Shown here: in pieces, positions 1 through 64,000 of the stretch
How positions within the stretch are numbered: the stretch's first letter is position 1
How the letters are laid out: each line of letters starts with the position of its first letter
From: Komagataeibacter medellinensis NBRC 3288
GTDB lineage: Bacteria; Pseudomonadota; Alphaproteobacteria; Acetobacterales; Acetobacteraceae
DNA: 64,000 nt
Direction: 5' to 3'
NCBI RefSeq assembly: GCF_000182745.2
Contig: NC_016037.1
Coordinates: forward strand, 186,001 to 250,000
Program-made: the position numbers and the translations under genes
The notes under the pieces: model-generated
The model's database searches: none
What the model was told of the DNA's origin: nothing
Seen by the model: the letters and a program-made list of their open reading frames with translations, nothing else

Positions 1-118
1 GATGGCCAAATCGCTGCTCCCGCCATCAACCAAAATTGTCGTCACGCCTCAGTGCGAGCGGGTTTGTAAGGGCGGGATCTGTCGCATTGGTCTTCAGCAA
101 GCCCCTCCTCCTTTTCGC

Positions 119-1207
119 CTATTTCCCGTGTATTTCTTGCGACACATCGCGCTGCCCTTTTCCCGACGATCTGCGGGACAGAAAACGCGCCAGAGCTGGC
201 CCGGTGACCAGAACGCAGAAAAACCGGGCGACCTGCATGGCAATGACGAAAGGCATGTCCACTTTCGTGGTCGAGGCGATAATGGAGACGGAATCAGCCC
301 CGCCAGGGCTGGTTGCAAGATAAGCCGTCAGCAGATCCACATGCGCCAGCCGTGCAAGTACCAATGCAAAGCCGCCACACACCGCAATCAGCGCGAGGAT
401 GGAACCCAGCACACGTGGAAAGACACGTCCGGCATAAGCCAGCACATCTGGCGTAAACCGCATGCCGATGCCCCACCCGACCAGGGCATAGGCCGCGACC
501 AGCAGAAGATGCGGCTGTTCGATCGGCAGATGGGCGCCAAGCCTTGCAGCCATCCCGATCCCCATGGGCACAAGCAGTCCCCCGGCCGGCACGCGCAGAC
601 GGGTGCCCAAGGCGCTGCCTGCCAGCGCGATCACAAGCGCAAGTAAAGCACCCTGCCATGAGAGGATCTGTGCCACGACCAGCGGGGCGGACGGCGTTCC
701 GGCCACGCGCGCAATAACAGCCGCAATGACGGCGCAGCACGCCACGCGCAGATATTGCATGAAGGCGACGAGCCGCATATCTGCCCCGTATGATTCCGCC
801 ATCAGGGTCATGACCGTGGCCGCACCGGGTGACGAACCCCAGATCGCGGTATTGCCGGGTAGCAGGCGCGAACGTGTCAGCAGCCAGCCGAGAAGGGCTG
901 CCGCAGACAGGGTAGAAAACGTACCGGCAACAAAGACCGGCCAGCTGGCTGCCATTTCGTGAAAGATCGAGGCTGAAAGATAGCTGGCGATCATGACCCC
1001 GACCACGCCCTGTGCGCCAAGAAAGGCCCAGCGGGGAATACGGACCGCGTCGCCCCGTGTGGCCAGTACGACCGCCGCCCCCAGTGGTCCCAGCAGCGGC
1101 GCGGCCGGCAGGCGTAAGACGGCCAGAAGCATACCGAAAACCAGCGAAAGCAGCGCCAGTAAGCCCCATCGCCCGGTCAGCAGCCACGCTGATGGCCCTA
1201 CCCTCAC
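119..1207 (-). CDS. AbrB-family integral membrane protein (putative transporter/regulator)
   Basis: A 362-aa, very hydrophobic protein with about ten predicted membrane segments. It matches the AbrB/PF05145 membrane family (two repeats of a roughly 150-aa module, each with Gly/Pro-rich motifs such as GSSPGAATVM near residue 130 and TSPGGADSVS near residue 300). These internal duplicate SPGxA motifs are the main evidence. Members are inner-membrane proteins of uncertain substrate, once annotated as ammonia monooxygenase. The stop lies 3 bp from the start side of the hydrolase gene upstream (1211-1825), so the two are probably one transcript controlled by the divergent TetR gene. The start could be slightly internal. 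Confidence 0.8.
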   Translation of the reverse strand: MRVGPSAWLLTGRWGLLALLSLVFGMLLAVLRLPAAPLLGPLGAAVVLATRGDAVRIPRWAFLGAQGVVGVMIASYLSASIFHEMAASWPVFVAGTFSTLSAAALLGWLLTRSRLLPGNTAIWGSSPGAATVMTLMAESYGADMRLVAFMQYLRVACCAVIAAVIARVAGTPSAPLVVAQILSWQGALLALVIALAGSALGTRLRVPAGGLLVPMGIGMAARLGAHLPIEQPHLLLVAAYALVGWGIGMRFTPDVLAYAGRVFPRVLGSILALIAVCGGFALVLARLAHVDLLTAYLATSPGGADSVSIIASTTKVDMPFVIAMQVARFFCVLVTGPALARFLSRRSSGKGQRDVSQEIHGK

Positions 1208-1210
1208 CGC

Positions 1211-1825
1211 TTAACCGCCAAACACGATTGTATCGGAAGGCAGCACGCGTGCAATCCGCGGGAGGATCGAGCGGGCGGAAACATCATGAAGGTCTGCTGA
1301 CAGGCTAGTGCAGAGATCCTCGGCGATGACAATATGGTAGCCAAGTTCCCAGCCGTGCCGTGCGGTGGATTCAACCCCGAAATTCGTAGCAATACCGCCC
1401 AGCACGACCGTCCGGATGCCCCGCCTGCGGAATTGCAGGTCAAGTTCCGTGCCGGTAAATGCCCCCCACTGATGTTTGGTGATGACGATATCGCCGGGTG
1501 CTGCCAGCCCATCGGCCAGGTGCGCCCAGTCCGTTGGCAGGCCGCCTTCCGGCGGGCTTAAGGGCTGGTCGGCCAGACCGGGTGGCGCGTCGGCAAAGTC
1601 GGGTGCAAACGCGACCCGAACCAGTACGACCGTAGCACCGGCATGCCGGAAGCGGGCAGCAAGCGATTTACTGCTCTCCAGCACCTGCGACGATGGCCGC
1701 GGGGCGGTTGGCAGGGCAAGTATGCCATTCTGCAGGTCAATGAGGACAAGGGCGGTGGTTCGCGGGTCAAATCTGTTCACGGATCGGCGCCTTCCGGGAT
1801 CTGGATACATGGTCGGGTCAAACAT
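1211..1825 (-). CDS. Isochorismatase-family hydrolase, YecD-like (no catalytic cysteine)
   Basis: A 204-aa alpha/beta isochorismatase fold protein. Asp30 (in VLIDLQNG) and Lys117 (in ITKHQWGAF) match two members of the family catalytic triad. At the third position, where the Cys of nicotinamidase-type hydrolases should be, the sequence reads ATNFGVESTAR, so Gly150 replaces Cys. The same replacement is known to me in E. coli YecD, which this protein resembles along its whole length, including IAED and ARVLPSDTIVF near the C-terminus. Reaction unknown; classical Cys-dependent hydrolysis is unlikely. Upstream of and nearly abutting the AbrB-like gene, divergent from tetR at 1897. Confidence 0.85.
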   Translation of the reverse strand: MFDPTMYPDPGRRRSVNRFDPRTTALVLIDLQNGILALPTAPRPSSQVLESSKSLAARFRHAGATVVLVRVAFAPDFADAPPGLADQPLSPPEGGLPTDWAHLADGLAAPGDIVITKHQWGAFTGTELDLQFRRRGIRTVVLGGIATNFGVESTARHGWELGYHIVIAEDLCTSLSADLHDVSARSILPRIARVLPSDTIVFGG

Positions 1826-1846
1826 CGACCGGCATTGGAAAATCGG

Positions 1847-1891
1847 TTATGCGAGGACTGTCTCGCATAAAAGAAAGTTGAGGGTACCCTC
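1847..1891. promoter_or_regulatory. Palindromic operator between yecD-like gene and tetR
   Basis: Two inverted repeats lie in the 71-bp divergent intergenic region. The first has perfect 9-bp arms, TTATGCGAG (1847-1855) and CTCGCATAA (1862-1870), with a 6-bp spacer. The second is a perfect 12-bp palindrome, GAGGGTACCCTC (1880-1891), six bases before the tetR start codon. The layout is typical of an autoregulated TetR operator. Binding is inferred. Confidence 0.65.
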
Positions 1892-1896
1892 GCATT

Positions 1897-2526
1897 ATGT
1901 CAAGCCCGCCCCGTTCATCACCACTCGCGCCCAAGCGGCAGCGCGGACGCGACCGCGTTGAAGCGATCCTCGCAGCCGCGACAACGGTCTTTGGCGAGAA
2001 ATCTTACGAGGCGGCGACAATGACCGAGATCGCTGCCCGCGCCAGCACGGCAATCGGTTCGCTCTACCGTTTTTTCCCGACCAAGGACGTGCTGGCCGCC
2101 GCAGTGCTCGAACGCTACGGCGCGCGACTCCTGCATGCCCTGGATGAGTTGGTCGACCGCGATCCGCCGCTGTCGCCACGTGATGCAGCAGAAGGACTGC
2201 TGGACATCATCCAGCGTCTGCGGACGGAACGCTCAGTCGTCCTTTCCCTGCTCGACAGCGGGATTACCCTGCCAGATGGGACAGGAACGCTCCGCAAGGC
2301 GCTGATCGGGCGCATGAGCCAGTTGTTGGCACGGCTGGGTGGTTCTCCGGGTCCACATGACGAACGGGCTGTGATGCTGCTGCATCTGGTCAAGACGATC
2401 TTTGCCCTGCCACAGGATCATTCGGTCCCTCGCCAGGCACAGAACAAGGAAGCCGTTACGATGCTGCGGCTCTATCTGGAACATGCGGCTGCTTCCCGCC
2501 GATCCGGGTTAAAAGTCGCTCCGTAA
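1897..2526 (+). CDS. TetR/AcrR-family transcriptional regulator
   Basis: A 209-aa protein with an N-terminal TetR helix-turn-helix at about residues 18-65 (motifs ILAAATTVFGEKSYEAAT, TEIAARAST, GSLYRFFPTKDVL) and an alpha-helical ligand-binding C-terminal part. The ATG at 1897 directly follows a palindrome. Divergent from the YecD-like/AbrB-like pair, which it probably represses. The ligand is unknown. Confidence 0.88.
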   Translation: MSSPPRSSPLAPKRQRGRDRVEAILAAATTVFGEKSYEAATMTEIAARASTAIGSLYRFFPTKDVLAAAVLERYGARLLHALDELVDRDPPLSPRDAAEGLLDIIQRLRTERSVVLSLLDSGITLPDGTGTLRKALIGRMSQLLARLGGSPGPHDERAVMLLHLVKTIFALPQDHSVPRQAQNKEAVTMLRLYLEHAAASRRSGLKVAP

Positions 2527-2658
2527 CCTCTGAATCCGCACACAACCAATCGGTATCTCGAGCGATCGCGTCATCTGAATCGAACGGGTCTGCTTTTCAA
2601 AGCATAACTGACTGTAATGAGGTAAAATCGAGCTTTTACTCCAACTGTTTCGCGAAGG

Positions 2659-3552
2659 TCAGAGAAACGCATCAAGCCGATATAACAACTCTGCCGGTAC
2701 TTCTTCCTGCGGACTATGACCACAGTCGATCGCGTATCCCCGCACGTCCACTGCTTTTTCGCGCCATGTCTCGACAACATCATATAGCGCGCCCACGGTG
2801 CCGCGTGCGCCCCACAGAGCCAGTAATGGGACCTCAATCCGCCTGTCTGCATCAGTCGCATCATGGACGAGGTCGATACCTGCTGCAGCGCGGTAGTCTT
2901 CGCATGCTGCATGACGCATTGCCGGGTCGGCGTAGCATCGACGATATTCGGCCATGACACGCGGATCGACCGATCCTGGTATCTTGATCTGTCCTGCAAT
3001 GTGGCTTTCGAGAAAAAAGTCCGGATCTCCACTGATCAGCCTTTCAGGCAGGGGGGCGGGCTGGATCAGAAAAAACCACCAGAAATAGCGTCGGGCGAAT
3101 TCCATATTGGTCCGGGCATACATCGTTGCTGTCGGTACGATATCGATCAGCACCAGTTTTTCCACCGCTTGCGGTGCATCCAGCGCCATGCGGTGCGCCA
3201 CCCGTCCGCCCCGGTCATGCCCGACAACCATGAACCGTTCAAATCCAAGCTGGTGCATGACGCCAACCAGATCAGCCGCCATGGCCCGCTTGGAATAGTT
3301 GGCGTGATCCGTCCCACCTTCAGGCTTGGCGCTATCACCATAACCCCGCAGATCTGGGGCCACGATGCTAAATCGTTTCGCCAGTGCGGGCGCAACCTTG
3401 TGCCAGGTCAGATGCATCTGCGGATGACCATGCAGCATAAGCAGCGGCGGTCCGTTTCCGCCGGTAGCCGTGCGGATCCGCACGCCATTCACCTCGATAT
3501 CCCGCCAGCTAAAGCCCGGCAATAAATCGGGGAATTTCCTGATTGCGATCAT
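2659..3552 (-). CDS. Alpha/beta hydrolase, haloacetate (fluoroacetate) dehalogenase-like
   Basis: A 297-aa alpha/beta hydrolase. Visible features are the oxyanion motif LMLHGHPQ, the nucleophile elbow VVGHDRGGR (Asp113 as nucleophile, as in haloalkane/haloacetate dehalogenases rather than Ser), Asp137 in LIDIVPT, and the catalytic His279 in IDCGHSPQEE. The HDRGGR and DIVPT contexts are those of fluoroacetate dehalogenases (DehH1 type), which hydrolyse haloacetates to glycolate; soluble epoxide hydrolases are the closest alternative. I chose the internal ATG at 3552 because AGGTGA lies just upstream; a longer reading from 3588 has no such site. Stands alone next to the replication origin. Confidence 0.8.
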   Translation of the reverse strand: MIAIRKFPDLLPGFSWRDIEVNGVRIRTATGGNGPPLLMLHGHPQMHLTWHKVAPALAKRFSIVAPDLRGYGDSAKPEGGTDHANYSKRAMAADLVGVMHQLGFERFMVVGHDRGGRVAHRMALDAPQAVEKLVLIDIVPTATMYARTNMEFARRYFWWFFLIQPAPLPERLISGDPDFFLESHIAGQIKIPGSVDPRVMAEYRRCYADPAMRHAACEDYRAAAGIDLVHDATDADRRIEVPLLALWGARGTVGALYDVVETWREKAVDVRGYAIDCGHSPQEEVPAELLYRLDAFL

Positions 3553-3787
3553 GCTTTCACCTGCATTCGTCCAGTGGACACACAGCAAAAAAGCAGAATA
3601 TCAGGAAACCAGTATTTCCCCTGATGAAGACCTGTTGATTATCTCCCTGCCGCGACTCACAACGGCGTCACTGGGTAGATCAGTTGGGATATCCGAGAGG
3701 GTCGATTCGCAGAGCCTGCGGAAATAGACAGGGCTATGTCACGCGTGATCACAGACGTCAGCCCCCAGTGTAACCACAACATCCAGA

Positions 3788-4436
3788 TGAGGACTTTGGC
3801 GGGCGTAGCCCACGCCACGACATTATCCCGAGAGACCGTAAAACGTACATCGACGGAGCCAGCATCTCAGCGCGCTACCCGACCAAGTGAAAGTTCTGAA
3901 CACCTGTTCCAGCCTACATTCCCGCCAGAGTCCTCATGGAGTTTCTTTCAGAGGCAAAAACTGAGGACTCTGGCGGGAACATGCGACGCGCAAGGTTAAT
4001 TTCTGAGATATGCCAGAAATCTGGAGCCGAAACAGATCGCAAAACGGCCCTCGAAGTGAGGACTCTAGCGGGGTTTTGTGCGCCAAAAACAGGTTTATCC
4101 GCCGAACATCAAGGAAAATCGGGCTGTTAGAAGCCTCCTAACCTGAAAATTTCTCAGTTTTGAGGACTTTGACGGGGCGCCAAATTAGCGCTATCTGCAA
4201 ATCGAGGACTCTGACGGGAAACTTGATGCCCTCAGAGATACCGATTCGCTACACCTCCCTTTTGCGAGGTGACCAACAGGGTACTGAGGACTGTAGCGGA
4301 AAAACTGAGGACTCTAGCGACACGTGCTTACGGAGCAAGCACGATTCGCATAAGTTATCCCGAGGACACTAACGGGACAAACTAATATTAGAATACAATT
4401 AGTTTTAACTAGTATTAGATCCCGCTACAGTCCTCA
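3788..4436. repeat. Iteron array of the plasmid replication origin (ten copies)
   Basis: Ten copies of a 16-bp iteron, consensus TGAGGACTCTRGCGGG, at 3788-3803, 3921-3936 (reverse), 3962-3977, 4057-4072, 4161-4176, 4203-4218, 4285-4300, 4306-4321, 4361-4376 and 4421-4436 (reverse). Spacing is irregular except for the pair at 4285 and 4306, which are exactly 21 bp apart. The reverse copy at 3921 and forward copy at 3962 form an inverted pair, and 4361 with 4421 encloses an AT-rich stretch (4377-4420). Two TTATCCCGAG sequences (near 3825 and 4356) are possible weak DnaA boxes. Iterons beside a repA gene define an origin bound by RepA. Confidence 0.85.
4377..4420. other. AT-rich segment between opposed iterons, candidate DNA unwinding element
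   Basis: This 44-bp stretch is almost entirely A/T, unlike its surroundings, and carries the near-repeats ACTAATATTAG and ACTAGTATTAG. It lies between a forward and a reverse iteron and 90 bp before repA. In iteron plasmids the unwinding region is AT-rich and next to the iterons. It could instead, or also, be the repA promoter. Confidence 0.45.
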
Positions 4437-4509
4437 GAGACATTCTGAACAAATCCGTGCATCATGGACGCAGAATCGAGCCAACATACATATGCCTAGG
4501 GGAGCCATG

Positions 4510-5445
4510 ATGGCGGAAGTGCATGACTTGCTTCAGGAGCATGGTCGACAGCATGTACTCCAGCTAGACATGGACCGCCGCGTCGTTGATGCGGCCGCCG
4601 CATATCTGACGGACGAAGATGCCGGACTAGGTTTCATGTATAGCGGCTGGGCCCAAGCACCGCTCCCACATAAAAAACAACCCGACTCTGCACCTTGGCA
4701 AGTTCGCACCGACAGAGTTAACCTTCTCGTAGAACCAGGTCGACGAACGCTTCCGAATGGGGAACTTCAATGGATTGGTGTCCCATACGGAAGTCGAGCC
4801 AGACTTATACTGCTATATCTGCAAACCGAGGCTCTAAGAACCCAGAGTCGCGAAATTGAGCTCGGAAAGTCGCTTCGCGACTGGCTTAAGAAGATGAACA
4901 TCTCTCCTGGCGGCAAAACGATAGCCGACGTAAGAGAGCAGGCACTCCGCATCACGCGCTGTCGTCTCACTTTCGAGGTCCAACAAGCAGGAAAGTCAGC
5001 ATTAGTCCAACAACTTATAGTCGATAAAGCACTGTTTACGGAAGATGGCGAGGACTCTAGCGGGGGACAGCTTTTAGCGCGGACGAAGCTAAGTGAAACA
5101 TTCTACGATCAGCTTCGTCGACATCCTGTTCCTATCCAGGAATCCGCAATTCGAGCGATCAGTAAACACTCGATGGCTTTAGACATATATTGCTGGCTTG
5201 CATATCGGCTGCATGTCCTCCAGAAGGACACGCCAATCACTTGGAAGGGTCTTCACGCCCAGTTTGGCGCTGGCGTAAAACGCCTAGACCATTTCCGTGA
5301 TACCTTCTGCGCTCAACTCAACTTGGCGCTAGCAGTATATCCAGAGGCGGTAGTCAAACTGAGTGCTGTGGGTTTGACATTAGTTCCCTCACCTCCACCT
5401 GTTGAGCCAAAACGCACGGTAGTCGCGTTTCCTAGGTCCCGCTAA
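4510..5445 (+). CDS. repA: RepA plasmid replication initiator
   Basis: A 311-aa protein of the RepA_C (PF04796) family of alpha-proteobacterial plasmid initiators. Diagnostic stretches are WIGVPYGSRARLILLYLQT (about residue 90), LGKSLRDWLKK, and the C-terminal winged-helix part LSETFYDQLRRHPVPIQE followed by SKHSMALDIYCWLAYRL. It binds iterons to start replication. Start chosen at 4510 because AGGGGAG (4498-4504) sits five bases upstream; 4507 and 4492 are alternatives. Codon usage is more AT-rich than in neighbouring metabolic genes. An iteron lies inside the gene (5049-5064) and another covers the stop codon, which suggests autoregulation or copy-number control. Confidence 0.9.
   Translation: MAEVHDLLQEHGRQHVLQLDMDRRVVDAAAAYLTDEDAGLGFMYSGWAQAPLPHKKQPDSAPWQVRTDRVNLLVEPGRRTLPNGELQWIGVPYGSRARLILLYLQTEALRTQSREIELGKSLRDWLKKMNISPGGKTIADVREQALRITRCRLTFEVQQAGKSALVQQLIVDKALFTEDGEDSSGGQLLARTKLSETFYDQLRRHPVPIQESAIRAISKHSMALDIYCWLAYRLHVLQKDTPITWKGLHAQFGAGVKRLDHFRDTFCAQLNLALAVYPEAVVKLSAVGLTLVPSPPPVEPKRTVVAFPRSR
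5049..5064 (+). repeat. Iteron inside repA
   Basis: CGAGGACTCTAGCGGG, a near-perfect copy of the origin iteron within the repA coding sequence (encoding about residues 180-185, reading EDSSG). Confidence 0.8.
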
Positions 5446-5453
5446 AGTCCTCA
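5438..5453 (-). repeat. Iteron overlapping the repA stop codon
   Basis: CCCGCTAAAGTCCTCA is a reverse-orientation iteron with one or two mismatches; its TAA triplet is the repA stop codon. Confidence 0.75.
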
Positions 5454-5530
5454 CTCAAAGTAGACGATGAAAACATCTGCGTCGCATAGAGGCAAATCAG
5501 TAGACTAATTGCGGACAAACAGTCGAAGAT

Positions 5531-6216
5531 AGCCGCATCGGACTGAAACCTTCAAACTGTCGACGGACCCGCTATTTGTCGACAAGGTTCGGGATATTGT
5601 CGGTCTTTACATGTCGCCACCGAACCGCGCGATCGTGCTGTGCGTCGACGAGAAATCCTAGATCCAGGCGCTGGACCGCGAACAGCCCGTCCTGCCCATG
5701 GTACCGGGCGTGCCGGAACCACGTACCCATACCTATCTCCGGAACGGTACGACGTCGCTGTTTGCAGCCCTCGACATCGCAACAGGTGCGGTAATCGGCA
5801 AATGCTACAAACGTCATCGTACCATGGAATTTCTCGATTTCCTGAAACGTATCGCCGCCGAGATCCCTGATGACCGGGATGTTCATCTCGTGATGGATAA
5901 CTACGCCACACATAAAACGACCACGATCAAGACGTGGCTCGCCCGCCGCCCGCATTGGCATGTTCACTTCACGCCCACCTCGGCTTCCTGGATCAATCAG
6001 GTAGAGCGCTGGTTCGCCGAACTGACGCGCAAGCAATTCCAACGCGGCGTGCATCGGTCAACAACTGCACTCGAAGCCGACATCACAACTTTTATCGATG
6101 CACATAACAAAAACCCACGGTCGTATCGGTGGGTCAAATCAGCCGACCAGATCCTCGCCTCGGTGAAGCGCTTTTGTCATAAGACAATGAGCCGAACTTC
6201 AGATTCAGGTGACTAG
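5531..6216 (+). pseudogene. IS630-family transposase, 5'-truncated with nonsense codon
   Basis: Translation from about 5533 gives an IS630 transposase lacking its N-terminal HTH part: TETFKLSTDPLFVDK, then the DDE core beginning LCVDEKS. The next codon is TAG (5659-5661) where family members have Gln (VDEKSQIQALDR). The rest is intact in the same frame: LFAALDIATG, HLVMDNYATHKT with the second Asp, and TSASWINQVERWF with the final acidic residue. Truncation plus the stop make it inactive. The 3' end runs directly into an IS3-type relic, so this element or its precursor probably landed in that relic. Confidence 0.85.
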
Positions 6217-6217
6217 T

Positions 6218-6745
6218 ACTAGGCACTCTCGCGTGTAGTCGTCCTCAACGGTCAGCACGCGGAAGCGACATCCGTTGTCCAGCGCTAATTAGGACCGTCG
6301 GGCACCGGCGTCGGCGAGTAGGTGCCCATTTCCTGTTTCAGGACACCACACTAATGGACCGACAACCCTTCCTTGCGATACAACCGGAACAGCTTTTTGT
6401 GGATCAGGATTACTCCTTCGCATTCCAGAAAGATGTGCCGACCCTGATAGGGAAGCTGGCATCGTTCGCCCGCAAGGTGGCGCGGTAGGCCGCGCACCTC
6501 GGTATCGCATGGACGGTACGACGCATAGCGCCACGTCCTCGGGTCGACGGTGATGCGACTACAGGCCCGCCCCCGCCGTTGCGAGTAATCCCGTTTGGAC
6601 ACCGCCTTGGTCAGAGCATTATGCCGTAATGCCGGGCGTCTCACGAGTTTCCTACTTGCTGCTCCTCAAGCTTCGAGACCTCCAGCCCACCGTATTTCGA
6701 TCGTCTTGTGTAGAAGGTCGCGTTGCCGATCCCGTAATAGATGCA
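6218..6745 (-). pseudogene. IS3-family transposase relic (orfA and orfB pieces)
   Basis: On the reverse strand, pieces of an IS3-family (IS407-like) element can be read in several frames. Near 6660-6740 there is an orfA-like stretch, GIGNATFYTRRSKYGGLEV, ending in a stop. It is followed by orfB-like pieces: SQRRGRAC with VDPRTWRYASYRP, then KKLFRLYRKEGLSV, then FRVLTVEDDYTRECL near 6230-6270. Each piece matches the expected order but frames change and the DDE domain is cut off at the IS630 fragment. A decayed relic with no function. Confidence 0.75.
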
Positions 6746-6777
6746 GGGGTTGGCCTCCTAATGCTCTCTCGGAACTT

Positions 6778-7476
6778 TTACTCGTCACCGATAAGTTCGT
6801 CGATTTCACGTAAGCGCTTTCGGATGGCAACAAGCTGTTCCAGCATTTGGCGCCTAGTGGATCTAAGGCGCCGCGCCTCTGTTACGAGCGCGGCAAAATC
6901 AACATGAGATGCAGGCCGCTTGATTGACTTTCGGAATGCTATGATTGCAGAACGAGACGCGCTGGGTCCGACGAGGCCCTTCTCGCGCGCCGCTTCAAGT
7001 TCCTCTGGTCCCAGCAAAGTCAGCTGATACGCTGCACTATATGAACCCGGTAGTAACGTCTCGCTAATTCGGCCACTATCCACCATGCTTGCGATCCGAC
7101 GCAACTGGGAGGCCACCGGTTCGGAGAAAGGGAAAAAGCGTTCGAAACTGGCTTTAAGACGGTTTTTTTCTTCTCTCGAAAAAAGTGCATTTTCTAGCGT
7201 ATTTAATGCTCGGCCGATTTCCAGAAAGGAACGCGCAGCCTTTTCCCACGCAGATGTTACGGCGCGCTGGGTATCAAGAATGATCCGGATGCGGCCCTCG
7301 TCCTTCGCAAGGTCCGTTCCGGAAAATACTGATGCAATTGTCTCCAGGGTTTCAGAAGATACGGTGGTGAGTTCATGTAGCTCGCTAGGACGCGCATCAG
7401 ATGGCTGTATTTCGTCAGCATCAAGGCCCTGCAAGGCTCGCAGCGAGATGCCGCGCGTCGAATTGGCTTTGCTCAC
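6778..7476 (-). CDS. Unknown plasmid protein with C-terminal coiled coil
   Basis: A 232-aa protein I do not recognise. I chose the GTG at 7476 because AGGAG sits eight bases upstream; the open frame continues to 7671 but only by running into the adjacent IS. Visible features: an Asp/Ser-rich N-terminus, a middle helical region (EKAARSFLEIGRALNTLE; KNRLKASFERFFPFSEP; SQLRRIASMVDSG), and a charged C-terminal coiled coil (about residues 195-230, ending LREIDELIGDE). The middle part looks like a DNA-binding or partition-type helical module, but this is only an impression. Its position near repA fits a plasmid maintenance gene. Confidence 0.55.
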   Translation of the reverse strand: MSKANSTRGISLRALQGLDADEIQPSDARPSELHELTTVSSETLETIASVFSGTDLAKDEGRIRIILDTQRAVTSAWEKAARSFLEIGRALNTLENALFSREEKNRLKASFERFFPFSEPVASQLRRIASMVDSGRISETLLPGSYSAAYQLTLLGPEELEAAREKGLVGPSASRSAIIAFRKSIKRPASHVDFAALVTEARRLRSTRRQMLEQLVAIRKRLREIDELIGDE

Positions 7477-7543
7477 AGGTCCAACTCCTGTCGCAAGTAT
7501 GACCAGAGTGCGCCAAACGCTTCCGCGTTTTTGGGCCGACTTA

Positions 7544-8386
7544 GGGCCTGTTAGATCTTGAATTTCTTCCCATATTGTAGGGATGGAAGAAGGAGACAGA
7601 ACAGGCACCTTTACGGACGAGACATGGGCGATCTGGGAACCTCTGATTGAGGAGGTTCGCCCGAGGGGCAAGACGCCGCCACATGATCTGCGGCGGACGA
7701 TAGCAGCGATTTTCTGGCGTCATGAGAATGGCGCGAAATGGCGGAGTATCCCCGCTGAACTGGGTCCGTGGTGGCGGGCTGCGCAGCTTTTCATCCGCTG
7801 GGCGAAGCTCGGCGTATGGGAGCGGCTGCTCGCACTGGTTCAGGAACAACAGGGAGTGGCATTCGGAATGACTTTTCTGGATGGCACAAACATCAGGGCT
7901 CACCACAAAGCGGCGGGAGCCCAAAAAAAGGGGCCTCTTTCGAAGAGCGAGACCATCGTGAAGCACTTGGCCGCTCTCGCGGCGGCTATGGCACAAAAGT
8001 CTGCGTGATCGCTGATGGACATGGAAAAGCCTTCGGTTTTGCGCTGGCCCCTGGACAGGCTCATGAACTGTCTCTGGCACCAGCCATGCTCGACAGCCTT
8101 CCCGCCACTCCCCTGTGGGTAGTAGCGGACAAGGGCTACGCGTCGAACGCCATGCGTGAACGGATATGGGACATGGGAGCACGGCCAGCCATTCCCGCGA
8201 AACGACGCGATGGCCCGGTCGCCTGCCCCAAATGGGCCTATCGGTGTCGGCATCTCGTTGAGAACCTCTGGGCTCGCCTCAAGGAGTGGCGCGCTGTCGC
8301 AACCAGATATGAAAAAACAGCAACGTCGTTCCTCGCGGTCATCCACATCGCTGCCGCAGCAGACTGGATCAAGCCCTAACAGGCCC
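7544..8386 (+). mobile_element. IS5-family (IS427 group) element, 843 bp, copy 1
   Basis: Terminal inverted repeats begin GGGCCTGTTAG at 7544 and end CTAACAGGCCC at 8386. The flanks are TA (7542-7543) and TA (8387-8388), a 2-bp target duplication as expected for the IS427 group. It encodes a two-frame transposase. An apparently identical copy of the same length lies inverted at 48959-49801, and a deletion derivative at 61384-61802. Confidence 0.9.
7583..8379 (+). CDS. IS427-group transposase made by -1 frameshift (copy 1)
   Basis: The first frame (7583-8008) encodes the N-terminal half (FTDETWAIWEPLIEE, then the first catalytic Asp in TFLDGTNIRAHH). The second frame, which is -1 relative to it, supplies the C-terminal half ending at 8379 (VVADKGYASNAMR with the second Asp; YRCRHLVENLWARLKEWR with the catalytic Glu). 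The frames join at CCAAAAAAAGG, a run of seven A at 7923-7929, the usual slippery site in this group. It is therefore probably functional rather than broken. Confidence 0.85.
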
Positions 8387-8616
8387 TAGATGAACGCCAT
8401 TATGAAAATAGATTAAGGGCAATAGGCAGCTCTGACGGGGGAACTACAATTCTTTATATTGTTTACACCGTGCAGGAAGCAGAAAATAGCGACGAAGAAG
8501 ATTACGGACGCATTATCAGTGTGAGGAAAGCAAAAAAAGATGAATGTGAAAAATACCGAAATAAAATCTTACAGTATGGATTAATAAATAAAAGAATTAG
8601 CACGCCGGATATTTAG
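8387..8616 (+). pseudogene. BrnT-like toxin, C-terminal part cut by the IS
   Basis: The frame from 8389 reads LDERHYENRLRAIGSSDG, then TILYIVYTVQEAE, then GRIISVRKAKKDECEKYRN, matching the C-terminal half of BrnT ribonuclease toxins (IG...G, L.VVYT, IRIISARKATKKE.). If the IS and one TA are removed, the frame continues upstream to an ATG at 7499, but that extra part does not look like the usual BrnT N-terminus, so the gene was probably already truncated. No BrnA antitoxin follows. The fragment is AT-rich compared with the flanks. Confidence 0.6.
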
Positions 8617-9002
8617 CAGGGAAGGCTAACCGAGACTTTCTTGTATTGCGGGATTTAGGCTCGATCGCCTGTGGGGCATGGTCGTTTTATGTCCGCTTGA
8701 TGAAAGTTACACTGTAAAAGTCTGATGACTGAAATGAGGCGAAAGCAGCCTCACTCTTGAAAATTTTAGAATCATTTTCTCGCATAATTAAAGAACATTT
8801 TTCCCCATAGTTGAGGACATTTTCATAATTAAGGTATAAAATATATGATTGATAAAATAGGATTTCTATTCCCATTAATTAGGATTTTCGACAAAAATCC
8901 CGAAATGCGCCTGTTTCCGAGCCTTTTCGCCACGCCTGTCTGCGGACTCCTTCCCTGCTGCCTAGGTGACCGTCAGGGGTCATACGCGCAGGCAACCCTG
9001 CC
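8617..9002. other. AT-rich intergenic region, no gene seen
   Basis: This 386-bp stretch separates the BrnT relic from the tyrosine recombinase. Its first 260 bp are AT-rich with no convincing coding frame; a 62-codon reverse frame (8687-8875) lacks a ribosome binding site and family resemblance. A short hairpin GGATTTT/AAAATCC lies at about 8882-8900, where composition changes abruptly to GC-rich, suggesting a junction. Confidence 0.5.
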
Positions 9003-10448
9003 ATGCTGAGCGACGTCCGGATCCTCGGCACCAGCAGGCAGGCGCAGGCCGCACTGCACGCCCGCGTTGATCTGCTGACGCAGCAGCGTCTGGCCGAGAC
9101 ACAGGACCCGGCACGCTGGCGCGAAATCCTCTCGACCGCGCGTTTCACACCACCCCTGCCCCTGCTTCTGGCGGGCATCGAATTGCCGGACGGTAGCTAT
9201 TCCCCGGATACCCCCCTCGCCCAGGGTGTGCCGTATGCGTCGGCCGCCCAACAGATGGCTCAGGACCATGTCGCCGATATCCCATCAGGGTTTGAACTGG
9301 CCGTCGATCTGGAAATCGATGATGGCGCGCCCAGCTTCCTGGCCTGGTTCCGGCCGCTCCAGTCCGTAGGCTCCCGTTCCGAGACGGCAGACGCAGCGCC
9401 CCCTGCGCCCGTCGGCCAGCCGGCCGCTGCCGTCGCGCAATGGTTTTCCGTCGTCTCGGCACAGCCCGTACCCGAACATGATGGCCGCCTGGCCACGGCC
9501 CGTCAGGCCGCCGATGCCTATATGCACCGCAGCAAGGCCGAGAACACGCTGCGCACCTATCGCGCCGCCGTGCGGTCCTGGTGCCGCTGGGCTGCCGGTC
9601 ACGCCCTGCCCGCCCTTCCGGCCCGCAGCGAGGATGTTGCTGCCTATCTGGCCGACATGGCGCTGCAGGGGCGCAGGACCAGCACCATCGACCTGCATCG
9701 TGCCGCCCTGCGTTACCTGCACCACCTGGCGCAGATTGCCGTACCCACCGCCCACCCGATGGTGACCGCAACACTTGCCGGCATCCGTCGGGAGGCAAAG
9801 GAGACCCTGCCCCGCCAGAAAACCGCGCTCACCTGGGACAGGCTGGTCCGGGTCGTCGAGGCCATCAGCTCGCATGATCTGGTCGGTGCGCGGGACCGGA
9901 CCATTCTCCTGCTCGGTTTTGCCGGCGCGTTCCGGCGCTCCGAGCTTGCCGCGCTGAAGGTGGACGACATCACGGTGGACGAGGATGGCCTGCAGATCCG
10001 GCTGGGCCGGTCCAAGGGCGATCCCCAGCGCAAGGGCGCACTGATCGGCATCCCACGGGGCCTGACCCGGAACTGCCCGGTTCTGGCGTACGAGACCTGG
10101 CTCCGGCAGGCCGGGATTACGGAAGGTCCGGTCTTCCGGCGCATCTGGTCCGCGCGGGACCGCAGGGCGGGCGCCACGCCCGTCGGAGCCCCGCCCAGGA
10201 TCGGGCCGCACGCCCTGTCGGACCGGGCCGTCACGGACATCATCCGCAAACGCTGCGGCGACACCCACCTTGAGGGGGACTTTGGCGGGCACAGCCTGCG
10301 CCGCGGGGCCATCACCACGGGGGCGAAAGACGGGTATGATCTCCTGGAACTGAAGCGCTTCTCGCGGCACAAAAGCCTTCAGGTCGTCGAGACCTATATC
10401 GACGAAGCCAGCATCAAGGCCCGACATCCGGGAAGATCGAGATTCTGA
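9003..10448 (+). CDS. Tyrosine-type site-specific recombinase (integrase)
   Basis: A 481-aa phage-integrase-family protein. About residues 165-260 form the SAM-like core-binding domain (ENTLRTYRAAVRSWCRWA; VAAYLADMAL). The catalytic domain follows with the first Arg in LGFAGAFRRSELAAL (about residue 310), His430 and Arg433 in GHSLRRG, His456 in FSRHKSL and the nucleophile Tyr465 in VVETYI. The 160-residue N-terminal extension is unusual for XerC/D-like enzymes and resembles larger integrases of alpha-proteobacterial plasmids and islands. No adjacent attachment site is obvious. Probably active in dimer resolution or element integration. Confidence 0.88.
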   Translation: MLSDVRILGTSRQAQAALHARVDLLTQQRLAETQDPARWREILSTARFTPPLPLLLAGIELPDGSYSPDTPLAQGVPYASAAQQMAQDHVADIPSGFELAVDLEIDDGAPSFLAWFRPLQSVGSRSETADAAPPAPVGQPAAAVAQWFSVVSAQPVPEHDGRLATARQAADAYMHRSKAENTLRTYRAAVRSWCRWAAGHALPALPARSEDVAAYLADMALQGRRTSTIDLHRAALRYLHHLAQIAVPTAHPMVTATLAGIRREAKETLPRQKTALTWDRLVRVVEAISSHDLVGARDRTILLLGFAGAFRRSELAALKVDDITVDEDGLQIRLGRSKGDPQRKGALIGIPRGLTRNCPVLAYETWLRQAGITEGPVFRRIWSARDRRAGATPVGAPPRIGPHALSDRAVTDIIRKRCGDTHLEGDFGGHSLRRGAITTGAKDGYDLLELKRFSRHKSLQVVETYIDEASIKARHPGRSRF

Positions 10449-10535
10449 GCCTGTCTTGACCCCTGCCGCCAGAGCGCTTCAACTCGCCTTCAACCGCAAC
10501 ACATCAGGGGCGGATCAAAGAGAGGAAATAGCGTC

Positions 10536-11463
10536 ATGAACTCCAGAATTCTTGTTGTCGGCGCGGGGGGCCGTGGGTGGGTATTTTGGCGCGCGCCTGG
10601 CCAGCGTCGGGCATGACGTGACTTTTCTGGTGCGCGAAAGGCGCCTGCAGCAGCTCCGTGCCGAGGGCCTGTGCCTGATCAGTTCCGTTGGCAACGTGAC
10701 CATCGCCCCCCGGATGGTGATGGCCGGTGGGATTGAGGGTCCCTACGACATCATCCTGCTCAGCGTAAAAGCCTATTCCCTGACGGGTGCAATGAACGAT
10801 TTCGCGCCTGCGGTGGGACCGCGAACACAGATTGTCCCACTCCTCAACGGCATGCTGCATCTTGATATTCTGGCAGACCGCTTTGGCCCTGCCGCGGTCA
10901 TGGGGGGGACGTGCTTTATCGTCAGCAAGCTTGATGCGCAGGGGCGCATAGTCCAGACGGGCTCCCTCCCCCGGCTTTCCGTGGGGGAACGGGACGGTCG
11001 TGATACGCCAGCGGCGCGCAGTATTGCGGAAACCCTGTCAGGCCCCGGATTTGAAACCGTGTGTTCCACCCACATCCTGCAGGACATGTGGGACAAATGG
11101 GTTCTGCTCGCCGTCCTGGGCAGCATCTGCTGCCTGATGCGCGGAACCGTAGGGGATGTCGCCACCCAGCCAGCCGGTCAGGATTTTGCACAGGCGGTGA
11201 TCCATGAATGTGCGTCAACGGCCGCTGCCGCCGGTTATCCCCTGCGGGATGCCACCCTGAAGAGCACTGTCAGTCTCCTGACGAAAACGGACTCCACCCT
11301 GACGTCCTCCATGTTCCGGGATCTGCTGCAGGGCGCTCCTGTGGAGGCGCAGCAGATTATTGGTGATCTGGTCAGGCGGGCACGCGTCCATCAGATCCCG
11401 ACGCCTATCCTGGATCTCACGGATCTGAATCTGCGCGTGTATGAACAGCAAAGGCATGCGTGA
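10536..11463 (+). pseudogene. panE: 2-dehydropantoate 2-reductase family protein with frameshift
   Basis: From the ATG at 10536 (GAGG upstream) the protein begins MNSRILVVGAG, the start of an NADP-binding Rossmann fold, but a run of six G (10565-10570) shifts the frame; with five G it would read GAGAVGGYFGARLA. The rest, to 11463, is intact in the shifted frame: LLSVKAY, PLLNGM, MGGTCFI, WDKWVLLA with the catalytic Lys, and VEAQQIIGDL with the conserved Glu, about 309 aa in all. Ketopantoate reductases make pantoate for CoA; many paralogues act on other 2-oxo acids. Either a real homopolymer frameshift or a sequencing error. Confidence 0.8.
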
Positions 11464-11730
11464 AGACGCACAGGGCGGACACGAGGTACCGGCGGACACA
11501 TCCGCTTCAGAGATCATGGCCGCCTTGTTCGACGATAATTCTCCCCACATGAACAGCCGGAATGAAATGTCTGACTTGGGAGAAAGGAGATAGTCGGCTG
11601 TCATAGGGACTACCAAAAACAGGCTTTCGCAACATTCAAATTCATGACAGGGGGTAGAAATATTCAAGTGATTTCATCCTGCACATGACAAGTATCAGGT
11701 CGGCATCTAAATGTTTTCTATAGTTAAAAT
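11464..11730. other. Intergenic region between panE and nemA
   Basis: With the terminator that follows, this is a 312-bp gap between convergent genes. A 45-codon frame (11456-11593) overlaps the panE stop with AAAGG three bases upstream, but it has no family resemblance. Otherwise I see nothing except AT-rich DNA before the hairpin. Confidence 0.4.
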
Positions 11731-11759
11731 GCAAGCTCCTTTCCCTGGAAGGAGCTTGC
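11731..11759 (-). terminator. Rho-independent terminator of nemA
   Basis: Perfect 11-bp stem, GCAAGCTCCTT (11731-11741) with AAGGAGCTTGC (11749-11759), and a 7-base loop. On the reverse strand it is followed by ATTTTAA, and it sits 17 bp after the nemA stop codon. It may serve panE as well. Confidence 0.8.
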
Positions 11760-11775
11760 GGGAAAAAATAGGGTG

Positions 11776-12849
11776 TCAGCGAGCAAGTGGATAATCGGTA
11801 TAGCCTTCTGCACCCTGCGAGTACCAGGTGCGGATATCGTCCTTGTTCAGGGGCAGATTGTCTTCCAGACGACGCACGAGGTCCGGATTGGCGATGAATG
11901 GGCGACCGAATGAAATGGCATCTGCAACACCGGTTGCGACTGTTTCGATCGCTTCATCGCGTGTGTAGTCCTGATTCAGAACCAGCGGCTTCTTAAACAC
12001 TTCGCGGATCGGGCCATGCAGCTTGGGCTGATCGGTCTTGCCGAACGTGCCATTCGGTCCGGGTTCGCGCAGTTCAAGAAAAGCGATGTCGAGGTCGTTC
12101 AACAGCTTTGCCGCCGGCACAAAAACCTGCTCGGGATGGCTGTCGATGCAGCCCTGCGTATCGCCATTGGGGGACAGCCGTACTGACGTTTTGTCCGCGC
12201 CAATCGTTGCGATTACGCGTTCCGTGACTTCACGCAGGAAGCGGATGCGGTTTTCCGGCGAACCGCCATACTCGTCGGAACGATGGTTGGTGCCGTCCCG
12301 CAGAAATTCGTCGATCAGGTAACCGTTGGCGGCATGAATCTGCACACCGTCAAAGCCTGCCTGAAGAGCATTGCGAGCGGCGTTTTCATAATCGTCCAGG
12401 ATGCGGGCAATGTCCTCCCTGGTAAGAGGACGGGCAATTTCGGGAGCCTGTTTGCCGTCATAAGTATGGAGCGCTTCAGGTGCTTTTGTCGCCGAGCAGG
12501 ACACAGGCTGCTGACCCGTCACGCTGGAATGCACCATGCGGCCCATGTGCCAGATCTGGGCCACGATCTTTCCGCCCTTTGTATGGACTGCAGCGGTGAT
12601 AGGCTTCCAGGCTTCTACCTGTTCCTGCGACCACAGACCCGGCGCATACGGCCAGCCAAGACCTTCGCGGCTGATACCAGTCGCTTCCGAGATAATCAGA
12701 CCGGCCCCAGCGCGTTGCGCGTAATATTCGGCCATGATGGGAGTGGGTACATGCTCGCGGGTGCCCCGGCCACGTGTCAGCGGCGCCATGAGAATTCTGT
12801 TTTTTGCGTAAATGCTTCCCAGTTCAATCGGCTCAAACAGGCTGGGCAT
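11776..12849 (-). CDS. nemA: Old yellow enzyme: NADH:flavin oxidoreductase, N-ethylmaleimide reductase type
   Basis: A 357-aa FMN-dependent TIM-barrel ene-reductase. Seen in order: LFEPIELGSIYAKNRILMAPLTR at the N-terminus, IVAQIWHMGR in strand 3, VQIHAANGYLIDEFL, NHRSDEYGG and NRIRFLREV in the FMN/substrate region, and FGRPFIANPDLVRRL near the C-terminus. Enzymes of this group reduce activated C=C bonds, N-ethylmaleimide and nitro compounds with NAD(P)H. It has its own terminator. No adjacent regulator (such as NemR) is visible; the gene is isolated between relics. Confidence 0.92.
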   Translation of the reverse strand: MPSLFEPIELGSIYAKNRILMAPLTRGRGTREHVPTPIMAEYYAQRAGAGLIISEATGISREGLGWPYAPGLWSQEQVEAWKPITAAVHTKGGKIVAQIWHMGRMVHSSVTGQQPVSCSATKAPEALHTYDGKQAPEIARPLTREDIARILDDYENAARNALQAGFDGVQIHAANGYLIDEFLRDGTNHRSDEYGGSPENRIRFLREVTERVIATIGADKTSVRLSPNGDTQGCIDSHPEQVFVPAAKLLNDLDIAFLELREPGPNGTFGKTDQPKLHGPIREVFKKPLVLNQDYTRDEAIETVATGVADAISFGRPFIANPDLVRRLEDNLPLNKDDIRTWYSQGAEGYTDYPLAR

Positions 12850-12895
12850 GACAGATCCTTCTTAAAAAACGCAGTTCCTAAGGATTTGGGAAGCC

Positions 12896-13060
12896 TCATG
12901 TGGAATACAACAGGAGGCCTACCACCTCGTCTGACTTGAGGTAGAACGCGTAGGCTGAGCATCTGAACTGGTTGCCCTGGACCTTGCCGATCTGAGCAGT
13001 GTCCGCGCATGCACCGATCAGTTGAATGAACGAACCCGCTGCGCGGGATTGGTGTGACAT
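12896..13060 (-). CDS. Possible small protein, 54 aa, unknown
   Basis: A 54-codon reverse frame from ATG 13060 to a stop at 12896. It has a Cys-containing middle (IGACADTAQIGKVQGNQFRC) and a plausible hydrophobic end (VVGLLLYST). No strong ribosome binding site precedes it and I recognise no family. It lies upstream of nemA among recombinase debris, so it may itself be the tail of a lost gene. Confidence 0.25.
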   Translation of the reverse strand: MSHQSRAAGSFIQLIGACADTAQIGKVQGNQFRCSAYAFYLKSDEVVGLLLYST

Positions 13061-13155
13061 GGAAGTCTGTCACCACGGCGTGAGAGATCTATTTTATTTG
13101 TAACTGTCCTGATCGGGCCAAGCACTCTGGCTTTTTCCCACCAAAAGGAGCCCGG

Positions 13156-13317
13156 ATGATAACGGAGTCCCTGTGCATTGCTGCAATCAGTCACCTTCGC
13201 CAGCGCCTGCTTGATGACATGGCGGTGCGGCGGTTCTCCCAGGGAACGCAACGCAATTACCTTCGCGATGTCGGCCGTTTCGCTATGTTTCTGGGCCGCT
13301 TAGGCGTCACGAATTGA
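13156..13317 (+). pseudogene. Tyrosine recombinase, N-terminal fragment
   Basis: A 53-aa frame with a good ribosome binding site (AAAAGGAG) encodes the start of an integrase core-binding domain: ISHLRQRLLDDMAVRRFS, QRNYLRDVGRFAMFLGRLGV. It resembles the N-terminus of the IS91/ISCR-associated XerD-like recombinases. A stop follows where the rest should continue and the sequence becomes a ribB relic. Confidence 0.7.
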
Positions 13318-13451
13318 GCCGCCATGACCACGTCGCCTTCGTTCTACTTGCTGTCATCGTCCACCATGATGACCAGTCGTCCTGCACGCATGGCCTGGCT
13401 CGCGTGAGCTATCCGCTTCCACTGACTGTCGCTCAGACCATACCGTCGCAT
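13310..13451 (-). pseudogene. ribB: ribB relic (3,4-dihydroxy-2-butanone-4-phosphate synthase N-terminus)
   Basis: On the reverse strand, from an ATG at 13451, the translation reads MRRYGLSDSQWKRIAHASQ then AMRAGRLVIMVDDDSK, a stop (TAG), and NEGDVVMAAQFVT. This is the RibB N-terminus (GRxVIxVDDExRENEGDLxMAA), with the stop in place of the Glu before NEGD. The gene is cut after AAQFVTP at the junction with the recombinase fragment. Only about 45 of some 200 codons remain. Confidence 0.7.
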
Positions 13452-13708
13452 TCACACTCTTCCCGTCCCATCAACAGGAAGAAAACATCACAGATCAAAC
13501 GGGAGTACAAGCGGCATAATCCTCCCGCTTAACTGACGAAACGCCCTAGTTCAATGCGGATCATGGCAACAGCATGGGACGGCGGCCCGTTGCTCTGTGA
13601 GATACCGATTTATTTCCGGCGACCCGAAATCAGGCAAAAGATCGCCGCTAAACGGCTCAATAAGATCGTGGGAAGAATTTAACTGGGTATAATCAATGTT
13701 AAAAAATG

Positions 13709-13738
13709 AATCTGTGGTTGTCGGAACAACCACAGATT
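13709..13738 (-). terminator. Terminator downstream of the cio operon
   Basis: Perfect 13-bp stem, AATCTGTGGTTGT (13709-13721) with ACAACCACAGATT (13726-13738), loop of four. It lies four bases after the stop of the small cio subunit and in that direction continues into ATTTTTTAAC, a T-rich tail. Confidence 0.8.
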
Positions 13739-13741
13739 TAG

Positions 13742-13891
13742 TCATTTTGGTACGATCATGTGAACGAGTAGTGCGCTTGCGAATAACGCTGCTGTGCTAA
13801 GCGTCCATATGCCGATGAACCAACCTATACGCTGGCTAAGGCGCCGGGGCGCGTTGTCCCCATTGCCCTGTACAATCTCAATGATAGCCAT
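13742..13891 (-). CDS. CydX-like small bd-oxidase subunit (DUF2474-like)
   Basis: A 49-aa protein starting at ATG 13891, overlapping the 3' end of cioB by 14 bp. It has one predicted membrane helix (about residues 22-46: IGWFIGIWTLSTAALFASAL) after a short basic, cytoplasmic-looking N-terminus. Size, position directly after subunit II and the RxGWF start of the helix fit the DUF2474/CydX-type accessory peptides that stabilise the haem site of bd oxidases. Too short for usual gene calling. It is followed at once by the operon terminator. Confidence 0.75.
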   Translation of the reverse strand: MAIIEIVQGNGDNAPRRLSQRIGWFIGIWTLSTAALFASALLVHMIVPK

Positions 13892-14897
13892 CTGCTTCCG
13901 TTACCTTTCCCCGGAACACACGATAGGAGTAGACTGTGTAGGTCAGGATGATCGGCAGCAAGATGACGGTGCCGACCAGTTGAAAAAATTGACTGGATGG
14001 GGGGGATGATACATCCCACAGCGTCAACCCGGGCGGAACAGCATACGGCCATACCGTAATCCCGAGTCCGGACAGGCAGAGAAAGAACCAACCGAGAGCA
14101 CACAGGAAGGGTCCTTTGGAATGCCCACGACGCAGACCGATGGTCAGTAGAAAACCTAGTGCGATTACCAGAAGGGGAACGGGTGCGACAAATACGATAT
14201 TGGGCCACTCGGTCCAGCGTCGCAGGTAGGGTGCGTGCAACATAGGCGTCCACAGGCTGACAGCGACGATGCATACAAACAACCCGATTGCCAGCAGCTT
14301 CGCCCATTTGCGGCAGGAAGCTTCTAGCACGTCGGTTGTGCGCCAGATCAACCAAGTTGCCCCGAGCAGGGCATAACCGCACATGACGGCCAGTCCGCAC
14401 AGCACGCTGAATGGGGTCAGCCAGTCCATTGAACTGCCAACAAAAGCTCCATCCACGACCTTGATTCCCTGAACAACTCCGCCGAGGATTGCGCCCTGGC
14501 AGAAAGCAGCGATTCCCGATCCAATCATGAAGCCACCGTCCCACAGTTTTTCGCGTCCAGTCCCGCGTGTCATGATACGAAATTCGAAGGCTACACCCCG
14601 GAAGATCAGGGCAACCAGCATGAGCACGATCGGCAGGTAAAACGCGGGAAGCAGGGTTGAATAGGCCCCAGGAAAGACCCCGTAAAGCGTAGCGCCACCA
14701 AGGACCATCCACGTTTCGTTTCCGTCCCATACAGGGGCAATGGTGTTGACCATCACATCCCTGCGGCCGTCATGCCGTTCCACGGCGAACAGCATTCCGA
14801 TGCCAAGGTCAAACCCATCAAGGACGACATAGATGGTGATCGCAGCGACCAGAATAACGGCCCATATGATCGGAAGCCAGTATGCGACGTCCATCAT
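13878..14897 (-). CDS. cioB: Cytochrome bd-type quinol oxidase subunit II (cyanide-insensitive type)
   Basis: A 339-aa membrane protein with about eight to nine helices and the subunit II signature VVLDGFDLGIGMLF (residues 24-37), followed by APVWDGNETWMVLGG and LIFRGVAFEFR. Subunit II pairs with CioA in the inner membrane and lines the oxygen or quinol side of the enzyme. The start is two bases after the cioA stop, so translation is coupled. The length and loops match the CioB/CydB group found in acetic acid bacteria and pseudomonads. Confidence 0.95.
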   Translation of the reverse strand: MMDVAYWLPIIWAVILVAAITIYVVLDGFDLGIGMLFAVERHDGRRDVMVNTIAPVWDGNETWMVLGGATLYGVFPGAYSTLLPAFYLPIVLMLVALIFRGVAFEFRIMTRGTGREKLWDGGFMIGSGIAAFCQGAILGGVVQGIKVVDGAFVGSSMDWLTPFSVLCGLAVMCGYALLGATWLIWRTTDVLEASCRKWAKLLAIGLFVCIVAVSLWTPMLHAPYLRRWTEWPNIVFVAPVPLLVIALGFLLTIGLRRGHSKGPFLCALGWFFLCLSGLGITVWPYAVPPGLTLWDVSSPPSSQFFQLVGTVILLPIILTYTVYSYRVFRGKVTEADGYH

Positions 14898-14899
14898 GT

Positions 14900-16333
14900 T
14901 CAGGCTCCTTCGCCAGAAGAGGGATTGATGACTTTGGGATGAGTGCTTGTGGCTAGAATATCCGGGGCATGAGAGGGGCTGGTCTCATGCTCTCCTTCCT
15001 GTGGTGCCCCTGCTAGCAGGCGGCCCAGAATGCCGATGCCTGATCCAAATACGATTACGTAGACCACAACAAAGACGGTCATCGTCAGCGCCATATTGGA
15101 CAGAGCAATCGGGGAAACACTATCGGATGTCCTGAGCAAACCATAAACGGTCCATGGTTGACGCCCAACCTCGGTCGTCACCCAACCGCACAGCAATGCG
15201 ATGAAACCGGCCGGTGCCATGCATACGGCGACCCGATGAAATCCCGGACTGCTAAACAGAGTTCCTCTGTGCCTCAGCCAGAGTGACCAGAACCCGACAA
15301 TGACCATAAGCATCGCCAGCGCAATCATGATGCGGAAGGAAAAGAAGATCACGGGAGAAGGCGGACGCTGGTCACGCGGGAAATCCTTCATGCCCGGTAC
15401 CTTGCCATTCAGGCTGTGTGTCAGGATGAGCGACCCGGCCAGCGGCAGCCTGATGGCATAATCCGTATGTTCGGTTTTCATGTTGGGAATACCGAACAGT
15501 AGTTCAGGGGCACGTGCTTCTGACTCCCAGTCCCCTTCCATCGCAGCAATTTTAACCGGCTGGTATTTGAGCGTGTTCAACCCGTGGGCGTCACCGGCGA
15601 GGACCTGCAGAGGGGCAACGAAGGCTGCCATCCACATCGCCATGGAAAACATCAGGCGCACTGGTTCGCTTGCCTGGGTGCCCGCACGGCGTGCCTTGAG
15701 CAGATGCCACGCCCCTGTCGCCCCTACTATAAAGGCAACCGAAAGAAAGGCCGCCAGACCCATATGCACAAGCCGGAAAGGGAAAGAGGGATTGAAAATG
15801 ATGGCAAGCCAGTCCGCAGGTATGAAGCGACCGGTAGCAGCATCAATCGTGTATCCCTGCGGCGTCTGCATCCATGAGTTTGATGCCAGGATCCATGTCA
15901 TCGAGATGAGTGTGCCGACCGAGACACAACATGTTGCTGCATAATGCAGGCCGCGTCCCACCTTGTTCATGCCAAAGAGCATGACCCCTAGGAAGCCCGC
16001 CTCGAGAAAGAAGGCTGTCATGACTTCATACGATAGGAGGACACCTGTAATAGGCCCGGCTTTCCGCGAGAAAACTGACCAGTTCGTGCCGAATTCATAC
16101 GACATGACCAGTCCGGAGACGACGCCCATCCCAAAGACGATCGAGAATATCTTGATCCAGTATCGGTAGAGATCAAGATAGGCCGCACGGCCGGTTTTAA
16201 GCCATAATCCTTCCAGTACGGCCAGATAGGCTGCCAAGCCGATTGAAAAGGCAGGAAAAACAATATGGACGCCTACGGTAAAGGCGAACTGGAAGCGTGC
16301 AAGAAGCAGCGCGATATCGTGAGATGGTTGCAT
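14900..16333 (-). CDS. cioA: Cytochrome bd-type quinol oxidase subunit I (cyanide-insensitive type)
   Basis: A 477-aa membrane protein carrying the haem ligands: His23 in FTVGVHIVFPAF, and a second His in FRLVHMGLAAFL. It also has the conserved GRQPWTVYG motif. The periplasmic quinol loop is short, as in the CIO subfamily (P. aeruginosa CioA) rather than E. coli CydA. CIO enzymes oxidise ubiquinol and reduce oxygen while resisting cyanide. It is the first gene of a three-gene operon (cioA, cioB, small subunit). The neighbouring upstream operon is of the Nit1C nitrilase type. Confidence 0.93.
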   Translation of the reverse strand: MQPSHDIALLLARFQFAFTVGVHIVFPAFSIGLAAYLAVLEGLWLKTGRAAYLDLYRYWIKIFSIVFGMGVVSGLVMSYEFGTNWSVFSRKAGPITGVLLSYEVMTAFFLEAGFLGVMLFGMNKVGRGLHYAATCCVSVGTLISMTWILASNSWMQTPQGYTIDAATGRFIPADWLAIIFNPSFPFRLVHMGLAAFLSVAFIVGATGAWHLLKARRAGTQASEPVRLMFSMAMWMAAFVAPLQVLAGDAHGLNTLKYQPVKIAAMEGDWESEARAPELLFGIPNMKTEHTDYAIRLPLAGSLILTHSLNGKVPGMKDFPRDQRPPSPVIFFSFRIMIALAMLMVIVGFWSLWLRHRGTLFSSPGFHRVAVCMAPAGFIALLCGWVTTEVGRQPWTVYGLLRTSDSVSPIALSNMALTMTVFVVVYVIVFGSGIGILGRLLAGAPQEGEHETSPSHAPDILATSTHPKVINPSSGEGA

Positions 16334-16611
16334 GGGTAATTCCCCAAATCCTGATTCAGTCGCAGTTATAAGAAATATAAAATTTCAATAAATGCAGACT
16401 TCTAGACGGTTTTGTTGTTGGAATATTCGCACTGTCTGATAGATGCAGGCATCTGTTATTTTTTTGATTTTTGAAGACGCCTTCAGTTACCATTCTGTCG
16501 TCTTTCTAATAATCCTTTAACCATGACATATTGATAAGTGCAGAGTCTCCGGACTGTCTGTTTGAGCTCACCATTTTTCCGTAAGAATGATCTGGTACGA
16601 GCCTGATAACG
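16334..16611. other. Promoter region of cioA
   Basis: 278 bp between the last Nit1C-type gene and cioA, AT-rich and without a coding frame. AGATGC-AG-GCATCT followed by a T run (16441-16462) forms a small hairpin on the plus strand. I see no convincing FNR/ANR box. The cio operon therefore probably has its own promoter here, although readthrough from the upstream operon is possible. Confidence 0.45.
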
Positions 16612-18384
16612 TTAAGATACCAACAGGCGTTTCCGCGTGATCTTTCCTGAAACCGTTGTCGGCAGATGTTTGACGAAGCGGACTTCCTTAAGACCAATCC
16701 AGCGACCGAGTGCGTGATTGACCCGTCCGATTATCTCCTCGGAAGAAGGTCTGCCTTCTACGCCGGAGTTAGGTACTACATAGGCGACAGGTCGCTGGCC
16801 TCTCAGTTCATCAGGGGTGGCCACTACGGCACAGGCATGAACTTCTGGATGGGCGGCGATGATCTTTTCGATCTGTACGCCCGAAATTCGCCGGCCCGCG
16901 ACCTTTATGACATCATCGGAACGCCCGAGCATATGCACGGCGCGGCTGGCCTCGATCATACCTTCGTCAAAGGTACGATAATACTGGCCGGTCTCGTCTA
17001 GGTAAGCTGTAGGAACATGGATCGCTCCATCCTTCCATACGCCAGCCAGGCAGCCGGGTGGCAGCGGCAGGGAGAGGACAATTTCGCCGCACTGTTCACC
17101 GGGTATGGACAGCATGATTTCCGGACGGAATCCCGGTGCAGGCCGCCCGATGTCGTTCATGAGCGCAACCGGCTCACGCTCGGGCAGGCCAAAGAAATGC
17201 GCGGTGATGCTCCATCCGGTTTCGGTCTGCCACCAATGATTGACCACGGGTTTGCAAAAATAGGATCGTGCCCACTCCAGCAATGTCGGGTCCGCATATT
17301 CCCCGGCCACGAAAATGCGGGCCAGTGCAGGCAGGATGGCCCCTGACAGGTTGCGGCTTTCCTGCCGCATGAGGCGCATCTGGGTGGGTGTGGCGAACAG
17401 GCATTTCACCTCGTGCTCATGGCAAAGCGCGCGGATGGCGGAAGCCGATGCGCCGCCTTCCACGATCACGCTGGTGCAGCCGCTGAGCAGCGGTGCATAG
17501 ACCCCGTAGGAATGGCCTACCACCCAGCCCAGATCCGATGTCGTGAAGAACGTATCGCCGGGTTCGCAGCCATAGATCAGCTCCATGGACAGGGCGAGGG
17601 CCACGGCATGCCCGCCATTGTCGCGCACGATGCCCTTCGCATGACCTGTCGTGCCGGATGTATGAAGAATATACAGTGGATCTTCAGATCTCAGCATGAC
17701 CGGCTCTGCCGGCGCGGACTGTTCCAGCGTATGGAAATCGTGATCCCGTTCCGGCAGAAGCTGAGCCGGGCAGGTCGCTCGCTGCACGATCACGCAGGCC
17801 TGGGGTTTATGCTCGGCTTCGGCTAGCGCCTCATTCAGGGCGAGTTGGGATGGTATGGTGGTTTGCCCCTGAAAGCTGCAACTGGCGATGATGATGACTT
17901 TCGGCGCCACGCTATCAATCCGCCGAGCCAGCTCAGGTCCGGCGTAACCGGCAAAAACCACCACATGCACCGCCCCGATCCGCGCACAGGCCAGCATGGC
18001 GATGGCGGTTTCGATCATGGTGGGCATGGCGATCAGGACGCGGTCGCCTTTCTCCACCCCCAGCGCGCGCAGGCCGCCGGCAAACCCGGCCACCCTGCCC
18101 TGGAGTTCCCGGTAGGTTACCACCTGCCGTTCCTTCGTGGCGCAGGAATGCCAGATCAGCGCCGCCTGCCCGCCGCGTCCGTCCGCTACATGCCGGTCCA
18201 CGGCGTTATGGCAGGTGTTGAGCGTGGCGTCGGGGAACCAGTCATGCCAGCCATCCGCCCGTGTCCTGCATGCGCTCACAGGTGCCTGCTTCCATGTGAT
18301 GCGTTGCGCCGCCTCCAGCCAGAATTGTTCTGGCTGGCTTGTGGCCGCGTCATACATCGCCTCATATGTTGTCCATGGAAGCAT
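16612..18384 (-). CDS. Acyl-CoA synthetase, acetyl/propionyl-CoA synthetase type
   Basis: A 590-aa adenylate-forming enzyme. Motifs in order: ACS N-terminal domain, ATP loop YILHTSGTTGHAKGIV (about residue 235), TSDLGWVVGHSYGVY as in PrpE, NHWWQTETGW (A5), and the C-terminal TVSGKITRKRLL with the lysine needed for adenylation. It joins a short carboxylic acid to CoA via an acyl-AMP. It follows the flavoprotein gene by 15 bp and ends the operon. Its place in this operon suggests activation of a cluster-specific acid, or simple acetate/propionate activation. Confidence 0.88.
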   Translation of the reverse strand: MLPWTTYEAMYDAATSQPEQFWLEAAQRITWKQAPVSACRTRADGWHDWFPDATLNTCHNAVDRHVADGRGGQAALIWHSCATKERQVVTYRELQGRVAGFAGGLRALGVEKGDRVLIAMPTMIETAIAMLACARIGAVHVVVFAGYAGPELARRIDSVAPKVIIIASCSFQGQTTIPSQLALNEALAEAEHKPQACVIVQRATCPAQLLPERDHDFHTLEQSAPAEPVMLRSEDPLYILHTSGTTGHAKGIVRDNGGHAVALALSMELIYGCEPGDTFFTTSDLGWVVGHSYGVYAPLLSGCTSVIVEGGASASAIRALCHEHEVKCLFATPTQMRLMRQESRNLSGAILPALARIFVAGEYADPTLLEWARSYFCKPVVNHWWQTETGWSITAHFFGLPEREPVALMNDIGRPAPGFRPEIMLSIPGEQCGEIVLSLPLPPGCLAGVWKDGAIHVPTAYLDETGQYYRTFDEGMIEASRAVHMLGRSDDVIKVAGRRISGVQIEKIIAAHPEVHACAVVATPDELRGQRPVAYVVPNSGVEGRPSSEEIIGRVNHALGRWIGLKEVRFVKHLPTTVSGKITRKRLLVS

Positions 18385-18399
18385 GGCGCTTTACTCCGT

Positions 18400-19647
18400 T
18401 CAGGCTACAGGCACGTCTTTGCCGGTGATCTGGCTGGCCAGCCACGCGGCATCACGCGAAACACCGGAGAACCGTCCCGATCCCCAGGTGTGCAGCCATG
18501 GCAGGCCGAGGAAGTAGAAGCCCGGCGCATCGGTCACGCCGCGATGCCAGACCGGCTTGTTGGCCCCGTTGAAGACCGGCACGTCGATCCAGCGATAGTT
18601 CGGGCGGAAGCCGATGCACCAGAGGATCGAAGTGATTCCGGCAGCCTTCAGGTCGAGCGGGGTGTTACTGCCATCGGGCTCCCACACAGGCACATAAGGG
18701 GCTTCGGTCGGAGCCGTGATCCCTTCACGGGCGATGTAGGCGTCAATGGATTTCTTGATGTCGGCATTGGTCTTGTCCGCATCATCAAGGTTTTCCTTCA
18801 GATCCGGCGCGAAGTGCGCCACTTCATCGCGGATTGTCTCCAGTGTGCCATGCAGGCCAACGCCCTCCTTGGCAAAGAGGCGCAGATCAAGATCATGGCC
18901 TCCATTTCGACCGGTGACATAATGATTGGTCTTGTCGCGTGCACCGTCACGCAGAGGGTGATTATCCACCGTAAGGTCGTAGAAGTGCATGTCCGCAAGC
19001 CAGTCCACAACGTCGCGGCCACGGTAGAAGCGCGACACGCGCGGGGCGGAACCGACACAGAGATGGACCTTGCGTTTTTCAAGGAACAGGTCCTCGACAA
19101 TCTGCGCGCCGGACTGGCCGCTGCCCACGACCAGCACAGCCCCTGCCGGCAACTGGGCCGCGTTGCGGTAATCCTGCGAGTGAACCTGATGGATGGCGGG
19201 GTCGATCGCGCTGGCATAGCCGGGGATGACCGCGTCCTGATATGCGCCCGATGCGATGACCACATGCTTTGCGTGCCACGTCTCACCACCTGCCACCACG
19301 CGGTAGCCACCACCTTCATGGCGGGTGATGGAGGTAACGGCTGTGTGCTCGCGCAGGGGCGGATTGAAGGAGGCGACAAAGCCCTTCACGTAGTCAATAA
19401 TTTCCTGCTTCACCATGAAGCCGTGCGGGTCTTTTCCCTTGTAGGGATGACCGGGGAGTTCGCACTGCCAGTTCGGTGTGACCAGGCAGAAATTGTCCCA
19501 GCGTTCATCATCCCACGAATGGCAGGCGGTCTTTGCCTCAAAGACGATGTGCTCCACCTTCTCGCGGCAGAGATACCAGCTCATGGAGAGCCCGGCCTGT
19601 CCGCCGCCCACGATGATGACGGGGATGCTTTTTTCGTTCTGTGTCAT
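18400..19647 (-). CDS. nitH: Nit1C flavoprotein (MSMEG_0569-family FAD-dependent oxidoreductase)
   Basis: A 415-aa FAD/NAD(P)H-dependent monooxygenase-like protein. The FAD Rossmann motif VIIVGGGQAGLSMSWYL is at residues 9-25, the second dinucleotide motif VLVVGSGQSGAQI is near residue 165, and ATG-like motif ITSILWCIGFRPNY is near residue 345. The family is found almost only in Nit1C clusters (MSMEG_0569 in Mycobacterium smegmatis). The reaction is not established. Sits 16 bp after the small nitG-like gene, before the acyl-CoA synthetase. The nit letter follows the usual Pseudomonas order and is by homology. Confidence 0.87.
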   Translation of the reverse strand: MTQNEKSIPVIIVGGGQAGLSMSWYLCREKVEHIVFEAKTACHSWDDERWDNFCLVTPNWQCELPGHPYKGKDPHGFMVKQEIIDYVKGFVASFNPPLREHTAVTSITRHEGGGYRVVAGGETWHAKHVVIASGAYQDAVIPGYASAIDPAIHQVHSQDYRNAAQLPAGAVLVVGSGQSGAQIVEDLFLEKRKVHLCVGSAPRVSRFYRGRDVVDWLADMHFYDLTVDNHPLRDGARDKTNHYVTGRNGGHDLDLRLFAKEGVGLHGTLETIRDEVAHFAPDLKENLDDADKTNADIKKSIDAYIAREGITAPTEAPYVPVWEPDGSNTPLDLKAAGITSILWCIGFRPNYRWIDVPVFNGANKPVWHRGVTDAPGFYFLGLPWLHTWGSGRFSGVSRDAAWLASQITGKDVPVA

Positions 19648-19663
19648 GGTCGTTCTTTTCGTC

Positions 19664-19951
19664 TCAATAACTGAAAGACAGGACGCGCACCTGCGCGTCG
19701 GACTGGTTCAGAAAAGGCGCACTGGCCTGCCTTATGGCCTGAAGCTGGCCAAGGGCGCGGCTGCATGGGAAGCCGTAGCGGGCGCGAACCCGCTCGCTGG
19801 CGTCCGTCAGGGCGGTGTCCGCCTTTTCAAGAAACTCCCGGACCGGATAATCCTGACCGGGCGTGAAGTGGTCCCTTATGACCAGCGAGGGGGAGTAACA
19901 GTCAGTCTCCTTCCCATCGGGCCAGCGCACACGAAAGGTCATTTCGGGCAT
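19664..19951 (-). CDS. nitG: Nit1C small protein (MSMEG_0570 family)
   Basis: A 95-aa soluble protein, MPEMTFRVRWPDGKETDCYSP at the start, matching the MSMEG_0570 family of nitrogen-starvation-response-annotated proteins in Nit1C clusters. Features: a beta-rich start, PSLVIRDHFTPGQDYPV, and the tail ASAPFLNQSDAQVRVLSFSY. The ATG at 19951 overlaps the end of the glycosyltransferase gene by 13 bp; an upstream start at 20005 would overlap more with no gain. Function unknown. Confidence 0.82.
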   Translation of the reverse strand: MPEMTFRVRWPDGKETDCYSPSLVIRDHFTPGQDYPVREFLEKADTALTDASERVRARYGFPCSRALGQLQAIRQASAPFLNQSDAQVRVLSFSY

Positions 19952-21117
19952 GGTGAAAGAACTCCTGAAGCAAGGGCATCGGTGCGCGACCGCGCTGCCA
20001 GACACCGATATGCGGGGAGGTGCCGACTGGCGACGTGGCCCCAGTCGAAACGGCGGGCGGTTGCGGGGCCACTAGCCCGGAAGCGTTCGCGGTTTTGGGC
20101 GCCAAGGGCATCCCGCAAGGCCAGAAACAGGGTGTCGGGGCGCGCCAGGTCGCACCACAGCGCATCTGCCCGCGAAAGATGCTCGGTAAAGGGCGCGATT
20201 TCCGGCACAACGACTGGCGTGCCACAGGCGAGCGCCTCCAGCGGGCACAGGCCGAACCCTTCGGTTATGGACGGATAGGCCAGCATATCCGCCTGCCGGT
20301 AGAATGAAGGCATGTCTCCATCCGCAACCGGCCCGGTGATGGTGACATGATCGGCTGCACCGCTTTCGCGCAGACGCGCCATGAACCGGGTGCGGTAGGC
20401 AGAATGATCCAGCAGCGAAGCCCCGCCCGCCACGACCAGATGCACATCAGGCCGCTCGCGGCGAAGGGCCAGAAATGCGTCGAGCAATTGCAGCGTGTTC
20501 TTGCGCCGCTCGATCCCGCCCACGGACAGGATCAGGTGACGGTCGGCAGGCAGATGATACCGCGCCCGCAACGTGGCATCGTGCGCGGTTGGGACGTGCG
20601 AAAAGCGCACGGGATCAACCCCGTTGCCCACGACCGGGGCTTCGCGGCCATGGTCGTTGCGCAGGACATCTTCCCACATTGTGCTGACGGTAAACAGTTC
20701 GGCCGCCGCCCTGATCCCCCGTTCCTGCCGCGCGGCAAGGACCGGGTGTGTGAAATGGTCAAGATGGTGGACCGTGCGGGCAAAGCCCGGTATCCGCCCC
20801 TCTTCCACCAGTTCGGCCAGTGCATTGGCGCTGATCGGGTCCTGTGCGTGCAGCACGTCAAAAGGCTGCCCACGCAGGGCGTCCCTGATCTCGCCAATAC
20901 GGCGTTCCACCAGCGTTGGCAGGTCGCGCTCGGGCACAGCCGGGATGCAGTTTGTGGCGCAGCGGGGCCTGCGGAAGAAACCGACCCCGGTTACATCCGG
21001 CGCGATGAGCGTGGCGTCGTGGCCTGCGTCGCACAGGGCTTCGGCCAGCGCCATGCCATGCACCACGCCGCCACGCGGATTGGTGGAATGGGTCAGGATG
21101 CCGATGGAGAGGCTCAT
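19939..21117 (-). CDS. Glycosyltransferase, GT4-like (MSMEG_0565 family)
   Basis: A 392-aa GT-B-fold glycosyltransferase. N-terminal acceptor domain begins MSLSIGILTHSTNPRGGVVHG; the C-terminal donor domain has LSVGGIERRKN and the nucleotide-sugar motif SITEGFGLCPLEALACGTPVV (E-x7-E type). Start at 21117 overlaps the stop of the AIR-synthase-like gene in ATGA. MSMEG_0565-family enzymes occur inside some Nit1C clusters, including mycobacterial ones, but not in the core seven-gene Pseudomonas set. Sugar donor and acceptor unknown; it implies a glycosylated product. Confidence 0.87.
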   Translation of the reverse strand: MSLSIGILTHSTNPRGGVVHGMALAEALCDAGHDATLIAPDVTGVGFFRRPRCATNCIPAVPERDLPTLVERRIGEIRDALRGQPFDVLHAQDPISANALAELVEEGRIPGFARTVHHLDHFTHPVLAARQERGIRAAAELFTVSTMWEDVLRNDHGREAPVVGNGVDPVRFSHVPTAHDATLRARYHLPADRHLILSVGGIERRKNTLQLLDAFLALRRERPDVHLVVAGGASLLDHSAYRTRFMARLRESGAADHVTITGPVADGDMPSFYRQADMLAYPSITEGFGLCPLEALACGTPVVVPEIAPFTEHLSRADALWCDLARPDTLFLALRDALGAQNRERFRASGPATARRFDWGHVASRHLPAYRCLAARSRTDALASGVLSPCPK

Positions 21118-22088
21118 GGCGCACACCCCATGAGAGGCATCCGGGCGAGATCCCAGAAGGTTTCCTTCTCGTCCGCCCATGTGACATCCAGCCGCTGCGT
21201 GCTGTCACACTGACCGATGACAGAAGCCGCTATGCCCCGCCCATGAAAGCGGGCCATGACTGCCCCGGCCGCCTCGGGCCGGGCCGTCAGCAGATAGCCA
21301 TAGCTGGGGAATGCGGACAGCCAGCGTTCCATTGGTGCATCGTCGGGACGTGGAATGTCATCGAGCGTGATGGTCATGCCGATACCCGAACATTCTGCCA
21401 GCATGAGGGCGGTGCCCAGCAGTCCGGCCATGCTGATGTCCTTGGCGGCGCGGCTTAACCCGTCCTCGGCAATGCCGGGCAAGAGATCGAGATCACCCCG
21501 AAGGCGTGCCGCCCCCTCAGTATGACACAGTGCGGAACTCGCATCCCAGAACGGGTGCGGGTCGTGCCAGCGGCCGCGCAGGTCGATGGCGGCGATCAGG
21601 ACTTCGCCCGGTCGGGCATCGAAACTGGTCAGCAGATGACGGGCACGGCCAAGGATCGCCACCGACAGCGAATTATGGGTGCTGCGCATGTTGGTATGAC
21701 CGCCGACAACCGGCACGCCATAGGTGCGCGCACCTTCATGCAGACCGGTCAGAATGGACGCGGCCGCCTCGGATGTATCGCTCCACAACGCATCCACCAC
21801 AGCCACAGGGCGACCGCCCATGGCCGCGATGTCACTGATATTGACCATCACGCCGCAATAGCCGGCAAACCACGGCATGGCGCGCACGAAGCTGTCCTGA
21901 AACCCCTCGCTGGCCAGCAGGAGATAGCCATCGCCATCCGGTATGGCAGCACAGTCATCTCCTAGGCGGATACCATCGCTTGTATCCCGACCAAGAATTG
22001 CGACGGTTTCGGCAATATCCTGTTTGCCCGCAAGGGCCCGACCGTGTCGAAGCGTGCGCAGCAGTGTCGTCAGTTCGTGTGCCATCAT
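21114..22088 (-). CDS. nitF: Nit1C AIR-synthase-like protein (PurM/ThiL/SelD superfamily)
   Basis: A 324-aa PurM-like ATP-binding protein. Seen: GDDCAAIPDGDGYLLLASEG (residues 40-59, metal/ATP site), MVNISDIAAMGGRPVAVVDAL, VVGGHTNM and ISMAGLLGTALML. It matches the Sll0787-type family restricted to Nit1C clusters. Enzymes of this superfamily phosphorylate or form imidazole, thiamine or selenide intermediates. Its start overlaps the GNAT stop by four bases (ATGA). The actual substrate is not known. Confidence 0.88.
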   Translation of the reverse strand: MMAHELTTLLRTLRHGRALAGKQDIAETVAILGRDTSDGIRLGDDCAAIPDGDGYLLLASEGFQDSFVRAMPWFAGYCGVMVNISDIAAMGGRPVAVVDALWSDTSEAAASILTGLHEGARTYGVPVVGGHTNMRSTHNSLSVAILGRARHLLTSFDARPGEVLIAAIDLRGRWHDPHPFWDASSALCHTEGAARLRGDLDLLPGIAEDGLSRAAKDISMAGLLGTALMLAECSGIGMTITLDDIPRPDDAPMERWLSAFPSYGYLLTARPEAAGAVMARFHGRGIAASVIGQCDSTQRLDVTWADEKETFWDLARMPLMGCAP

Positions 22089-22648
22089 GCCACCTGCCGG
22101 TTACGAGGCTGCGGGCGCAGCAGCCAGGTCTGGTCCAGCCCATGCGCCGGATAGCGTGAGAGGTCGGCCTGCATGTCGTGATGTGGCAGCCCATGCAGGG
22201 TCATGGCCCCGAGGCTTTTCCAGTGCAGGCGACGGAAGAACAGCACGTTCTGTTCCTGCACCTGGGCCAGGAACCGCGTGGCCCCAAGCCCGTGCGCCGT
22301 GCTGACCGCCATGCGGATGAGTTCCGCGCCGATCCGTCCCAGCCTGCGATGGTCTTCATGGACGGCCAGACGGGAGCCGCGCCAGACGCCGGGTTCGGCT
22401 TCATGGATGCGCACGGCGCCCACCACCCGGTCCGGCATGCCCGCCATGCAGCACGCCGCGATGATGGGAATGGCAACCGCGTCGATTGCGTCCCGGTCAT
22501 CATCCGCAAAGACCTGCTGTTCGGTGCAGAACACGTCGCGGCGCAGCGCATGGTAGCCAGCCCGTTCCCACGGCGTGCGGACCAGCCGCACGACATATTC
22601 CGTAGGGATGAACGGGCGGTCGTCCACGCCTTCGAGGATCGCTGTCAT
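22085..22648 (-). CDS. nitE: Nit1C GNAT-type N-acetyltransferase (MSMEG_0567-like)
   Basis: A 187-aa GNAT-fold protein. The ATG at 22648 overlaps the radical-SAM stop as TAATG; longer frames upstream only shadow that gene. Motifs: FCTEQQVFADDDRD near the N-terminus, VVGAVRIHE, and the acyl-CoA pyrophosphate-binding region LAVHEDHRRLGRIGAELI (Q/RxxGxG/A-like). In Nit1C clusters this member and the AIR-synthase-like protein may be separate or fused. Substrate unknown. Confidence 0.85.
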   Translation of the reverse strand: MTAILEGVDDRPFIPTEYVVRLVRTPWERAGYHALRRDVFCTEQQVFADDDRDAIDAVAIPIIAACCMAGMPDRVVGAVRIHEAEPGVWRGSRLAVHEDHRRLGRIGAELIRMAVSTAHGLGATRFLAQVQEQNVLFFRRLHWKSLGAMTLHGLPHHDMQADLSRYPAHGLDQTWLLRPQPRNRQVA

Positions 22649-23754
22649 TATTCGTACGCCGAAAGGGAGGAACAGGCGCCACACCGGCCACACCCGGCGC
22701 GGATGTCGGTGGATTTCATGTTCGCCTCGCGCAGCATGCGCCCCAGTGGGGCCAGCACGGACTTCATGAAATCGGCCGAAGGCGGCGCGTGATTTTCCAG
22801 CGGTGTGCCGGAAATCGGCACGAACGGCACCACGAAGGGATAGACCCCGAGCGCAATCAGGCGTTCGGCCAGAGCCAGAATATCTGCGGCGCTGTCGCCA
22901 AGACCGGCCAGAATGTAGGTATTGACCTGCCCGCGCCCGAAGACCGGCACGGCGCTGGCGAAAGCGTCCATATAGCGATCCACGCTGACCGTGGCCTTGC
23001 CGGGCATGATCTTCTCGCGCACCGCCTGTGTTGCGGCTTCGAGATGCATACCCAGGCTGTCGGCCCCGGCGTCGCGCAGGCGCTGGAACCAGCCGTGATC
23101 GCGCGGCGGCTCGCACTGGACCTGAAGCGGCAGATCCACAGCCGCCCGAATGGCACGGGCTGATTCCGCCAGCACGGCAGCACCCCGATCAACCACATTG
23201 GGCGTGCCGGTGGTCAGCACCATGTCGCGCACGCCGTCCAGTTCCACGGCGGCCTTGGCGACCTCGGCAAGCTGCGCCGGTGTCTTGTAAGCGATCGTCC
23301 GATCGGCCTCCAGCGACTGGCCGATGGCGCAGAACTGACAGGAGGTGCGCCGGTCGGCATAGCGGATGCAGGTCTGGTGCACCGTGGTCGCCAGCGTGTC
23401 ACGGCCATGCAGCAGGGCGATCTTCCAGTAGGGAATGCCGTCCGCCGTGCTCAGTCCGTAAAAGCGCGGGGCGGCCGGAAAATGGATCGTGCCCAGTGTC
23501 TGCCCATCGCGTAGCAGCGTGCTGGCCCCGTGCTGGTCCGGCGGGCTGGCCTGGAATGGTGAATGCCGCGCGCCGGATGTATAGACCGGGACCATGACGG
23601 TCTGGCCTGCAATGGTAATCGTCTTGTGATCCGAAGGACCGGCGCCTCCCTTGCGGGCAATGCCGCCGGTCTGCTCACCGATCTGCAGCCCGAAGGATTG
23701 CAGGTCGGTAACGAGCTTGCGACCAGAAAGTGTACCGAGCGTCGGAATGGTCAT
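22648..23754 (-). CDS. nitD: Nit1C radical SAM protein (MSMEG_0568 family)
   Basis: A 368-aa radical S-adenosylmethionine enzyme. Cys129, Cys139 and Cys142 ([14 protein letters not shown]) give CX9CX2C, longer than the canonical CX3CX2C, as is usual in this family. Then MVLTTGTPN and SLGMHLEA follow the TIM-barrel order. A C-terminal [12 protein letters not shown] offers additional cysteines, possibly an auxiliary cluster. Start overlaps the nitrilase stop by four bases. The chemistry is unknown; a radical SAM beside a nitrilase argues that the cluster builds or modifies a molecule. Confidence 0.9.
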
Positions 23755-24725
23755 GACGCAGCCTCATCTGTAGATGTGGGAACCGGATTGGCTTCCCCAA
23801 CGTAATGAACGGTGCGGGCGGGCCGCCGGTCCTGAAGCAGGCTGAGCAGTTCGGGCCGTGCGTAATGCCCTACGGAATCCATCATCCGCTTGCGCTTGGT
23901 AATCAGGGCGAAGTCGAGATCGGCAATCACCATCCCCTCGCCTTCCGTCAGTGGTGTGCCGAGCAGCTTCCCTTCAGGCGAGACGATGGCCGTGAAGCAC
24001 CCACCCCGCAGCGGCCCTTCCAGCGCGGGATCGCGGGCTATTTCCTTGATCTGCTCTTCGGTGAGCCAACCCGTGGCGTTCACCACAAAGCAGCCGGATT
24101 CCAGCGCGTGATGCCGGATGGTGACTTCCATCTGGTCGGCAAAGATCTGCCCGACCAGCGAGCCCGGAAACTGGGCACAGTGGATTTCCTCGTGCTGGGT
24201 CATCAGCGCGTAGCGGGCGAGCGGGTTGTAATGCTCCCAGCAGGCCAGTGCGCCAATGCGACCGGCAGCGCTTTCCACCACTTTCAGCCCAGAACCATCG
24301 CCCTGCCCCCAGACCATGCGTTCATGGTAGGTGGGCGTGATCTTGCGGCGTTTGAGCAGGATTTCACCCGTGGCGTCGAAGATGATCTGGGTGTTGTAGA
24401 GCGTGCCGAAATCGCGCTCGTTCACGCCCAGCACCACGACCATGCCGGTCTGGCGCGCGGCCTCGGCCATCATGTCGGTGACCGGACCGGGAATGACGAC
24501 GGCGCGTTCGTAAAGCGCCAGATGCTCCCCACCGAAGCGGAAAGCCGGCTGGATGAACGAGAAATAGGGATAGTACGGCACAAAGGTTTCGGGAAAGACC
24601 GCCAGTTTCACGCCTTTTTCGGCGGCCTCGCGGATGGCCTGACAGACTTTCCGGGCAGTTCCCAGACCATCGTCACCAAGGACGGGGCTGATCTGGATGG
24701 CTGCGGCGCGAACGATACGGGACAT
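23751..24725 (-). CDS. nitC: Nitrilase of Nit1C type (cyanide/nitrile hydrolase)
   Basis: A 324-aa carbon-nitrogen hydrolase with the complete triad: Glu46 in [14 protein letters not shown], Lys128 in [18 protein letters not shown], and nucleophile Cys162 in [12 protein letters not shown]. The ribosome binding site AGGGAGG is 11 bp upstream. NitC of cyanotrophic pseudomonads converts cyanide to formate and ammonia, and is needed there for growth on cyanide. The same activity here is inferred from family and gene order. Part of the operon starting at 25232. Confidence 0.93.
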
Positions 24726-24749
24726 GGCTTGCGGTCCTCCCTTCGGCCT

Positions 24750-25232
24750 TCAGAGGGTCCAGGTATTGAGGATGAAGGCGTTGTCGCGCCGGGCCAGCAG
24801 GATGATGTCGAGCACGTCCTGCGGGTTGATCGGCGTGATGCCGGGGATCAGGTTCTGCTCGCCGTAGCCGTAGAGGGCCTGAAGCGCGAAGCGGCAGGCA
24901 TAGACCTTTCCGCCTTCCTCAAGGATTTTTGCGATCTGCTTGTTGCAGTTCATGTGCCCCGGAAAGGCTTCGTCGCCCAGACGGGGAAAGCCGCGCTGCA
25001 CACCAAGGGTGACACCCGGTCCATATAGCAGCACCGACGTCTCGAAGCCCTTGCGGATCAGGCGGGTGGCCTGCAGCAGGTTGACGAACCCGACCGAGCC
25101 TTCATTGGCGACGGTGTGGAAGGTGATGAGGGCTTTTTCGCCGGGCTGGGCTTTGACGTCCTCAAAAACCTTGTTTTCATAATTGACGAAGCAGTCGCCG
25201 TCTTTGTACGGAGCGTGTTCGACTTTCGGCAT
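24750..25232 (-). CDS. nitB: Nit1C first-gene protein (MSMEG_0572/Sll0783 family)
   Basis: A 160-aa soluble protein of the MSMEG_0572/Sll0783 family, annotated as nitrogen starvation response and with a DsrE-like alpha/beta appearance: [38 protein letters not shown] and [14 protein letters not shown] with a conserved Cys. First gene of the operon, with GGGAGA as ribosome binding site about seven bases upstream. Function unknown; the family is diagnostic for Nit1C. Confidence 0.88.
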
Positions 25233-25572
25233 GGTATCTCTCCCGTGTGCTGCGGTCTCCGGCAGGGAGCCGGGACTGACCGCGTTGCCGAGGCAAACGT
25301 GGCACGGGATGGCAGAGAGCCAAAATATTGTATGCCTTATGAAAAAGGTACAAACGGATCAAATCAGATTACATGCCGCCATCCTGCCACGACAGAGGCA
25401 TACAAGAAATATACGACAACCATACAATCGTAAGGTGTATCCATAAAGGTCTGTTTTAGCTTGATTTTATAGTCACGCAGTCGTGAATGAAGTGCCTTTT
25501 TGTTTTTCCGTGTGCCCGCATGGCGCGCCCCGGAATCAGATGGTCCCATCGATTCCAGACACTGCGCGCAGG
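25233..25572. other. Leader/promoter region of the nit operon
   Basis: 340 bp between the MocR gene and the first operon gene. It is markedly more AT-rich than its neighbours and contains the CATACAA repeats listed separately. No coding frame or clear terminator of the MocR gene is visible, so readthrough from MocR cannot be excluded. Confidence 0.6.
25398..25428. promoter_or_regulatory. CATACAA direct repeats upstream of the nit operon
   Basis: GCATACAAG (25398-25406) and CCATACAAT (25420-25428) are direct repeats 22 bp apart, two helical turns. A third copy lies in reverse at 25327-25335 (ATTGTATGC). CCATACAAT also occurs before the MocR gene (27023-27031). MocR regulators commonly bind spaced direct repeats, so this is a candidate operator. 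Confidence 0.5.
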
Positions 25573-26976
25573 TCACACAATATCGGCAAAGCCGGGTGAG
25601 CGTTTGTGTTGCAGGACCGACAGCACGCCATGCAGGGATTCCTCAAGGCTTGCAGCATCCGGTGCGCTGCCCAATGCAATCCGGGCCCGCTGCGGCGGCT
25701 CGCCACTGATGGTGAAAACGGTGCTGGGCACCAGCGCCAGTCCCCGCCTGCGGGCATAGGCCACAAAATCCGCACTGCCCCACCAGTCCGGCAGTTTCAG
25801 CCACACATGCGGCCCGTCGGGGTTCATGCAATGCCCCTCCCCCAGCACCCTGCGGGCAATGGACTGGCGCAGGCGCAGTTCTTTCTGGATGGCGTGCAGG
25901 ATCGTATGCGCCTGCCCTGTCTGCATCCACCGCGCCGTCAGCGCGCTGAGCAGACCGGCATTGGTGAGCGCAATGGCCCGGATGGCCGCCGCGACCCGTC
26001 GGGTCATGTCCGCATTGGGCAAGGCCACATAGGCGATGCGCAGGCCCGGACTGAGCGTCTTGGCAAGGGTAGCCACGTAGCTGACACGGCTATGGTCGAG
26101 TGCTGCCAGCGCCGGTAGCGGATTGTCCATCAGCAGGCTGTAGGGGTCATCCTCGGCAATATGCAGATGATGATGCTGGGCAACCTTCAGGATATCCTTG
26201 CGTCGTTGCAGGGACATCGTGGCCGTGGTGGGATTGTGGATGGTCGGAATGCAGTAGAGCATCCGGGGATGATGTTCGGCGCAGACGCGATCGAGCTGGT
26301 CCGGCATCATCCCGTCCATGTCGCTGTCCACGCCGACCAGAATAAGATCGAACTGCGCCGCGATGGTCCGGATGCCGGGATAGGCAATACGGTCGGTGAC
26401 AATCACATCGCCCGGCTGGGTATGGGTGCTGACAGTGGCCGCCAGAGCGCTCTGGGCACCAGGTGAGACAAGGATTTCATCCGTTCGCCGCTGACCGATG
26501 ACGGGCGCGATCCATTTCGCGCCAAGCTGGCGTTCTTCCTGTGTGCCACCCGTCACCCGGTAGGACATCAGGCTGTTCAGATCCTGCTGTTTCAGGATGG
26601 CTGCGATGTCGCTCTGGATGATCCGCTGAAGCGGTGGTTCCTGCGGGATCGGTGGCAGGTTCATGGTCAGATCCACCACAGCCGGTCCCGTATGGCGCCA
26701 GTGGCTTTCCCCCGCGCCGACACGGACAAAGGTTCCTCGGCCGACCGTTGCGTCAATCAGGCCGCGTCGGCGGGCCTCGGTAAAGGCCCGGGTCACGGTC
26801 GTCAGATTGGTGCCGAGATACTCCGCGATCGTGCGCTGTGGTGGCAACCTGTCGCCTTCCCTCAGGTCGCCCTTGCGGATGGAAAGCGCCAGGGCATCGG
26901 CCAGCGTCATGTAAATCGCGTTCGGACTCCGGCTGATCTCTTCTTTCCAGTGGGCGAGATAGGGGTATGCTGACAT
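25573..26976 (-). CDS. MocR-type GntR/aminotransferase regulator
   Basis: A 467-aa fusion of an N-terminal GntR winged helix (about residues 20-85: YMTLADALALSIRKGDLREG, DRLPPQRTIAEYLGTN, TTVTRAFTEARRRGLI) with a type I aminotransferase-like domain. The PLP lysine is in VATLAKTLSPGLRIAY. Such regulators sense PLP-linked metabolites such as GABA, ectoine precursors or PLP itself. Start taken at 26976 (MSAYPYLAHW); the longer open frame to 27135 comes from the adjacent IS copy A. Upstream of and co-directional with the nit operon, so a likely regulator of it. Confidence 0.87.
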   Translation of the reverse strand: MSAYPYLAHWKEEISRSPNAIYMTLADALALSIRKGDLREGDRLPPQRTIAEYLGTNLTTVTRAFTEARRRGLIDATVGRGTFVRVGAGESHWRHTGPAVVDLTMNLPPIPQEPPLQRIIQSDIAAILKQQDLNSLMSYRVTGGTQEERQLGAKWIAPVIGQRRTDEILVSPGAQSALAATVSTHTQPGDVIVTDRIAYPGIRTIAAQFDLILVGVDSDMDGMMPDQLDRVCAEHHPRMLYCIPTIHNPTTATMSLQRRKDILKVAQHHHLHIAEDDPYSLLMDNPLPALAALDHSRVSYVATLAKTLSPGLRIAYVALPNADMTRRVAAAIRAIALTNAGLLSALTARWMQTGQAHTILHAIQKELRLRQSIARRVLGEGHCMNPDGPHVWLKLPDWWGSADFVAYARRRGLALVPSTVFTISGEPPQRARIALGSAPDAASLEESLHGVLSVLQHKRSPGFADIV

Positions 26977-26989
26977 GGGATGGAATTTC

Positions 26990-27031
26990 CATACATTCGA
27001 TGATATTCCATTCGACCATATACCATACAAT
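26990..27031. promoter_or_regulatory. CATACA repeats upstream of the MocR gene
   Basis: CATACATT (26990-26997) and CATACAAT (27024-27031) are direct repeats 34 bp apart, just before the MocR start. Sharing of CCATACAAT with the nit promoter region suggests autoregulation. The IS copy A begins 26 bp further out and may have displaced more distal promoter elements. Confidence 0.45.
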
Positions 27032-27056
27032 CCGTGCAATAATGATCGATACAGAT

Positions 27057-28345
27057 GGAGGGTTCGAAAAACCCTCTGGTATTGAGGTCTGCTCTGTGAT
27101 TCCATTTTCCTTGCGTTGATTGGAGTATGGATCATGAAGCAGACGGGATTTTTTGACGTTGAAGAGCGGCTTGCCCGCTTGAGCGGGCTTGGTGATCAGC
27201 TCGAAGCATTTTCCCGGACTGTGGATTTTGAAGTCTTCCGCCCTGACCTGGAGAAGGCTCTGGCGTATTCTGACGGCAGCAAAGGCGGACGACCGCCATT
27301 TGATCCTGTGCTGATGTTCAAAATTCTGGTGATCCAGACGCTCAACAATTTGTCTGATGAGCGGACGGAATATCTGATCAACGATCGCCTCTCCTTTATG
27401 CGTTTCCTTGGTCTGGGACTTTCAGATCGGGTGCCGGATGCCAAAACGGTCTGGCTGTGTCAAAAGCGTCTGACCCAGGCGGGTGCGATCGATGGGCTGT
27501 TCAACCGCTTTGATGCCACCCTGCGCAACGCCGGGTATTTGCCGATGTCAGGCCAGATCCTGGATGCCACGCTGGTAGCGGCTCCGAAGCAGCGGAACAC
27601 CAATGCAGAGAAAGCCGATCTTCGGGAAGGACGTATTCCTGAAGACTGGCAGGACAAACCCGCAAAGCTGTCGCACAAGGATCGTCATGCGCGATGGACA
27701 CTGAAGTTCACGAAGGCGAAGCGGCAGGATGATGGAACCATGCCATCCAGCGATCTCGCCATCCCGTTCTTTGGCTATAAATCGCATGTTTCCATCGATC
27801 GAAAATACCGGTTCATCCGGAAATGGAAAACAACGCATGCCGCCGCCAGTGATGGCGCGCGATTGAGAGAGGGGCTGCTGGATAAAACCAATACAGCCTC
27901 AAGTGTCTGGGCTGACACGGCCTACCGCTCAAAAGCCAATGAAGACTTCATGGAAAAGCAGGGCTTTGTCTCCAAGGTTCATCGCAAAAAGCCGCATCTC
28001 AAGCCTATGCCCCGGCATATCCAGAAATCGAATGCAGGAAAATCCATTATCCGGTCGCGTGTCGAGCATGTCTTTGCCGATCAGAAGTCACAGACGGGGC
28101 TGTTTGTCCGGACTGTCGGTATCAGCCAAGCCACCATGAGGATCGGGCTCGCCAATATCGTCTACAATATGCGCCGCTTCCTCTTCCTCGAAAGATTGAA
28201 CGCGAGCGCATAGCCATCCAGCGGAGGACAACTCCCAATCTGCTCAAAACGCAGACCGGAGGCCATCGCAAAAACCGTCAATCAAATCGCCAAAACCCAG
28301 AAATTACCGGCCAAGCACATCAATCAGGGGTTCTTCGATCCCTCC
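27057..28345 (+). mobile_element. IS5-family element of 1,289 bp, copy A
   Basis: Ends GGAGGGTTCGAAAAACCC (left) and GGGTTCTTCGATCCCTCC (right) are imperfect inverted repeats. The flanking tetranucleotides are AGAT and AAAT, so there is no exact target duplication. Encodes one intact transposase, then a 130-bp noncoding tail. Four more copies are at 33438, 51856 (reverse), 58028 and 62194. It inserted just upstream of the MocR promoter. Confidence 0.92.
27134..28213 (+). CDS. IS5-family transposase (copy A)
   Basis: A 359-aa DDE transposase of the IS5 group. The N-terminal PF05598-type domain includes KGGRPPFDPVLMFKILVIQT; the catalytic core has the first Asp in GQILDATLVAAPKQR, the second in SSVWADTAYRSK, and the Glu in SRVEHVFADQKSQTG followed by the R. 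Start MKQTGF has GGAG upstream; the copy at 58107 has only this start, which supports it over the frame that opens 18 bp earlier. Complete and probably active. Confidence 0.93.
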   Translation: MKQTGFFDVEERLARLSGLGDQLEAFSRTVDFEVFRPDLEKALAYSDGSKGGRPPFDPVLMFKILVIQTLNNLSDERTEYLINDRLSFMRFLGLGLSDRVPDAKTVWLCQKRLTQAGAIDGLFNRFDATLRNAGYLPMSGQILDATLVAAPKQRNTNAEKADLREGRIPEDWQDKPAKLSHKDRHARWTLKFTKAKRQDDGTMPSSDLAIPFFGYKSHVSIDRKYRFIRKWKTTHAAASDGARLREGLLDKTNTASSVWADTAYRSKANEDFMEKQGFVSKVHRKKPHLKPMPRHIQKSNAGKSIIRSRVEHVFADQKSQTGLFVRTVGISQATMRIGLANIVYNMRRFLFLERLNASA

Positions 28346-28725
28346 AAATGCATTAGGAATGATTGTTTATATTATCTTTTTTTATCTCATTATATATATC
28401 ACCTATTCATTTTTATAGCATAAAATGACATGATGGATCGGCTACACAGGGCATATATTCTGATGCCCTTAGCATGTGCTGACTTTAGCCATGCAAGAAA
28501 TTAAGACAGCCCCGACCGTCAGGATGGATGGTCGATCGTGATCGGGGCTGCCATCACCAGAAAACGCATGTTTCCGGCGACACACCCTTTATGCGGAAAA
28601 TATTCCTAAAAAAATGATAACCAGCCTTCTATCCCGCCCTCAAGCAGCGCGCTAATTTTTTAAAACGGACATTCTTATACGCATAGGCGGCTGCCTGCAC
28701 AGGGTTGCCGAACGTCCCTTCACCA
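28346..28725. other. Intergenic region with hairpin downstream of tonB
   Basis: 380 bp without a gene. The first 160 bp are very AT-rich. A hairpin with perfect 9-bp arms, CAGCCCCGA (28507-28515) and TCGGGGCTG (28542-28550), lies in the middle with a long loop; it may be a terminator or an RNA structure. A T/A-rich run at about 28650-28662 after the tonB stop could end that transcript. Confidence 0.5.
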
Positions 28726-29448
28726 TTAATGCAGGCGAAACGTAACCGGCAGCAGGACATGCGTGCCCTCCAGCGGGCGACCCTGCGGGGTGCACTGGAC
28801 CTTGCGCGCAGCGGCAAGGGCCGTGCTGTCCAGGTCATCATAGCCGGTGCCGGATTTCAGGCTGACCTGTACCACCTGCCCCTCGCTCCCCAGCACGACA
28901 TCAACCAGCGCATTGCCTTCCTCATGCATGTGACGGGCCATGGCGGGGTAACGCCAGGCGGGGGGCGTGCAATGGGGCGCGGTTGGCACAACCGCCGCAG
29001 TCTGTGCTGCGCCAGGCACGGCCGGGCCATTCTGCGTTGCCGCAGGGGCAGACCCAACCGGTGCGGCAACACGAGCTTGGGCCGAGGGCTGAGCAGACGG
29101 TGACCGGGATTGCGCAACAGGGCGCACGGCGGACCGGGCGGTAACAGCAGGCAGCGTGGCCACGGCTTTTGGCTGTGGCTGTGGCTGTGGCTGTGGCGTA
29201 GCCTCTTGCGGGGGCGGTGCAACCCCGGGCTGGTCAAAAAAGACCTGAATGCTGTTTTTTTCCGCTGGGGCCGCGGGCACGGGCGCGCGGGCGGGCAGCA
29301 GCCACGCGGCAATCAGGCCGTGGCCCAGCACGGCAGCCATGATGGCCCAGCCCGCAAGCAGCCGCCCGCGCCGCCAGCCGGCGGGGCCGGTTGACGTGAC
29401 AAGAATCCGGCCTGCCGTTCTGTCCTGCTGCTGCACGCTTCCATCCAT
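28726..29448 (-). CDS. tonB: TonB-family energy transducer
   Basis: A 240-aa (260 aa if started at GTG 29508) TonB protein. One N-terminal membrane anchor (GRLLAGWAIMAAVLGHGLIAAWLL) is followed by a Pro/Gln-rich periplasmic linker (residues 90-100, PQPQPQPQPK, encoded by tandem 6-bp repeats at 29168-29197) and the C-terminal TonB domain: YPAMARHMHEEGNALVDVVL, ending LLPVTFRLH. It carries proton-motive energy from ExbBD to outer-membrane receptors; here it lies divergent from a copper-receptor-like gene, its likely partner. No exbB or exbD in the window. Confidence 0.9.
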   Translation of the reverse strand: MDGSVQQQDRTAGRILVTSTGPAGWRRGRLLAGWAIMAAVLGHGLIAAWLLPARAPVPAAPAEKNSIQVFFDQPGVAPPPQEATPQPQPQPQPKAVATLPAVTARSAVRPVAQSRSPSAQPSAQARVAAPVGSAPAATQNGPAVPGAAQTAAVVPTAPHCTPPAWRYPAMARHMHEEGNALVDVVLGSEGQVVQVSLKSGTGYDDLDSTALAAARKVQCTPQGRPLEGTHVLLPVTFRLH

Positions 29449-29555
29449 TGGGGCATGGGCGCGGGCTGCCTTGTCATTTGACAAAAAGCCCCCGACCTCC
29501 GAGAACACTGTCCTGTTACCGCCTTTATCTTACAACCGCAAAGAACCTGTCCATC

Positions 29556-30014
29556 ATGGGCCAAGCCCGCCACCCCTTCATGCATGACATGCCTGTGATC
29601 CGCTGGGTCATGGTGCTGTGTGCGTGCCTGGGGCTATGGGGCCAGTTGCTGGTTGAAAGCCGCAGCCTGCCCGGCGAACTGCCGCGCGGCACCATCATGC
29701 GGCTGACGGGAATCGATATCGCTCCCGTCGCAACGCGGACAGAACGCCACGCAGCGCCGCCGCATCACCACATGGCGATGGCGAACGCGCCCCATGAGCA
29801 TGGCGACATGCCCCCCCATGGCCACGACCATGCCGAAGGCTGCCCGCTCTGCCCGCTCCTGCACCTGCCTGCCCTTGCGCTGGTGGTTCTGCCCTTCCTG
29901 CCCCTGCCGCCCATGGCATGGGCCGCCCACCGGCACGAACCCCGCCAGCCCCGCGCGCCCCCTCCCACTCCGCTGGGGCTGCCCCCGGCCTGCGGGCCAC
30001 CTTCCATCTCCTGA
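29556..30014 (+). CDS. DUF2946-like His-rich membrane/secreted protein
   Basis: A 152-aa protein with an N-terminal hydrophobic helix (VIRWVMVLCACLGLWGQLLV), a His/Met-rich loop (HHHMAMANAPHEHGDMPPHG followed by HDH), the motif EGCPLCPLLHLPAL, and a second hydrophobic segment. The CxxC plus His/Met-rich layout is that of DUF2946 proteins, often found next to copper-responsive TonB receptors. Start 29556 is the first ATG outside the divergent tonB promoter. 76 bp before the receptor gene, so probably the same transcript. A role in copper handling is inferred. Confidence 0.72.
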   Translation: MGQARHPFMHDMPVIRWVMVLCACLGLWGQLLVESRSLPGELPRGTIMRLTGIDIAPVATRTERHAAPPHHHMAMANAPHEHGDMPPHGHDHAEGCPLCPLLHLPALALVVLPFLPLPPMAWAAHRHEPRQPRAPPPTPLGLPPACGPPSIS

Positions 30015-30090
30015 ACTCACGCGCTGCCGCGCGTCCATACGGGCGTGCGCGTCTTTCGTTTTCCTGTTCAGGACATGAAAAGTGACTTCC

Positions 30091-32238
30091 ATGAAAAAAA
30101 CGGCCCCCCCCCTCGTGGTGGCCGCAGGCGGCTGCATGCTGGCGGCCTCCCTGCACCCGCTGGGCGCGCGCGCCCAGACAACCGTGACCCTGCCCGGCCT
30201 CTCGATCGAGGATACGGCGGACAGCACCCCCATGGGCGACCGCCTGCTTTCAGCGGCGTCCCCTTCCGCCACGCAGCGCACGGCGGCCAGCCTGAGCAGC
30301 CCCGATGCCGCCAGCCTGTTTCGCAACCAGCCCGGTGTCAGCACGTATTCCGCAGGCGGGCTGGCCTCGCTGCCCGTGCTCAACGGCATGGCCGATGACC
30401 GCGTGGCCACCGTGGTCGATGGCGTGCGCATCGCCTCGGGCTGCCCCAACCACATGAACCCTGCCCTGTCCTTCATCGACCCCGACAGCGTGGACACCGC
30501 CACCGCCATCGCGGGCATAACCCCCGTGAGCATGGGCGGCGACAGCACCGGCGGCACGATCGATGTCGAGCGCAAGGACCCGCAGTTTGCCAGGCATGGC
30601 AAGGTGCTCGTGACCGGGCATGTCACCGGCACCTATCGCAGCAATGGCGGCGGGTATGGCGCCTCGGGCAGCCTGACGGTGGCCAATGACACGTTCAGCC
30701 TGCGCTACAATGCCTCCTACGCGCAGGCGGGTGATTATGAAGGTGGCGGGGATGCGGGGCTGGTGCGCTCGACAAGCTACCTGACCTACAACCATGCCGT
30801 GACCTTTGGCGTGCACAAGGGCAACCATCTGCTGGCCCTGACCTTTGGCCAGCAGGACACCCCGCATGAAGGGTTTGCCAACCAGTACATGGACATGACG
30901 AACAACCGCTCCACCTTCGTCAACGGCAAGTATCTCGGCACGTTCGACTGGGGCGAGCTTGAGGCCCGGGGCTACTGGCAGCGCGAGGACCACGCCATGG
31001 ACTTCCTGCCCGACCGCGCCAAGACCACCCACATGCCCATGAACACCAATGCCCGCATGGCCGGCTACAGCATCAAGGCCACCATCCCCCTGGCGGAAGG
31101 CCAGACCCTGCGGCTGGGCAGTTCGTTCGACCATTCCGGCCTCAATGACTGGTGGCCGCCGGTTGCGGGCAGCATGATGATGGGGCCGGACACCTATCAC
31201 AGCATCAATAACGGCCACCGCGACCGGCTGGGCCATTTTGTGGAATGGGAGGCCGCCTGGACCCCGCGCGTGACCACGCTGCTGGGCTTTCGCAATGACC
31301 TGGTCATGATGAATACCGGCCCGGTATCGGGCTATTCATCGACCATGAGCATGATGAACATGGCCAACATCAACGCGGCCAATGCCTTCAACACCACCGA
31401 CCGGGGCCGGACGGATGTGAACTTCGATGTCACCGCCCTGGTGCGCTGGAAGCCACGCCGCGACCTGACCATCGAGGGCGGCTATGCCCGCAAGACCCGC
31501 TCGCCCAACCTGTACGAGCGCTATGCCTGGGGCCGCTCGGCCATGGTCACGAGCATGATCAACTGGTTTGGCGATGGCAACGGCTACGTGGGCAACCCCG
31601 ACCTCAAGCCCGAGGTCGCCAATACCGCCTCCATCACCGCTGACTGGCATGACCCCGATGGCGACCGGTGGGACCTCAAGGTCCAGCCCTACTACACCTA
31701 CACCCACGACTACATAAACGCCTACCGCCTTGCCAGCGCGAGGCAGTTCTACACGCTGGGCTTTGCCAACCATAATGCCCAGAGCTACGGCATCAACGGA
31801 TCGGGCAATTACCGGCTGTGGCAGAATGCCCGCTTTGGCCGGGGCGAGATCGTGGCCAACCTCAACTGGGTGCGCGGGCAGGACCTGACCAATGGCGCGG
31901 GGCTGTACCACCAGATGCCCACCAATGGCAGCGTCACGCTGAACGAACGGTGGAAGAACTGGAGCGGCCGGGTCGAGATGACCTTCGTCAAGGCCAAGGA
32001 CACGGTGGACTGGGTGCGCAACGAACCCCGCACCCCCGGCTATGCCCTGCTGGGGCTGGGCGGGCAGTATCACTGGCGCTACATGACGCTCGATGCCAGC
32101 ATCGACAACGTGCTGAACCAGAAATACGAACTGCCGCTGGGCGGCTGGTCGCTGGCCGATTACGCCGCCACCGGCAGCCTGCGCGCCCTGCCCGGCATGG
32201 GGCGGTCGTTCAATGTGAGCCTGACGGCGAGCTTCTGA
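30091..32238 (+). CDS. TonB-dependent outer-membrane receptor, copper-receptor (OprC/NosA) type
   Basis: A 715-aa receptor with a signal peptide (MKKTAPPLVVAAGGCMLAAS), a plug domain (SLFRNQPGVSTYS; RVATVVDGVRIASGCPNHMN) and a 22-strand barrel ending in the aromatic terminus NVSLTASF. GCPNHM gives the CxxxM arrangement described for OprC, and THMPMN supplies a His/Met pair in a barrel loop; the protein is Met-rich, as expected for Cu(I)/Cu(II) import. Family assignment is strong; copper as substrate is inferred. Lies between a DUF2946-like gene and tonB on one side and a flippase on the other. Confidence 0.88.
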   Translation: MKKTAPPLVVAAGGCMLAASLHPLGARAQTTVTLPGLSIEDTADSTPMGDRLLSAASPSATQRTAASLSSPDAASLFRNQPGVSTYSAGGLASLPVLNGMADDRVATVVDGVRIASGCPNHMNPALSFIDPDSVDTATAIAGITPVSMGGDSTGGTIDVERKDPQFARHGKVLVTGHVTGTYRSNGGGYGASGSLTVANDTFSLRYNASYAQAGDYEGGGDAGLVRSTSYLTYNHAVTFGVHKGNHLLALTFGQQDTPHEGFANQYMDMTNNRSTFVNGKYLGTFDWGELEARGYWQREDHAMDFLPDRAKTTHMPMNTNARMAGYSIKATIPLAEGQTLRLGSSFDHSGLNDWWPPVAGSMMMGPDTYHSINNGHRDRLGHFVEWEAAWTPRVTTLLGFRNDLVMMNTGPVSGYSSTMSMMNMANINAANAFNTTDRGRTDVNFDVTALVRWKPRRDLTIEGGYARKTRSPNLYERYAWGRSAMVTSMINWFGDGNGYVGNPDLKPEVANTASITADWHDPDGDRWDLKVQPYYTYTHDYINAYRLASARQFYTLGFANHNAQSYGINGSGNYRLWQNARFGRGEIVANLNWVRGQDLTNGAGLYHQMPTNGSVTLNERWKNWSGRVEMTFVKAKDTVDWVRNEPRTPGYALLGLGGQYHWRYMTLDASIDNVLNQKYELPLGGWSLADYAATGSLRALPGMGRSFNVSLTASF

Positions 32239-32256
32239 TCTGAGCGGGGCGGTCCA

Positions 32257-33437
32257 TCAGGAGGTGCCCGTCCCGCCTTCCCCGCCCTGTGTTTCCGCCG
32301 TGACGGGGCGGGCGGGTGCACGGCCCGGCGCCATCTGGCCAAACCAGGCCAGCACCGGGCGCAGGCAGATGCCAAACATGATCAGTCCCGCCACGACGCC
32401 TGCCGCCGCAGCCCCCTCAAGCCGCCACAGCCGGGTCATGGCATAAACCAGAGGCAGGTAGGTCAGGGTCACGATGATGCGGGCACGGAGCACGCGCGAG
32501 ACCTGGCCGATCACGGTCAGCAGTGGTTCGAGCGGCACGATGCCCAGGCCCAGCACGGCGCTGCCCAGCATGAGCATGATCAGGTGGCGGCCACCATGCC
32601 AGTGCACATGCAGCATCCATGTCAGCAGGATGTTGCCCATCAGCATCGCCACCCCCATGAGGGCGATGGAAAAACCACCAATCGTGAGGAAAAGCTGCAC
32701 GGTCACGCGCTTGATGCCGTACCAGTCCTGCCTGTCACGCAGGCGGATGAATTCGGGGTACAGGGCGGGCACCATGAGCTGGGCCGGCTTGGCAATGCCC
32801 TCGCCAATCTGGCGCGAGACGCGATAGACGGCGGCATCGGCCGGACCCAGCAGGCCGCCGACGAGCAGCGTGCCGAACTGGTTGAAAACCGAACTCAGCA
32901 CATGGTTGCCACTGGTGGAAAGGGTGAAGCGCCAGATGCCCGGCGCATCGCCCTCCGCCAGGCGGGCAAACGGATTGAAGCGGATGCCGCCCGCCAGCCG
33001 CAGTTGCAGCAGGCCCAGCCCGGTGCTGGTGGTGAACATGGCCAGTTGTGTCATGCTCCACACCAGCAGGTAATAATCCAGCCCCATATGATACAGGAAG
33101 CCCAGCCCCGACCCCACGGTGCGCACCAACGTGCCCGACAGGTCAACCAGCATGTTGAGCCAGAAGGAATTGCACAGCCGGAACACCCCCGCCGACCATG
33201 AAAAATTCATGAACGCGATGGTGGTCATGTACAGCATCGCCGCCCCCTGGTCGGCTGCGGGCCAGCCCATGGCCGTGCCGAACAGCGCCACGCCCAGCGT
33301 GCCCACCAGCCAGCCCACCCCGCCACTGAGGTAGTCGGCCCGCACGCAGAACGCCAGCACGCGCGAGAACTGCGCCCGCCTGCCATTGGTGAAGGGATCG
33401 GTGCCATAATGCAGCAGCGGCTGCCATGACTGCAGGT
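32257..33437 (-). pseudogene. MOP-superfamily polysaccharide flippase, N-terminus removed by IS copy B
   Basis: About 393 codons of a Wzx-like multi-pass membrane protein: FGTAMGWPAADQGAAMLYM, GGLLGPADAAVYRVSRQIGEG and MLMLGSAVLGLGIVPLEPLL are typical of lipid-linked oligosaccharide exporters. At 33437 coding is cut by the IS end; the frame continues into the IS by chance. The missing part is the N-terminal region (perhaps the first 60-100 residues), so the protein is probably inactive. Convergent with the receptor gene with an 18-bp gap. Likely came from an exopolysaccharide locus. Confidence 0.78.
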
Positions 33438-34726
33438 GGAGGGTTCGAAAAACCCTCTGGTATTGAGGTCTGCTCTGTGATTCCATTTTCCTTGCGTTGA
33501 TTGGAGTATGGATCATGAAGCAGACGGGATTTTTTGACGTTGAAGAGCGGCTTGCCCGCTTGAGCGGGCTTGGTGATCAGCTCGAAGCATTTTCCCGGAC
33601 TGTGGATTTTGAAGTCTTCCGCCCTGACCTGGAGAAGGCTCTGGCGTATTCTGACGGCAGCAAAGGCGGACGACCGCCATTTGATCCTGTGCTGATGTTC
33701 AAAATTCTGGTGATCCAGACGCTCAACAATTTGTCTGATGAGCGGACGGAATATCTGATCAACGATCGCCTCTCCTTTATGCGTTTCCTTGGTCTGGGAC
33801 TTTCAGATCGGGTGCCGGATGCCAAAACGGTCTGGCTGTGTCAAAAGCGTCTGACCCAGGCGGGTGCGATCGATGGGCTGTTCAACCGCTTTGATGCCAC
33901 CCTGCGCAACGCCGGGTATTTGCCGATGTCAGGCCAGATCCTGGATGCCACGCTGGTAGCGGCTCCGAAGCAGCGGAACACCAATGCAGAGAAAGCCGAT
34001 CTTCGGGAAGGACGTATTCCTGAAGACTGGCAGGACAAACCCGCAAAGCTGTCGCACAAGGATCGTCATGCGCGATGGACACTGAAGTTCACGAAGGCGA
34101 AGCGGCAGGATGATGGAACCATGCCATCCAGCGATCTCGCCATCCCGTTCTTTGGCTATAAATCGCATGTTTCCATCGATCGAAAATACCGGTTCATCCG
34201 GAAATGGAAAACAACGCATGCCGCCGCCAGTGATGGCGCGCGATTGAGAGAGGGGCTGCTGGATAAAACCAATACAGCCTCAAGTGTCTGGGCTGACACG
34301 GCCTACCGCTCAAAAGCCAATGAAGACTTCATGGAAAAGCAGGGCTTTGTCTCCAAGGTTCATCGCAAAAAGCCGCATCTCAAGCCTATGCCCCGGCATA
34401 TCCAGAAATCGAATGCAGGAAAATCCATTATCCGGTCGCATGTCGAGCATGTCTTTGCCGATCAGAAGTCACAGACGGGGCTGTTTGTCCGGACTGTCGG
34501 TATCAGCCGAGCCACCATGAGGATCGGGCTCGCCAATATCGTCTACAATATGCGCCGCTTCCTCTTCCTCGAAAGATTGAACGCGAGCGCATAGCCATCC
34601 AGCGGAGGACAACTCCCAATCTGCTCAAAACGCAGACCGGAGGCCATCGCAAAAACCGTCAATCAAATCGCCAAAACCCAGAAATTACCGGCCAAGCACA
34701 TCAATCAGGGGTTCTTCGATCCCTCC
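33438..34726 (+). mobile_element. IS5-family element of 1,289 bp, copy B
   Basis: Same ends and length as copy A. It is the only copy with a matching 4-bp flank on both sides, AGGT (33434-33437) and AGGT (34727-34730), suggesting an insertion not rearranged since. It truncates the flippase on the left and abuts a relaxase fragment on the right. With copy A in the same orientation it frames the copper-uptake block as a potential composite transposon. Confidence 0.9.
33515..34594 (+). CDS. IS5-family transposase (copy B, two amino-acid variants)
   Basis: 359 aa, identical to the other copies except for two visible substitutions: His instead of Arg in IIRSHVEHVF (base change near 34440) and Arg instead of Gln in GISRATMRIG (near 34510). 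The Arg lies directly before the catalytic Glu motif, so copy B may be less active; this is a guess. Confidence 0.92.
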   Translation: MKQTGFFDVEERLARLSGLGDQLEAFSRTVDFEVFRPDLEKALAYSDGSKGGRPPFDPVLMFKILVIQTLNNLSDERTEYLINDRLSFMRFLGLGLSDRVPDAKTVWLCQKRLTQAGAIDGLFNRFDATLRNAGYLPMSGQILDATLVAAPKQRNTNAEKADLREGRIPEDWQDKPAKLSHKDRHARWTLKFTKAKRQDDGTMPSSDLAIPFFGYKSHVSIDRKYRFIRKWKTTHAAASDGARLREGLLDKTNTASSVWADTAYRSKANEDFMEKQGFVSKVHRKKPHLKPMPRHIQKSNAGKSIIRSHVEHVFADQKSQTGLFVRTVGISRATMRIGLANIVYNMRRFLFLERLNASA

Positions 34727-35643
34727 AGGTCGGACGGCTGCGGCGACTGGAACGGATGGGCCTTGCCCATGAGGTCGGGGTCGGACAATGGCGGCTGGAG
34801 GAAACGGCGGAAGTCACCTTGCGCGAGATGGGGCAGCGCAATGACATCATCAAACGCATCCACCGTGGTCTGAGTGAACAGGGGATCGAACGGCCCTCGT
34901 CGTCATGGGTGCTGGCCGGGGAAGACCCGGCCGAGCCGGTGATCGGACGTCTGGTCGCGCGCGGTCTGGATGATGAACTGAAGGGGAGTGCCTATGCGGT
35001 GATCGACGGCGTGGACGGGCGCACGCACCATGTCCATCTGCCATCACTGGAAGCGGCCGGCGACGTGCCGCACGGTGGGCTGGTTGAACTGCGGACCTAT
35101 CAGGATGCGAAGGGGCAGCGACGGGCGACACTTGCGGTGCGGTCCGATCTGCCGATCGGAGAGCAGGTGCTGGCGCGGGGCGCGACATGGCTGGACCGCC
35201 AGCTTGTTGCTCGCGAACCGGTGGCGCTGGGAGAGGGTGGTTTCGGCGCGGAAGTGCGTGACGCGCTACGCCAGCGCAGCGCTCATCTGGTCGAGCAGGG
35301 GATCGCACAGCAGGACGGAGCGCGCGTGCGCTATCCGCGTGGCATGGTCGCCTCCATGCGGGCGCTGGAGATGCGGGACGTGGCCGGGCGTCTGGCGCGC
35401 GAAACCGGCCAGCCCATCCAGAGTGCTGAGGCCGGCGAGTACGTCACTGGAACCTACCGACAGCGGCTGACCCTCGCTTCGGGGCGCTTTGCTATGATTG
35501 ATGGCGGCCTCGGGTTCCAGCTTGTTCCCTGGACGCCATCGCAGGAGAAACAGATCGGACGTCATGTCTCCGGCGTCGCACGGGAGGACGGGGGCGTGGA
35601 CTGGTCGTTCGGCCGGAAGCGGGACATGGGGATCGGGCTTTGA
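34727..35643 (+). pseudogene. Relaxase (DUF3363-type) C-terminal fragment
   Basis: The frame from the IS end reads GRLRRLERMGLAHEVGVGQW and continues through RIHRGLSEQGIERP, VIGRLVARGLDDELKGSAY, and GARVRYPRGMVASMRALEMR, the C-terminal DUF3363 portion of VirD2-like mobilisation relaxases of alpha-proteobacteria. About 305 residues remain; the N-terminal catalytic Tyr/His domain is missing, so it cannot nick DNA. It belongs with traG and copG at 38-40 kb as a broken mobilisation module. Confidence 0.8.
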
Positions 35644-35664
35644 TCGCCCGCTTCGCTGGCCAAC

Positions 35665-36273
35665 TTAGTATGGTAACGTCAGCATACCGGGCATCGGGAT
35701 GAAATTGGGGAGACGGCTGACCCGTGTCATCCACGCCATTAACGCGGGGAAAGGCCTTACGTCCACACTGCCCTCGTGCGCAACCGAGAGGTAAGGAAAG
35801 ACTGCACAGTCGGCGATTGTAGGATGGCTTGATGCCAGCCACTCTCGGCTTTCCAGATGTTTGTTGAGGATTGGAAGAATCTTGGTGCTCCAGTGAAGGG
35901 CGGCCTCCATGTCGAGATCGACACCGAACTTCCTGATCAGACGTGCGGCATTCGGCCCATTGCGGATCTCACAGGCTGCAACTGACAGCCACCCGACAAT
36001 GTTCGCCTGAACGCGTCTGTCATCGGGTCACCATCGCTGGTCGGACAGACTGCAAGCCAGATAGACGAGAATGGCCTGAGAATCCCGGACGACCGTCTCG
36101 CCATCGACGAGAACCGGTACTTCCTGAAATGGATTCAGGTCCGTAAACAACGAGCTGTGTTGCTCATCTTTGGAAAAATCAACCGGCACAAGGTCAAGAG
36201 GAATGCCGGTAAGGGCTGCAAACAGGCGCACCTTGTAGCAATTGCCGGATACATCGAGATCATAGAGTTTCAT
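35665..36273 (-). pseudogene. Glutathione S-transferase with in-frame TGA
   Basis: One 203-codon frame encodes a complete GST: N-terminal thioredoxin fold (MKLYDLDVSGNCYKVRLFAAL, then NPFQEVPVLVDGE and RDSQAILVYLA) and helical C-domain (AANIVGW-like, MEAALHWSTKILPILNKHLE). It is interrupted by TGA at 36028-36030 after DQRW, where a Trp or other residue is expected; the frame is otherwise open. Divergent from a TetR regulator with a palindromic operator between them. Either a recent nonsense mutation or readthrough. Confidence 0.8.
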
Positions 36274-36337
36274 GACTGAGTCTCCTGACGATGGACTGAC
36301 ACTTTGAGAATGAAATGATCCCGGAATCAGGAAACCT

Positions 36338-36349
36338 GACCGATCGGTC
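36338..36349. promoter_or_regulatory. TetR operator palindrome, gst/tetR intergenic
   Basis: GACCGATCGGTC, a perfect 12-bp palindrome between the divergent gst and tetR genes, 17 bp before the tetR start. The ACCGATCGGT core is typical of TetR-family operators for such regulators. Confidence 0.65.
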
Positions 36350-36366
36350 TTAATGGAAGAATAAAG

Positions 36367-36912
36367 ATGAAAGCATCCTATGACGATATCGTGATTGCTG
36401 CGCGCGAACTCTTCCGGGAACGGGGATACACCGGCGCTTCGATGAACGACCTGGCCGAGCGGGTCGGTCTGAAGAAGTCCAGTCTTTATAATCGTCTTCC
36501 AAGTAAGGAATCGCTCGTCGTTGATGTTCTCGAATTGACCCTGAAGGAAACTTTTGAAGGGCTTCCCGATCCGGCAGTCGACTGGATGCACACTTATCGA
36601 GAACTGATCGACCGTATTGTCGCAGTCTTTAGCGAGCGTGGACGATGTGTAGGCTTCCACCTGGCTTTCGGAGTCCCGATTGACACGCCAGAGGCGAAGA
36701 CGGCTGTCCGGGATTTCGTAATTGCATTGCGCGCCCGAATGGCGGAAATCCTCGAAAAGGGTGCGGTTGATGACCCTATGCGGGCAGCCACGGACGCCCT
36801 GACACGTTTGCAAGGAGCTACATTCTGGCTGGCGGCCCTCGACGAAATAGAACCGCTCAGACGGGAAGCGGTCGGTGTTCTGGCTTCTGTGGGGATATCA
36901 ACGCAGGCCTGA
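36367..36912 (+). CDS. TetR/AcrR-family regulator next to gst
   Basis: A 181-aa TetR protein with the HTH at residues 5-50 (IVIAARELFRERGYTGASMN, LAERVGLKKSSLYNRLPSKE). The C-terminal domain resembles the TetR_C_11/YxaF-like type. Divergent from the broken GST gene; it probably represses both. Intact. Confidence 0.88.
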   Translation: MKASYDDIVIAARELFRERGYTGASMNDLAERVGLKKSSLYNRLPSKESLVVDVLELTLKETFEGLPDPAVDWMHTYRELIDRIVAVFSERGRCVGFHLAFGVPIDTPEAKTAVRDFVIALRARMAEILEKGAVDDPMRAATDALTRLQGATFWLAALDEIEPLRREAVGVLASVGISTQA

Positions 36913-37000
36913 TGTCCGTCTGGGCAAAAGACCTCTGCGCGTCAGACAACGATTGTGCTATGAGTGACTCCATAGAACGTCATGGATAAACGGGGTCGTC

Positions 37001-37222
37001 ATGTCCGAATACAAGATGCAGGAGCGGCAGCACTATGCATGGGCCAGCTTTGAGGCGGTCCGCGTTGCTGGCGAGCGGGCACGGGAAGCCCGGACAGCGA
37101 GCGGCGAGATCATGACCTATGTCCAGAAGGGATGGGTTGTGCGCGAATTTCCCGGCGGTCGGGTTGAACGTCTTGCACCGCTGGAAGAGTTCCGCGACGA
37201 AGATTTTCCCTATCCCGCGTGA
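37001..37222 (+). CDS. Putative antitoxin of a zeta-type toxin
   Basis: A 73-aa small protein, with an acidic C-terminus (LAPLEEFRDEDFPYPA), translated just before and overlapping the zeta-type toxin gene (GCGTGA junction at 37219-37222). Size and coupling to the toxin argue for an antitoxin, although it does not look like the classical epsilon protein. Ribosome binding site is weak. Confidence 0.65.
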   Translation: MSEYKMQERQHYAWASFEAVRVAGERAREARTASGEIMTYVQKGWVVREFPGGRVERLAPLEEFRDEDFPYPA

Positions 37223-37797
37223 CACGATTACTGATTTACGCAGGACCGAACGGCTCCGGAAAAAGCAGTCTGCGGGTTGGCACGAGCGCTGACATTGAGC
37301 CGGTCGACATCGTCATTGACCCCGACCAGATAGCGCGGGGGATCAACCCAGGCAGCCCGCGCGATGCAGACAGGGAGGCCGGACGGCGAGCCATCGAGAT
37401 ATTCAACGCGTCGCTGGCCGCCGGGAAGTCGATTTCTCTCGAAACGACATTATCTGGCCGTTCCGTAATCCGTCGCATCACGGCGGCGCGGAACGCCGGA
37501 TATCATATCGAGCTGAGATATATTGCTCTGGCGTCGGTCGAAATGAATGTTCAGCGCGTCAGGGCACGTGCTGCGGGTGGTGGACATTTCATTGAACCGG
37601 AAGCCATTCGCAGACGATATATTGGCAGTCTCGCCAATCTTCCGACTGTTATTGGCCTGTCTGACCGTGTTGTCATCTCCGATAATTCAGGCGTTATGCC
37701 GGAGCCTGTGCTTGAAATCGAGAATGGTCAGATTGTGCGTCGAGGTATGACTATGCCTGCATGGCTGGTCAGCACATGTCCGGACTTCTGCCGTTAG
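37219..37797 (+). CDS. Zeta-toxin-family P-loop kinase
   Basis: A 192-aa nucleotide-binding protein starting at GTG 37219, overlapping the upstream gene by four bases. Walker A motif YAGPNGSGKSSL (Lys15), then DPDQIARGINP, and GKSISLETTLSGR are those of the AAA_33/zeta group, which phosphorylates UDP-N-acetylglucosamine in classical zeta toxins. The family also includes non-toxic relatives, so toxicity is inferred. A plasmid-maintenance role fits the location. Confidence 0.8.
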   Translation: MTRLLIYAGPNGSGKSSLRVGTSADIEPVDIVIDPDQIARGINPGSPRDADREAGRRAIEIFNASLAAGKSISLETTLSGRSVIRRITAARNAGYHIELRYIALASVEMNVQRVRARAAGGGHFIEPEAIRRRYIGSLANLPTVIGLSDRVVISDNSGVMPEPVLEIENGQIVRRGMTMPAWLVSTCPDFCR

Positions 37798-37967
37798 TGC
37801 GTTTTGTCGCCAAGACCAGACACGCTGTTGGAATGGGTTCTGGTAACGCTTGCGCCGACAATTTTACGCCTCTTTGCGCCGGGCCGCGCAGGTAGGGCGG
37901 AAAACATTGAATCCAGTTAAGTGTCTTCGTTTCCTTTCTTCCATGGGTTTCTATGGAGGAAAGCACT
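37798..37967. other. Gap before traG
   Basis: 170 bp between the zeta-type gene and traG. No coding frame, iteron or clear oriT is visible. A strong ribosome binding site, GGAGGA at 37956-37961, precedes the traG ATG. Confidence 0.4.
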
Positions 37968-39971
37968 ATGTCCGGATCACGGATTTTATGGGGGCAGGTG
38001 AGCGTCGTCCTGCTCATGATCATCCTGTCATGGTGGATGGCGACGCAATGGGTGGCGTGGAAACTGGGCTTTCAGCCCCAGCTTGGTCAGCCCTGATTCA
38101 CGCTTGCGCATCATTGGCCTGTCTACTGGCCCCCCATGGTTTTCTGGTGGTGGTATGTCTACGACGCCTATGCCCCGGATATTTTTAATCAGGGCGGGTG
38201 GATCGCCGGTAGTGGCGGCGTACTGGCTGTTGTGGCAGCGGTCGCGCTTTCCATTCGTCGGGCTCGTGAGGTAAGACGGGCCGCAACCTATGGAAGCGCA
38301 CGCTGGGCCAGCCGTGAGGAATTGCAGCAATCCGGATTGCTCGATCCCGATGGGGTCATTCTCGGGCAGTATGGACGGGATTATCTCCGTCATAATGGTC
38401 CTGAACATGTCTTGTGTTTCGCGCCGACCCGTTCCGGTAAGGGGGTGGGGCTTGTCATTCCGACCCTGCTGACATGGCCGGGATCAGCCATCGTCCATGA
38501 TATCAAGGGAGAAAACTGGCAGATCACCGCAGGTTTTCGGGCGCGTTTCAGCAGCGTGCTCCTGTTCGATCCGACCAATCCTGCCTCTGATCCCTACAAC
38601 CCCCTGCTTGAAATCCGGCAGGGGGAGTGGGAGGTACGCGACGCCCAGAATGTCGCGGACGTGCTTGTCGATCCCGAAGGATCGCTTGAACGCCGGAACC
38701 ATTGGGAGAAAACATCACACTCTCTGCTGGTGGGCGCCATCCTCCATGTTCTGTATGCGGAGAAAGACAAGACGCTCTACGGTGTTGCCAATCTTCTGTC
38801 TGATCCGAAACGCTCAATTGAAGCCACGCTTGCTGCGATGATGCAGACGAAGCATCTGGGCAAGGATGGCCCGCATCCGGTGGTTGCATCCGCCGCCCGT
38901 GAACTGCTGAACAAATCTCCCAACGAACGGTCTGGTGTGCTCTCCACCGCCATGTCGTTTCTTGGCCTGTATCGTGATCCGGTCGTCGCGAAAGTCACTT
39001 CGCGTTGTGCCTGGCGGATTGCGGATATTGTCAAAGGGCGTCGTCCGACCACGCTTTATCTCAGCGTGCCACCCTCGGATATCAGTCGCACCAAACCGTT
39101 GATCCGTCTGATGCTGAACCAGATCGGGCGCAGACTGACAGAGGATCTGAACGCGCATAAGCATAACCATCGCCTGCTGATGATGCTGGACGAATTCCCG
39201 GCGCTCGGGCGGCTTGATTTCTTTGAAAGCGCTCTCGCGTTCATGGGTGGTTACGGCATCAAAGCTTTTCTGATCGCCCAGAGCCTGAATCAGATAGAGA
39301 AAGCCTACGGTCAGAACAATTCGATCCTCGATAACTGTCACGTCCGGGTCAGTTTTGCCACCAACGATGAACGGACTGCCAAGCGGGTCTCAGATGCATT
39401 GGGCACTGCCACGGAAATCAGGTCACAGAAAAACTATGCCGGGCATCGCCTGTCACCCTGGCTGGGGCATCTGATGGTTTCGCGGCAGGAAAGTGCCCGC
39501 CCGCTTCTGACGCCAGGTGAAATCATGCAACTTCCACCAACCGACGAGATTGTCATGGCGGCGGGGACGCCACCCGTTCGTGCGAAGAAAGCTCGATATT
39601 ATAGTGATGCCCGTTTCCGGGAGCGCGCACTGCCACCGCCCCAACCAGGAACGATATCAGCACCGACCGCGATACAACCGGATGACTGGACCAGACGTCC
39701 CTTGCCCGAGACGGTGGTGCATGGTGCCGCCCCCCCACTGTCAACGCAGGAAGAAGAAACGCCTCTGGGGGCCGGTCACAAGCGCACACCGGACGCCGAT
39801 CCGAGTGATATTCCACCGCGTACGGAGAGGGATGACACGCGGGAGCAGACGAAATCACCCGAAGCTGGCAATCGCACGACACGGTGGGACCGGGACTTTA
39901 TGGATCTTCAGAAGGTAGCGCGGCTGGCCGCCATTGACCGTGATGATGGGATGGAGATCGGTGGACCATGA
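37968..39971 (+). CDS. traG: TraG/VirD4 conjugal coupling protein with in-frame TGA at codon 43
   Basis: From ATG 37968 (GGAGGA upstream) one frame of 668 codons encodes a TraG ATPase, broken only by TGA at 38094-38096, where relatives have Trp (QPxLGxPWFTL). Two membrane segments lie at the N-terminus (VSVVLLMIILSWWMATQW before the TGA). Walker A FAPTRSGKGVGLVIPTLLT, Walker B LLMMLDEFPALG, and the C-terminal SWAINQ-like region are intact. Without readthrough, translation could restart at 38136 but lose the first membrane helix. It recruits relaxosomes to a type IV secretion channel; no trb/virB genes follow. Confidence 0.85.
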
Positions 39972-40423
39972 AACGCTCCCGCAAGAAGCAGCAGATGACG
40001 GTCTATCTCGATCCCGATCTGTTCAAAGCTGTCAGTGATACGGCCACCCGTCGCCGTCAGTCCGGCTCCCTCGTGGTCGAGACGGCTCTGTCTGTCTTTT
40101 TCTCTCCTGAAGAGGGGACCGGACAGGCCGCACTGACCCGACGGCTGGACCGTGTCGATAAACGCCTGTCCCGACTGGAGCGCGATACCGGGATCACCGT
40201 CGAGACATTGGCCCAGTTCATCCGTTTCTGGATGATCATGACGCCCGCCTTGCCCGAAAGCTCGGCTGCTGCTGCACGGGCGCAGGCGGCCGAGCGTTAT
40301 GAAGGCTTCATCGAAGCGCTCGGCAGGCGTCTGGCGACAGGCCGACGTCTATATGAGGACGTTCTTCCTCCTGACGCACAAGTCAGTGCTAGCACTACAG
40401 TTGCATTTTGTGTTGAGTTCTGA
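39968..40423 (+). CDS. CopG-like ribbon-helix-helix protein, 3' end altered by IS701-type insertion
   Basis: Overlaps the traG stop by four bases. The first 140 residues are native: a ribbon-helix-helix (QQMTVYLDPDLFKAVSDTAT; SGSLVVETALSVFF), a coiled coil (LTRRLDRVDKRLSRLERDTG) and a helical tail. This is the CopG gene that usually sits between traG and trbB. The IS starts at 40393; the final ten residues come from the IS end. If the IS and one target copy were removed, the frame would stop within a few codons, so little protein may have been lost. Confidence 0.78.
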   Translation: MKRSRKKQQMTVYLDPDLFKAVSDTATRRRQSGSLVVETALSVFFSPEEGTGQAALTRRLDRVDKRLSRLERDTGITVETLAQFIRFWMIMTPALPESSAAAARAQAAERYEGFIEALGRRLATGRRLYEDVLPPDAQVSASTTVAFCVEF

Positions 40424-41803
40424 ATCTATGGGTAACCATGATTCAGGATATGATGAGTGGCGGTACGTCTGTTGAAGAGACGCTGGAATTATGGGCGCGC
40501 TCGCTTCGGTCCGCCAAGGATCGGATGGCGCCGCTGTTCACGCAAAAACGTGTCGTAGATTCGGCCTGTGCTTTTCTTGATGTTTTGATTGGCAATGAAC
40601 CACGCAAGACGGGATGGATGCGAGCGGAAGCCGCAGGAGATCCTGGTCCATGGCGGCAGCAGGCGCTTCTGGGACGCGGGCACTGGGATGCCGATGCCCT
40701 TCGTGACGTCGTCAGGGATTATGTGATTGAGCATCTGGGCACTGAAGAGGGCGTGCTGGTCATTGATGAGACCGGTTTTCTGAAGAAGGGTCAGGCGTCC
40801 TGCGGTGTGGGGCGGCAGTATACGGGATCTGCCGGCAAGATCACGAACTGCCAGATTGGTGTGTTTGGCGCTTATGTTTCGGAACGGGGGCATGCCTTTA
40901 TTGACCGCGCCCTGTATCTCCCGAAAGACTGGACATCAAAGCCTGAGCGTCTGAAGCGGGCCCACGTTCCCGATGACGTGGTGTTTGCAACCAAACCGGC
41001 GTTAGCCTCGATGATGATTGAGCGAAGTATTGAGGCCGGTGTGCCGTTCCGCTGGGTTGCAGCAGACAGCGTGTATGGCGTGGGCGACGTAGAACGCACG
41101 CTTCGCCGGGCAGGAATTGGATATGTGCTTGGGGTCAAGGGCAATCACTGGTTCGGATCATGGGCAACGGAACCGCTGATTGCCGGAGAGGCGAAAGATA
41201 TTGCAGCAGGACTGCCAGACCAGGCCTGGCGTCGTCTGTCAGCGGGGCACGGCACAAAAGGTGAGCGACTTTATGACTGGGCGTATCTTCCGCTTGCTGA
41301 TCTGGATGCTGAAGAATTTGACTGCCCTATAGCCGGACCATGGACACGTGGCCTGTTGATCCGCCGAAACATCGCTGACGGGGACCTTGCCTATTTTACG
41401 ACCTGGAGCCCGAAAGGGACAACCACGCAGGAACTGGTGAACGTTGAAGGGACGCGCTGGAGGATCGAAGAAGGGTTCGAGACGGCCAAAAACGAATTTG
41501 GTCTTGATCATAACGAGACCCGCTCCTGGCATGGTTGGCATCGGCACGTCTCTCTGGTCATGCTGGCCTATGCCGTCATGGCCAGTGTCCGTTACCAGGC
41601 AAACTCACTGAAACCGAAAAAAACACAACTCAGAACACGACAGTCCTTGTCCGCTGGTCCATTCAGGAGATCAGGCGCCTCGTCGTAAAACTTGCACAAC
41701 GCAGACTACCCGTCTCTCACATCCTCAGATGGTCCGTCTTTCGACGAACGCATCAGGCCAGTGCTATCCGCGCTCACTCACGACACAAAATGCAACTGTA
41801 GTG
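40393..41803 (+). mobile_element. IS701-family element, 1,411 bp
   Basis: Terminal inverted repeats CACTACAGTTGCATTTTGTG (left) and its complement at the right end (to 41803) appear perfect over at least 20 bp. Both flanks are CTAG (40389-40392, 41804-41807), a 4-bp YTAR target duplication as in IS701. The right CTAG shares its last base with the start of the next IS, so this element inserted at that IS's border. Confidence 0.92.
40438..41801 (+). CDS. IS701-family transposase, two frames
   Basis: The main frame (40438-41688) carries the IS701 DDE core: VLVIDETGFLKKGQASCGVG (first Asp), FRWVAADSVYG (second Asp) and TRWRIEEGFETAKNEFGLD (Glu). At a seven-A run near 41619 the conserved C-terminus moves to the -1 frame (VRWSIQEIRRL to the end KMQL at 41801). 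Full-length protein would need a -1 frameshift, or the copy is mutated in its last 60 residues. I regard decay and programmed shift as equally possible. Confidence 0.78.
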
Positions 41804-41806
41804 CTA

Positions 41807-42644
41807 GGCTCAGGACCCATTGATATGATTGCGGAAATCTGATTCAGCCTCTGTGAGGAGACTGAAGATGAGTGACCTGTATTGGTTGACGGAGGAGCAG
41901 ATGGATCGTCTGCGGCCCTTTTTCCCGAAGAGCCATGGCAAACCTCGCGTTGATGATCGTCGTGTGTTGAGCGGGATCATTTTCGTGAACAGAAATGGTC
42001 TGCGCTGGCGTGATGCGCCCCGGGAATACGGTCCACACAAGACGCTCTACAACCGCTGGAAGCGCTGGAAGCGCTGGAGCGCTATGGGGGTATTCATCCG
42101 CATGATGGAGGGACTGGCTACTGGCAAGGCAGAGCCTCAGACAATCATGATTGATGCGACCTATTTCAAGGCACATCGCACGGCTTCGAGCCTGCGGTTA
42201 AAAAAGGGGGCTCAGGCCGTTTGATCGGGCGGACCAAAGGCGGGATGAATACGAAGCTGCATGCTGTCACCGACCGGAACGGACGTCCGCTCGACTTCTT
42301 CATGACAGCAGGTCAGATCAGTGATTATACTGGTGCCGCTGCCCTTCTGGACAGTCTGCCACCAGCCGAATGGATGCTGGCAGACCGGGGCTATGACGCT
42401 GACTGGTTCAGAGAGGCCCTGGAGGAGAAAGGGATCAAACCCTGTATTCCTGGTCGAAAATCTCGTGCAAAACCGGTCAAATACGACAAACGGAAATACA
42501 AAATACGCCACCGTATCGAGATCATGTTCAGCAGGCTCAAGGACTGGAGACGGGTCGCAACACGCTATGACAGATGCCCGACCGTCTTCTTCTCGGCAGT
42601 CTGCCTCGCCGCAACCGTCTTGTTCTGGCTATGAGTCCTGAGCC
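41807..42644 (+). mobile_element. IS5-family (IS427-like) element, 838 bp
   Basis: Ends GGCTCAGGACCCAT and ATGAGTCCTGAGCC form 14-bp inverted repeats with one mismatch. The flanks are TA on both sides (41805-41806, 42645-42646). It is not closely similar to the 843-bp element. It separates copG from a truncated AraC-type regulator, and the flanking genes do not join, so sequence was lost here. Confidence 0.88.
41868..42634 (+). CDS. IS5-family transposase by -1 frameshift
   Basis: First frame from ATG 41868 (GAGGAG upstream) to 42224: LTEEQMDRLRPFFPKSHGKP, then MIDATYFKAHRT with the first Asp. The second frame, -1 relative to the first, continues from the run TTAAAAAAGG (about 42199-42208): GRTKGGMNTKLHAV, WMLADRGYDADWF with the second Asp, and RHRIEIMFSRLKDWRRVATR with Glu. 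This is the normal two-frame organisation of the group. Confidence 0.85.
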
Positions 42645-42646
42645 TA

Positions 42647-43155
42647 CGTAGCTTCCACGCTGGCAGTTGTGCGGGTCTGGACGTGGGCGAAGGCTGTGTC
42701 TGGGCATAATGACGGAGAAGATGGACGGTCAGACTTTCCAGAAGTCCGTTCACAAATAGAGAACTGGCCGAATGAGTCGTCTGGATCTCGGCCGTCAGGC
42801 CTGTCAGAACGCCAGAGATAAATGCGTCCTGAACACCGGAAATTGCGCGCATGGAAAGCCGTGATGGATTAAGCCCTAACGATCGGGCGACGCGGTTCAC
42901 CAGAGTAGGGCCCAGATAAAGATGCAGGACTTCAAACGGACGGTCCGGATCAGCCTGCCAGCGCATGAGGTAAGGCGCATCGGTCTGTGTCAGGAAAAAT
43001 GATCCGGACCCGGCCTCACTTTTCGTCCATTCACCTGTCAGTTCGCGTTCCTCGACCTGTGCTTCTCCTGAGATGATCCGCACCAGAAAATGTTCGGCCA
43101 CAGCCGGGACAAGCTCTTCATCTTCGTGTTGCGGCCGACGGAATATCCGCATCAT
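42647..43155 (-). pseudogene. AraC-type regulator lacking its DNA-binding domain
   Basis: About 170 native residues of an AraC-family N-terminal (cupin-like) domain: LVRIISGEAQVEERELTGEW, FEVLHLYLGPTLVNRVA, and a helical stretch SASSLFVNGLLESLTVHLLR before LPAWKLR. In full-length relatives the two-HTH AraC domain starts right there, but coding is cut by the IS end at 42646. It cannot bind DNA as an AraC protein. Its target genes are not apparent. Confidence 0.78.
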
Positions 43156-43222
43156 AAAATGTTGGTCTGGAACAGGCTTTCTTTCACGACCCTAAAGTTC
43201 CAGATTGGAAAGGCCCGGATCA

Positions 43223-43471
43223 TCATCCCGGCATCTTCCTGGCCGTATCGGCCAGCGCGGTTTGGAGCAACGTCGTGACTTCGCCAAATGTCAGCCTCCA
43301 TATCGTGATACCAATCATGATCACTGCAGGCGAGGCTGATTCGATGGCGAAAGCCGCGGTTACGGCCGCGAATAAGGCGAAGCCTAATACGACCGATAAG
43401 GGGTCAATGCGAGGGTGGGCTGCAGTCGCTTCAATCTTATCGTAACTTGCGTCAGAACAGGCGATGTACTG
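43223..43471 (-). pseudogene. Possible membrane-protein fragment
   Basis: An open reverse frame of about 83 codons with no usable start codon: YDKIEATAAHPRIDPLSVVL, GFALFAAVTAAFAIESASPA, VIMIGITIWRLTFGEVTTLL. It contains one or two predicted membrane helices and ends ARKMPG. It may be the remains of a gene cut at the adjacent locus border. No family recognised. Confidence 0.3.
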
Positions 43472-43477
43472 CAGATA

Positions 43478-44755
43478 TCACACTGGGGTCAGAAGATGGG
43501 AAATGCTCTGTATCGGTTTCAGACCATGGCCAAAACGCCTGATTGCCTCACGATCCTTCTCCAGTGCTCCATAAGGCAGATACCGGACTTTCAGATCAGC
43601 AATCCTGCTGAAAGCCGGTCGCTTCAACTGTTCCCGCACATCAATCTCCCGCTTGTCCGGCGCGACAAGGAACATCCCTTCCAGAGCCTGCGCCGCTGAC
43701 CCGAGAGCAAGGTCGAGCATCCGCACGATACCGGAATAGATGGTCGTTGAGTGCTCAACCTCGAATGCTGCAACAATCCTATGGCTTTCCTGGTCAAGCC
43801 ATAAGACGTCGATCAGACGCACGGATTCCGCTCCCTGCGTTTCCGTCGTGAACCCCGGCAATACCGACAGGCAACCATCCCCCAGCTTGCCGTCCTGCCA
43901 TGGACGGCTGCGATCATTGGCGGCAATCCAGACATCGTAACCCAAGGAGAGCCCCAGATCACGAAGCCATCCCTGAATCTCGGTATGAGTATGATCTGTT
44001 TCCCGCTCCGCAGCGAGAGTTCGGGCCTCTTTTGCGCTCTGCTCCCTAACCTGGTGAAGATCGGCTTCCCAGAGTTTTCGTGCTGTTTCGTTATCTTCGA
44101 GAGGCGGCGCTGTATAACGTCCGCTTCCGAGATCAAACAGCAGTCCTCCGATAGCACCAAGATCATTGGAAAGCAGCGCACGATAGGTTGCATTCAGCTT
44201 TAGTATCCCTTGCCGCATGGCAAGATATTCCTCCCATCGCCCCAGCTTCACCTTTGATCCGGTCAGGGCGTTATAGCCCTTCACGATCGCCGTATTGAAA
44301 GGTGGCATGATCGTGGGATGCAGGAAATACAGCAGATTGGCGACAGCTGGCCCCAGCCCTTTTATCTTCCTGGCGTCGATTGCATGAATGGCCGAGACTA
44401 CATGCTCTTCGGTATTGCAGCACAGACAGGTATCGAGAAGCTGCCCAAATGCTTTCTGATTGGCGGGATTTTCGTAGATGTCGGGAATGCGTAACTTCGG
44501 TTTCCACAAGAATGCATGATCCGCACCCTTGAAAATCTGACGCTGCTCAGCAATCGAATGTACAACTGTTTCCAAGGAGGAGCCACGATAGGCAACCCCG
44601 AATGTACCAGCGGCTATCTCAGCCACAACCAGCTGCAGACCGCGACGGATAGACCGGAAGTTTTTGAGGCGTTCATCCCACAAGAACCAACTCTGATAGG
44701 TCCCTGCCGGATCATCTCGCCAGCGAAGGATAAGGTCTCGAATGAGGTCTGTCAT
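43478..44755 (-). CDS. Orphan PD-(D/E)XK-like nuclease (restriction-endonuclease-like)
   Basis: A 425-aa soluble protein. The middle has a helix-hairpin-helix-like stretch (ARKIKGLGPAVANLLYFLHP), and the C-terminal part has IDVLWLDQESHRIVAAFEVEHST, matching a PD-(D/E)XK core (Asp in IDVLW, then FEVEHST with the ExE/ExK position) followed by YSGIVRMLDLAL. This pattern occurs in restriction-like nucleases. No methyltransferase is adjacent. The function as a nuclease is inferred; the ends of the gene look intact. Confidence 0.55.
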   Translation of the reverse strand: MTDLIRDLILRWRDDPAGTYQSWFLWDERLKNFRSIRRGLQLVVAEIAAGTFGVAYRGSSLETVVHSIAEQRQIFKGADHAFLWKPKLRIPDIYENPANQKAFGQLLDTCLCCNTEEHVVSAIHAIDARKIKGLGPAVANLLYFLHPTIMPPFNTAIVKGYNALTGSKVKLGRWEEYLAMRQGILKLNATYRALLSNDLGAIGGLLFDLGSGRYTAPPLEDNETARKLWEADLHQVREQSAKEARTLAAERETDHTHTEIQGWLRDLGLSLGYDVWIAANDRSRPWQDGKLGDGCLSVLPGFTTETQGAESVRLIDVLWLDQESHRIVAAFEVEHSTTIYSGIVRMLDLALGSAAQALEGMFLVAPDKREIDVREQLKRPAFSRIADLKVRYLPYGALEKDREAIRRFGHGLKPIQSISHLLTPV

Positions 44756-44912
44756 TTACCCGCAAACTAACATTCCGTTCTCCCCAGATACTGATTGTAA
44801 CAGGGATATAGGTCAACACCTGCCGGGTCTCGCATAGTGGCCGGCATTTCGCTTGGGGTGCCGACGCCGGTTTTCCTTGACGCAAAACATCAGAAGGGCC
44901 AGCGATCATATA

Positions 44913-46175
44913 ATGGATACTATCAGCCTTATTGCCCTGCTTTTCGTGCTCGCCGCAGCCTTTAGCATTCTCAATCACCACACGTTTCGCGTTCCAGCGA
45001 CAATCGGTGTCCTGATCTTTTCGCTGCTGGCATCCCTGCTGGTTGTGGCTTTGAACCTGCTGATTCCGGACTATGATCTGCAGGCTCTGTCGCGGTCTAT
45101 GCTGGGGATCATCAATCTACCCGTAGCGCTTCTGAACGGTGTGCTGTCACTTCTTCTCTTTGCGGGAGCCATGCAGGTTGATGTCGGGCACCTGCGTGCC
45201 AAATTGATGTCCGTGACAGCCCTCTCTGTCCTTGGAACGGTGTTGGCTGTGGTCCTTCTGGCGGGTGCAGTCTGGAGTATTTTGCCCCTGATGGGCCATG
45301 CCGTTCCGTTTTCATGGTGCATCGTGCTCGGTGCGATTCTCGCACCCACAGATCCGGTTTCGGTCGTGGGCATGCTGAAGCGTCTGCGACTTCCGGGACC
45401 ACTTCAGGCAGTTTTCGCGGGCGAGAGTCTGTTCAATGACGGTGTGGGAGTTGTTATTTTTGGTGTGACGATCGGGTTGGCGACCGGAGACAGTCAGGGT
45501 CTGGCCGCTTCTGCGATTGTGCTCAGCTTTTGCCGTGAGGCGCTTGGTGGTGGTCTGTTAGGTGCCATGACCGGATGGATCGCGCTTCGTGTACTCAAGG
45601 AGCAACGGGATCCGCATATCGATCTGCTGACGTCATTGGCCCTAGCGACCGGAACCTTCAGTATCGCCAGCCATCTTGGCATGTCAGGCGCGATAGCTGT
45701 CGTCGTGGCTGGATTGTGTTTTGAAACCAGCTATAGCGATTCCGTTTTCGATGAAGCATCCCGCCAGAACCTCGATGTCGCGTGGACCCTTATGGACGAA
45801 GTGCTGAATGTCCTGCTATTCATGCTTATCGGTTTTGAAATTCTGGAGATCACGCCGCGTCTGTTTACCATGATGGCGACGCTCATGGTGATTCCGCTGT
45901 CTATTGTCGTGCGCGCACTGAGCGTGTTGTTCTCCACTCTTCCGATTCATCTCAGACAATGGGAACGGGGCCGTGTTCTTGGTATCCTGACCTGGGGTGG
46001 TTTGCGCGGTGGCATCTCGGTCTCACTGGCGCTTGGATTGCCTCCAGGTGAATTGCGCAATCTGTTGCTGCCTGTCTGTTACGGTGTGGTGGTGTTTACC
46101 ACCATCGTACAGGGACTGACCATGGAATGGGTCGTCCGCAGGCTTTACCCATCATCAACATCCGGGCCAGAATGA
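44913..46175 (+). CDS. CPA1-family Na+/H+ antiporter
   Basis: A 420-aa inner-membrane antiporter with about 12 helices. The diagnostic motif GAILAPTDPVSVVGMLKRL and FAGESLFNDGVGVVIFG (the Asp-Asn ion-binding pair, FNDG) are clear, and WGGLRGGISVSLALGLP is near the C-terminus. I use ATG 44913; a longer frame opens at 44853 with nothing family-like. Exchanges Na+ or K+ for H+. Convergent with a ClC gene, so a possible pH/ion homeostasis pair. Confidence 0.9.
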   Translation: MDTISLIALLFVLAAAFSILNHHTFRVPATIGVLIFSLLASLLVVALNLLIPDYDLQALSRSMLGIINLPVALLNGVLSLLLFAGAMQVDVGHLRAKLMSVTALSVLGTVLAVVLLAGAVWSILPLMGHAVPFSWCIVLGAILAPTDPVSVVGMLKRLRLPGPLQAVFAGESLFNDGVGVVIFGVTIGLATGDSQGLAASAIVLSFCREALGGGLLGAMTGWIALRVLKEQRDPHIDLLTSLALATGTFSIASHLGMSGAIAVVVAGLCFETSYSDSVFDEASRQNLDVAWTLMDEVLNVLLFMLIGFEILEITPRLFTMMATLMVIPLSIVVRALSVLFSTLPIHLRQWERGRVLGILTWGGLRGGISVSLALGLPPGELRNLLLPVCYGVVVFTTIVQGLTMEWVVRRLYPSSTSGPE

Positions 46176-47127
46176 TTTCTCATGAAACATGCGGCGACAA
46201 AATGCCTGTAGGTCAATCAGTCAGCGTCTGCCGACTGCTGCCCTAAGTCGTAAGGCCTCGTAGATCGGGGTATCTCCGCATGCACCTGCCACCACCATTG
46301 CTGAGAAGCTTCCGCACAGGAGCGGTAATACAAGATCGGATGATCCAGTCATTTCCATGACGAGGATAATGCCCGTCACGGGTGATCGAACGGATCCTGC
46401 GAACATTGAAGCCATGCCAACAATCACGAACGGCGCAGTCGCCAGTGCTGTGTCCGGGCTCAGTATTTGTGCGACAAAGCTGCAGGCCAACCCTGATAGT
46501 GCCCCCAAGGCAAGCATAGGCGCGAATAATCCGCCAGGTGTCGCGGCAGCATAGGAAACTGCCCCGAATACCAAGCGGAAAACGAACAGGAGGGGAATAA
46601 GATGCCAGTTTATCGTATTACTTATTGCGGCCTGGGTGATCCAGTCGCCTCCACCCGCCAGATGGGGATCAAGCCATACGACAAGTCCGGCCAGTCCGCC
46701 GATTAGGGTGGCTCTGGTGTATATGCTGACAGGCAGACGGTCGGCAAGGCGCAGTGCTGCAAGAATTGTTCGGTTGTATCCGACTGCCAGTAGGCCTGTC
46801 ATGAGACCAGTCATGACAAAGAATAACTGCTTCGCAACTGCTGTAGGTAGAACCGGATAAGATGCGATGAAATCGGGCTGACTGCCTAGAATGCCACGAC
46901 TGAACATAATGGCTGAGATGGACGCTCCGAGCGCTGCGCAGACCATTCTCGCCTCAAATTGCCCCACCAGTTCTTCCAGGACAAAAACAGCACCTGCGGC
47001 TGGCGCATTGAAGGCCGTTGCAAGACCTGCTCCCGCGCCAGCGGCAAGAAGGGCACGGCAGTCTGCCCGTCCCAGTGAGAGCCGTCGTGCGATCGCATCG
47101 GCTACTGCGGCTCCCATCTGTACGCTA

Positions 47128-47989
47128 GAGGGTGTTATGCACCTTGAGCGAGTATAGCGGCGTTTCTGAGCATGAAACATGCGAAAGCGACGACATGGAG
47201 ACTTGCGAGGGTTGAAGCGTAACGCTCGTAGTCCTTGACGAGCCTGCGGCATCGTGTGGCCCATGCGAAAGACCGCTCGACGACCCACCGGCGCGGCAGC
47301 AGGACAAAGCCGCGCTTGGCTTCGGGCAACTTGACGACTTCGAGTGCGATACCGTGCGTGCGAGCCGCCTCGTCTGGTTTTGAGCCCGTATATCCCTGAT
47401 CGACATAGGCCAGTTCGACGCTTTCGTCAGTGGCCTCCTGAATGGCAGCGGCGAGGCGTCCGACCTCGGCGCGATCATCCCGATTGGCTGGCGTGACATG
47501 CAGGGCCAGCAGGTGGCCCAGCGTATCCACAGCCATATGCAGCTTCGAGCCCCGTTTGCGTTTGGCCCCGTCGTAACCGGCGCGAGGCCCGCTCTCGGGT
47601 GTCGAACGTAATGTCCGGCTGTCGAGGATGGCTGCAGTGGGTTCCGGCAGGCGACCAGAAGCCATGCGCAAGACGGCACGTAGATCGCAGGCCAGCGTCT
47701 CGAAGCAGCCGGCATCCATCCAACGACGAGACTGCTGATAAACCGCCGACCACGGCGGCAGATCGTTTGGCATCGCGCGCCAGGCAATCCCGTAGCGGAT
47801 CACGTAGCGCAACCCGTTGAACAGTTCGCGCAGATCATGCCGCCGCTGTTCCGCGTCCTCTCGCATCAGGACCAGATACGGAACGACCAGAGACCATTCT
47901 TCGTCTGATACATCAGAGGGATACGGTTTGCGTGCGGGTGCCATCCCTCATTACTGCACCAATCAGGAACGAAAGTACATAACACCCTC
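47128..47989 (-). mobile_element. IS5-family element, 862 bp, inserted in clcA
   Basis: Ends GAGGGTGTTATGCACC and GTACATAACACCCTC are imperfect inverted repeats. The TA at 47126-47127 is duplicated at 47990-47991. Excision with one TA restores the ClC reading frame exactly, which fixes the boundaries. Confidence 0.93.
47135..47944 (-). CDS. IS5-family (IS1031/ISL2-like) transposase
   Basis: A 269-aa single-frame transposase: VSDEEWSLVVPYLVLMREDA, YGIAWRAMPNDLPPWSAVYQ, first Asp in PTAAILDSRTLRSTPESG, second in ELAYVDQGYTGSKPDEA and Glu in RWVVERSFAWATRCRRLVKD. Intact. Different from the other IS5-type elements in the window. Confidence 0.92.
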   Translation of the reverse strand: MAPARKPYPSDVSDEEWSLVVPYLVLMREDAEQRRHDLRELFNGLRYVIRYGIAWRAMPNDLPPWSAVYQQSRRWMDAGCFETLACDLRAVLRMASGRLPEPTAAILDSRTLRSTPESGPRAGYDGAKRKRGSKLHMAVDTLGHLLALHVTPANRDDRAEVGRLAAAIQEATDESVELAYVDQGYTGSKPDEAARTHGIALEVVKLPEAKRGFVLLPRRWVVERSFAWATRCRRLVKDYERYASTLASLHVVAFACFMLRNAAILAQGA

Positions 47990-48473
47990 TAGGCCCTTCG
48001 CGTCCCAGGGCCAGACCGCTCTCAATCGCCAGTAGACCGCCGACGAATTTGACCGGGATGAGTGGCCATGACGCCGGGCCGGTAATGCCCGATAGCACGG
48101 CTTCGACATGAGGAATGCCGCTGCCTGCCGCCAGCGGTGCAAGGCGGCGTACCATTTCTACAGCTGCCAGAGCTGCCAGGGCAACGCCGACGACCAGAAA
48201 GAAGCCTCCCCACGGCGAACCATGCAGAAACCGAGGGGCCATCTCCGTTCGCGTGAATTCCAGCCACTCCAGAAACAGGCGAAAGGTTCCGCAGATCGTA
48301 CCGGTTGCGATACCGATCAGGATTGACGCTGACGCGAGGAAAACCAGACTGCAGGAACTGTCGGTTCGTTCTGAGTGCGGTGTTCTATCTGGCACCTGCT
48401 GTAGCACGGCGTCTTCTTTCGTTGACTGAGGTTCCCCGGCTTCGAATGCGACATCTGCGATCCGGGTCGCTGT

Positions 48474-48957
48474 TCATGAGGGACCCGTTTCCGGGCTCGG
48501 ATCAGTTTTTTTCTGAATCTCCTTCTGCTCGGTCTTTTCCATGAAACCTGTAGCAAGGACGGAATATAGTGGATGAGGGCAGATCATTCGCGACACTCCG
48601 AACGCCAGAAATGCGGTTGCCAGAAGCGCCAGCGTGACCTGCTGGTTATCGCATATCTCCATCACGATGATCGTCGCTGTGAGCGGAGATTGGGCAACGC
48701 CACAGAAATATGCCGCCATCCCAAGCAGAACGACAGCACCTGGAGAGGTATGGGGTAGGAACTGTCCGATCCACCCGCCCATGCCAGCACCGATAGCTAG
48801 GGACGGTGCAAACATGCCGCCAGGTATGCCAGAACAAAAGGTGATTAGTATGGAGAGGTATTTCAGGAAAAAGAAGGAGGCTGGATAATGGAGGGTGCCG
48901 TCTATGATTCCTCGCGCCTGGAGATAGCCCGTACCATAGGTCGCCCCGTCAGAGACT
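48474..48957 (-). pseudogene. Second ClC-type channel, C-terminal half
   Basis: About 160 codons, entering from the IS border at 48958 as SDGATYGTGYLQARGIIDG, then FCSGIPGGMFAPSLAIGAGM and CGVAQSPLTATIIVMEI. This is the C-terminal half of a ClC protein, distinct from clcA downstream (66 bp away). The N-terminal half, including the first filter motifs, is absent; a DUF488 gene lies on the other side of the IS instead. Confidence 0.85.
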
Positions 48958-48958
48958 A

Positions 48959-49801
48959 GGGCCTGTTAGGGCTTGATCCAGTCTGCTGCGGCAGCGATGT
49001 GGATGACCGCGAGGAACGACGTTGCTGTTTTTTCATATCTGGTTGCGACAGCGCGCCACTCCTTGAGGCGAGCCCAGAGGTTCTCAACGAGATGCCGACA
49101 CCGATAGGCCCATTTGGGGCAGGCGACCGGGCCATCGCGTCGTTTCGCGGGAATGGCTGGCCGTGCTCCCATGTCCCATATCCGTTCACGCATGGCGTTC
49201 GACGCGTAGCCCTTGTCCGCTACTACCCACAGGGGAGTGGCGGGAAGGCTGTCGAGCATGGCTGGTGCCAGAGACAGTTCATGAGCCTGTCCAGGGGCCA
49301 GCGCAAAACCGAAGGCTTTTCCATGTCCATCAGCGATCACGCAGACTTTTGTGCCATAGCCGCCGCGAGAGCGGCCAAGTGCTTCACGATGGTCTCGCTC
49401 TTCGAAAGAGGCCCCTTTTTTTGGGCTCCCGCCGCTTTGTGGTGAGCCCTGATGTTTGTGCCATCCAGAAAAGTCATTCCGAATGCCACTCCCTGTTGTT
49501 CCTGAACCAGTGCGAGCAGCCGCTCCCATACGCCGAGCTTCGCCCAGCGGATGAAAAGCTGCGCAGCCCGCCACCACGGACCCAGTTCAGCGGGGATACT
49601 CCGCCATTTCGCGCCATTCTCATGACGCCAGAAAATCGCTGCTATCGTCCGCCGCAGATCATGTGGCGGCGTCTTGCCCCTCGGGCGAACCTCCTCAATC
49701 AGAGGTTCCCAGATCGCCCATGTCTCGTCCGTAAAGGTGCCTGTTCTGTCTCCTTCTTCCATCCCTACAATATGGGAAGAAATTCAAGATCTAACAGGCC
49801 C
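48959..49801 (-). mobile_element. IS5-family (IS427 group) element, 843 bp, copy 2 (inverted)
   Basis: Same length, ends and proteins as the element at 7544-8386 but in opposite orientation. TA flanks both ends (48957-48958, 49802-49803). The genes on its two sides are unrelated, so its arrival followed or caused a rearrangement. Confidence 0.92.
48966..49762 (-). CDS. IS427-group transposase by -1 frameshift (copy 2)
   Basis: Both reading frames and the seven-A slip site are the same as in copy 1; the translated products are identical. The N-terminal frame starts at 49762 and the C-terminal frame stops at 48966. Confidence 0.88.
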
Positions 49802-49810
49802 TAGTCTGTC

Positions 49811-50176
49811 ATGAAATCTCGACACGACGTTCGGATAAAACGAGTTTACGATCTGCCTTCGGAAATAGATGGCGTTCGTGTTCTTGTGGATCGATTGTGG
49901 CCTCGAGGGTTGCACAAATCAGATGTTAAAATGGATTATTGGTTAAAGAATGCTGCTCCAAGCTCCGATCTTCGACACTGGTTTGATCATGACCCGGCTC
50001 ACTGGGATGAATTCAAACTCAGGTATCGTCATGAGCTTTCTGAAGGAAATTCCGACATCAAAAAACTTGAGAACCTTATGAAAAAAGGGAGGATCACTCT
50101 TCTTTATGCTGCGCATGATCCGCTTCATAATCACGCTCTTGTTCTCCAGAAATTTCTGGATGAGCAGGACATATAG
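49811..50176 (+). CDS. DUF488 family protein (short type)
   Basis: A 121-aa protein: VRIKRVYDLPSEIDGVRVLV, DRLWPRGLHKSDVKMDYWLK, WFDHDPAHWDEFKLRYRHEL and ITLLYAAHDPLHNHALVLQ are characteristic of the DUF488/YeaO-like family. Function unknown. Its start is nine bases from the IS end, so its original promoter is gone; transcription may come from the IS. Codon use is more AT-rich than in most of the window, as in the next four genes. Confidence 0.82.
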   Translation: MKSRHDVRIKRVYDLPSEIDGVRVLVDRLWPRGLHKSDVKMDYWLKNAAPSSDLRHWFDHDPAHWDEFKLRYRHELSEGNSDIKKLENLMKKGRITLLYAAHDPLHNHALVLQKFLDEQDI

Positions 50177-50237
50177 GTATTGACGCTAACGTATAAAAAG
50201 TATTCATCCGTTATCACGTTTTTAGGAATTATGTTCC

Positions 50238-50627
50238 ATGCCGAATTTAAGTTTTTCTGAAACAGATCAAAAGAATTCTCCCATTATTTGTGACGATGCG
50301 ATTGTCCGGGTCCATCGCTCAGGCATCATCGAGTTGTGGGATGACAACGCAGTTCAGATGTTTAGTTTTGCGGCGGAGGAAGCTATTGGGAAGTCACTTG
50401 ATCTGATTATACCGGAAAAATTACGTGAACGGCACTGGAAAGGTTGGTCTTATGTCGTGGAGCAGGGAGTAACAGGTTTTAATTCAGATCGTACACTCAC
50501 CGTGCCGGCTTTAAGACGGAATGGTTCGCAGATTGTTGTTGTATTCAATATGGATATCATAAGAAACCATAGTGGAAATATCGATGCGATAAAGGTTGTT
50601 TTTCGTGATATCAGGAAGCAGCCATGA
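50238..50627 (+). CDS. Single PAS-domain protein
   Basis: A 129-aa protein made of one PAS domain: IVRVHRSGIIELWDDNAVQM, FSFAAEEAIGKSLDLIIPEK, and VVFNMDIIRNHSGNIDAIKV near the end. No output domain. The 3' end overlaps the next gene by four bases. A small sensor or adaptor, probably binding haem, flavin or a small ligand. Confidence 0.82.
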   Translation: MPNLSFSETDQKNSPIICDDAIVRVHRSGIIELWDDNAVQMFSFAAEEAIGKSLDLIIPEKLRERHWKGWSYVVEQGVTGFNSDRTLTVPALRRNGSQIVVVFNMDIIRNHSGNIDAIKVVFRDIRKQP

Positions 50628-50896
50628 AACCGTATCGTATTACGTCGGAGTTCAATGCGATAACTCTTCCCGCAGGTCTGCGTCAGCGTCATGCCACGAA
50701 GGCTGGCGTATGGGCAGTTATCCGTATTCTGGAAGGAACTGCGACGCTCGTGTACGTTGACACTGGAGAAGTCAGGCATCTGACACCTTGTGAACCAGGC
50801 CTTATCAAACCGGAGCAGACGCATTACCTAAAATTATCTGGTTTGGTCCGGCTAAAACTGGAGTTTTACGATTCTGATCCAGTTCATTCTTTGTGA
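50624..50896 (+). CDS. DUF1971 (TehB-N-like cupin) protein
   Basis: A 90-aa single-domain cupin: LPAGLRQRHATKAGVWAVIR, EGTATLVYVDTGEV, and PGLIKPEQTHYLKLSGLVRL. Matches DUF1971, the N-terminal module of TehB tellurite methyltransferases, here alone. Translationally coupled to the PAS gene. The ligand is unknown. Confidence 0.8.
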   Translation: MKPYRITSEFNAITLPAGLRQRHATKAGVWAVIRILEGTATLVYVDTGEVRHLTPCEPGLIKPEQTHYLKLSGLVRLKLEFYDSDPVHSL

Positions 50897-50909
50897 AGTA
50901 TATGAACAC

Positions 50910-51125
50910 TTACATCTGTAGCTGTAGGGCCGACCCTTTGTGAAATGCTATATGCCCAGTTTTCTGGCTGACAATCTCGTATTGAGGTTCCTGGCCTGAC
51001 GCATGATGATGATACCCATTGACGAGAAATGGTGATGTGTGAATTTTCGTAATTTTACCTGTGACATAACCGGCTTCAGAGTTCCATGAAACAATGTCGC
51101 CAATTCTGAAGGTTTGTGAAGACAT
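50910..51125 (-). CDS. DUF2945 (TUDOR-like, HVA1 family) protein
   Basis: A 71-aa protein: TFRIGDIVSWNSEAGYVTGK, PQYEIVSQKTGHIAFHKGSA. This matches DUF2945, the hypervirulence-associated TUDOR-domain family. Convergent with the DUF1971 gene and divergent from the next DUF488 gene. Role unknown. Confidence 0.8.
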   Translation of the reverse strand: MSSQTFRIGDIVSWNSEAGYVTGKITKIHTSPFLVNGYHHHASGQEPQYEIVSQKTGHIAFHKGSALQLQM

Positions 51126-51160
51126 GGTAATTTTCCTTATGCAACCGAAGACACTGTAAA

Positions 51161-51739
51161 ATGACCAAGGTTAAATGTAAGACGATTTATACGATTGGTC
51201 ACTCTACGCATTCCCTTGACGAGTTTATAACACTTATTTGTCATTATCATATTACATTCGTGGCGGATGTTCGTGCGTTTCCGTATTCTAGGCGTAATCG
51301 GGATTACAATGGTAATGTCCTGTCTGAAGCGCTTGGGAAAGTAAACGTTATTTATCGTCATTTTCCGGAGTTAGGCGGGAGACGTCCGCGGTCTAGAACC
51401 GTTGCACCTACGATTAATGCATTCTGGCGTGTGCAAAGTTTTCATAATTATGCCGACTATGCTTTAAGCGATGAATTTCAGAAAGGTCTAGCAACTTTAA
51501 TCGAAGCGAGCCGATATGAAACGGTTGTTTTAATGTGCGCAGAGGTTCTTTGGTGGCGGTGTCATCGGCGCATTATTTCAGATTATCTTCTTTCTAAAGG
51601 TTTGACGGTGATCCATATCCTGTCGTTGACGAACACGCAGGAAGGCGTTCTTACGTCTGGTGCTGTTGTCGAACCAACAGGTTGTTTAACGTATCCTCTT
51701 CCAGAGTCCGTATGTGTCCAAAATGATGAGAAGTCATAA
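51161..51739 (+). CDS. DUF488 family protein (longer type)
   Basis: A 192-aa DUF488 protein: YTIGHSTHSLDEFITLICHY, FVADVRAFPYSRRNRDYNGN, and CAEVLWWRCHRRIISDYLLS with conserved Cys and His. The family is seen in stress-related genes and is of unknown activity. Only 35 bp from the divergent DUF2945 start. Second DUF488 member within 2 kb. Confidence 0.83.
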   Translation: MTKVKCKTIYTIGHSTHSLDEFITLICHYHITFVADVRAFPYSRRNRDYNGNVLSEALGKVNVIYRHFPELGGRRPRSRTVAPTINAFWRVQSFHNYADYALSDEFQKGLATLIEASRYETVVLMCAEVLWWRCHRRIISDYLLSKGLTVIHILSLTNTQEGVLTSGAVVEPTGCLTYPLPESVCVQNDEKS

Positions 51740-51855
51740 TAAAAATCAGAATATTCCATCGGAACCTGAAGAAATGTTCAGCGCTCTGAGACTCTTTGAT
51801 GGTGTTTCAAAGCGTGAAAAACGCGTTCTTTTGTCATCTGTGAAAAAAACGATGT
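51723..51855 (+). pseudogene. Truncated ORF cut by IS copy C (possible Crp/Fnr N-terminus)
   Basis: A frame from ATG 51723 overlaps the DUF488 stop and reads about 44 residues up to the IS: SEPEEMFSALRLFDGVSKRE, KRVLLSSVKKTM. The LRLFxGVSxxExxxL pattern resembles the start of a Crp/Fnr cyclic-nucleotide-binding domain. The rest is lost. Identification is tentative. Confidence 0.4.
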
Positions 51856-53144
51856 GGAGGGATCGAAGAACCCCTGATTGATGTGCTTGGCCGGTAATTT
51901 CTGGGTTTTGGCGATTTGATTGACGGTTTTTGCGATGGCCTCCGGTCTGCGTTTTGAGCAGATTGGGAGTTGTCCTCCGCTGGATGGCTATGCGCTCGCG
52001 TTCAATCTTTCGAGGAAGAGGAAGCGGCGCATATTGTAGACGATATTGGCGAGCCCGATCCTCATGGTGGCTTGGCTGATACCGACAGTCCGGACAAACA
52101 GCCCCGTCTGTGACTTCTGATCGGCAAAGACATGCTCGACACGCGACCGGATAATGGATTTTCCTGCATTCGATTTCTGGATATGCCGGGGCATAGGCTT
52201 GAGATGCGGCTTTTTGCGATGAACCTTGGAGACAAAGCCCTGCTTTTCCATGAAGTCTTCATTGGCTTTTGAGCGGTAGGCCGTGTCAGCCCAGACACTT
52301 GAGGCTGTATTGGTTTTATCCAGCAGCCCCTCTCTCAATCGCGCGCCATCACTGGCGGCGGCATGCGTTGTTTTCCATTTCCGGATGAACCGGTATTTTC
52401 GATCGATGGAAACATGCGATTTATAGCCAAAGAACGGGATGGCGAGATCGCTGGATGGCATGGTTCCATCATCCTGCCGCTTCGCCTTCGTGAACTTCAG
52501 TGTCCATCGCGCATGACGATCCTTGTGCGACAGCTTTGCGGGTTTGTCCTGCCAGTCTTCAGGAATACGTCCTTCCCGAAGATCGGCTTTCTCTGCATTG
52601 GTGTTCCGCTGCTTCGGAGCCGCTACCAGCGTGGCATCCAGGATCTGGCCTGACATCGGCAAATACCCGGCGTTGCGCAGGGTGGCATCAAAGCGGTTGA
52701 ACAGCCCATCGATCGCACCCGCCTGGGTCAGACGCTTTTGACACAGCCAGACCGTTTTGGCATCCGGCACCCGATCTGAAAGTCCCAGACCAAGGAAACG
52801 CATAAAGGAGAGGCGATCGTTGATCAGATATTCCGTCCGCTCATCAGACAAATTGTTGAGCGTCTGGATCACCAGAATTTTGAACATCAGCACAGGATCA
52901 AATGGCGGTCGTCCGCCTTTGCTGCCGTCAGAATACGCCAGAGCCTTCTCCAGGTCAGGGCGGAAGACTTCAAAATCCACAGTCCGGGAAAATGCTTCGA
53001 GCTGATCACCAAGCCCGCTCAAGCGGGCAAGCCGCTCTTCAACGTCAAAAAATCCCGTCTGCTTCATGATCCATACTCCAATCAACGCAAGGAAAATGGA
53101 ATCACAGAGCAGACCTCAATACCAGAGGGTTTTTCGAACCCTCC
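51856..53144 (-). mobile_element. IS5-family element of 1,289 bp, copy C (inverted)
   Basis: Same length and ends as copy A, on the opposite strand. In element orientation the flanks are AGAT (left) and ACAT (right), so no target duplication. Cuts the ORF at 51723 and ends 18 bp from the tetR stop. Confidence 0.92.
51988..53067 (-). CDS. IS5-family transposase (copy C)
   Basis: 359 aa, with the same translated sequence as copy A, including the full DDE motif. Confidence 0.93.
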   Translation of the reverse strand: MKQTGFFDVEERLARLSGLGDQLEAFSRTVDFEVFRPDLEKALAYSDGSKGGRPPFDPVLMFKILVIQTLNNLSDERTEYLINDRLSFMRFLGLGLSDRVPDAKTVWLCQKRLTQAGAIDGLFNRFDATLRNAGYLPMSGQILDATLVAAPKQRNTNAEKADLREGRIPEDWQDKPAKLSHKDRHARWTLKFTKAKRQDDGTMPSSDLAIPFFGYKSHVSIDRKYRFIRKWKTTHAAASDGARLREGLLDKTNTASSVWADTAYRSKANEDFMEKQGFVSKVHRKKPHLKPMPRHIQKSNAGKSIIRSRVEHVFADQKSQTGLFVRTVGISQATMRIGLANIVYNMRRFLFLERLNASA

Positions 53145-53161
53145 ATCTGAACAACTGCTCA

Positions 53162-53791
53162 TCAGGACAGGGCGTCCATAGTTTGTGTTGTCTCTGCCGG
53201 GCATCCGGTGACCGACCTGAAAAACGCGAGAAATATCTGATCGCGAGGAAAGGCCCCGGCCACGCTACCCTGCACAATCAGACCTGACCAGAGAGCGTAG
53301 AGCCCGATGGCGACCTGCCGGACCGGGAGTATAAGATGCAATCCATATAAATGGGTCAGTTCTTCAAGGAGAGCTGAGAACACGGCGTGGCAGGCCGACT
53401 TGCAATCATTGTAGCGGGCCGCGAACTGGCTATCCCGCTGGGCATGAAGTTGTAATTCGATCGAAAGCAGGGACCACTGTGGCTGCCCCGCCAGTTCAGC
53501 AAGGCGCACCGACAGCTGCGCAAGGGTCAGATTCAGGTCGGCCCCGCGCGCTCCCGAGACGAGTGTACGAAGCACCATGGCTTCTTCCTCGATATGCGCA
53601 CGCATGATCTCTAGAAGCAGGTCATCCTTGGTTTTGAAATTCGAGTAGAACGCACCCTGAGAATGACCCGCCATGTCACAGATACGCCGAATGGATGCTG
53701 CCGCAACGCCCTCGGTCGCGATTGCAACATTGGCTGCCGTGATCAGACGATGACGGGTTTGTTCCTGTGTCTCTTTTCTCGTCAGTCGCAT
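53162..53791 (-). CDS. TetR-family regulator next to oleate hydratase
   Basis: A 209-aa TetR protein with HTH at about residues 12-58 (HRLITAANVAIATEGVAAAS, DMAGHSQGAFYSNFKTKDDL) and a C-terminal domain with GLYALWSGLIVQGSVAG, similar to fatty-acid-responsive TetR_C_6-like regulators. Lies downstream of ohyA on the same strand, 120 bp apart. Probably controls ohyA through the inverted repeat at 55949-55980 (inference). Confidence 0.87.
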   Translation of the reverse strand: MRLTRKETQEQTRHRLITAANVAIATEGVAAASIRRICDMAGHSQGAFYSNFKTKDDLLLEIMRAHIEEEAMVLRTLVSGARGADLNLTLAQLSVRLAELAGQPQWSLLSIELQLHAQRDSQFAARYNDCKSACHAVFSALLEELTHLYGLHLILPVRQVAIGLYALWSGLIVQGSVAGAFPRDQIFLAFFRSVTGCPAETTQTMDALS

Positions 53792-53911
53792 AAGCCCGCA
53801 CGTAATTTAACGTTGAGTCCGAATATATGTGTCAGGATCACCAGAAGATATCCTGGCCATGGGTGTCGCCAGGATATCAGACTATTGTCCTCCCGCTACG
53901 GAGACCTACCT

Positions 53912-55891
53912 TTATGTTCGTTTCCACCCCAGATTAGCGCGAAATTTTTCCAGCCAGTCTGTTACTTTGTGCAGGGCCTCACTCCCCTTTCCAAACAAGC
54001 CGGACAGATCGTTTCCAAAATCATCGCCATCTGCCTCTTCTTTCTTCGGTAGAGGTGGCAGAATATGAGAGAAATAGGTTTTATCAAGAAGGCGGTGCAA
54101 CAACCGCTCACCAGGGAATGGTTCCCCATTATTGATCGCTCTGGCCGCTTTGAATATTGTCCGGATATCATACTGCGTCGGACTGATATCCGGAACCTGT
54201 TTTGGTAGTTTAAGCAACGTATAGACCGCGATACGCGCCGTACGGACCGAGCTTTCCATTGTAAAAATAATGTCGTTGCTGGTCTCTACGAACTGACCAA
54301 GCAGACCAAGGTTCGTGCAGCCCTCGGGAACGACATGCGGCCGGTCTCCAGCAGCGCGCGGCATGAACTGTGCTGTAATATAAGGCATCAACGCCAGACG
54401 AACCTTCGTGTTCAGCGCAATGGCGTCCAGTTGCTCCACTATTCCGAGATGGTAGCAGAGTTCAGACAGAATTTCCCGACCGGTACAGGCGGGCATCGGC
54501 TTCTTCACATAATTGCCTTCCTTGTCCATCAGAAGAGCATAGACCCAGATCACCAGCACATCATCAGGCTGGGTCGGAAAATGTGGCTGACGATTGCAGG
54601 TGAAACTGAGCACCCAGTTTGAGTCGGTGAAGGTGATGACACCGCCCGTTACGGTCTTGCCCGAATAGGGATCGTTGACCGAGAGCTCCTTCAGTTTATC
54701 GACAAAAGGTGACGGCCGACAGGTCAGTGTCGCGGACTCCCACATTGAGCCTTTGACATCACCATAGAACTTATCCGGCCGACCAAAGACAGGAGATTTC
54801 CGGGCCAGATTGCGCCACAGCGTCCAGTCGCTCTCTTCCCCGGGCTCATGAAGGCCACGTTCCAGAACTGGCACCGTGTCCATGTCACCATAGGCCGTGC
54901 CTTCCGTCATGGAGCCGGTCAGGGCAAAAACCAGATCATTCGGATGAACAGGTATGGTGGTTTCCTGTCCATCGACCATGGCCCGCAGTCCGGTTACGGT
55001 CTTTTCGTCCCCGCGTATCTGAAGATCGACATCATGAACGCGCGTGTTGAACTGGATCTTCACGCCCTTGTCCTGCAACAGACGTGCCAGGGGGACGACG
55101 AAGCTGTCATACTGATTGTATTTCGGGAAAACGAGCGTCGACATGTCCGCCATCCCGTCGATCGCATCCAGGAAGCGATGCATGTACAGTTTCATTTCCA
55201 GCAGGCTCTGCCAGTTCTCGAAAGCGAACATCGATCGCCACAGGTACCAGAAATTCGTCTCGAAGAAGCTTTCGCTGAAATACGCCTCTATCGTGATGTC
55301 ATCGAGGTCTTCCTTGCGCCTGAGCAAGAGGCGGATCAGTTCCCACTGATGCGATTTGCTGAGGCCCAGAGTCGCGAAATCACGAATTTTCCCCTGTTGG
55401 TGCATGAGGCGGGATTTGGAGTAATTGGGGTCATTATCGTTGACCTGCCGATATTCATCGAGAACACTAAAGCCCGCAGGGAGTTCAAGGGCTGGAACAT
55501 CCTGGAACAGATCCCAGAAATTGTCGTAGTTCCAGTTCATCTCCCGGCCGCCGCGAACGATATAGCCCTCTTCGGCGTTACCCGCGCCGTCCAGTGACCC
55601 GCCGGCAATGTCCATCGTGTCGAGGATGGTGATGTCTTCACCTTTCATCCTGCCATCACGGATCATGTAGAATGCGGCGGCAAGCCCGGCAATGCCGCTG
55701 CCAATGATCCATGCCTTGCGGCCATCCACCGCCTCAACCGGCACAGGATGATTGCGCATATATGGCCCCATCATGTCAGGTGGAGGCAACGTGTCCTGCG
55801 GTCCCTTACGCCAATAGGTCGCCGTTGCATCGGTTTCGACAGTGAAGGCTCTGGTCGGGCTTTCTGAGCCTGAGGATACATTATCACTCAT
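53912..55891 (-). CDS. ohyA: Oleate hydratase
   Basis: A 659-aa FAD-dependent fatty-acid hydratase (MCRA family). FAD motif [20 protein letters not shown] near residue 62, then [20 protein letters not shown] with the catalytic Glu region, [15 protein letters not shown], and [20 protein letters not shown]. It adds water to C9-C10 double bonds of oleate to give 10-hydroxystearate, and protects against toxic unsaturated fatty acids. Length matches the family. Adjacent TetR gene on the same strand. Confidence 0.95.
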
Positions 55892-55948
55892 GACAATCCC
55901 TTTATTCTGGCACGACAGTCGGTCATCGCACTATCCGCACGGATGACG

Positions 55949-55980
55949 ATATCATCTGATATTCAGATATCAAATGATAT
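55949..55980. promoter_or_regulatory. Large inverted repeat upstream of ohyA
   Basis: Arms ATATCATCTGATAT (55949-55962) and ATATCAAATGATAT (55967-55980) are inverted repeats of 14 bp with one mismatch and a 4-bp spacer, 58 bp upstream of the ohyA start. Each arm is itself nearly palindromic. Candidate operator for the TetR regulator. Confidence 0.6.
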
Positions 55981-56099
55981 TCCGTTTCGATGCAATTTCC
56001 ATACAGGTAACAGATTAAGGCAGGGCCAGATTTTCCCTTAGTCACAGACGGTCCATCCATGTTTCAGAAGCTGAAAACCCTGGACACCAACGCAGCCTG

Positions 56100-56996
56100 T
56101 CAATCAGTTTCCCCGGCCAACTCGCGACCGCCTGTGGCTTCAACCAGATCATTCAGCACAGTCTGAACGGCTAGAGACCGATACCTCTGACGACTTGTTA
56201 CAATCCAGGCATCCGCCTGTTCGGGCGGATAGTCAGGCAGAATTTTGCATAATATCCCCTGCTTCAGGTCATTCGCGATCATGAAGTCCGGCAACATGGC
56301 AATGCCATGACCAAGACGCGCCAACTGGTGCGCCACCAGCATGTTTCCGGCCGCGATGTTCCATCGCATGACGCACTCCCACCCACCGTCGAAACGCCAG
56401 GTATCCAGGCCGGCACTGGTCACGATCGCGTTATGCGCTGCAAGATCCAATGGCGAGAGTGGGGTTCCCGCCTGCGCAAGATAGGCAGGTGAGGCCACAA
56501 GAAGCCGCCGGACCATACACAGCCTTCGGGCAATAAGGTCACTGTCGCCCAGATTCCCCATGCGGACGGCAAGATCCACGCTCTCTCCTATAATGTTGAT
56601 ACGGCGCTCTGTCAGTTGCAGATCAACCTTCAGGTCCGGATAATCGGCCGTCAGCCTGACCAGATGCGGGGCAATCAGATACTGTCCAAGCGCCGCCGTT
56701 GTCGTGAGGGAAACACGCCCGGCAACCAGTTGCTCCCGCTCGGCAATCGCCCTTGCGGCATTACCCGCAGCCAGAATGGAAGGCTGTGCCATTTCATAGA
56801 TGCGCCGCCCTTCGTCCGTCAGGGAGAGCGCTCGCGTGGACCGCCGGAACAACGATGTGCGCAACAGCAGTTCCAGATCAGCAAGGCGTCGGCTTACGGT
56901 AGATTTTGGCAGCCCCAACGCTTCTGCGGCGGCCGTAAAGCTTCCCGCTTCCGCAATTGTGACGAGAAGGGCCAGATCGTCCAGAGAAGGTTTCAT
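56100..56996 (-). CDS. LysR-family regulator
   Basis: A 298-aa LysR protein: HTH at residues 3-60 (LALLVTIAEAGSFTAAAEAL, GLPKSTVSRRLADLELLLRT) and a type 2 periplasmic-binding-like effector domain. Resembles the DhcR/PgrR subgroup that controls pirin-type genes. Divergent from the pirin gene (98 bp between starts), which it likely regulates. Confidence 0.9.
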   Translation of the reverse strand: MKPSLDDLALLVTIAEAGSFTAAAEALGLPKSTVSRRLADLELLLRTSLFRRSTRALSLTDEGRRIYEMAQPSILAAGNAARAIAEREQLVAGRVSLTTTAALGQYLIAPHLVRLTADYPDLKVDLQLTERRINIIGESVDLAVRMGNLGDSDLIARRLCMVRRLLVASPAYLAQAGTPLSPLDLAAHNAIVTSAGLDTWRFDGGWECVMRWNIAAGNMLVAHQLARLGHGIAMLPDFMIANDLKQGILCKILPDYPPEQADAWIVTSRQRYRSLAVQTVLNDLVEATGGRELAGETD

Positions 56997-57094
56997 TGTC
57001 CTGAAAATGGGATATTATCTTTCCAAAATCAAACCTTACCGGAACAGCCGCGCAGAATTACGATGACAGCACCCTTACTGAAGGAGGTTCCGTC

Positions 57095-57913
57095 ATGATC
57101 GCGTTTTCTTCCGTTTATACACCAACCCAGGCCCGTCACGGCGGCGTCTTCTCGGCCCGTCAGTATCCCCGTCAGGCCTTCGGCAACATGATCGATCCGG
57201 TCCTCAATATTGACTGGTTCGAGATGAATGGGCCGACTTTTCCGCCCCACCCGCATGCCGGGTTCTCTGCCGTGACTTATGTTTTTGCGGACTCACCCAA
57301 CGGTTTCATCAATCGGGACAGCATGGGTGATGTCATGGACATCCGTCCTGGCGGCCTGCACTGGAGCCGCGCGTCCAGCGGCATGATGCATGAAGAAGTG
57401 CCCATGCCTGGCGGCGGCCCAGCCCGAGGCCTGCAGATCTTCATCAACCTCCCGGCTGCAAACCAGCGTGATGAAGCAGCAGCTTTCTCTGTTCCTCCAG
57501 AACTGGTGGAAACCCGCTCAGGCCCGGGATGGAAGAGCCGGATTGCCGTCAACGGCACCACATTGGGCAAGACGGAACACGCCCTTCCCTCCTCTGTCCG
57601 GGTCGAAGAAATCACGCTCGACGGAGCGGCCAGACATTCCATTGAGGTGCCCGCCGGCTGGGGCGGCATCCTGGTCGTTATCGAAGGCAGGTGCGTCCTC
57701 GGTGAAACACCGCTGTCCGAGACACAGGCCATTGGCTTTGCGAGCAGTACGGAGAGCAGCTTCCAGGTCGAAACCTCTGCTGGCCCGGCCCGTCTTGTCG
57801 TGATCAGCGGCGCGCAGCTCAAACAGCCAGTGGTTGCGCATGGCCCACTCATGCTCGCCGATACAACGCTGTTACAGGAATCGTATCACCGCGTCAGTGG
57901 ATTGCATCTGTAA
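57095..57913 (+). CDS. Pirin-family protein
   Basis: A 272-aa bicupin. Metal-binding N-terminal cupin with FPPHPHAGFSAVTYVF (His ligands) and GGLHWSRASSGMMHEEVPMP (His and Glu), then GLQIFINLP. Bacterial pirins include quercetin 2,3-dioxygenase activity and redox sensing. Ribosome binding site AGGAGG nine bases upstream. Forms an operon with the severed isochorismatase gene downstream; LysR is divergent. A common trio in proteobacteria. Confidence 0.9.
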   Translation: MIAFSSVYTPTQARHGGVFSARQYPRQAFGNMIDPVLNIDWFEMNGPTFPPHPHAGFSAVTYVFADSPNGFINRDSMGDVMDIRPGGLHWSRASSGMMHEEVPMPGGGPARGLQIFINLPAANQRDEAAAFSVPPELVETRSGPGWKSRIAVNGTTLGKTEHALPSSVRVEEITLDGAARHSIEVPAGWGGILVVIEGRCVLGETPLSETQAIGFASSTESSFQVETSAGPARLVVISGAQLKQPVVAHGPLMLADTTLLQESYHRVSGLHL

Positions 57914-57956
57914 CACCAGCATCGTCTTTCATCTTGACCGAAACAGGAACATCGCC

Positions 57957-58027
57957 ATGACAACATCTCGTATCCGCAACCGTTTCACGGCTGAAAACTC
58001 AGCCCTGCTCCTTATCGACCATCAGGT
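57957..58027 (+). pseudogene. Isochorismatase-family hydrolase, N-terminal fragment cut by IS copy D
   Basis: Starts at ATG 57957 with CAGGAA upstream; the native part reads MTTSRIRNRFTAENSALLLI, DHQV, where LLIDHQ carries the first catalytic Asp. The IS begins at 58028 and the rest is not present on the other side of the element. Confidence 0.75.
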
Positions 58028-59318
58028 GGAGGGTTCGAAAAACCCGCTGGTTTTGAAACCAGCTCTGTGATTCCATTCGTCCGGTTCTGACTGAGGGAAT
58101 GGCGGTATGAAGCAGACGGGATTTTTTGACGTTGAAGAGCGGCTTGCCCGCTTGAGCGGGCTTGGTGATCAGCTCGAAGCATTTTCCCGGACTGTGGATT
58201 TTGAAGTCTTCCGCCCTGACCTGGAGAAGGCTCTGGCGTATTCTGACGGCAGCAAAGGCGGACGACCGCCATTTGATCCTGTGCTGATGTTCAAAATTCT
58301 GGTGATCCAGACGCTCAACAATTTGTCTGATGAGCGGACGGAATATCTGATCAACGATCGCCTCTCCTTTATGCGTTTCCTTGGTCTGGGACTTTCAGAT
58401 CGGGTGCCGGATGCCAAAACGGTCTGGCTGTGTCAAAAGCGTCTGACCCAGGCGGGTGCGATCGATGGGCTGTTCAACCGCTTTGATGCCACCCTGCGCA
58501 ACGCCGGGTATTTGCCGATGTCAGGCCAGATCCTGGATGCCACGCTGGTAGCGGCTCCGAAGCAGCGGAACACCAATGCAGAGAAAGCCGATCTTCGGGA
58601 AGGACGTATTCCTGAAGACTGGCAGGACAAACCCGCAAAGCTGTCGCACAAGGATCGTCATGCGCGATGGACACTGAAGTTCACGAAGGCGAAGCGGCAG
58701 GATGATGGAACCATGCCATCCAGCGATCTCGCCATCCCGTTCTTTGGCTATAAATCGCATGTTTCCATCGATCGAAAATACCGGTTCATCCGGAAATGGA
58801 AAACAACGCATGCCGCCGCCAGTGATGGCGCGCGATTGAGAGAGGGGCTGCTGGATAAAACCAATACAGCCTCAAGTGTCTGGGCTGACACGGCCTACCG
58901 CTCAAAAGCCAATGAAGACTTCATGGAAAAGCAGGGCTTTGTCTCCAAGGTTCATCGCAAAAAGCCGCATCTCAAGCCTATGCCCCGGCATATCCAGAAA
59001 TCGAATGCAGGAAAATCCATTATCCGGTCGCGTGTCGAGCATGTCTTTGCCGATCAGAAGTCACAGACGGGGCTGTTTGTCCGGACTGTCGGTATCAGCC
59101 AAGCCACCATGAGGATCGGGCTCGCCAATATCGTCTACAATATGCGCCGCTTCCTCTTCCTCGAAAGATTGAACGCGAGCGCATAGCCATCCAGCGGAGG
59201 ACAACTCCCAATCTGCTCAAAACGCAGACCGGAGGCCATCGCAAAAACCGTCAATCAAATCGCCAAAACCCAGAAATTACCGGCCAAGCACATCAATCAG
59301 GGGTTCTTCGATCCCTCC
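58028..59318 (+). mobile_element. IS5-family element, copy D, 1,291 bp with divergent left end
   Basis: Same right end and transposase as the other copies, but the first 80 bp differ: after GGAGGGTTCGAAAAACCC it reads GCTGGTTTTGAAACCAG, and the region before the start codon is unrelated to the other copies. It is 2 bp longer. Flanks are AGGT and ACCT, not a direct duplication (they are reverse complements). A mosaic element. Confidence 0.9.
58107..59186 (+). CDS. IS5-family transposase (copy D)
   Basis: 359 aa, the same sequence as copy A. Here the upstream leader differs and only the MKQTGF start is possible (GAGGGAA about 8 bases upstream), which supports that start in every copy. Confidence 0.92.
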   Translation: MKQTGFFDVEERLARLSGLGDQLEAFSRTVDFEVFRPDLEKALAYSDGSKGGRPPFDPVLMFKILVIQTLNNLSDERTEYLINDRLSFMRFLGLGLSDRVPDAKTVWLCQKRLTQAGAIDGLFNRFDATLRNAGYLPMSGQILDATLVAAPKQRNTNAEKADLREGRIPEDWQDKPAKLSHKDRHARWTLKFTKAKRQDDGTMPSSDLAIPFFGYKSHVSIDRKYRFIRKWKTTHAAASDGARLREGLLDKTNTASSVWADTAYRSKANEDFMEKQGFVSKVHRKKPHLKPMPRHIQKSNAGKSIIRSRVEHVFADQKSQTGLFVRTVGISQATMRIGLANIVYNMRRFLFLERLNASA

Positions 59319-59582
59319 ACCTCGCCCTCTTTTACCTTTGCGATGTCCGCCGAAATAGCTTTCATCGACTTCGATCTCTCCTTCAAGGGGCGCTTCCAGA
59401 GCATTATGCGCGATAATGATTTCCCGAAGCTTATGGTAAAACAGAGTCGCTGTATTGTGATTGACGCCGACAATTTCCGCAGCACTCCGCGCGGGTGTGC
59501 CCGCAACGAAGTGCGCCAGAAGGCATCTTTGGGTAGCAAATACCGGACGGCTGCGACGACGTGCTTTCATATGCCATATCAA
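59319..59582 (-). pseudogene. IS1595-family transposase, N-terminal to core fragment
   Basis: Reverse-strand frame from 59582: RRSRPVFATQRCLLAHFVAG, then EIVGVNHNTATLFYHKLREI and the first catalytic region EGEIEVDESYFGGHRKGKRG, typical of IS1595 (ISXO2-like) transposases. Coding is cut by IS copy D directly after KGKRGRG; the remaining catalytic residues are missing. The last 13 residues of the open frame come from the IS end. Confidence 0.8.
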
Positions 59583-59656
59583 GCTTTTATTGGCTTACCT
59601 ATGCCAGCCCCAAACTCAATTCTTACCTTGCCGTCCGAAATGAAGGCGCACTCGGA

Positions 59657-61027
59657 CTATTTCCGGAGTTCTATGAGTCCGAGCTCGTGCCACATCCAAC
59701 CGAAATCATAAGCGGCCATGGCGCCGCCACTCCCTTGGGCGCGGGCTGTGACGTTTTCGATCCCTTTCAGCCAGGCAACCGTTTTTTTACGTCCTGAAGC
59801 CGTCTGGACGGCCTGACGCGGCGTCATATCTCCCAGAGCCGGAACAGGCTCATCAAGCACCTGCCGATAGTGCCGCTCCAGCATCTGCCCAATAATCCGG
59901 GCTTCCTCCTCGGGTGGGATCTGCAGCTCTGGCGAAGCCTCCCGCCCCTGCGTTCCCCGATCTTCCATCGCCTGCACCGGCGTCATGATCTGCATGAGCG
60001 GCGCGCGCACGAGATCTCCCAAACCAGCCTGCAGCATGGCACGGCCACGTTCGGCACGCTCTTTCGAATTCACCTGCAGCCGCAACTGGCGCCCCTTCAG
60101 GTCCAGCGTACCCAGCACGATCGTGCCATCATCCATCTCTGTGCGCAGGAACTTCCCGTTTTCATCCCGTCCAGCCTTCTGCACGGGATCGCTCATCGGC
60201 TCTTTCAACCAGTTCCAAAACGACCGGTTCTCCGGCCTCAGGGCCGTGATCCCGTCAAGTACATCCGCCACCGTCTTCTGCGTCACGCCGTTTGTCAGCG
60301 GGAAACACACTTCATAGAAGACCAGATCCTCTCCGTCCCCATTGAACAGCGCTGGACCGTCCATCTGCCGGGCCATGTCCTCCAGCGTCCGGAACAGCCA
60401 GGTCAGCGTGAACGTCGGCGCAAGTTCACGCAGCGTCTGCGTATCGATTTTTGGAAACTCCGTCTTGCCCTGTCTTTTCCGCAGAACTCTGTAAAGGTTC
60501 GCAGCCAGAGCTGCGCAGGCGCCCCATGAATAAGCGAGCAGCCCGCCTGCCAGAATGGTCTTTCCATCGGACGGCACGAGACGCGCTGCAATCCGGTCCC
60601 ACTGTCTGAGTGTCCGGGTGGCCGTGCCATCATGCACCAGAATCGGATCACCACCCCGTAGCAGGTCACGCGCCATCAGGCTCTGGCCGGGTTTGATGTC
60701 CGAGACTTCATACAGACTCATGACCGAAGTCTTGAGAGCGCGCATATAGGCGCTATTACGTGGTCCTTCCTTCCAACCCCGACGCTTGAGGTAAACGTCC
60801 ACGAAGTTCCGGCCATCATCCCAATCCAGCCCAAGAAAATCCTCGAAAGCACAGCCCCACAACGTCATGGCAACGTCGGGACCGATCATCTCCGCTAGAT
60901 CCTCGAAGGTGATGTCTCCCGATTCCAGCACCGGACCGATGTGATCGCCAAGCACTTCGCTGAAGCAGTCCTGCCAGTCCTCCTGATTGAGATATCTGAT
61001 CAGTCCTGTAAGTTCATCTGCGGCCAT
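59657..61027 (-). CDS. Unknown 456-aa protein with C-terminal Xre/MbcA-like motif
   Basis: I do not recognise the full-length family. Visible: an acidic N-terminal helical region (MAADELTGLIRYLNQEDWQD), AFEDFLGLDWDDGRNFVDVY, ILVHDGTATRTLRQWDRIAA and, near the C-terminus, HYRQVLDEPVPALGDMTPRQ followed by AVQTASGRKKTVAWLKGIEN. That last stretch resembles the C-terminal motif of SEC-C-type proteins and MbcA/ParS-like antitoxins (PxPALGxxTPREA). Intact, with its own upstream region of 350 bp. A defence or maintenance role is only a guess. Confidence 0.6.
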   Translation of the reverse strand: MAADELTGLIRYLNQEDWQDCFSEVLGDHIGPVLESGDITFEDLAEMIGPDVAMTLWGCAFEDFLGLDWDDGRNFVDVYLKRRGWKEGPRNSAYMRALKTSVMSLYEVSDIKPGQSLMARDLLRGGDPILVHDGTATRTLRQWDRIAARLVPSDGKTILAGGLLAYSWGACAALAANLYRVLRKRQGKTEFPKIDTQTLRELAPTFTLTWLFRTLEDMARQMDGPALFNGDGEDLVFYEVCFPLTNGVTQKTVADVLDGITALRPENRSFWNWLKEPMSDPVQKAGRDENGKFLRTEMDDGTIVLGTLDLKGRQLRLQVNSKERAERGRAMLQAGLGDLVRAPLMQIMTPVQAMEDRGTQGREASPELQIPPEEEARIIGQMLERHYRQVLDEPVPALGDMTPRQAVQTASGRKKTVAWLKGIENVTARAQGSGGAMAAYDFGWMWHELGLIELRK

Positions 61028-61383
61028 GACTGTTTGTGCATCTCCTGATATGGACAGTAGAGGGGCAGACTGTCCTGACTCGACAAGCCCAGAATGATAG
61101 CCCGAAATAGGCGACAGAACGCCCTATTCTTTCATCATACATATGTGACCTTCGACAAAATTGTGCCGGATTATCTTTTCATCTGTTTCCTATGTGTGTC
61201 CTGCGGTGGAAACTTAGACGCAAAAAAAAGCCGTCTCTAAGGGCAGTTTTTTTAGATATCAGCATGTTCAGTTTAGGTGCGGGGGAAACCAACCAATGAT
61301 ACTTGCGATCGGTGGACCGCGAGATACCCCGTCTCGCCGGATGCCGAGATGACAATGCCAGAGCCCATGGGCTTATCCAATGA
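61028..61383. other. Intergenic region upstream of the 456-aa gene
   Basis: 356 bp with no supported gene. A hairpin-like stretch near 61210-61240 (CTTAGACG with CGTCTCTAAG around an A-rich loop) is followed by a run of T (61247-61254), resembling a plus-strand terminator. A 163-codon reverse frame crosses into the IS relic and has no family features. Confidence 0.4.
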
Positions 61384-61802
61384 GGGCCTGTTAGGTCTTG
61401 AATAACAGAACGGACTGCATAGCTGTTTGTGATGAGCATGGCGAGGCACTGCCCTTCACACTGTCGCCCGGACAGGTGCATGAACTGCCATCCGCTTATG
61501 CCCTGCTCGACGATCTGCCATACCCACCGACCTATGTCGTCTGTGATCGCGGATATGCCTCGCACAAATTCCGTGAATAGCTCTGGGACCGGGGATCTCG
61601 TCCTGTGATTCCGGCAGGAAAGGATGATCTGGAAGTCGCCTGTCTCAGGTGGGATTACAGACACTGGCACCTGGTCGAAAACCTGTGGGCAAGGCTCAAG
61701 GAGTGGGGGCTGTCGCGCCCCGATATGAAAAGACAGCCGCGTCCTTTCTTTCCGTCATCCTCATCGCTGCTACAGCAGACGACATCAAGGCCTAACAAGT
61801 CC
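61384..61802 (+). mobile_element. Deletion derivative of an 843-bp-type IS427 element (419 bp)
   Basis: Left end GGGCCTGTTAGGTCTTGAA and right end GGCCTAACAAGTCC correspond to the ends of the 843-bp element, but the first half of the transposase is deleted. The remainder reads CIAVCDEHGEALPFTLSPGQ, YVVCDRGYASHKFRE, a stop (TAG, 61578-61580), then WHLVENLWARLKEWG, where a one-base loss shifts the frame. Divergent from copies 1 and 2. No TA duplication. Could be moved in trans if its ends are still recognised. Confidence 0.8.
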
Positions 61803-61822
61803 TAGTAGTCGAGCCCTCCTCA

Positions 61823-62193
61823 TTAGCCTTTAAAAATTGCCTCTCTGTGCAGCGCTAGGTAAGTCGCCTGTGCATTCGTAAATGCGCCGACGTTAATAAT
61901 GTTATCCAAGCCCCAAGCCGACCAAACTTCAGGCGGTAGCACGGCTGATTTCAGTAACGTTCCATCATTGGCAAAGCTAATCCGACCACGGTCAAACAAT
62001 CGATCAACATGTGGCGACAACAGCAGGCCATTGCAGCCATCCAGTTTTTCCTGATCAGTGCAGTCACGCCAGGGTTTAATATGACTGGCAATCAGAAAAC
62101 GTGGATCTGATACACCAGTTATACGACACCGTCTTTCGTTCAGTCGCACATTGGCCTTAAACACTCCTTGCCCGCGGCGGGCTAGAACCAATT
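61823..62193 (-). pseudogene. HNH endonuclease, C-terminal fragment cut by IS copy E
   Basis: About 123 native codons: RRGQGVFKANVRLNERRCRI, TGVSDPRFLIASHIKPWRDC, NGLLLSPHVDRLFDRGRISF. This is an HNH_2-type nuclease domain with its His/Asn/His core (ASHIKPW...NGLLL...HVDRLFD). The N-terminal part is missing at the IS border (62194). Such domains occur in restriction systems and solitary nucleases. Confidence 0.78.
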
Positions 62194-63482
62194 GGAGGGT
62201 TCGAAAAACCCTCTGGTATTGAGGTCTGCTCTGTGATTCCATTTTCCTTGCGTTGATTGGAGTATGGATCATGAAGCAGACGGGATTTTTTGACGTTGAA
62301 GAGCGGCTTGCCCGCTTGAGCGGGCTTGGTGATCAGCTCGAAGCATTTTCCCGGACTGTGGATTTTGAAGTCTTCCGCCCTGACCTGGAGAAGGCTCTGG
62401 CGTATTCTGACGGCAGCAAAGGCGGACGACCGCCATTTGATCCTGTGCTGATGTTCAAAATTCTGGTGATCCAGACGCTCAACAATTTGTCTGATGAGCG
62501 GACGGAATATCTGATCAACGATCGCCTCTCCTTTATGCGTTTCCTTGGTCTGGGACTTTCAGATCGGGTGCCGGATGCCAAAACGGTCTGGCTGTGTCAA
62601 AAGCGTCTGACCCAGGCGGGTGCGATCGATGGGCTGTTCAACCGCTTTGATGCCACCCTGCGCAACGCCGGGTATTTGCCGATGTCAGGCCAGATCCTGG
62701 ATGCCACGCTGGTAGCGGCTCCGAAGCAGCGGAACACCAATGCAGAGAAAGCCGATCTTCGGGAAGGACGTATTCCTGAAGACTGGCAGGACAAACCCGC
62801 AAAGCTGTCGCACAAGGATCGTCATGCGCGATGGACACTGAAGTTCACGAAGGCGAAGCGGCAGGATGATGGAACCATGCCATCCAGCGATCTCGCCATC
62901 CCGTTCTTTGGCTATAAATCGCATGTTTCCATCGATCGAAAATACCGGTTCATCCGGAAATGGAAAACAACGCATGCCGCCGCCAGTGATGGCGCGCGAT
63001 TGAGAGAGGGGCTGCTGGATAAAACCAATACAGCCTCAAGTGTCTGGGCTGACACGGCCTACCGCTCAAAAGCCAATGAAGACTTCATGGAAAAGCAGGG
63101 CTTTGTCTCCAAGGTTCATCGCAAAAAGCCGCATCTCAAGCCTATGCCCCGGCATATCCAGAAATCGAATGCAGGAAAATCCATTATCCGGTCGCGTGTC
63201 GAGCATGTCTTTGCCGATCAGAAGTCACAGACGGGGCTGTTTGTCCGGACTGTCGGTATCAGCCAAGCCACCATGAGGATCGGGCTCGCCAATATCGTCT
63301 ACAATATGCGCCGCTTCCTCTTCCTCGAAAGATTGAACGCGAGCGCATAGCCATCCAGCGGAGGACAACTCCCAATCTGCTCAAAACGCAGACCGGAGGC
63401 CATCGCAAAAACCGTCAATCAAATCGCCAAAACCCAGAAATTACCGGCCAAGCACATCAATCAGGGGTTCTTCGATCCCTCC
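62194..63482 (+). mobile_element. IS5-family element of 1,289 bp, copy E
   Basis: Identical ends and length to copy A. Flanks are CAAT (left) and AGAT (right), so no target duplication. It severs an HNH gene on the left and an SDR gene on the right. Confidence 0.92.
62271..63350 (+). CDS. IS5-family transposase (copy E)
   Basis: 359 aa with the same translated sequence as copy A. Confidence 0.93.
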   Translation: MKQTGFFDVEERLARLSGLGDQLEAFSRTVDFEVFRPDLEKALAYSDGSKGGRPPFDPVLMFKILVIQTLNNLSDERTEYLINDRLSFMRFLGLGLSDRVPDAKTVWLCQKRLTQAGAIDGLFNRFDATLRNAGYLPMSGQILDATLVAAPKQRNTNAEKADLREGRIPEDWQDKPAKLSHKDRHARWTLKFTKAKRQDDGTMPSSDLAIPFFGYKSHVSIDRKYRFIRKWKTTHAAASDGARLREGLLDKTNTASSVWADTAYRSKANEDFMEKQGFVSKVHRKKPHLKPMPRHIQKSNAGKSIIRSRVEHVFADQKSQTGLFVRTVGISQATMRIGLANIVYNMRRFLFLERLNASA

Positions 63483-63891
63483 AGATCTGGCCCGAATGCT
63501 GTGCAATCATCCGTGGAAGAACTGCCGCCGTCGCATTGAGGACACCGGACACGTTTACGTCCACCATTCGCTGCCATTCGTCCACTTTCAGGCTGTCAAT
63601 GTTGGACAGGGGCATCAGGCCCGCATTGTTGACCAGCACATCAATCCTGCCAAATTGGGCAATGAGGGCATCTGCCGCAGCCTTGCATGAGGTCAGATCC
63701 GTAACATCGGTCGAAAGGGCAACGGCTTTACCCCCTGCCCCGGTGATTTCCGCCGCCAGCGTGTCCAGACGGTCCTTGCGCCGTGCTGCCAGACCGACTA
63801 TTGCACCCTCTGTCGCAAGTTTGCGTGCTGTTGCAGCCCCTATCCCGCTGGAGGCGCCGGTAACAAGGGCGACTTTACCTCTGATGCTCAT
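63483..63891 (-). pseudogene. Short-chain dehydrogenase/reductase, N-terminal part cut by IS copy E
   Basis: Starts at ATG 63891 (GGTGGAG upstream). About 136 codons: KVALVTGASSGIGAATARKL (NADP-binding TGxxxGIG), VNNAGLMPLSNIDSLKVDEW (NNAG), and VLPRMIAQHSGQI, where the IS interrupts just before the catalytic Ser/Tyr/Lys region. Therefore inactive. Resembles clavaldehyde/serine-type SDRs. The gene's promoter region lies to the right end of the window. Confidence 0.82.
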
Positions 63892-64000
63892 GATAATCTC
63901 CACCTATTCCATTTAAAAAAGATCGAGAAAACAGGTAAAGACCAATGAAAATGGTTTCTGTCGTCCTCTTGCCAAAATCATTGTGATTTTGCGTTTTTGT

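Follow-up and report, generated by a model that had tools for sequence, protein, structure and literature searches.

A 2005 report described Nit1C as a set of seven genes conserved across phyla (PMC1199592). In the cyanotroph Pseudomonas pseudoalcaligenes (oleovorans) CECT5344, a cyanide-containing residue induces both a nit1C and a cio module (PMC6368324, PMC8567248), and cyanide assimilation is described as requiring NitC (PMC8567248, PMC11049912). The Nit1C module of that strain has a sigma-54 regulator, NitA, and a MocR lies opposite the cio cluster; the MocR is described as a repressor, its mutant expressing cio constitutively, and the proteomics is called unpublished in that account (PMC8567248). 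MpaR of P. aeruginosa, also a MocR, is a cyanide-responsive driver of the oxidase subunit gene ccoN4, for which a PLP–cyanide adduct has been proposed (PMC10790758). According to these reports MpaR activates its target, unlike the CECT5344 MocR (PMC10790758, PMC8567248). The MpaR authors describe bacterial cyanide-sensing mechanisms as poorly understood (PMC10790758).

The window analysed here is a 64,000-nucleotide stretch of Komagataeibacter medellinensis NBRC 3288, taken from a 256-kb contig that is a large plasmid. It carries the same two modules and a MocR as CECT5344 (PMC6368324, PMC8567248). As described, the CECT5344 modules are separate (BN5_1630-1637 and BN5_1899-1913) and its MocR adjoins cio, whereas in the window one MocR heads one row. 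We propose that a cyanide-responsive MocR regulon joins nitrile-nitrogen scavenging to cyanide-resistant respiration in this row, a reading to which we give a probability of roughly 0.6. The features, in the direction of the row, are as follows.

27116..28213 (+), IS5-family transposase bordering the unit (PF05598, PF01609)
26989..27030 (-), putative operator for MocR autoregulation, ahead of its start (plus strand: CCATACA at 26989, CCATACAA at 27023)
25573..26976 (-), MocR-type regulator, GntR DNA-binding domain and aminotransferase fold (PF00392 and PF00155, above cut-off)
25233..25572 (-), promoter region of 340 bp with putative MocR operators (TTGTATG at 25328 (+), 25399 (-) and 25421 (-))
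24750..25232 (-), Nit1C ORF1, MSMEG_0572 family (TIGR04044, 270 bits, cut-off 110)
23751..24725 (-), Nit1C ORF2, Nit6803-family nitrilase by model score (TIGR04048, 569 bits, cut-off 502.6)
22648..23754 (-), Nit1C ORF3, radical SAM (TIGR04043, 590 bits, cut-off 304)
22085..22648 (-), Nit1C ORF4, GNAT (TIGR04045, 236 bits, cut-off 68)
21114..22088 (-), Nit1C ORF5, AIR-synthase-like (TIGR04049, 431 bits, cut-off 321)
19939..21117 (-), MSMEG_0565 family glycosyltransferase (TIGR04047, 441 bits, cut-off 260)
19664..19951 (-), Nit1C ORF6, MSMEG_0570 family (TIGR04042, 133 bits, cut-off 80)
18400..19647 (-), Nit1C ORF7, MSMEG_0569 flavoprotein (TIGR04046, 665 bits, cut-off 498)
16612..18384 (-), AMP-binding acyl-CoA ligase, PrpE/Acs-like, 590 aa (NCBIfam PrpE and Acs scores below cut-offs)
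16334..16611 (-), ligase–cioA gap, 278 bp
14900..16333 (-), cioA, bd oxidase subunit I with short Q-loop (PF01654, 520 bits)
13878..14897 (-), cioB, bd oxidase subunit II (PF02322, 317 bits; TIGR00203, 173 bits)
13742..13891 (-), DUF2474 small subunit of bd oxidase, 49 aa (PF10617, 35.4 bits, cut-off 26.6)
13709..13738 (-), terminator-like stem, 13 pairs and a T tail, directly past the DUF2474 gene

The starts of MocR (its longest ORF begins at 27135), GNAT (22648) and the glycosyltransferase (21117) follow the annotation of a near-identical plasmid. From 25232 down to 18400 all seven Nit1C families lie on the minus strand, each above its curated NCBIfam cut-off, which bears out the assignment made in an earlier sequence-only reading of this DNA. 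That reading listed the core seven and cio correctly and left out both the acyl-CoA ligase and the MSMEG_0565 glycosyltransferase, a known extra Nit1C gene that sits between ORF5 and ORF6. It was also right about the single strand, but its spacing of 1-16 bp throughout does not hold; counted from MSMEG_0572 as far as the ligase, spacings range between -13 and +24 bp, the 24 bp separating MSMEG_0572 from the nitrilase. The nitrilase has E46, K128 and C162 as claimed. Model score places it in the Nit6803 (subfamily-1) family, and no grouping with arylacetonitrilases outside Nit1C was seen; among solved chains it matches 3wuy at 482 bits, the next chain scoring 217. The same gene order recurs in dozens of loci, so the arrangement is not due to chance. 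The betaproteobacterial form, as reported, shares the seven families, the ORF1-6 order and the glycosyltransferase between ORF5 and ORF6 (PMC1199592); the window adds the ligase, cioAB-DUF2474 and a same-strand upstream MocR of its own clade. Plain nitrile hydrolysis needs just one of these enzymes, the AIR-synthase-like protein also gives sub-cut-off scores with SelD, ThiL and methanogenesis marker 2 models, and the roles of NitB, NitD and NitH are still called unknown in two reports (PMC6368324, PMC6989483). These points would suit a biosynthetic cluster (radical SAM, AIR-synthase-like protein, GNAT, glycosyltransferase, ligase) making or recycling a nitrile-bearing metabolite, in which the nitrilase would serve for tailoring or safety and CIO for self-resistance; we consider this improbable, given the need for NitC in CECT5344 cyanide assimilation (PMC8567248, PMC11049912).

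The MocR and the 340-bp TTGTATG region belong to the gene unit. They lie outside the coordinates of the earlier reading, and we rank the shared MocR as the most telling link; the MocR connection is what is new here, the Nit1C set itself being already known. The regulator combines a GntR winged helix with an aminotransferase fold that has the PLP lysine, and is thus of MocR type; Lys359, Asp329 and Tyr332 (long-ORF numbering) are kept in 90 of 90 aligned MocRs. Among NCBIfam models it comes closest to EhuR, the ectoine regulator, with 365 bits against a cut-off of 480. MpaR/ccoN4 resembles the window in having a MocR-type regulator beside an oxidase gene, a candidate kinship. It differs in its cbb3 oxidase and in its proposed site, ATCTGAT as against TTGTATGG here, and the description of it mentions no Nit1C (PMC10790758). 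ATCTGAT was absent from the top lists that we compared, namely the ten best words per set and the twelve commonest clade-A words.

Counting MocR homologues above 150 bits and within 1.5 kb of MSMEG_0572, we found one at 55 of 57 loci in one Acetobacteraceae set, at 48 of 58 other, named loci (nine more lay within 8.2 kb), and, in two order samples of additional loci, at 17 of 22 and at 12 of 12; 5 of 22 Pseudomonadales loci showed no MocR. MocR and Nit1C without cioAB are far commoner than with it. A MocR tree (quick method) gave a clade A holding the seven cyo-linked rows used, a clade B of Acetobacteraceae and a clade C of beta, gamma and other members. Among 49 Nit1C-bearing genomes outside Acetobacteraceae, 8 of 98 MocR homologues lie 1.1-1.3 kb from cyoB, against 0.26 expected, one of them between cyoABC and cioAB. 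Such relatives beside respiratory oxidases suggest one switch for both modules, perhaps triggered by cyanide. MocRs with known ligands, however, mostly sense PLP or amino compounds, EhuR is the nearest model, and the bo3 oxidases whose genes adjoin the sister MocRs are generally cyanide-sensitive; MocRs next to cyo could therefore be reporting something else. What is sensed might then be respiratory state or an amino compound, such as an amino acid, an aminonitrile or an ectoine-like molecule, rather than cyanide, and the row an amino-nitrile or nitrogen-starvation response. We judge this unlikely; both oxidase-adjacent MocRs studied in the cited reports are cyanide-linked (PMC10790758, PMC8567248).

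Within 250 bp upstream of clade-A mocR the commonest 7-mer is TGTATGG, with 21 sites covering 9 of 9 loci and three sites elsewhere in these loci; at three of them (L211, L212 and L217) TGTATGG is present and the exact TTGTATG absent. In front of MSMEG_0572, TTGTATG scores highest of the 7-mers across 20 Acetobacteraceae loci chosen for diversity, and the clade of the window's MocR shares TTGTATG(G) with the MocRs beside bo3 genes. The best-scoring word at that position is TTGATTG in 92 other loci. The DNA-reading helix is LTTVTRa in clades A and B and nyTTvARg in clade C; helix and operator word differ between clades in the same way. The non-clade-B set, too, shows some enrichment of TTGTATG ahead of MSMEG_0572 (13 sites, 9.8-fold), and the words are thus not strictly exclusive to clades; in the 65 non-gamma loci of this set it is ATTGATC that scores highest. 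Nit1C is thus tied to terminal oxidases by a common regulator whose helix and operator word vary together. We tentatively suggest, at somewhat less than even odds, that this clade of PLP-dependent MocRs is a widespread cyanide-sensing switch that brings Nit1C, CIO and the genes for bo3 oxidase into a single regulon family, with TTGTATG(G) operators in Acetobacteraceae and Burkholderiales and shifted ones, TTGATTG and ATTGATC, in the clade serving Nit1C of other Proteobacteria. If so, Nit1C would belong to a general response of bacteria to cyanide instead of being a rare trait of cyanotrophs, and the plasmid row would be a fused, self-contained version of such regulons.

Downstream of the core comes the ligase (closest solved chain 5gxd). 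Its gene adjoins that of the flavoprotein at 44 of the 47 Acetobacteraceae loci left once clade C loci were set apart. CioA has no counterpart of the ~65 residues that E. coli bd-I and bd-II carry after residue ~320. In this alignment the long insert seen in the Q-loop of E. coli CydA is missing, and no grouping with cyanide-sensitive CydAB was seen; the oxidase is of bd type and, classed by Q-loop length, of the short-Q-loop (CIO) class, with cyanide resistance predicted. The sequence-only reading had placed cioA, cioB and the small subunit 278 bp beyond Nit1C. The genes are there, but that distance separates the ligase from cioA, which starts ~2.1 kb past the seventh core gene. The gap at 16334..16611 contains no TTGTATG, and no operator word was found upstream of the window cioA, so co-regulation there depends on read-through across the 278 bp. 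A terminator pattern scan, which overall found 12 sites against 10.0 expected in shuffles, gave one site on the plus strand of the gap and none on the minus strand; among these sites, stems are longest in the palindrome at 13709..13738, which the scan reports for both strands.

In the cyanide-responsive reading, the PLP-type MocR would respond to cyanide either directly, through a PLP–cyanide adduct, or via a nitrile or amino derivative, and would govern the promoter ahead of MSMEG_0572 that carries the TTGTATG words. The transcript would cross the post-ligase gap into cioAB-DUF2474 and end at the stem at 13709-13738, and such read-through would place the plasmid CIO, unlike the chromosomal one, under MocR. 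The nitrilase would hydrolyse a nitrile to ammonia and a short carboxylate; its substrate is probably the cyanohydrin that cyanide forms with a keto acid, in line with the proposal for NitC of Pseudomonas. The carboxylate may re-enter CoA metabolism by way of the PrpE-like ligase. CIO would sustain quinol oxidation while heme-copper oxidases are inhibited. Cyanide would then be both signal and substrate in this organism, its enzymes acting on cyanide by analogy with Pseudomonas. We note that another cioAB lies on the chromosome, and the plasmid copy is therefore not the sole route to cyanide-resistant respiration.

The nit–cio junction recurs in only 7 of the 51 Acetobacteraceae loci with enough downstream DNA; it is a minority variant. 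This frequency, the missing operator word before cioA, a gap mostly unalignable with its Acetobacter oryzoeni counterpart, the IS-rich plasmid surroundings of cioAB and the reported upregulation of the Synechocystis Nit1C gene sll0783 under nitrogen starvation (PMC3901256) would all fit an ordinary Nit1C that scavenges nitrogen from a non-cyanide nitrile, beside which plasmid rearrangement has left cioAB as an independent spare respiratory set. On balance we think this unlikely. A. oryzoeni has an intact junction at 83% DNA identity (CioA protein 95% identical) and relics occur elsewhere, so the junction is older than the recent spread. Gluconacetobacter (L095, L105-L107) has an independent order in which MocR lies between Nit1C and a divergent cioAB, with TTGTATG ~66-70 bp upstream of cioA and a further copy ahead of MSMEG_0572. 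Moreover, the terminator-like stem follows DUF2474, and the stretch from the ligase to cioA has no such stem on the same strand. TTGTATG was absent upstream of six distinct other CIO-type cioA genes. No operator word was found before cioA in two other acetic acid bacteria (L208, L222) whose CioA is 86-87% identical to that of the window; the L208 set includes a DUF2474 gene, as here, but its neighbours, unlike those in the window, are a YdeP-type oxidoreductase and a nitrate-reductase-associated protein.

Three named plasmids carry the row at 98.4-99.0% identity over at least 99% of 15.5 kb, and a genome of another genus matches at 99.94% over 14.2 kb. Near-identical DNA on plasmids across genera means that the row has spread recently, in agreement with the mobility proposed earlier. 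The view that acetic acid bacteria are not usually linked to cyanotrophy holds for the papers found, but not for the genes; the Nit1C nitrilase occurs in 17 of 19 Komagataeibacter species and, among the matches listed, on many Acetobacter and Komagataeibacter plasmids, so the group is not exceptional. Reporters in these food-grade bacteria would make it testable whether Nit1C is a cyanide response, and vinegar and kombucha bacteria suggest themselves as a possible source of cyanide-tolerant strains. A recombinase at 9003-10448 in the window was assigned to neither end of the unit. The near-identical plasmid has an IS5-family element at the same place as the window.

A profile search placed every Nit1C protein of the window above its curated cut-off, as the sequence-only reading had proposed, and the described junction of nitrilase row and oxidase genes is real: the window holds a plasmid-borne Nit1C–ligase–CIO unit. 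The contig (C7; the window is G000:C7:186001-250000) measures 255,866 bases; the contig that we regard as the chromosome, C3, is 3.14 Mb long. On the minus strand the order is MocR, a 340-bp promoter region, MSMEG_0572, nitrilase, radical SAM, GNAT, AIR-synthase-like, MSMEG_0565 glycosyltransferase, MSMEG_0570, flavoprotein, AMP-binding ligase, a 278-bp gap, cioA, cioB, DUF2474 (the oxidase small subunit) and a terminator-like stem. Two of these features recur below:

25573-26976, minus strand, MocR, PLP-type regulator (GntR domain and aminotransferase fold)
16612-18384, minus strand, PrpE/Acs-like AMP-binding acyl-CoA ligase

The glycosyltransferase occupies the slot already reported for betaproteobacterial Nit1C in passages of PMC1199592. 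By alignment, the window's CioA lacks about 65 C-terminal Q-loop residues present in subunit 1 of E. coli bd-I and bd-II. Within the window, tRNA and Rfam searches (gathering score) gave no match, and a sigma-70 promoter scan was at chance level (5 found against 4.8 expected). Direct comparison of the window's two intergenic regions gave no common operator, the longest common word being 10 bases. Downstream of the unit lie a tyrosine recombinase (9003-10448) and an old-yellow-enzyme family reductase (11776-12849); a K. europaeus plasmid has like-named genes in the same place. A TonB-like protein and a TonB-dependent receptor (28729-32235) lie directly past an IS5 element.

The part of the row most worth following is its MocR regulator. 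Scored as present above 150 bits and within 1.5 kb of MSMEG_0572, MocR was found at Nit1C in 55 of 57 Acetobacteraceae loci; the misses are a Gluconacetobacter aggeris locus (L062), whose MocR lies about 6 kb off and is visible in L095, and a locus at a contig end (L076). The same measure gave 48 of 58 other named loci, nine more having a MocR at 1.8-8.2 kb (one of these weak, at 7.4 kb), and 17/22 and 12/12 loci of two order samples, which comprise 25 and 14 matches, 3 and 2 of them already counted among the named loci. An early locus listing had left MocR matches below 30% identity unseen. In the 2005 description, as far as its passages go, no conservation outside Nit1C was observed (PMC1199592). 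A tree of a subset of the MocRs, made by a quick search method and carrying a long-branch warning, has a clade A of 10 rows (the seven rows used whose MocR is linked to cytochrome bo3 genes, cyo, and three others), a clade B of 18 Acetobacteraceae rows, the window's among them, and a group C of 56 rows from beta, gamma, some alpha and four distant Acetobacteraceae (four of the five clade C Acetobacteraceae loci are in the tree). Three group C rows have no Nit1C linkage. Six remote rows carry the label nit but come from loci in which they are the second MocR-type homologue.

The window first drew attention to TTGTATG, and a handful of sampled loci to TTGATTGC; counting came afterwards, and all-7-mer rankings were run as a check on this post hoc choice. 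In the 400 bp before MSMEG_0572, TTGTATG has 120 sites in 50 Acetobacteraceae loci, 56.7 times its density elsewhere, and 13 sites in the 98 loci of the non-B set, 9.8 times its density elsewhere. When words before MSMEG_0572 were ranked by count times enrichment, TTGTATG came first in 20 Acetobacteraceae loci (present in 16), a set that we chose as diverse, related Acetobacteraceae loci being non-independent. TTGATTG was best in 92 other loci (present in 64) and again in the 27 gamma loci alone; in the remaining 65, ATTGATC was best and TTGATTG fourth. In the 250 bp upstream of mocR in nine of the ten clade A rows (incomplete L223 was left out, and the eighth cyo-linked MocR, from G408, is not included), TGTATGG is the most frequent 7-mer, with 21 sites in 9/9 loci and 3 elsewhere in the same loci, and TTGTATG ranks fifth by count among 1623. 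The GntR-domain helix has the consensus LTTVTR in clades A and B; in C it is yTTvAR. Because the same word goes with the same helix and a shifted word with a changed helix, we argue that words of the TTGTATG/TTGATTG type are putative MocR sites.

A search of the window's own genome for direct repeats found TTGTATG-N4-34-TTGTATG at the Nit1C promoter and at one further site, inside a gene read as hemH from its translation, which is taken as chance. Three of six genomes searched (G247, G277, G337) have no such TTGTATG repeat. Two Acetobacter-type loci (L046, and L098 of A. indonesiensis) have a divergent MocR, and ATTGTC-like words replace TTGTATG before MSMEG_0572; a shift of operator inside clade B is possible.

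Redox genes, cytochrome oxidases included, appear as frequent MocR targets in parts of PMC5320631, whose supplements may already tabulate parts of the proposed regulon. According to passages of PMC10790758, the P. aeruginosa MocR MpaR controls ccoN4 upon cyanide, and its authors propose PLP–cyanide as the ligand. Sections of PMC8567248 place mocR opposite the cio cluster in P. pseudoalcaligenes CECT5344 and describe constitutive cio expression in a mocR mutant, the proteomics of which they cite as unpublished; there, and in passages of PMC11049912, nitC is regarded as essential for cyanide assimilation. That the MpaR and CECT5344 findings on cyanide bear on the loci compared here is our own inference.

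Among 49 Nit1C-bearing genomes outside Acetobacteraceae, picked for carrying Nit1C (49 of the 58 named loci, nine left out), 8 of at least 98 MocR homologues lie 1.1-1.3 kb from cyoB, against 0.26 expected if placement is random; the lower bound reflects large genomes, in which 28 candidates were scored for MocR. Proximity of MocR to bd oxidase genes was 2 against 0.35 expected. Linkage to cyo was assigned by family search for the L210 proteins and two L220 proteins (one of them matching COX3), and by CyoB positions for the others. In Cupriavidus pampae (L210) the order is cyoCBA-mocR-cioAB. MocR homologues adjoin cyo genes in the Burkholderiales loci L210-L213, L215, L216 and L220.

Four Gluconacetobacter species (G. 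tumulisoli, G. azotocaptans, G. johannae and G. aggeris) have cioAB and the Nit1C-heading mocR in divergent orientation. In them TTGTATG precedes both cioA and MSMEG_0572; across the 21-kb G. aggeris locus it occurs at those two places only. Since the CioA of these Gluconacetobacter is only about 55% identical to that of the window, their cioAB was probably recruited separately. TTGTATG was found neither before the window's cioA nor before the chromosomal cioAB of its genome, so co-regulation of cioAB in the window would come via read-through. The word is likewise absent upstream of other CIO-type cioA (L001/L222, taken as one, L208, L209, L210, L230, L236) and of the L233-L235 matches, which at 27-34% CioA identity were not counted as CIO. 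Other cioAB of acetic acid bacteria (L208, L167) adjoin, by annotation, a YdeP-type oxidoreductase and a nitrate-reductase-associated protein; the L222 neighbours resemble these by ORF sizes only.

The cluster had also been called mobile, and this is supported by its location on plasmids and by near-identical copies across genera (one genome from outside the genus shares 14.2 kb with it at 99.94%). Three Komagataeibacter plasmids (159-309 kb) carry the 15.5-kb stretch 13000-28500 at 98.4-99.0% identity, with 99% or more of its length covered; among the matches listed, six records contain 80% or more of the stretch. Between the window and A. tropicalis LMG 19825 the cluster is 89.5% identical and cyoB 79.3%. 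An A. oryzoeni plasmid typed as conjugative carries an intact, diverged nit-cio junction (83% DNA identity). On an A. ascendens LMG 1591 plasmid (L167 8001-9203) the ligase is retained, followed by a truncated 1.2-kb 5′ part of cioA that ends near an IS3 element, and a complete, distinct cioAB lies within a few kb. Two A. pasteurianus plasmids (L206, L207) have cioAB apart from Nit1C, yet with about 160 bp of the ligase gene end, a sign of a former nit-ligase-cio order. The diverged junction and these remnants show that nit and cio were joined before the recent dispersal, and that the junction is now being lost in places as well.

Counted above the TIGR04048 cut-off, the Nit1C nitrilase occurs in 53/397 Acetobacteraceae genomes (17/19 of the window's genus), 25/390 of the order of Marinobacterium lutimaris and 14/399 of that of Paraburkholderia fungorum. 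Among Acetobacteraceae loci, cioAB lies downstream of Nit1C in 7/51 that have 8.8 kb or more of DNA on that side, and upstream in 3/44 that have 4.9 kb or more there; G. aggeris is an additional upstream case, at 8.4 kb. Outside Acetobacteraceae, within about 10 kb or less on each side (shorter at contig ends), M. lutimaris alone shows the adjacency (1/58 named loci, 0/34 further loci), and frequent adjacency was rejected as a stand-alone argument. Two genomes (G391, G837) each hold two Nit1C nitrilase copies, those of G837 on contigs of 190 kb and 3.5 Mb. Among the open-access matches listed, none was recognised as a paper that links acetic acid bacteria with Nit1C or with cyanide.

The ligase scores under the PrpE and Acs cut-offs, yet these are its nearest models. 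Its GWVVGHSY is as in chain 5gxd, two aligned acetyl-CoA synthetase chains reading GWITGHSY and GWVTGHSY; its AGE is shared with 5gxd and 2p2b (VGE in 7mmz), and the WWQTETG tryptophans are conserved in the alignments. These positions would shape a pocket for C2-C3 acyl groups. The ligase gene comes next after that of the flavoprotein in 44/47 Acetobacteraceae loci outside the clade C group, in 0/5 within it and in 1/86 other loci.
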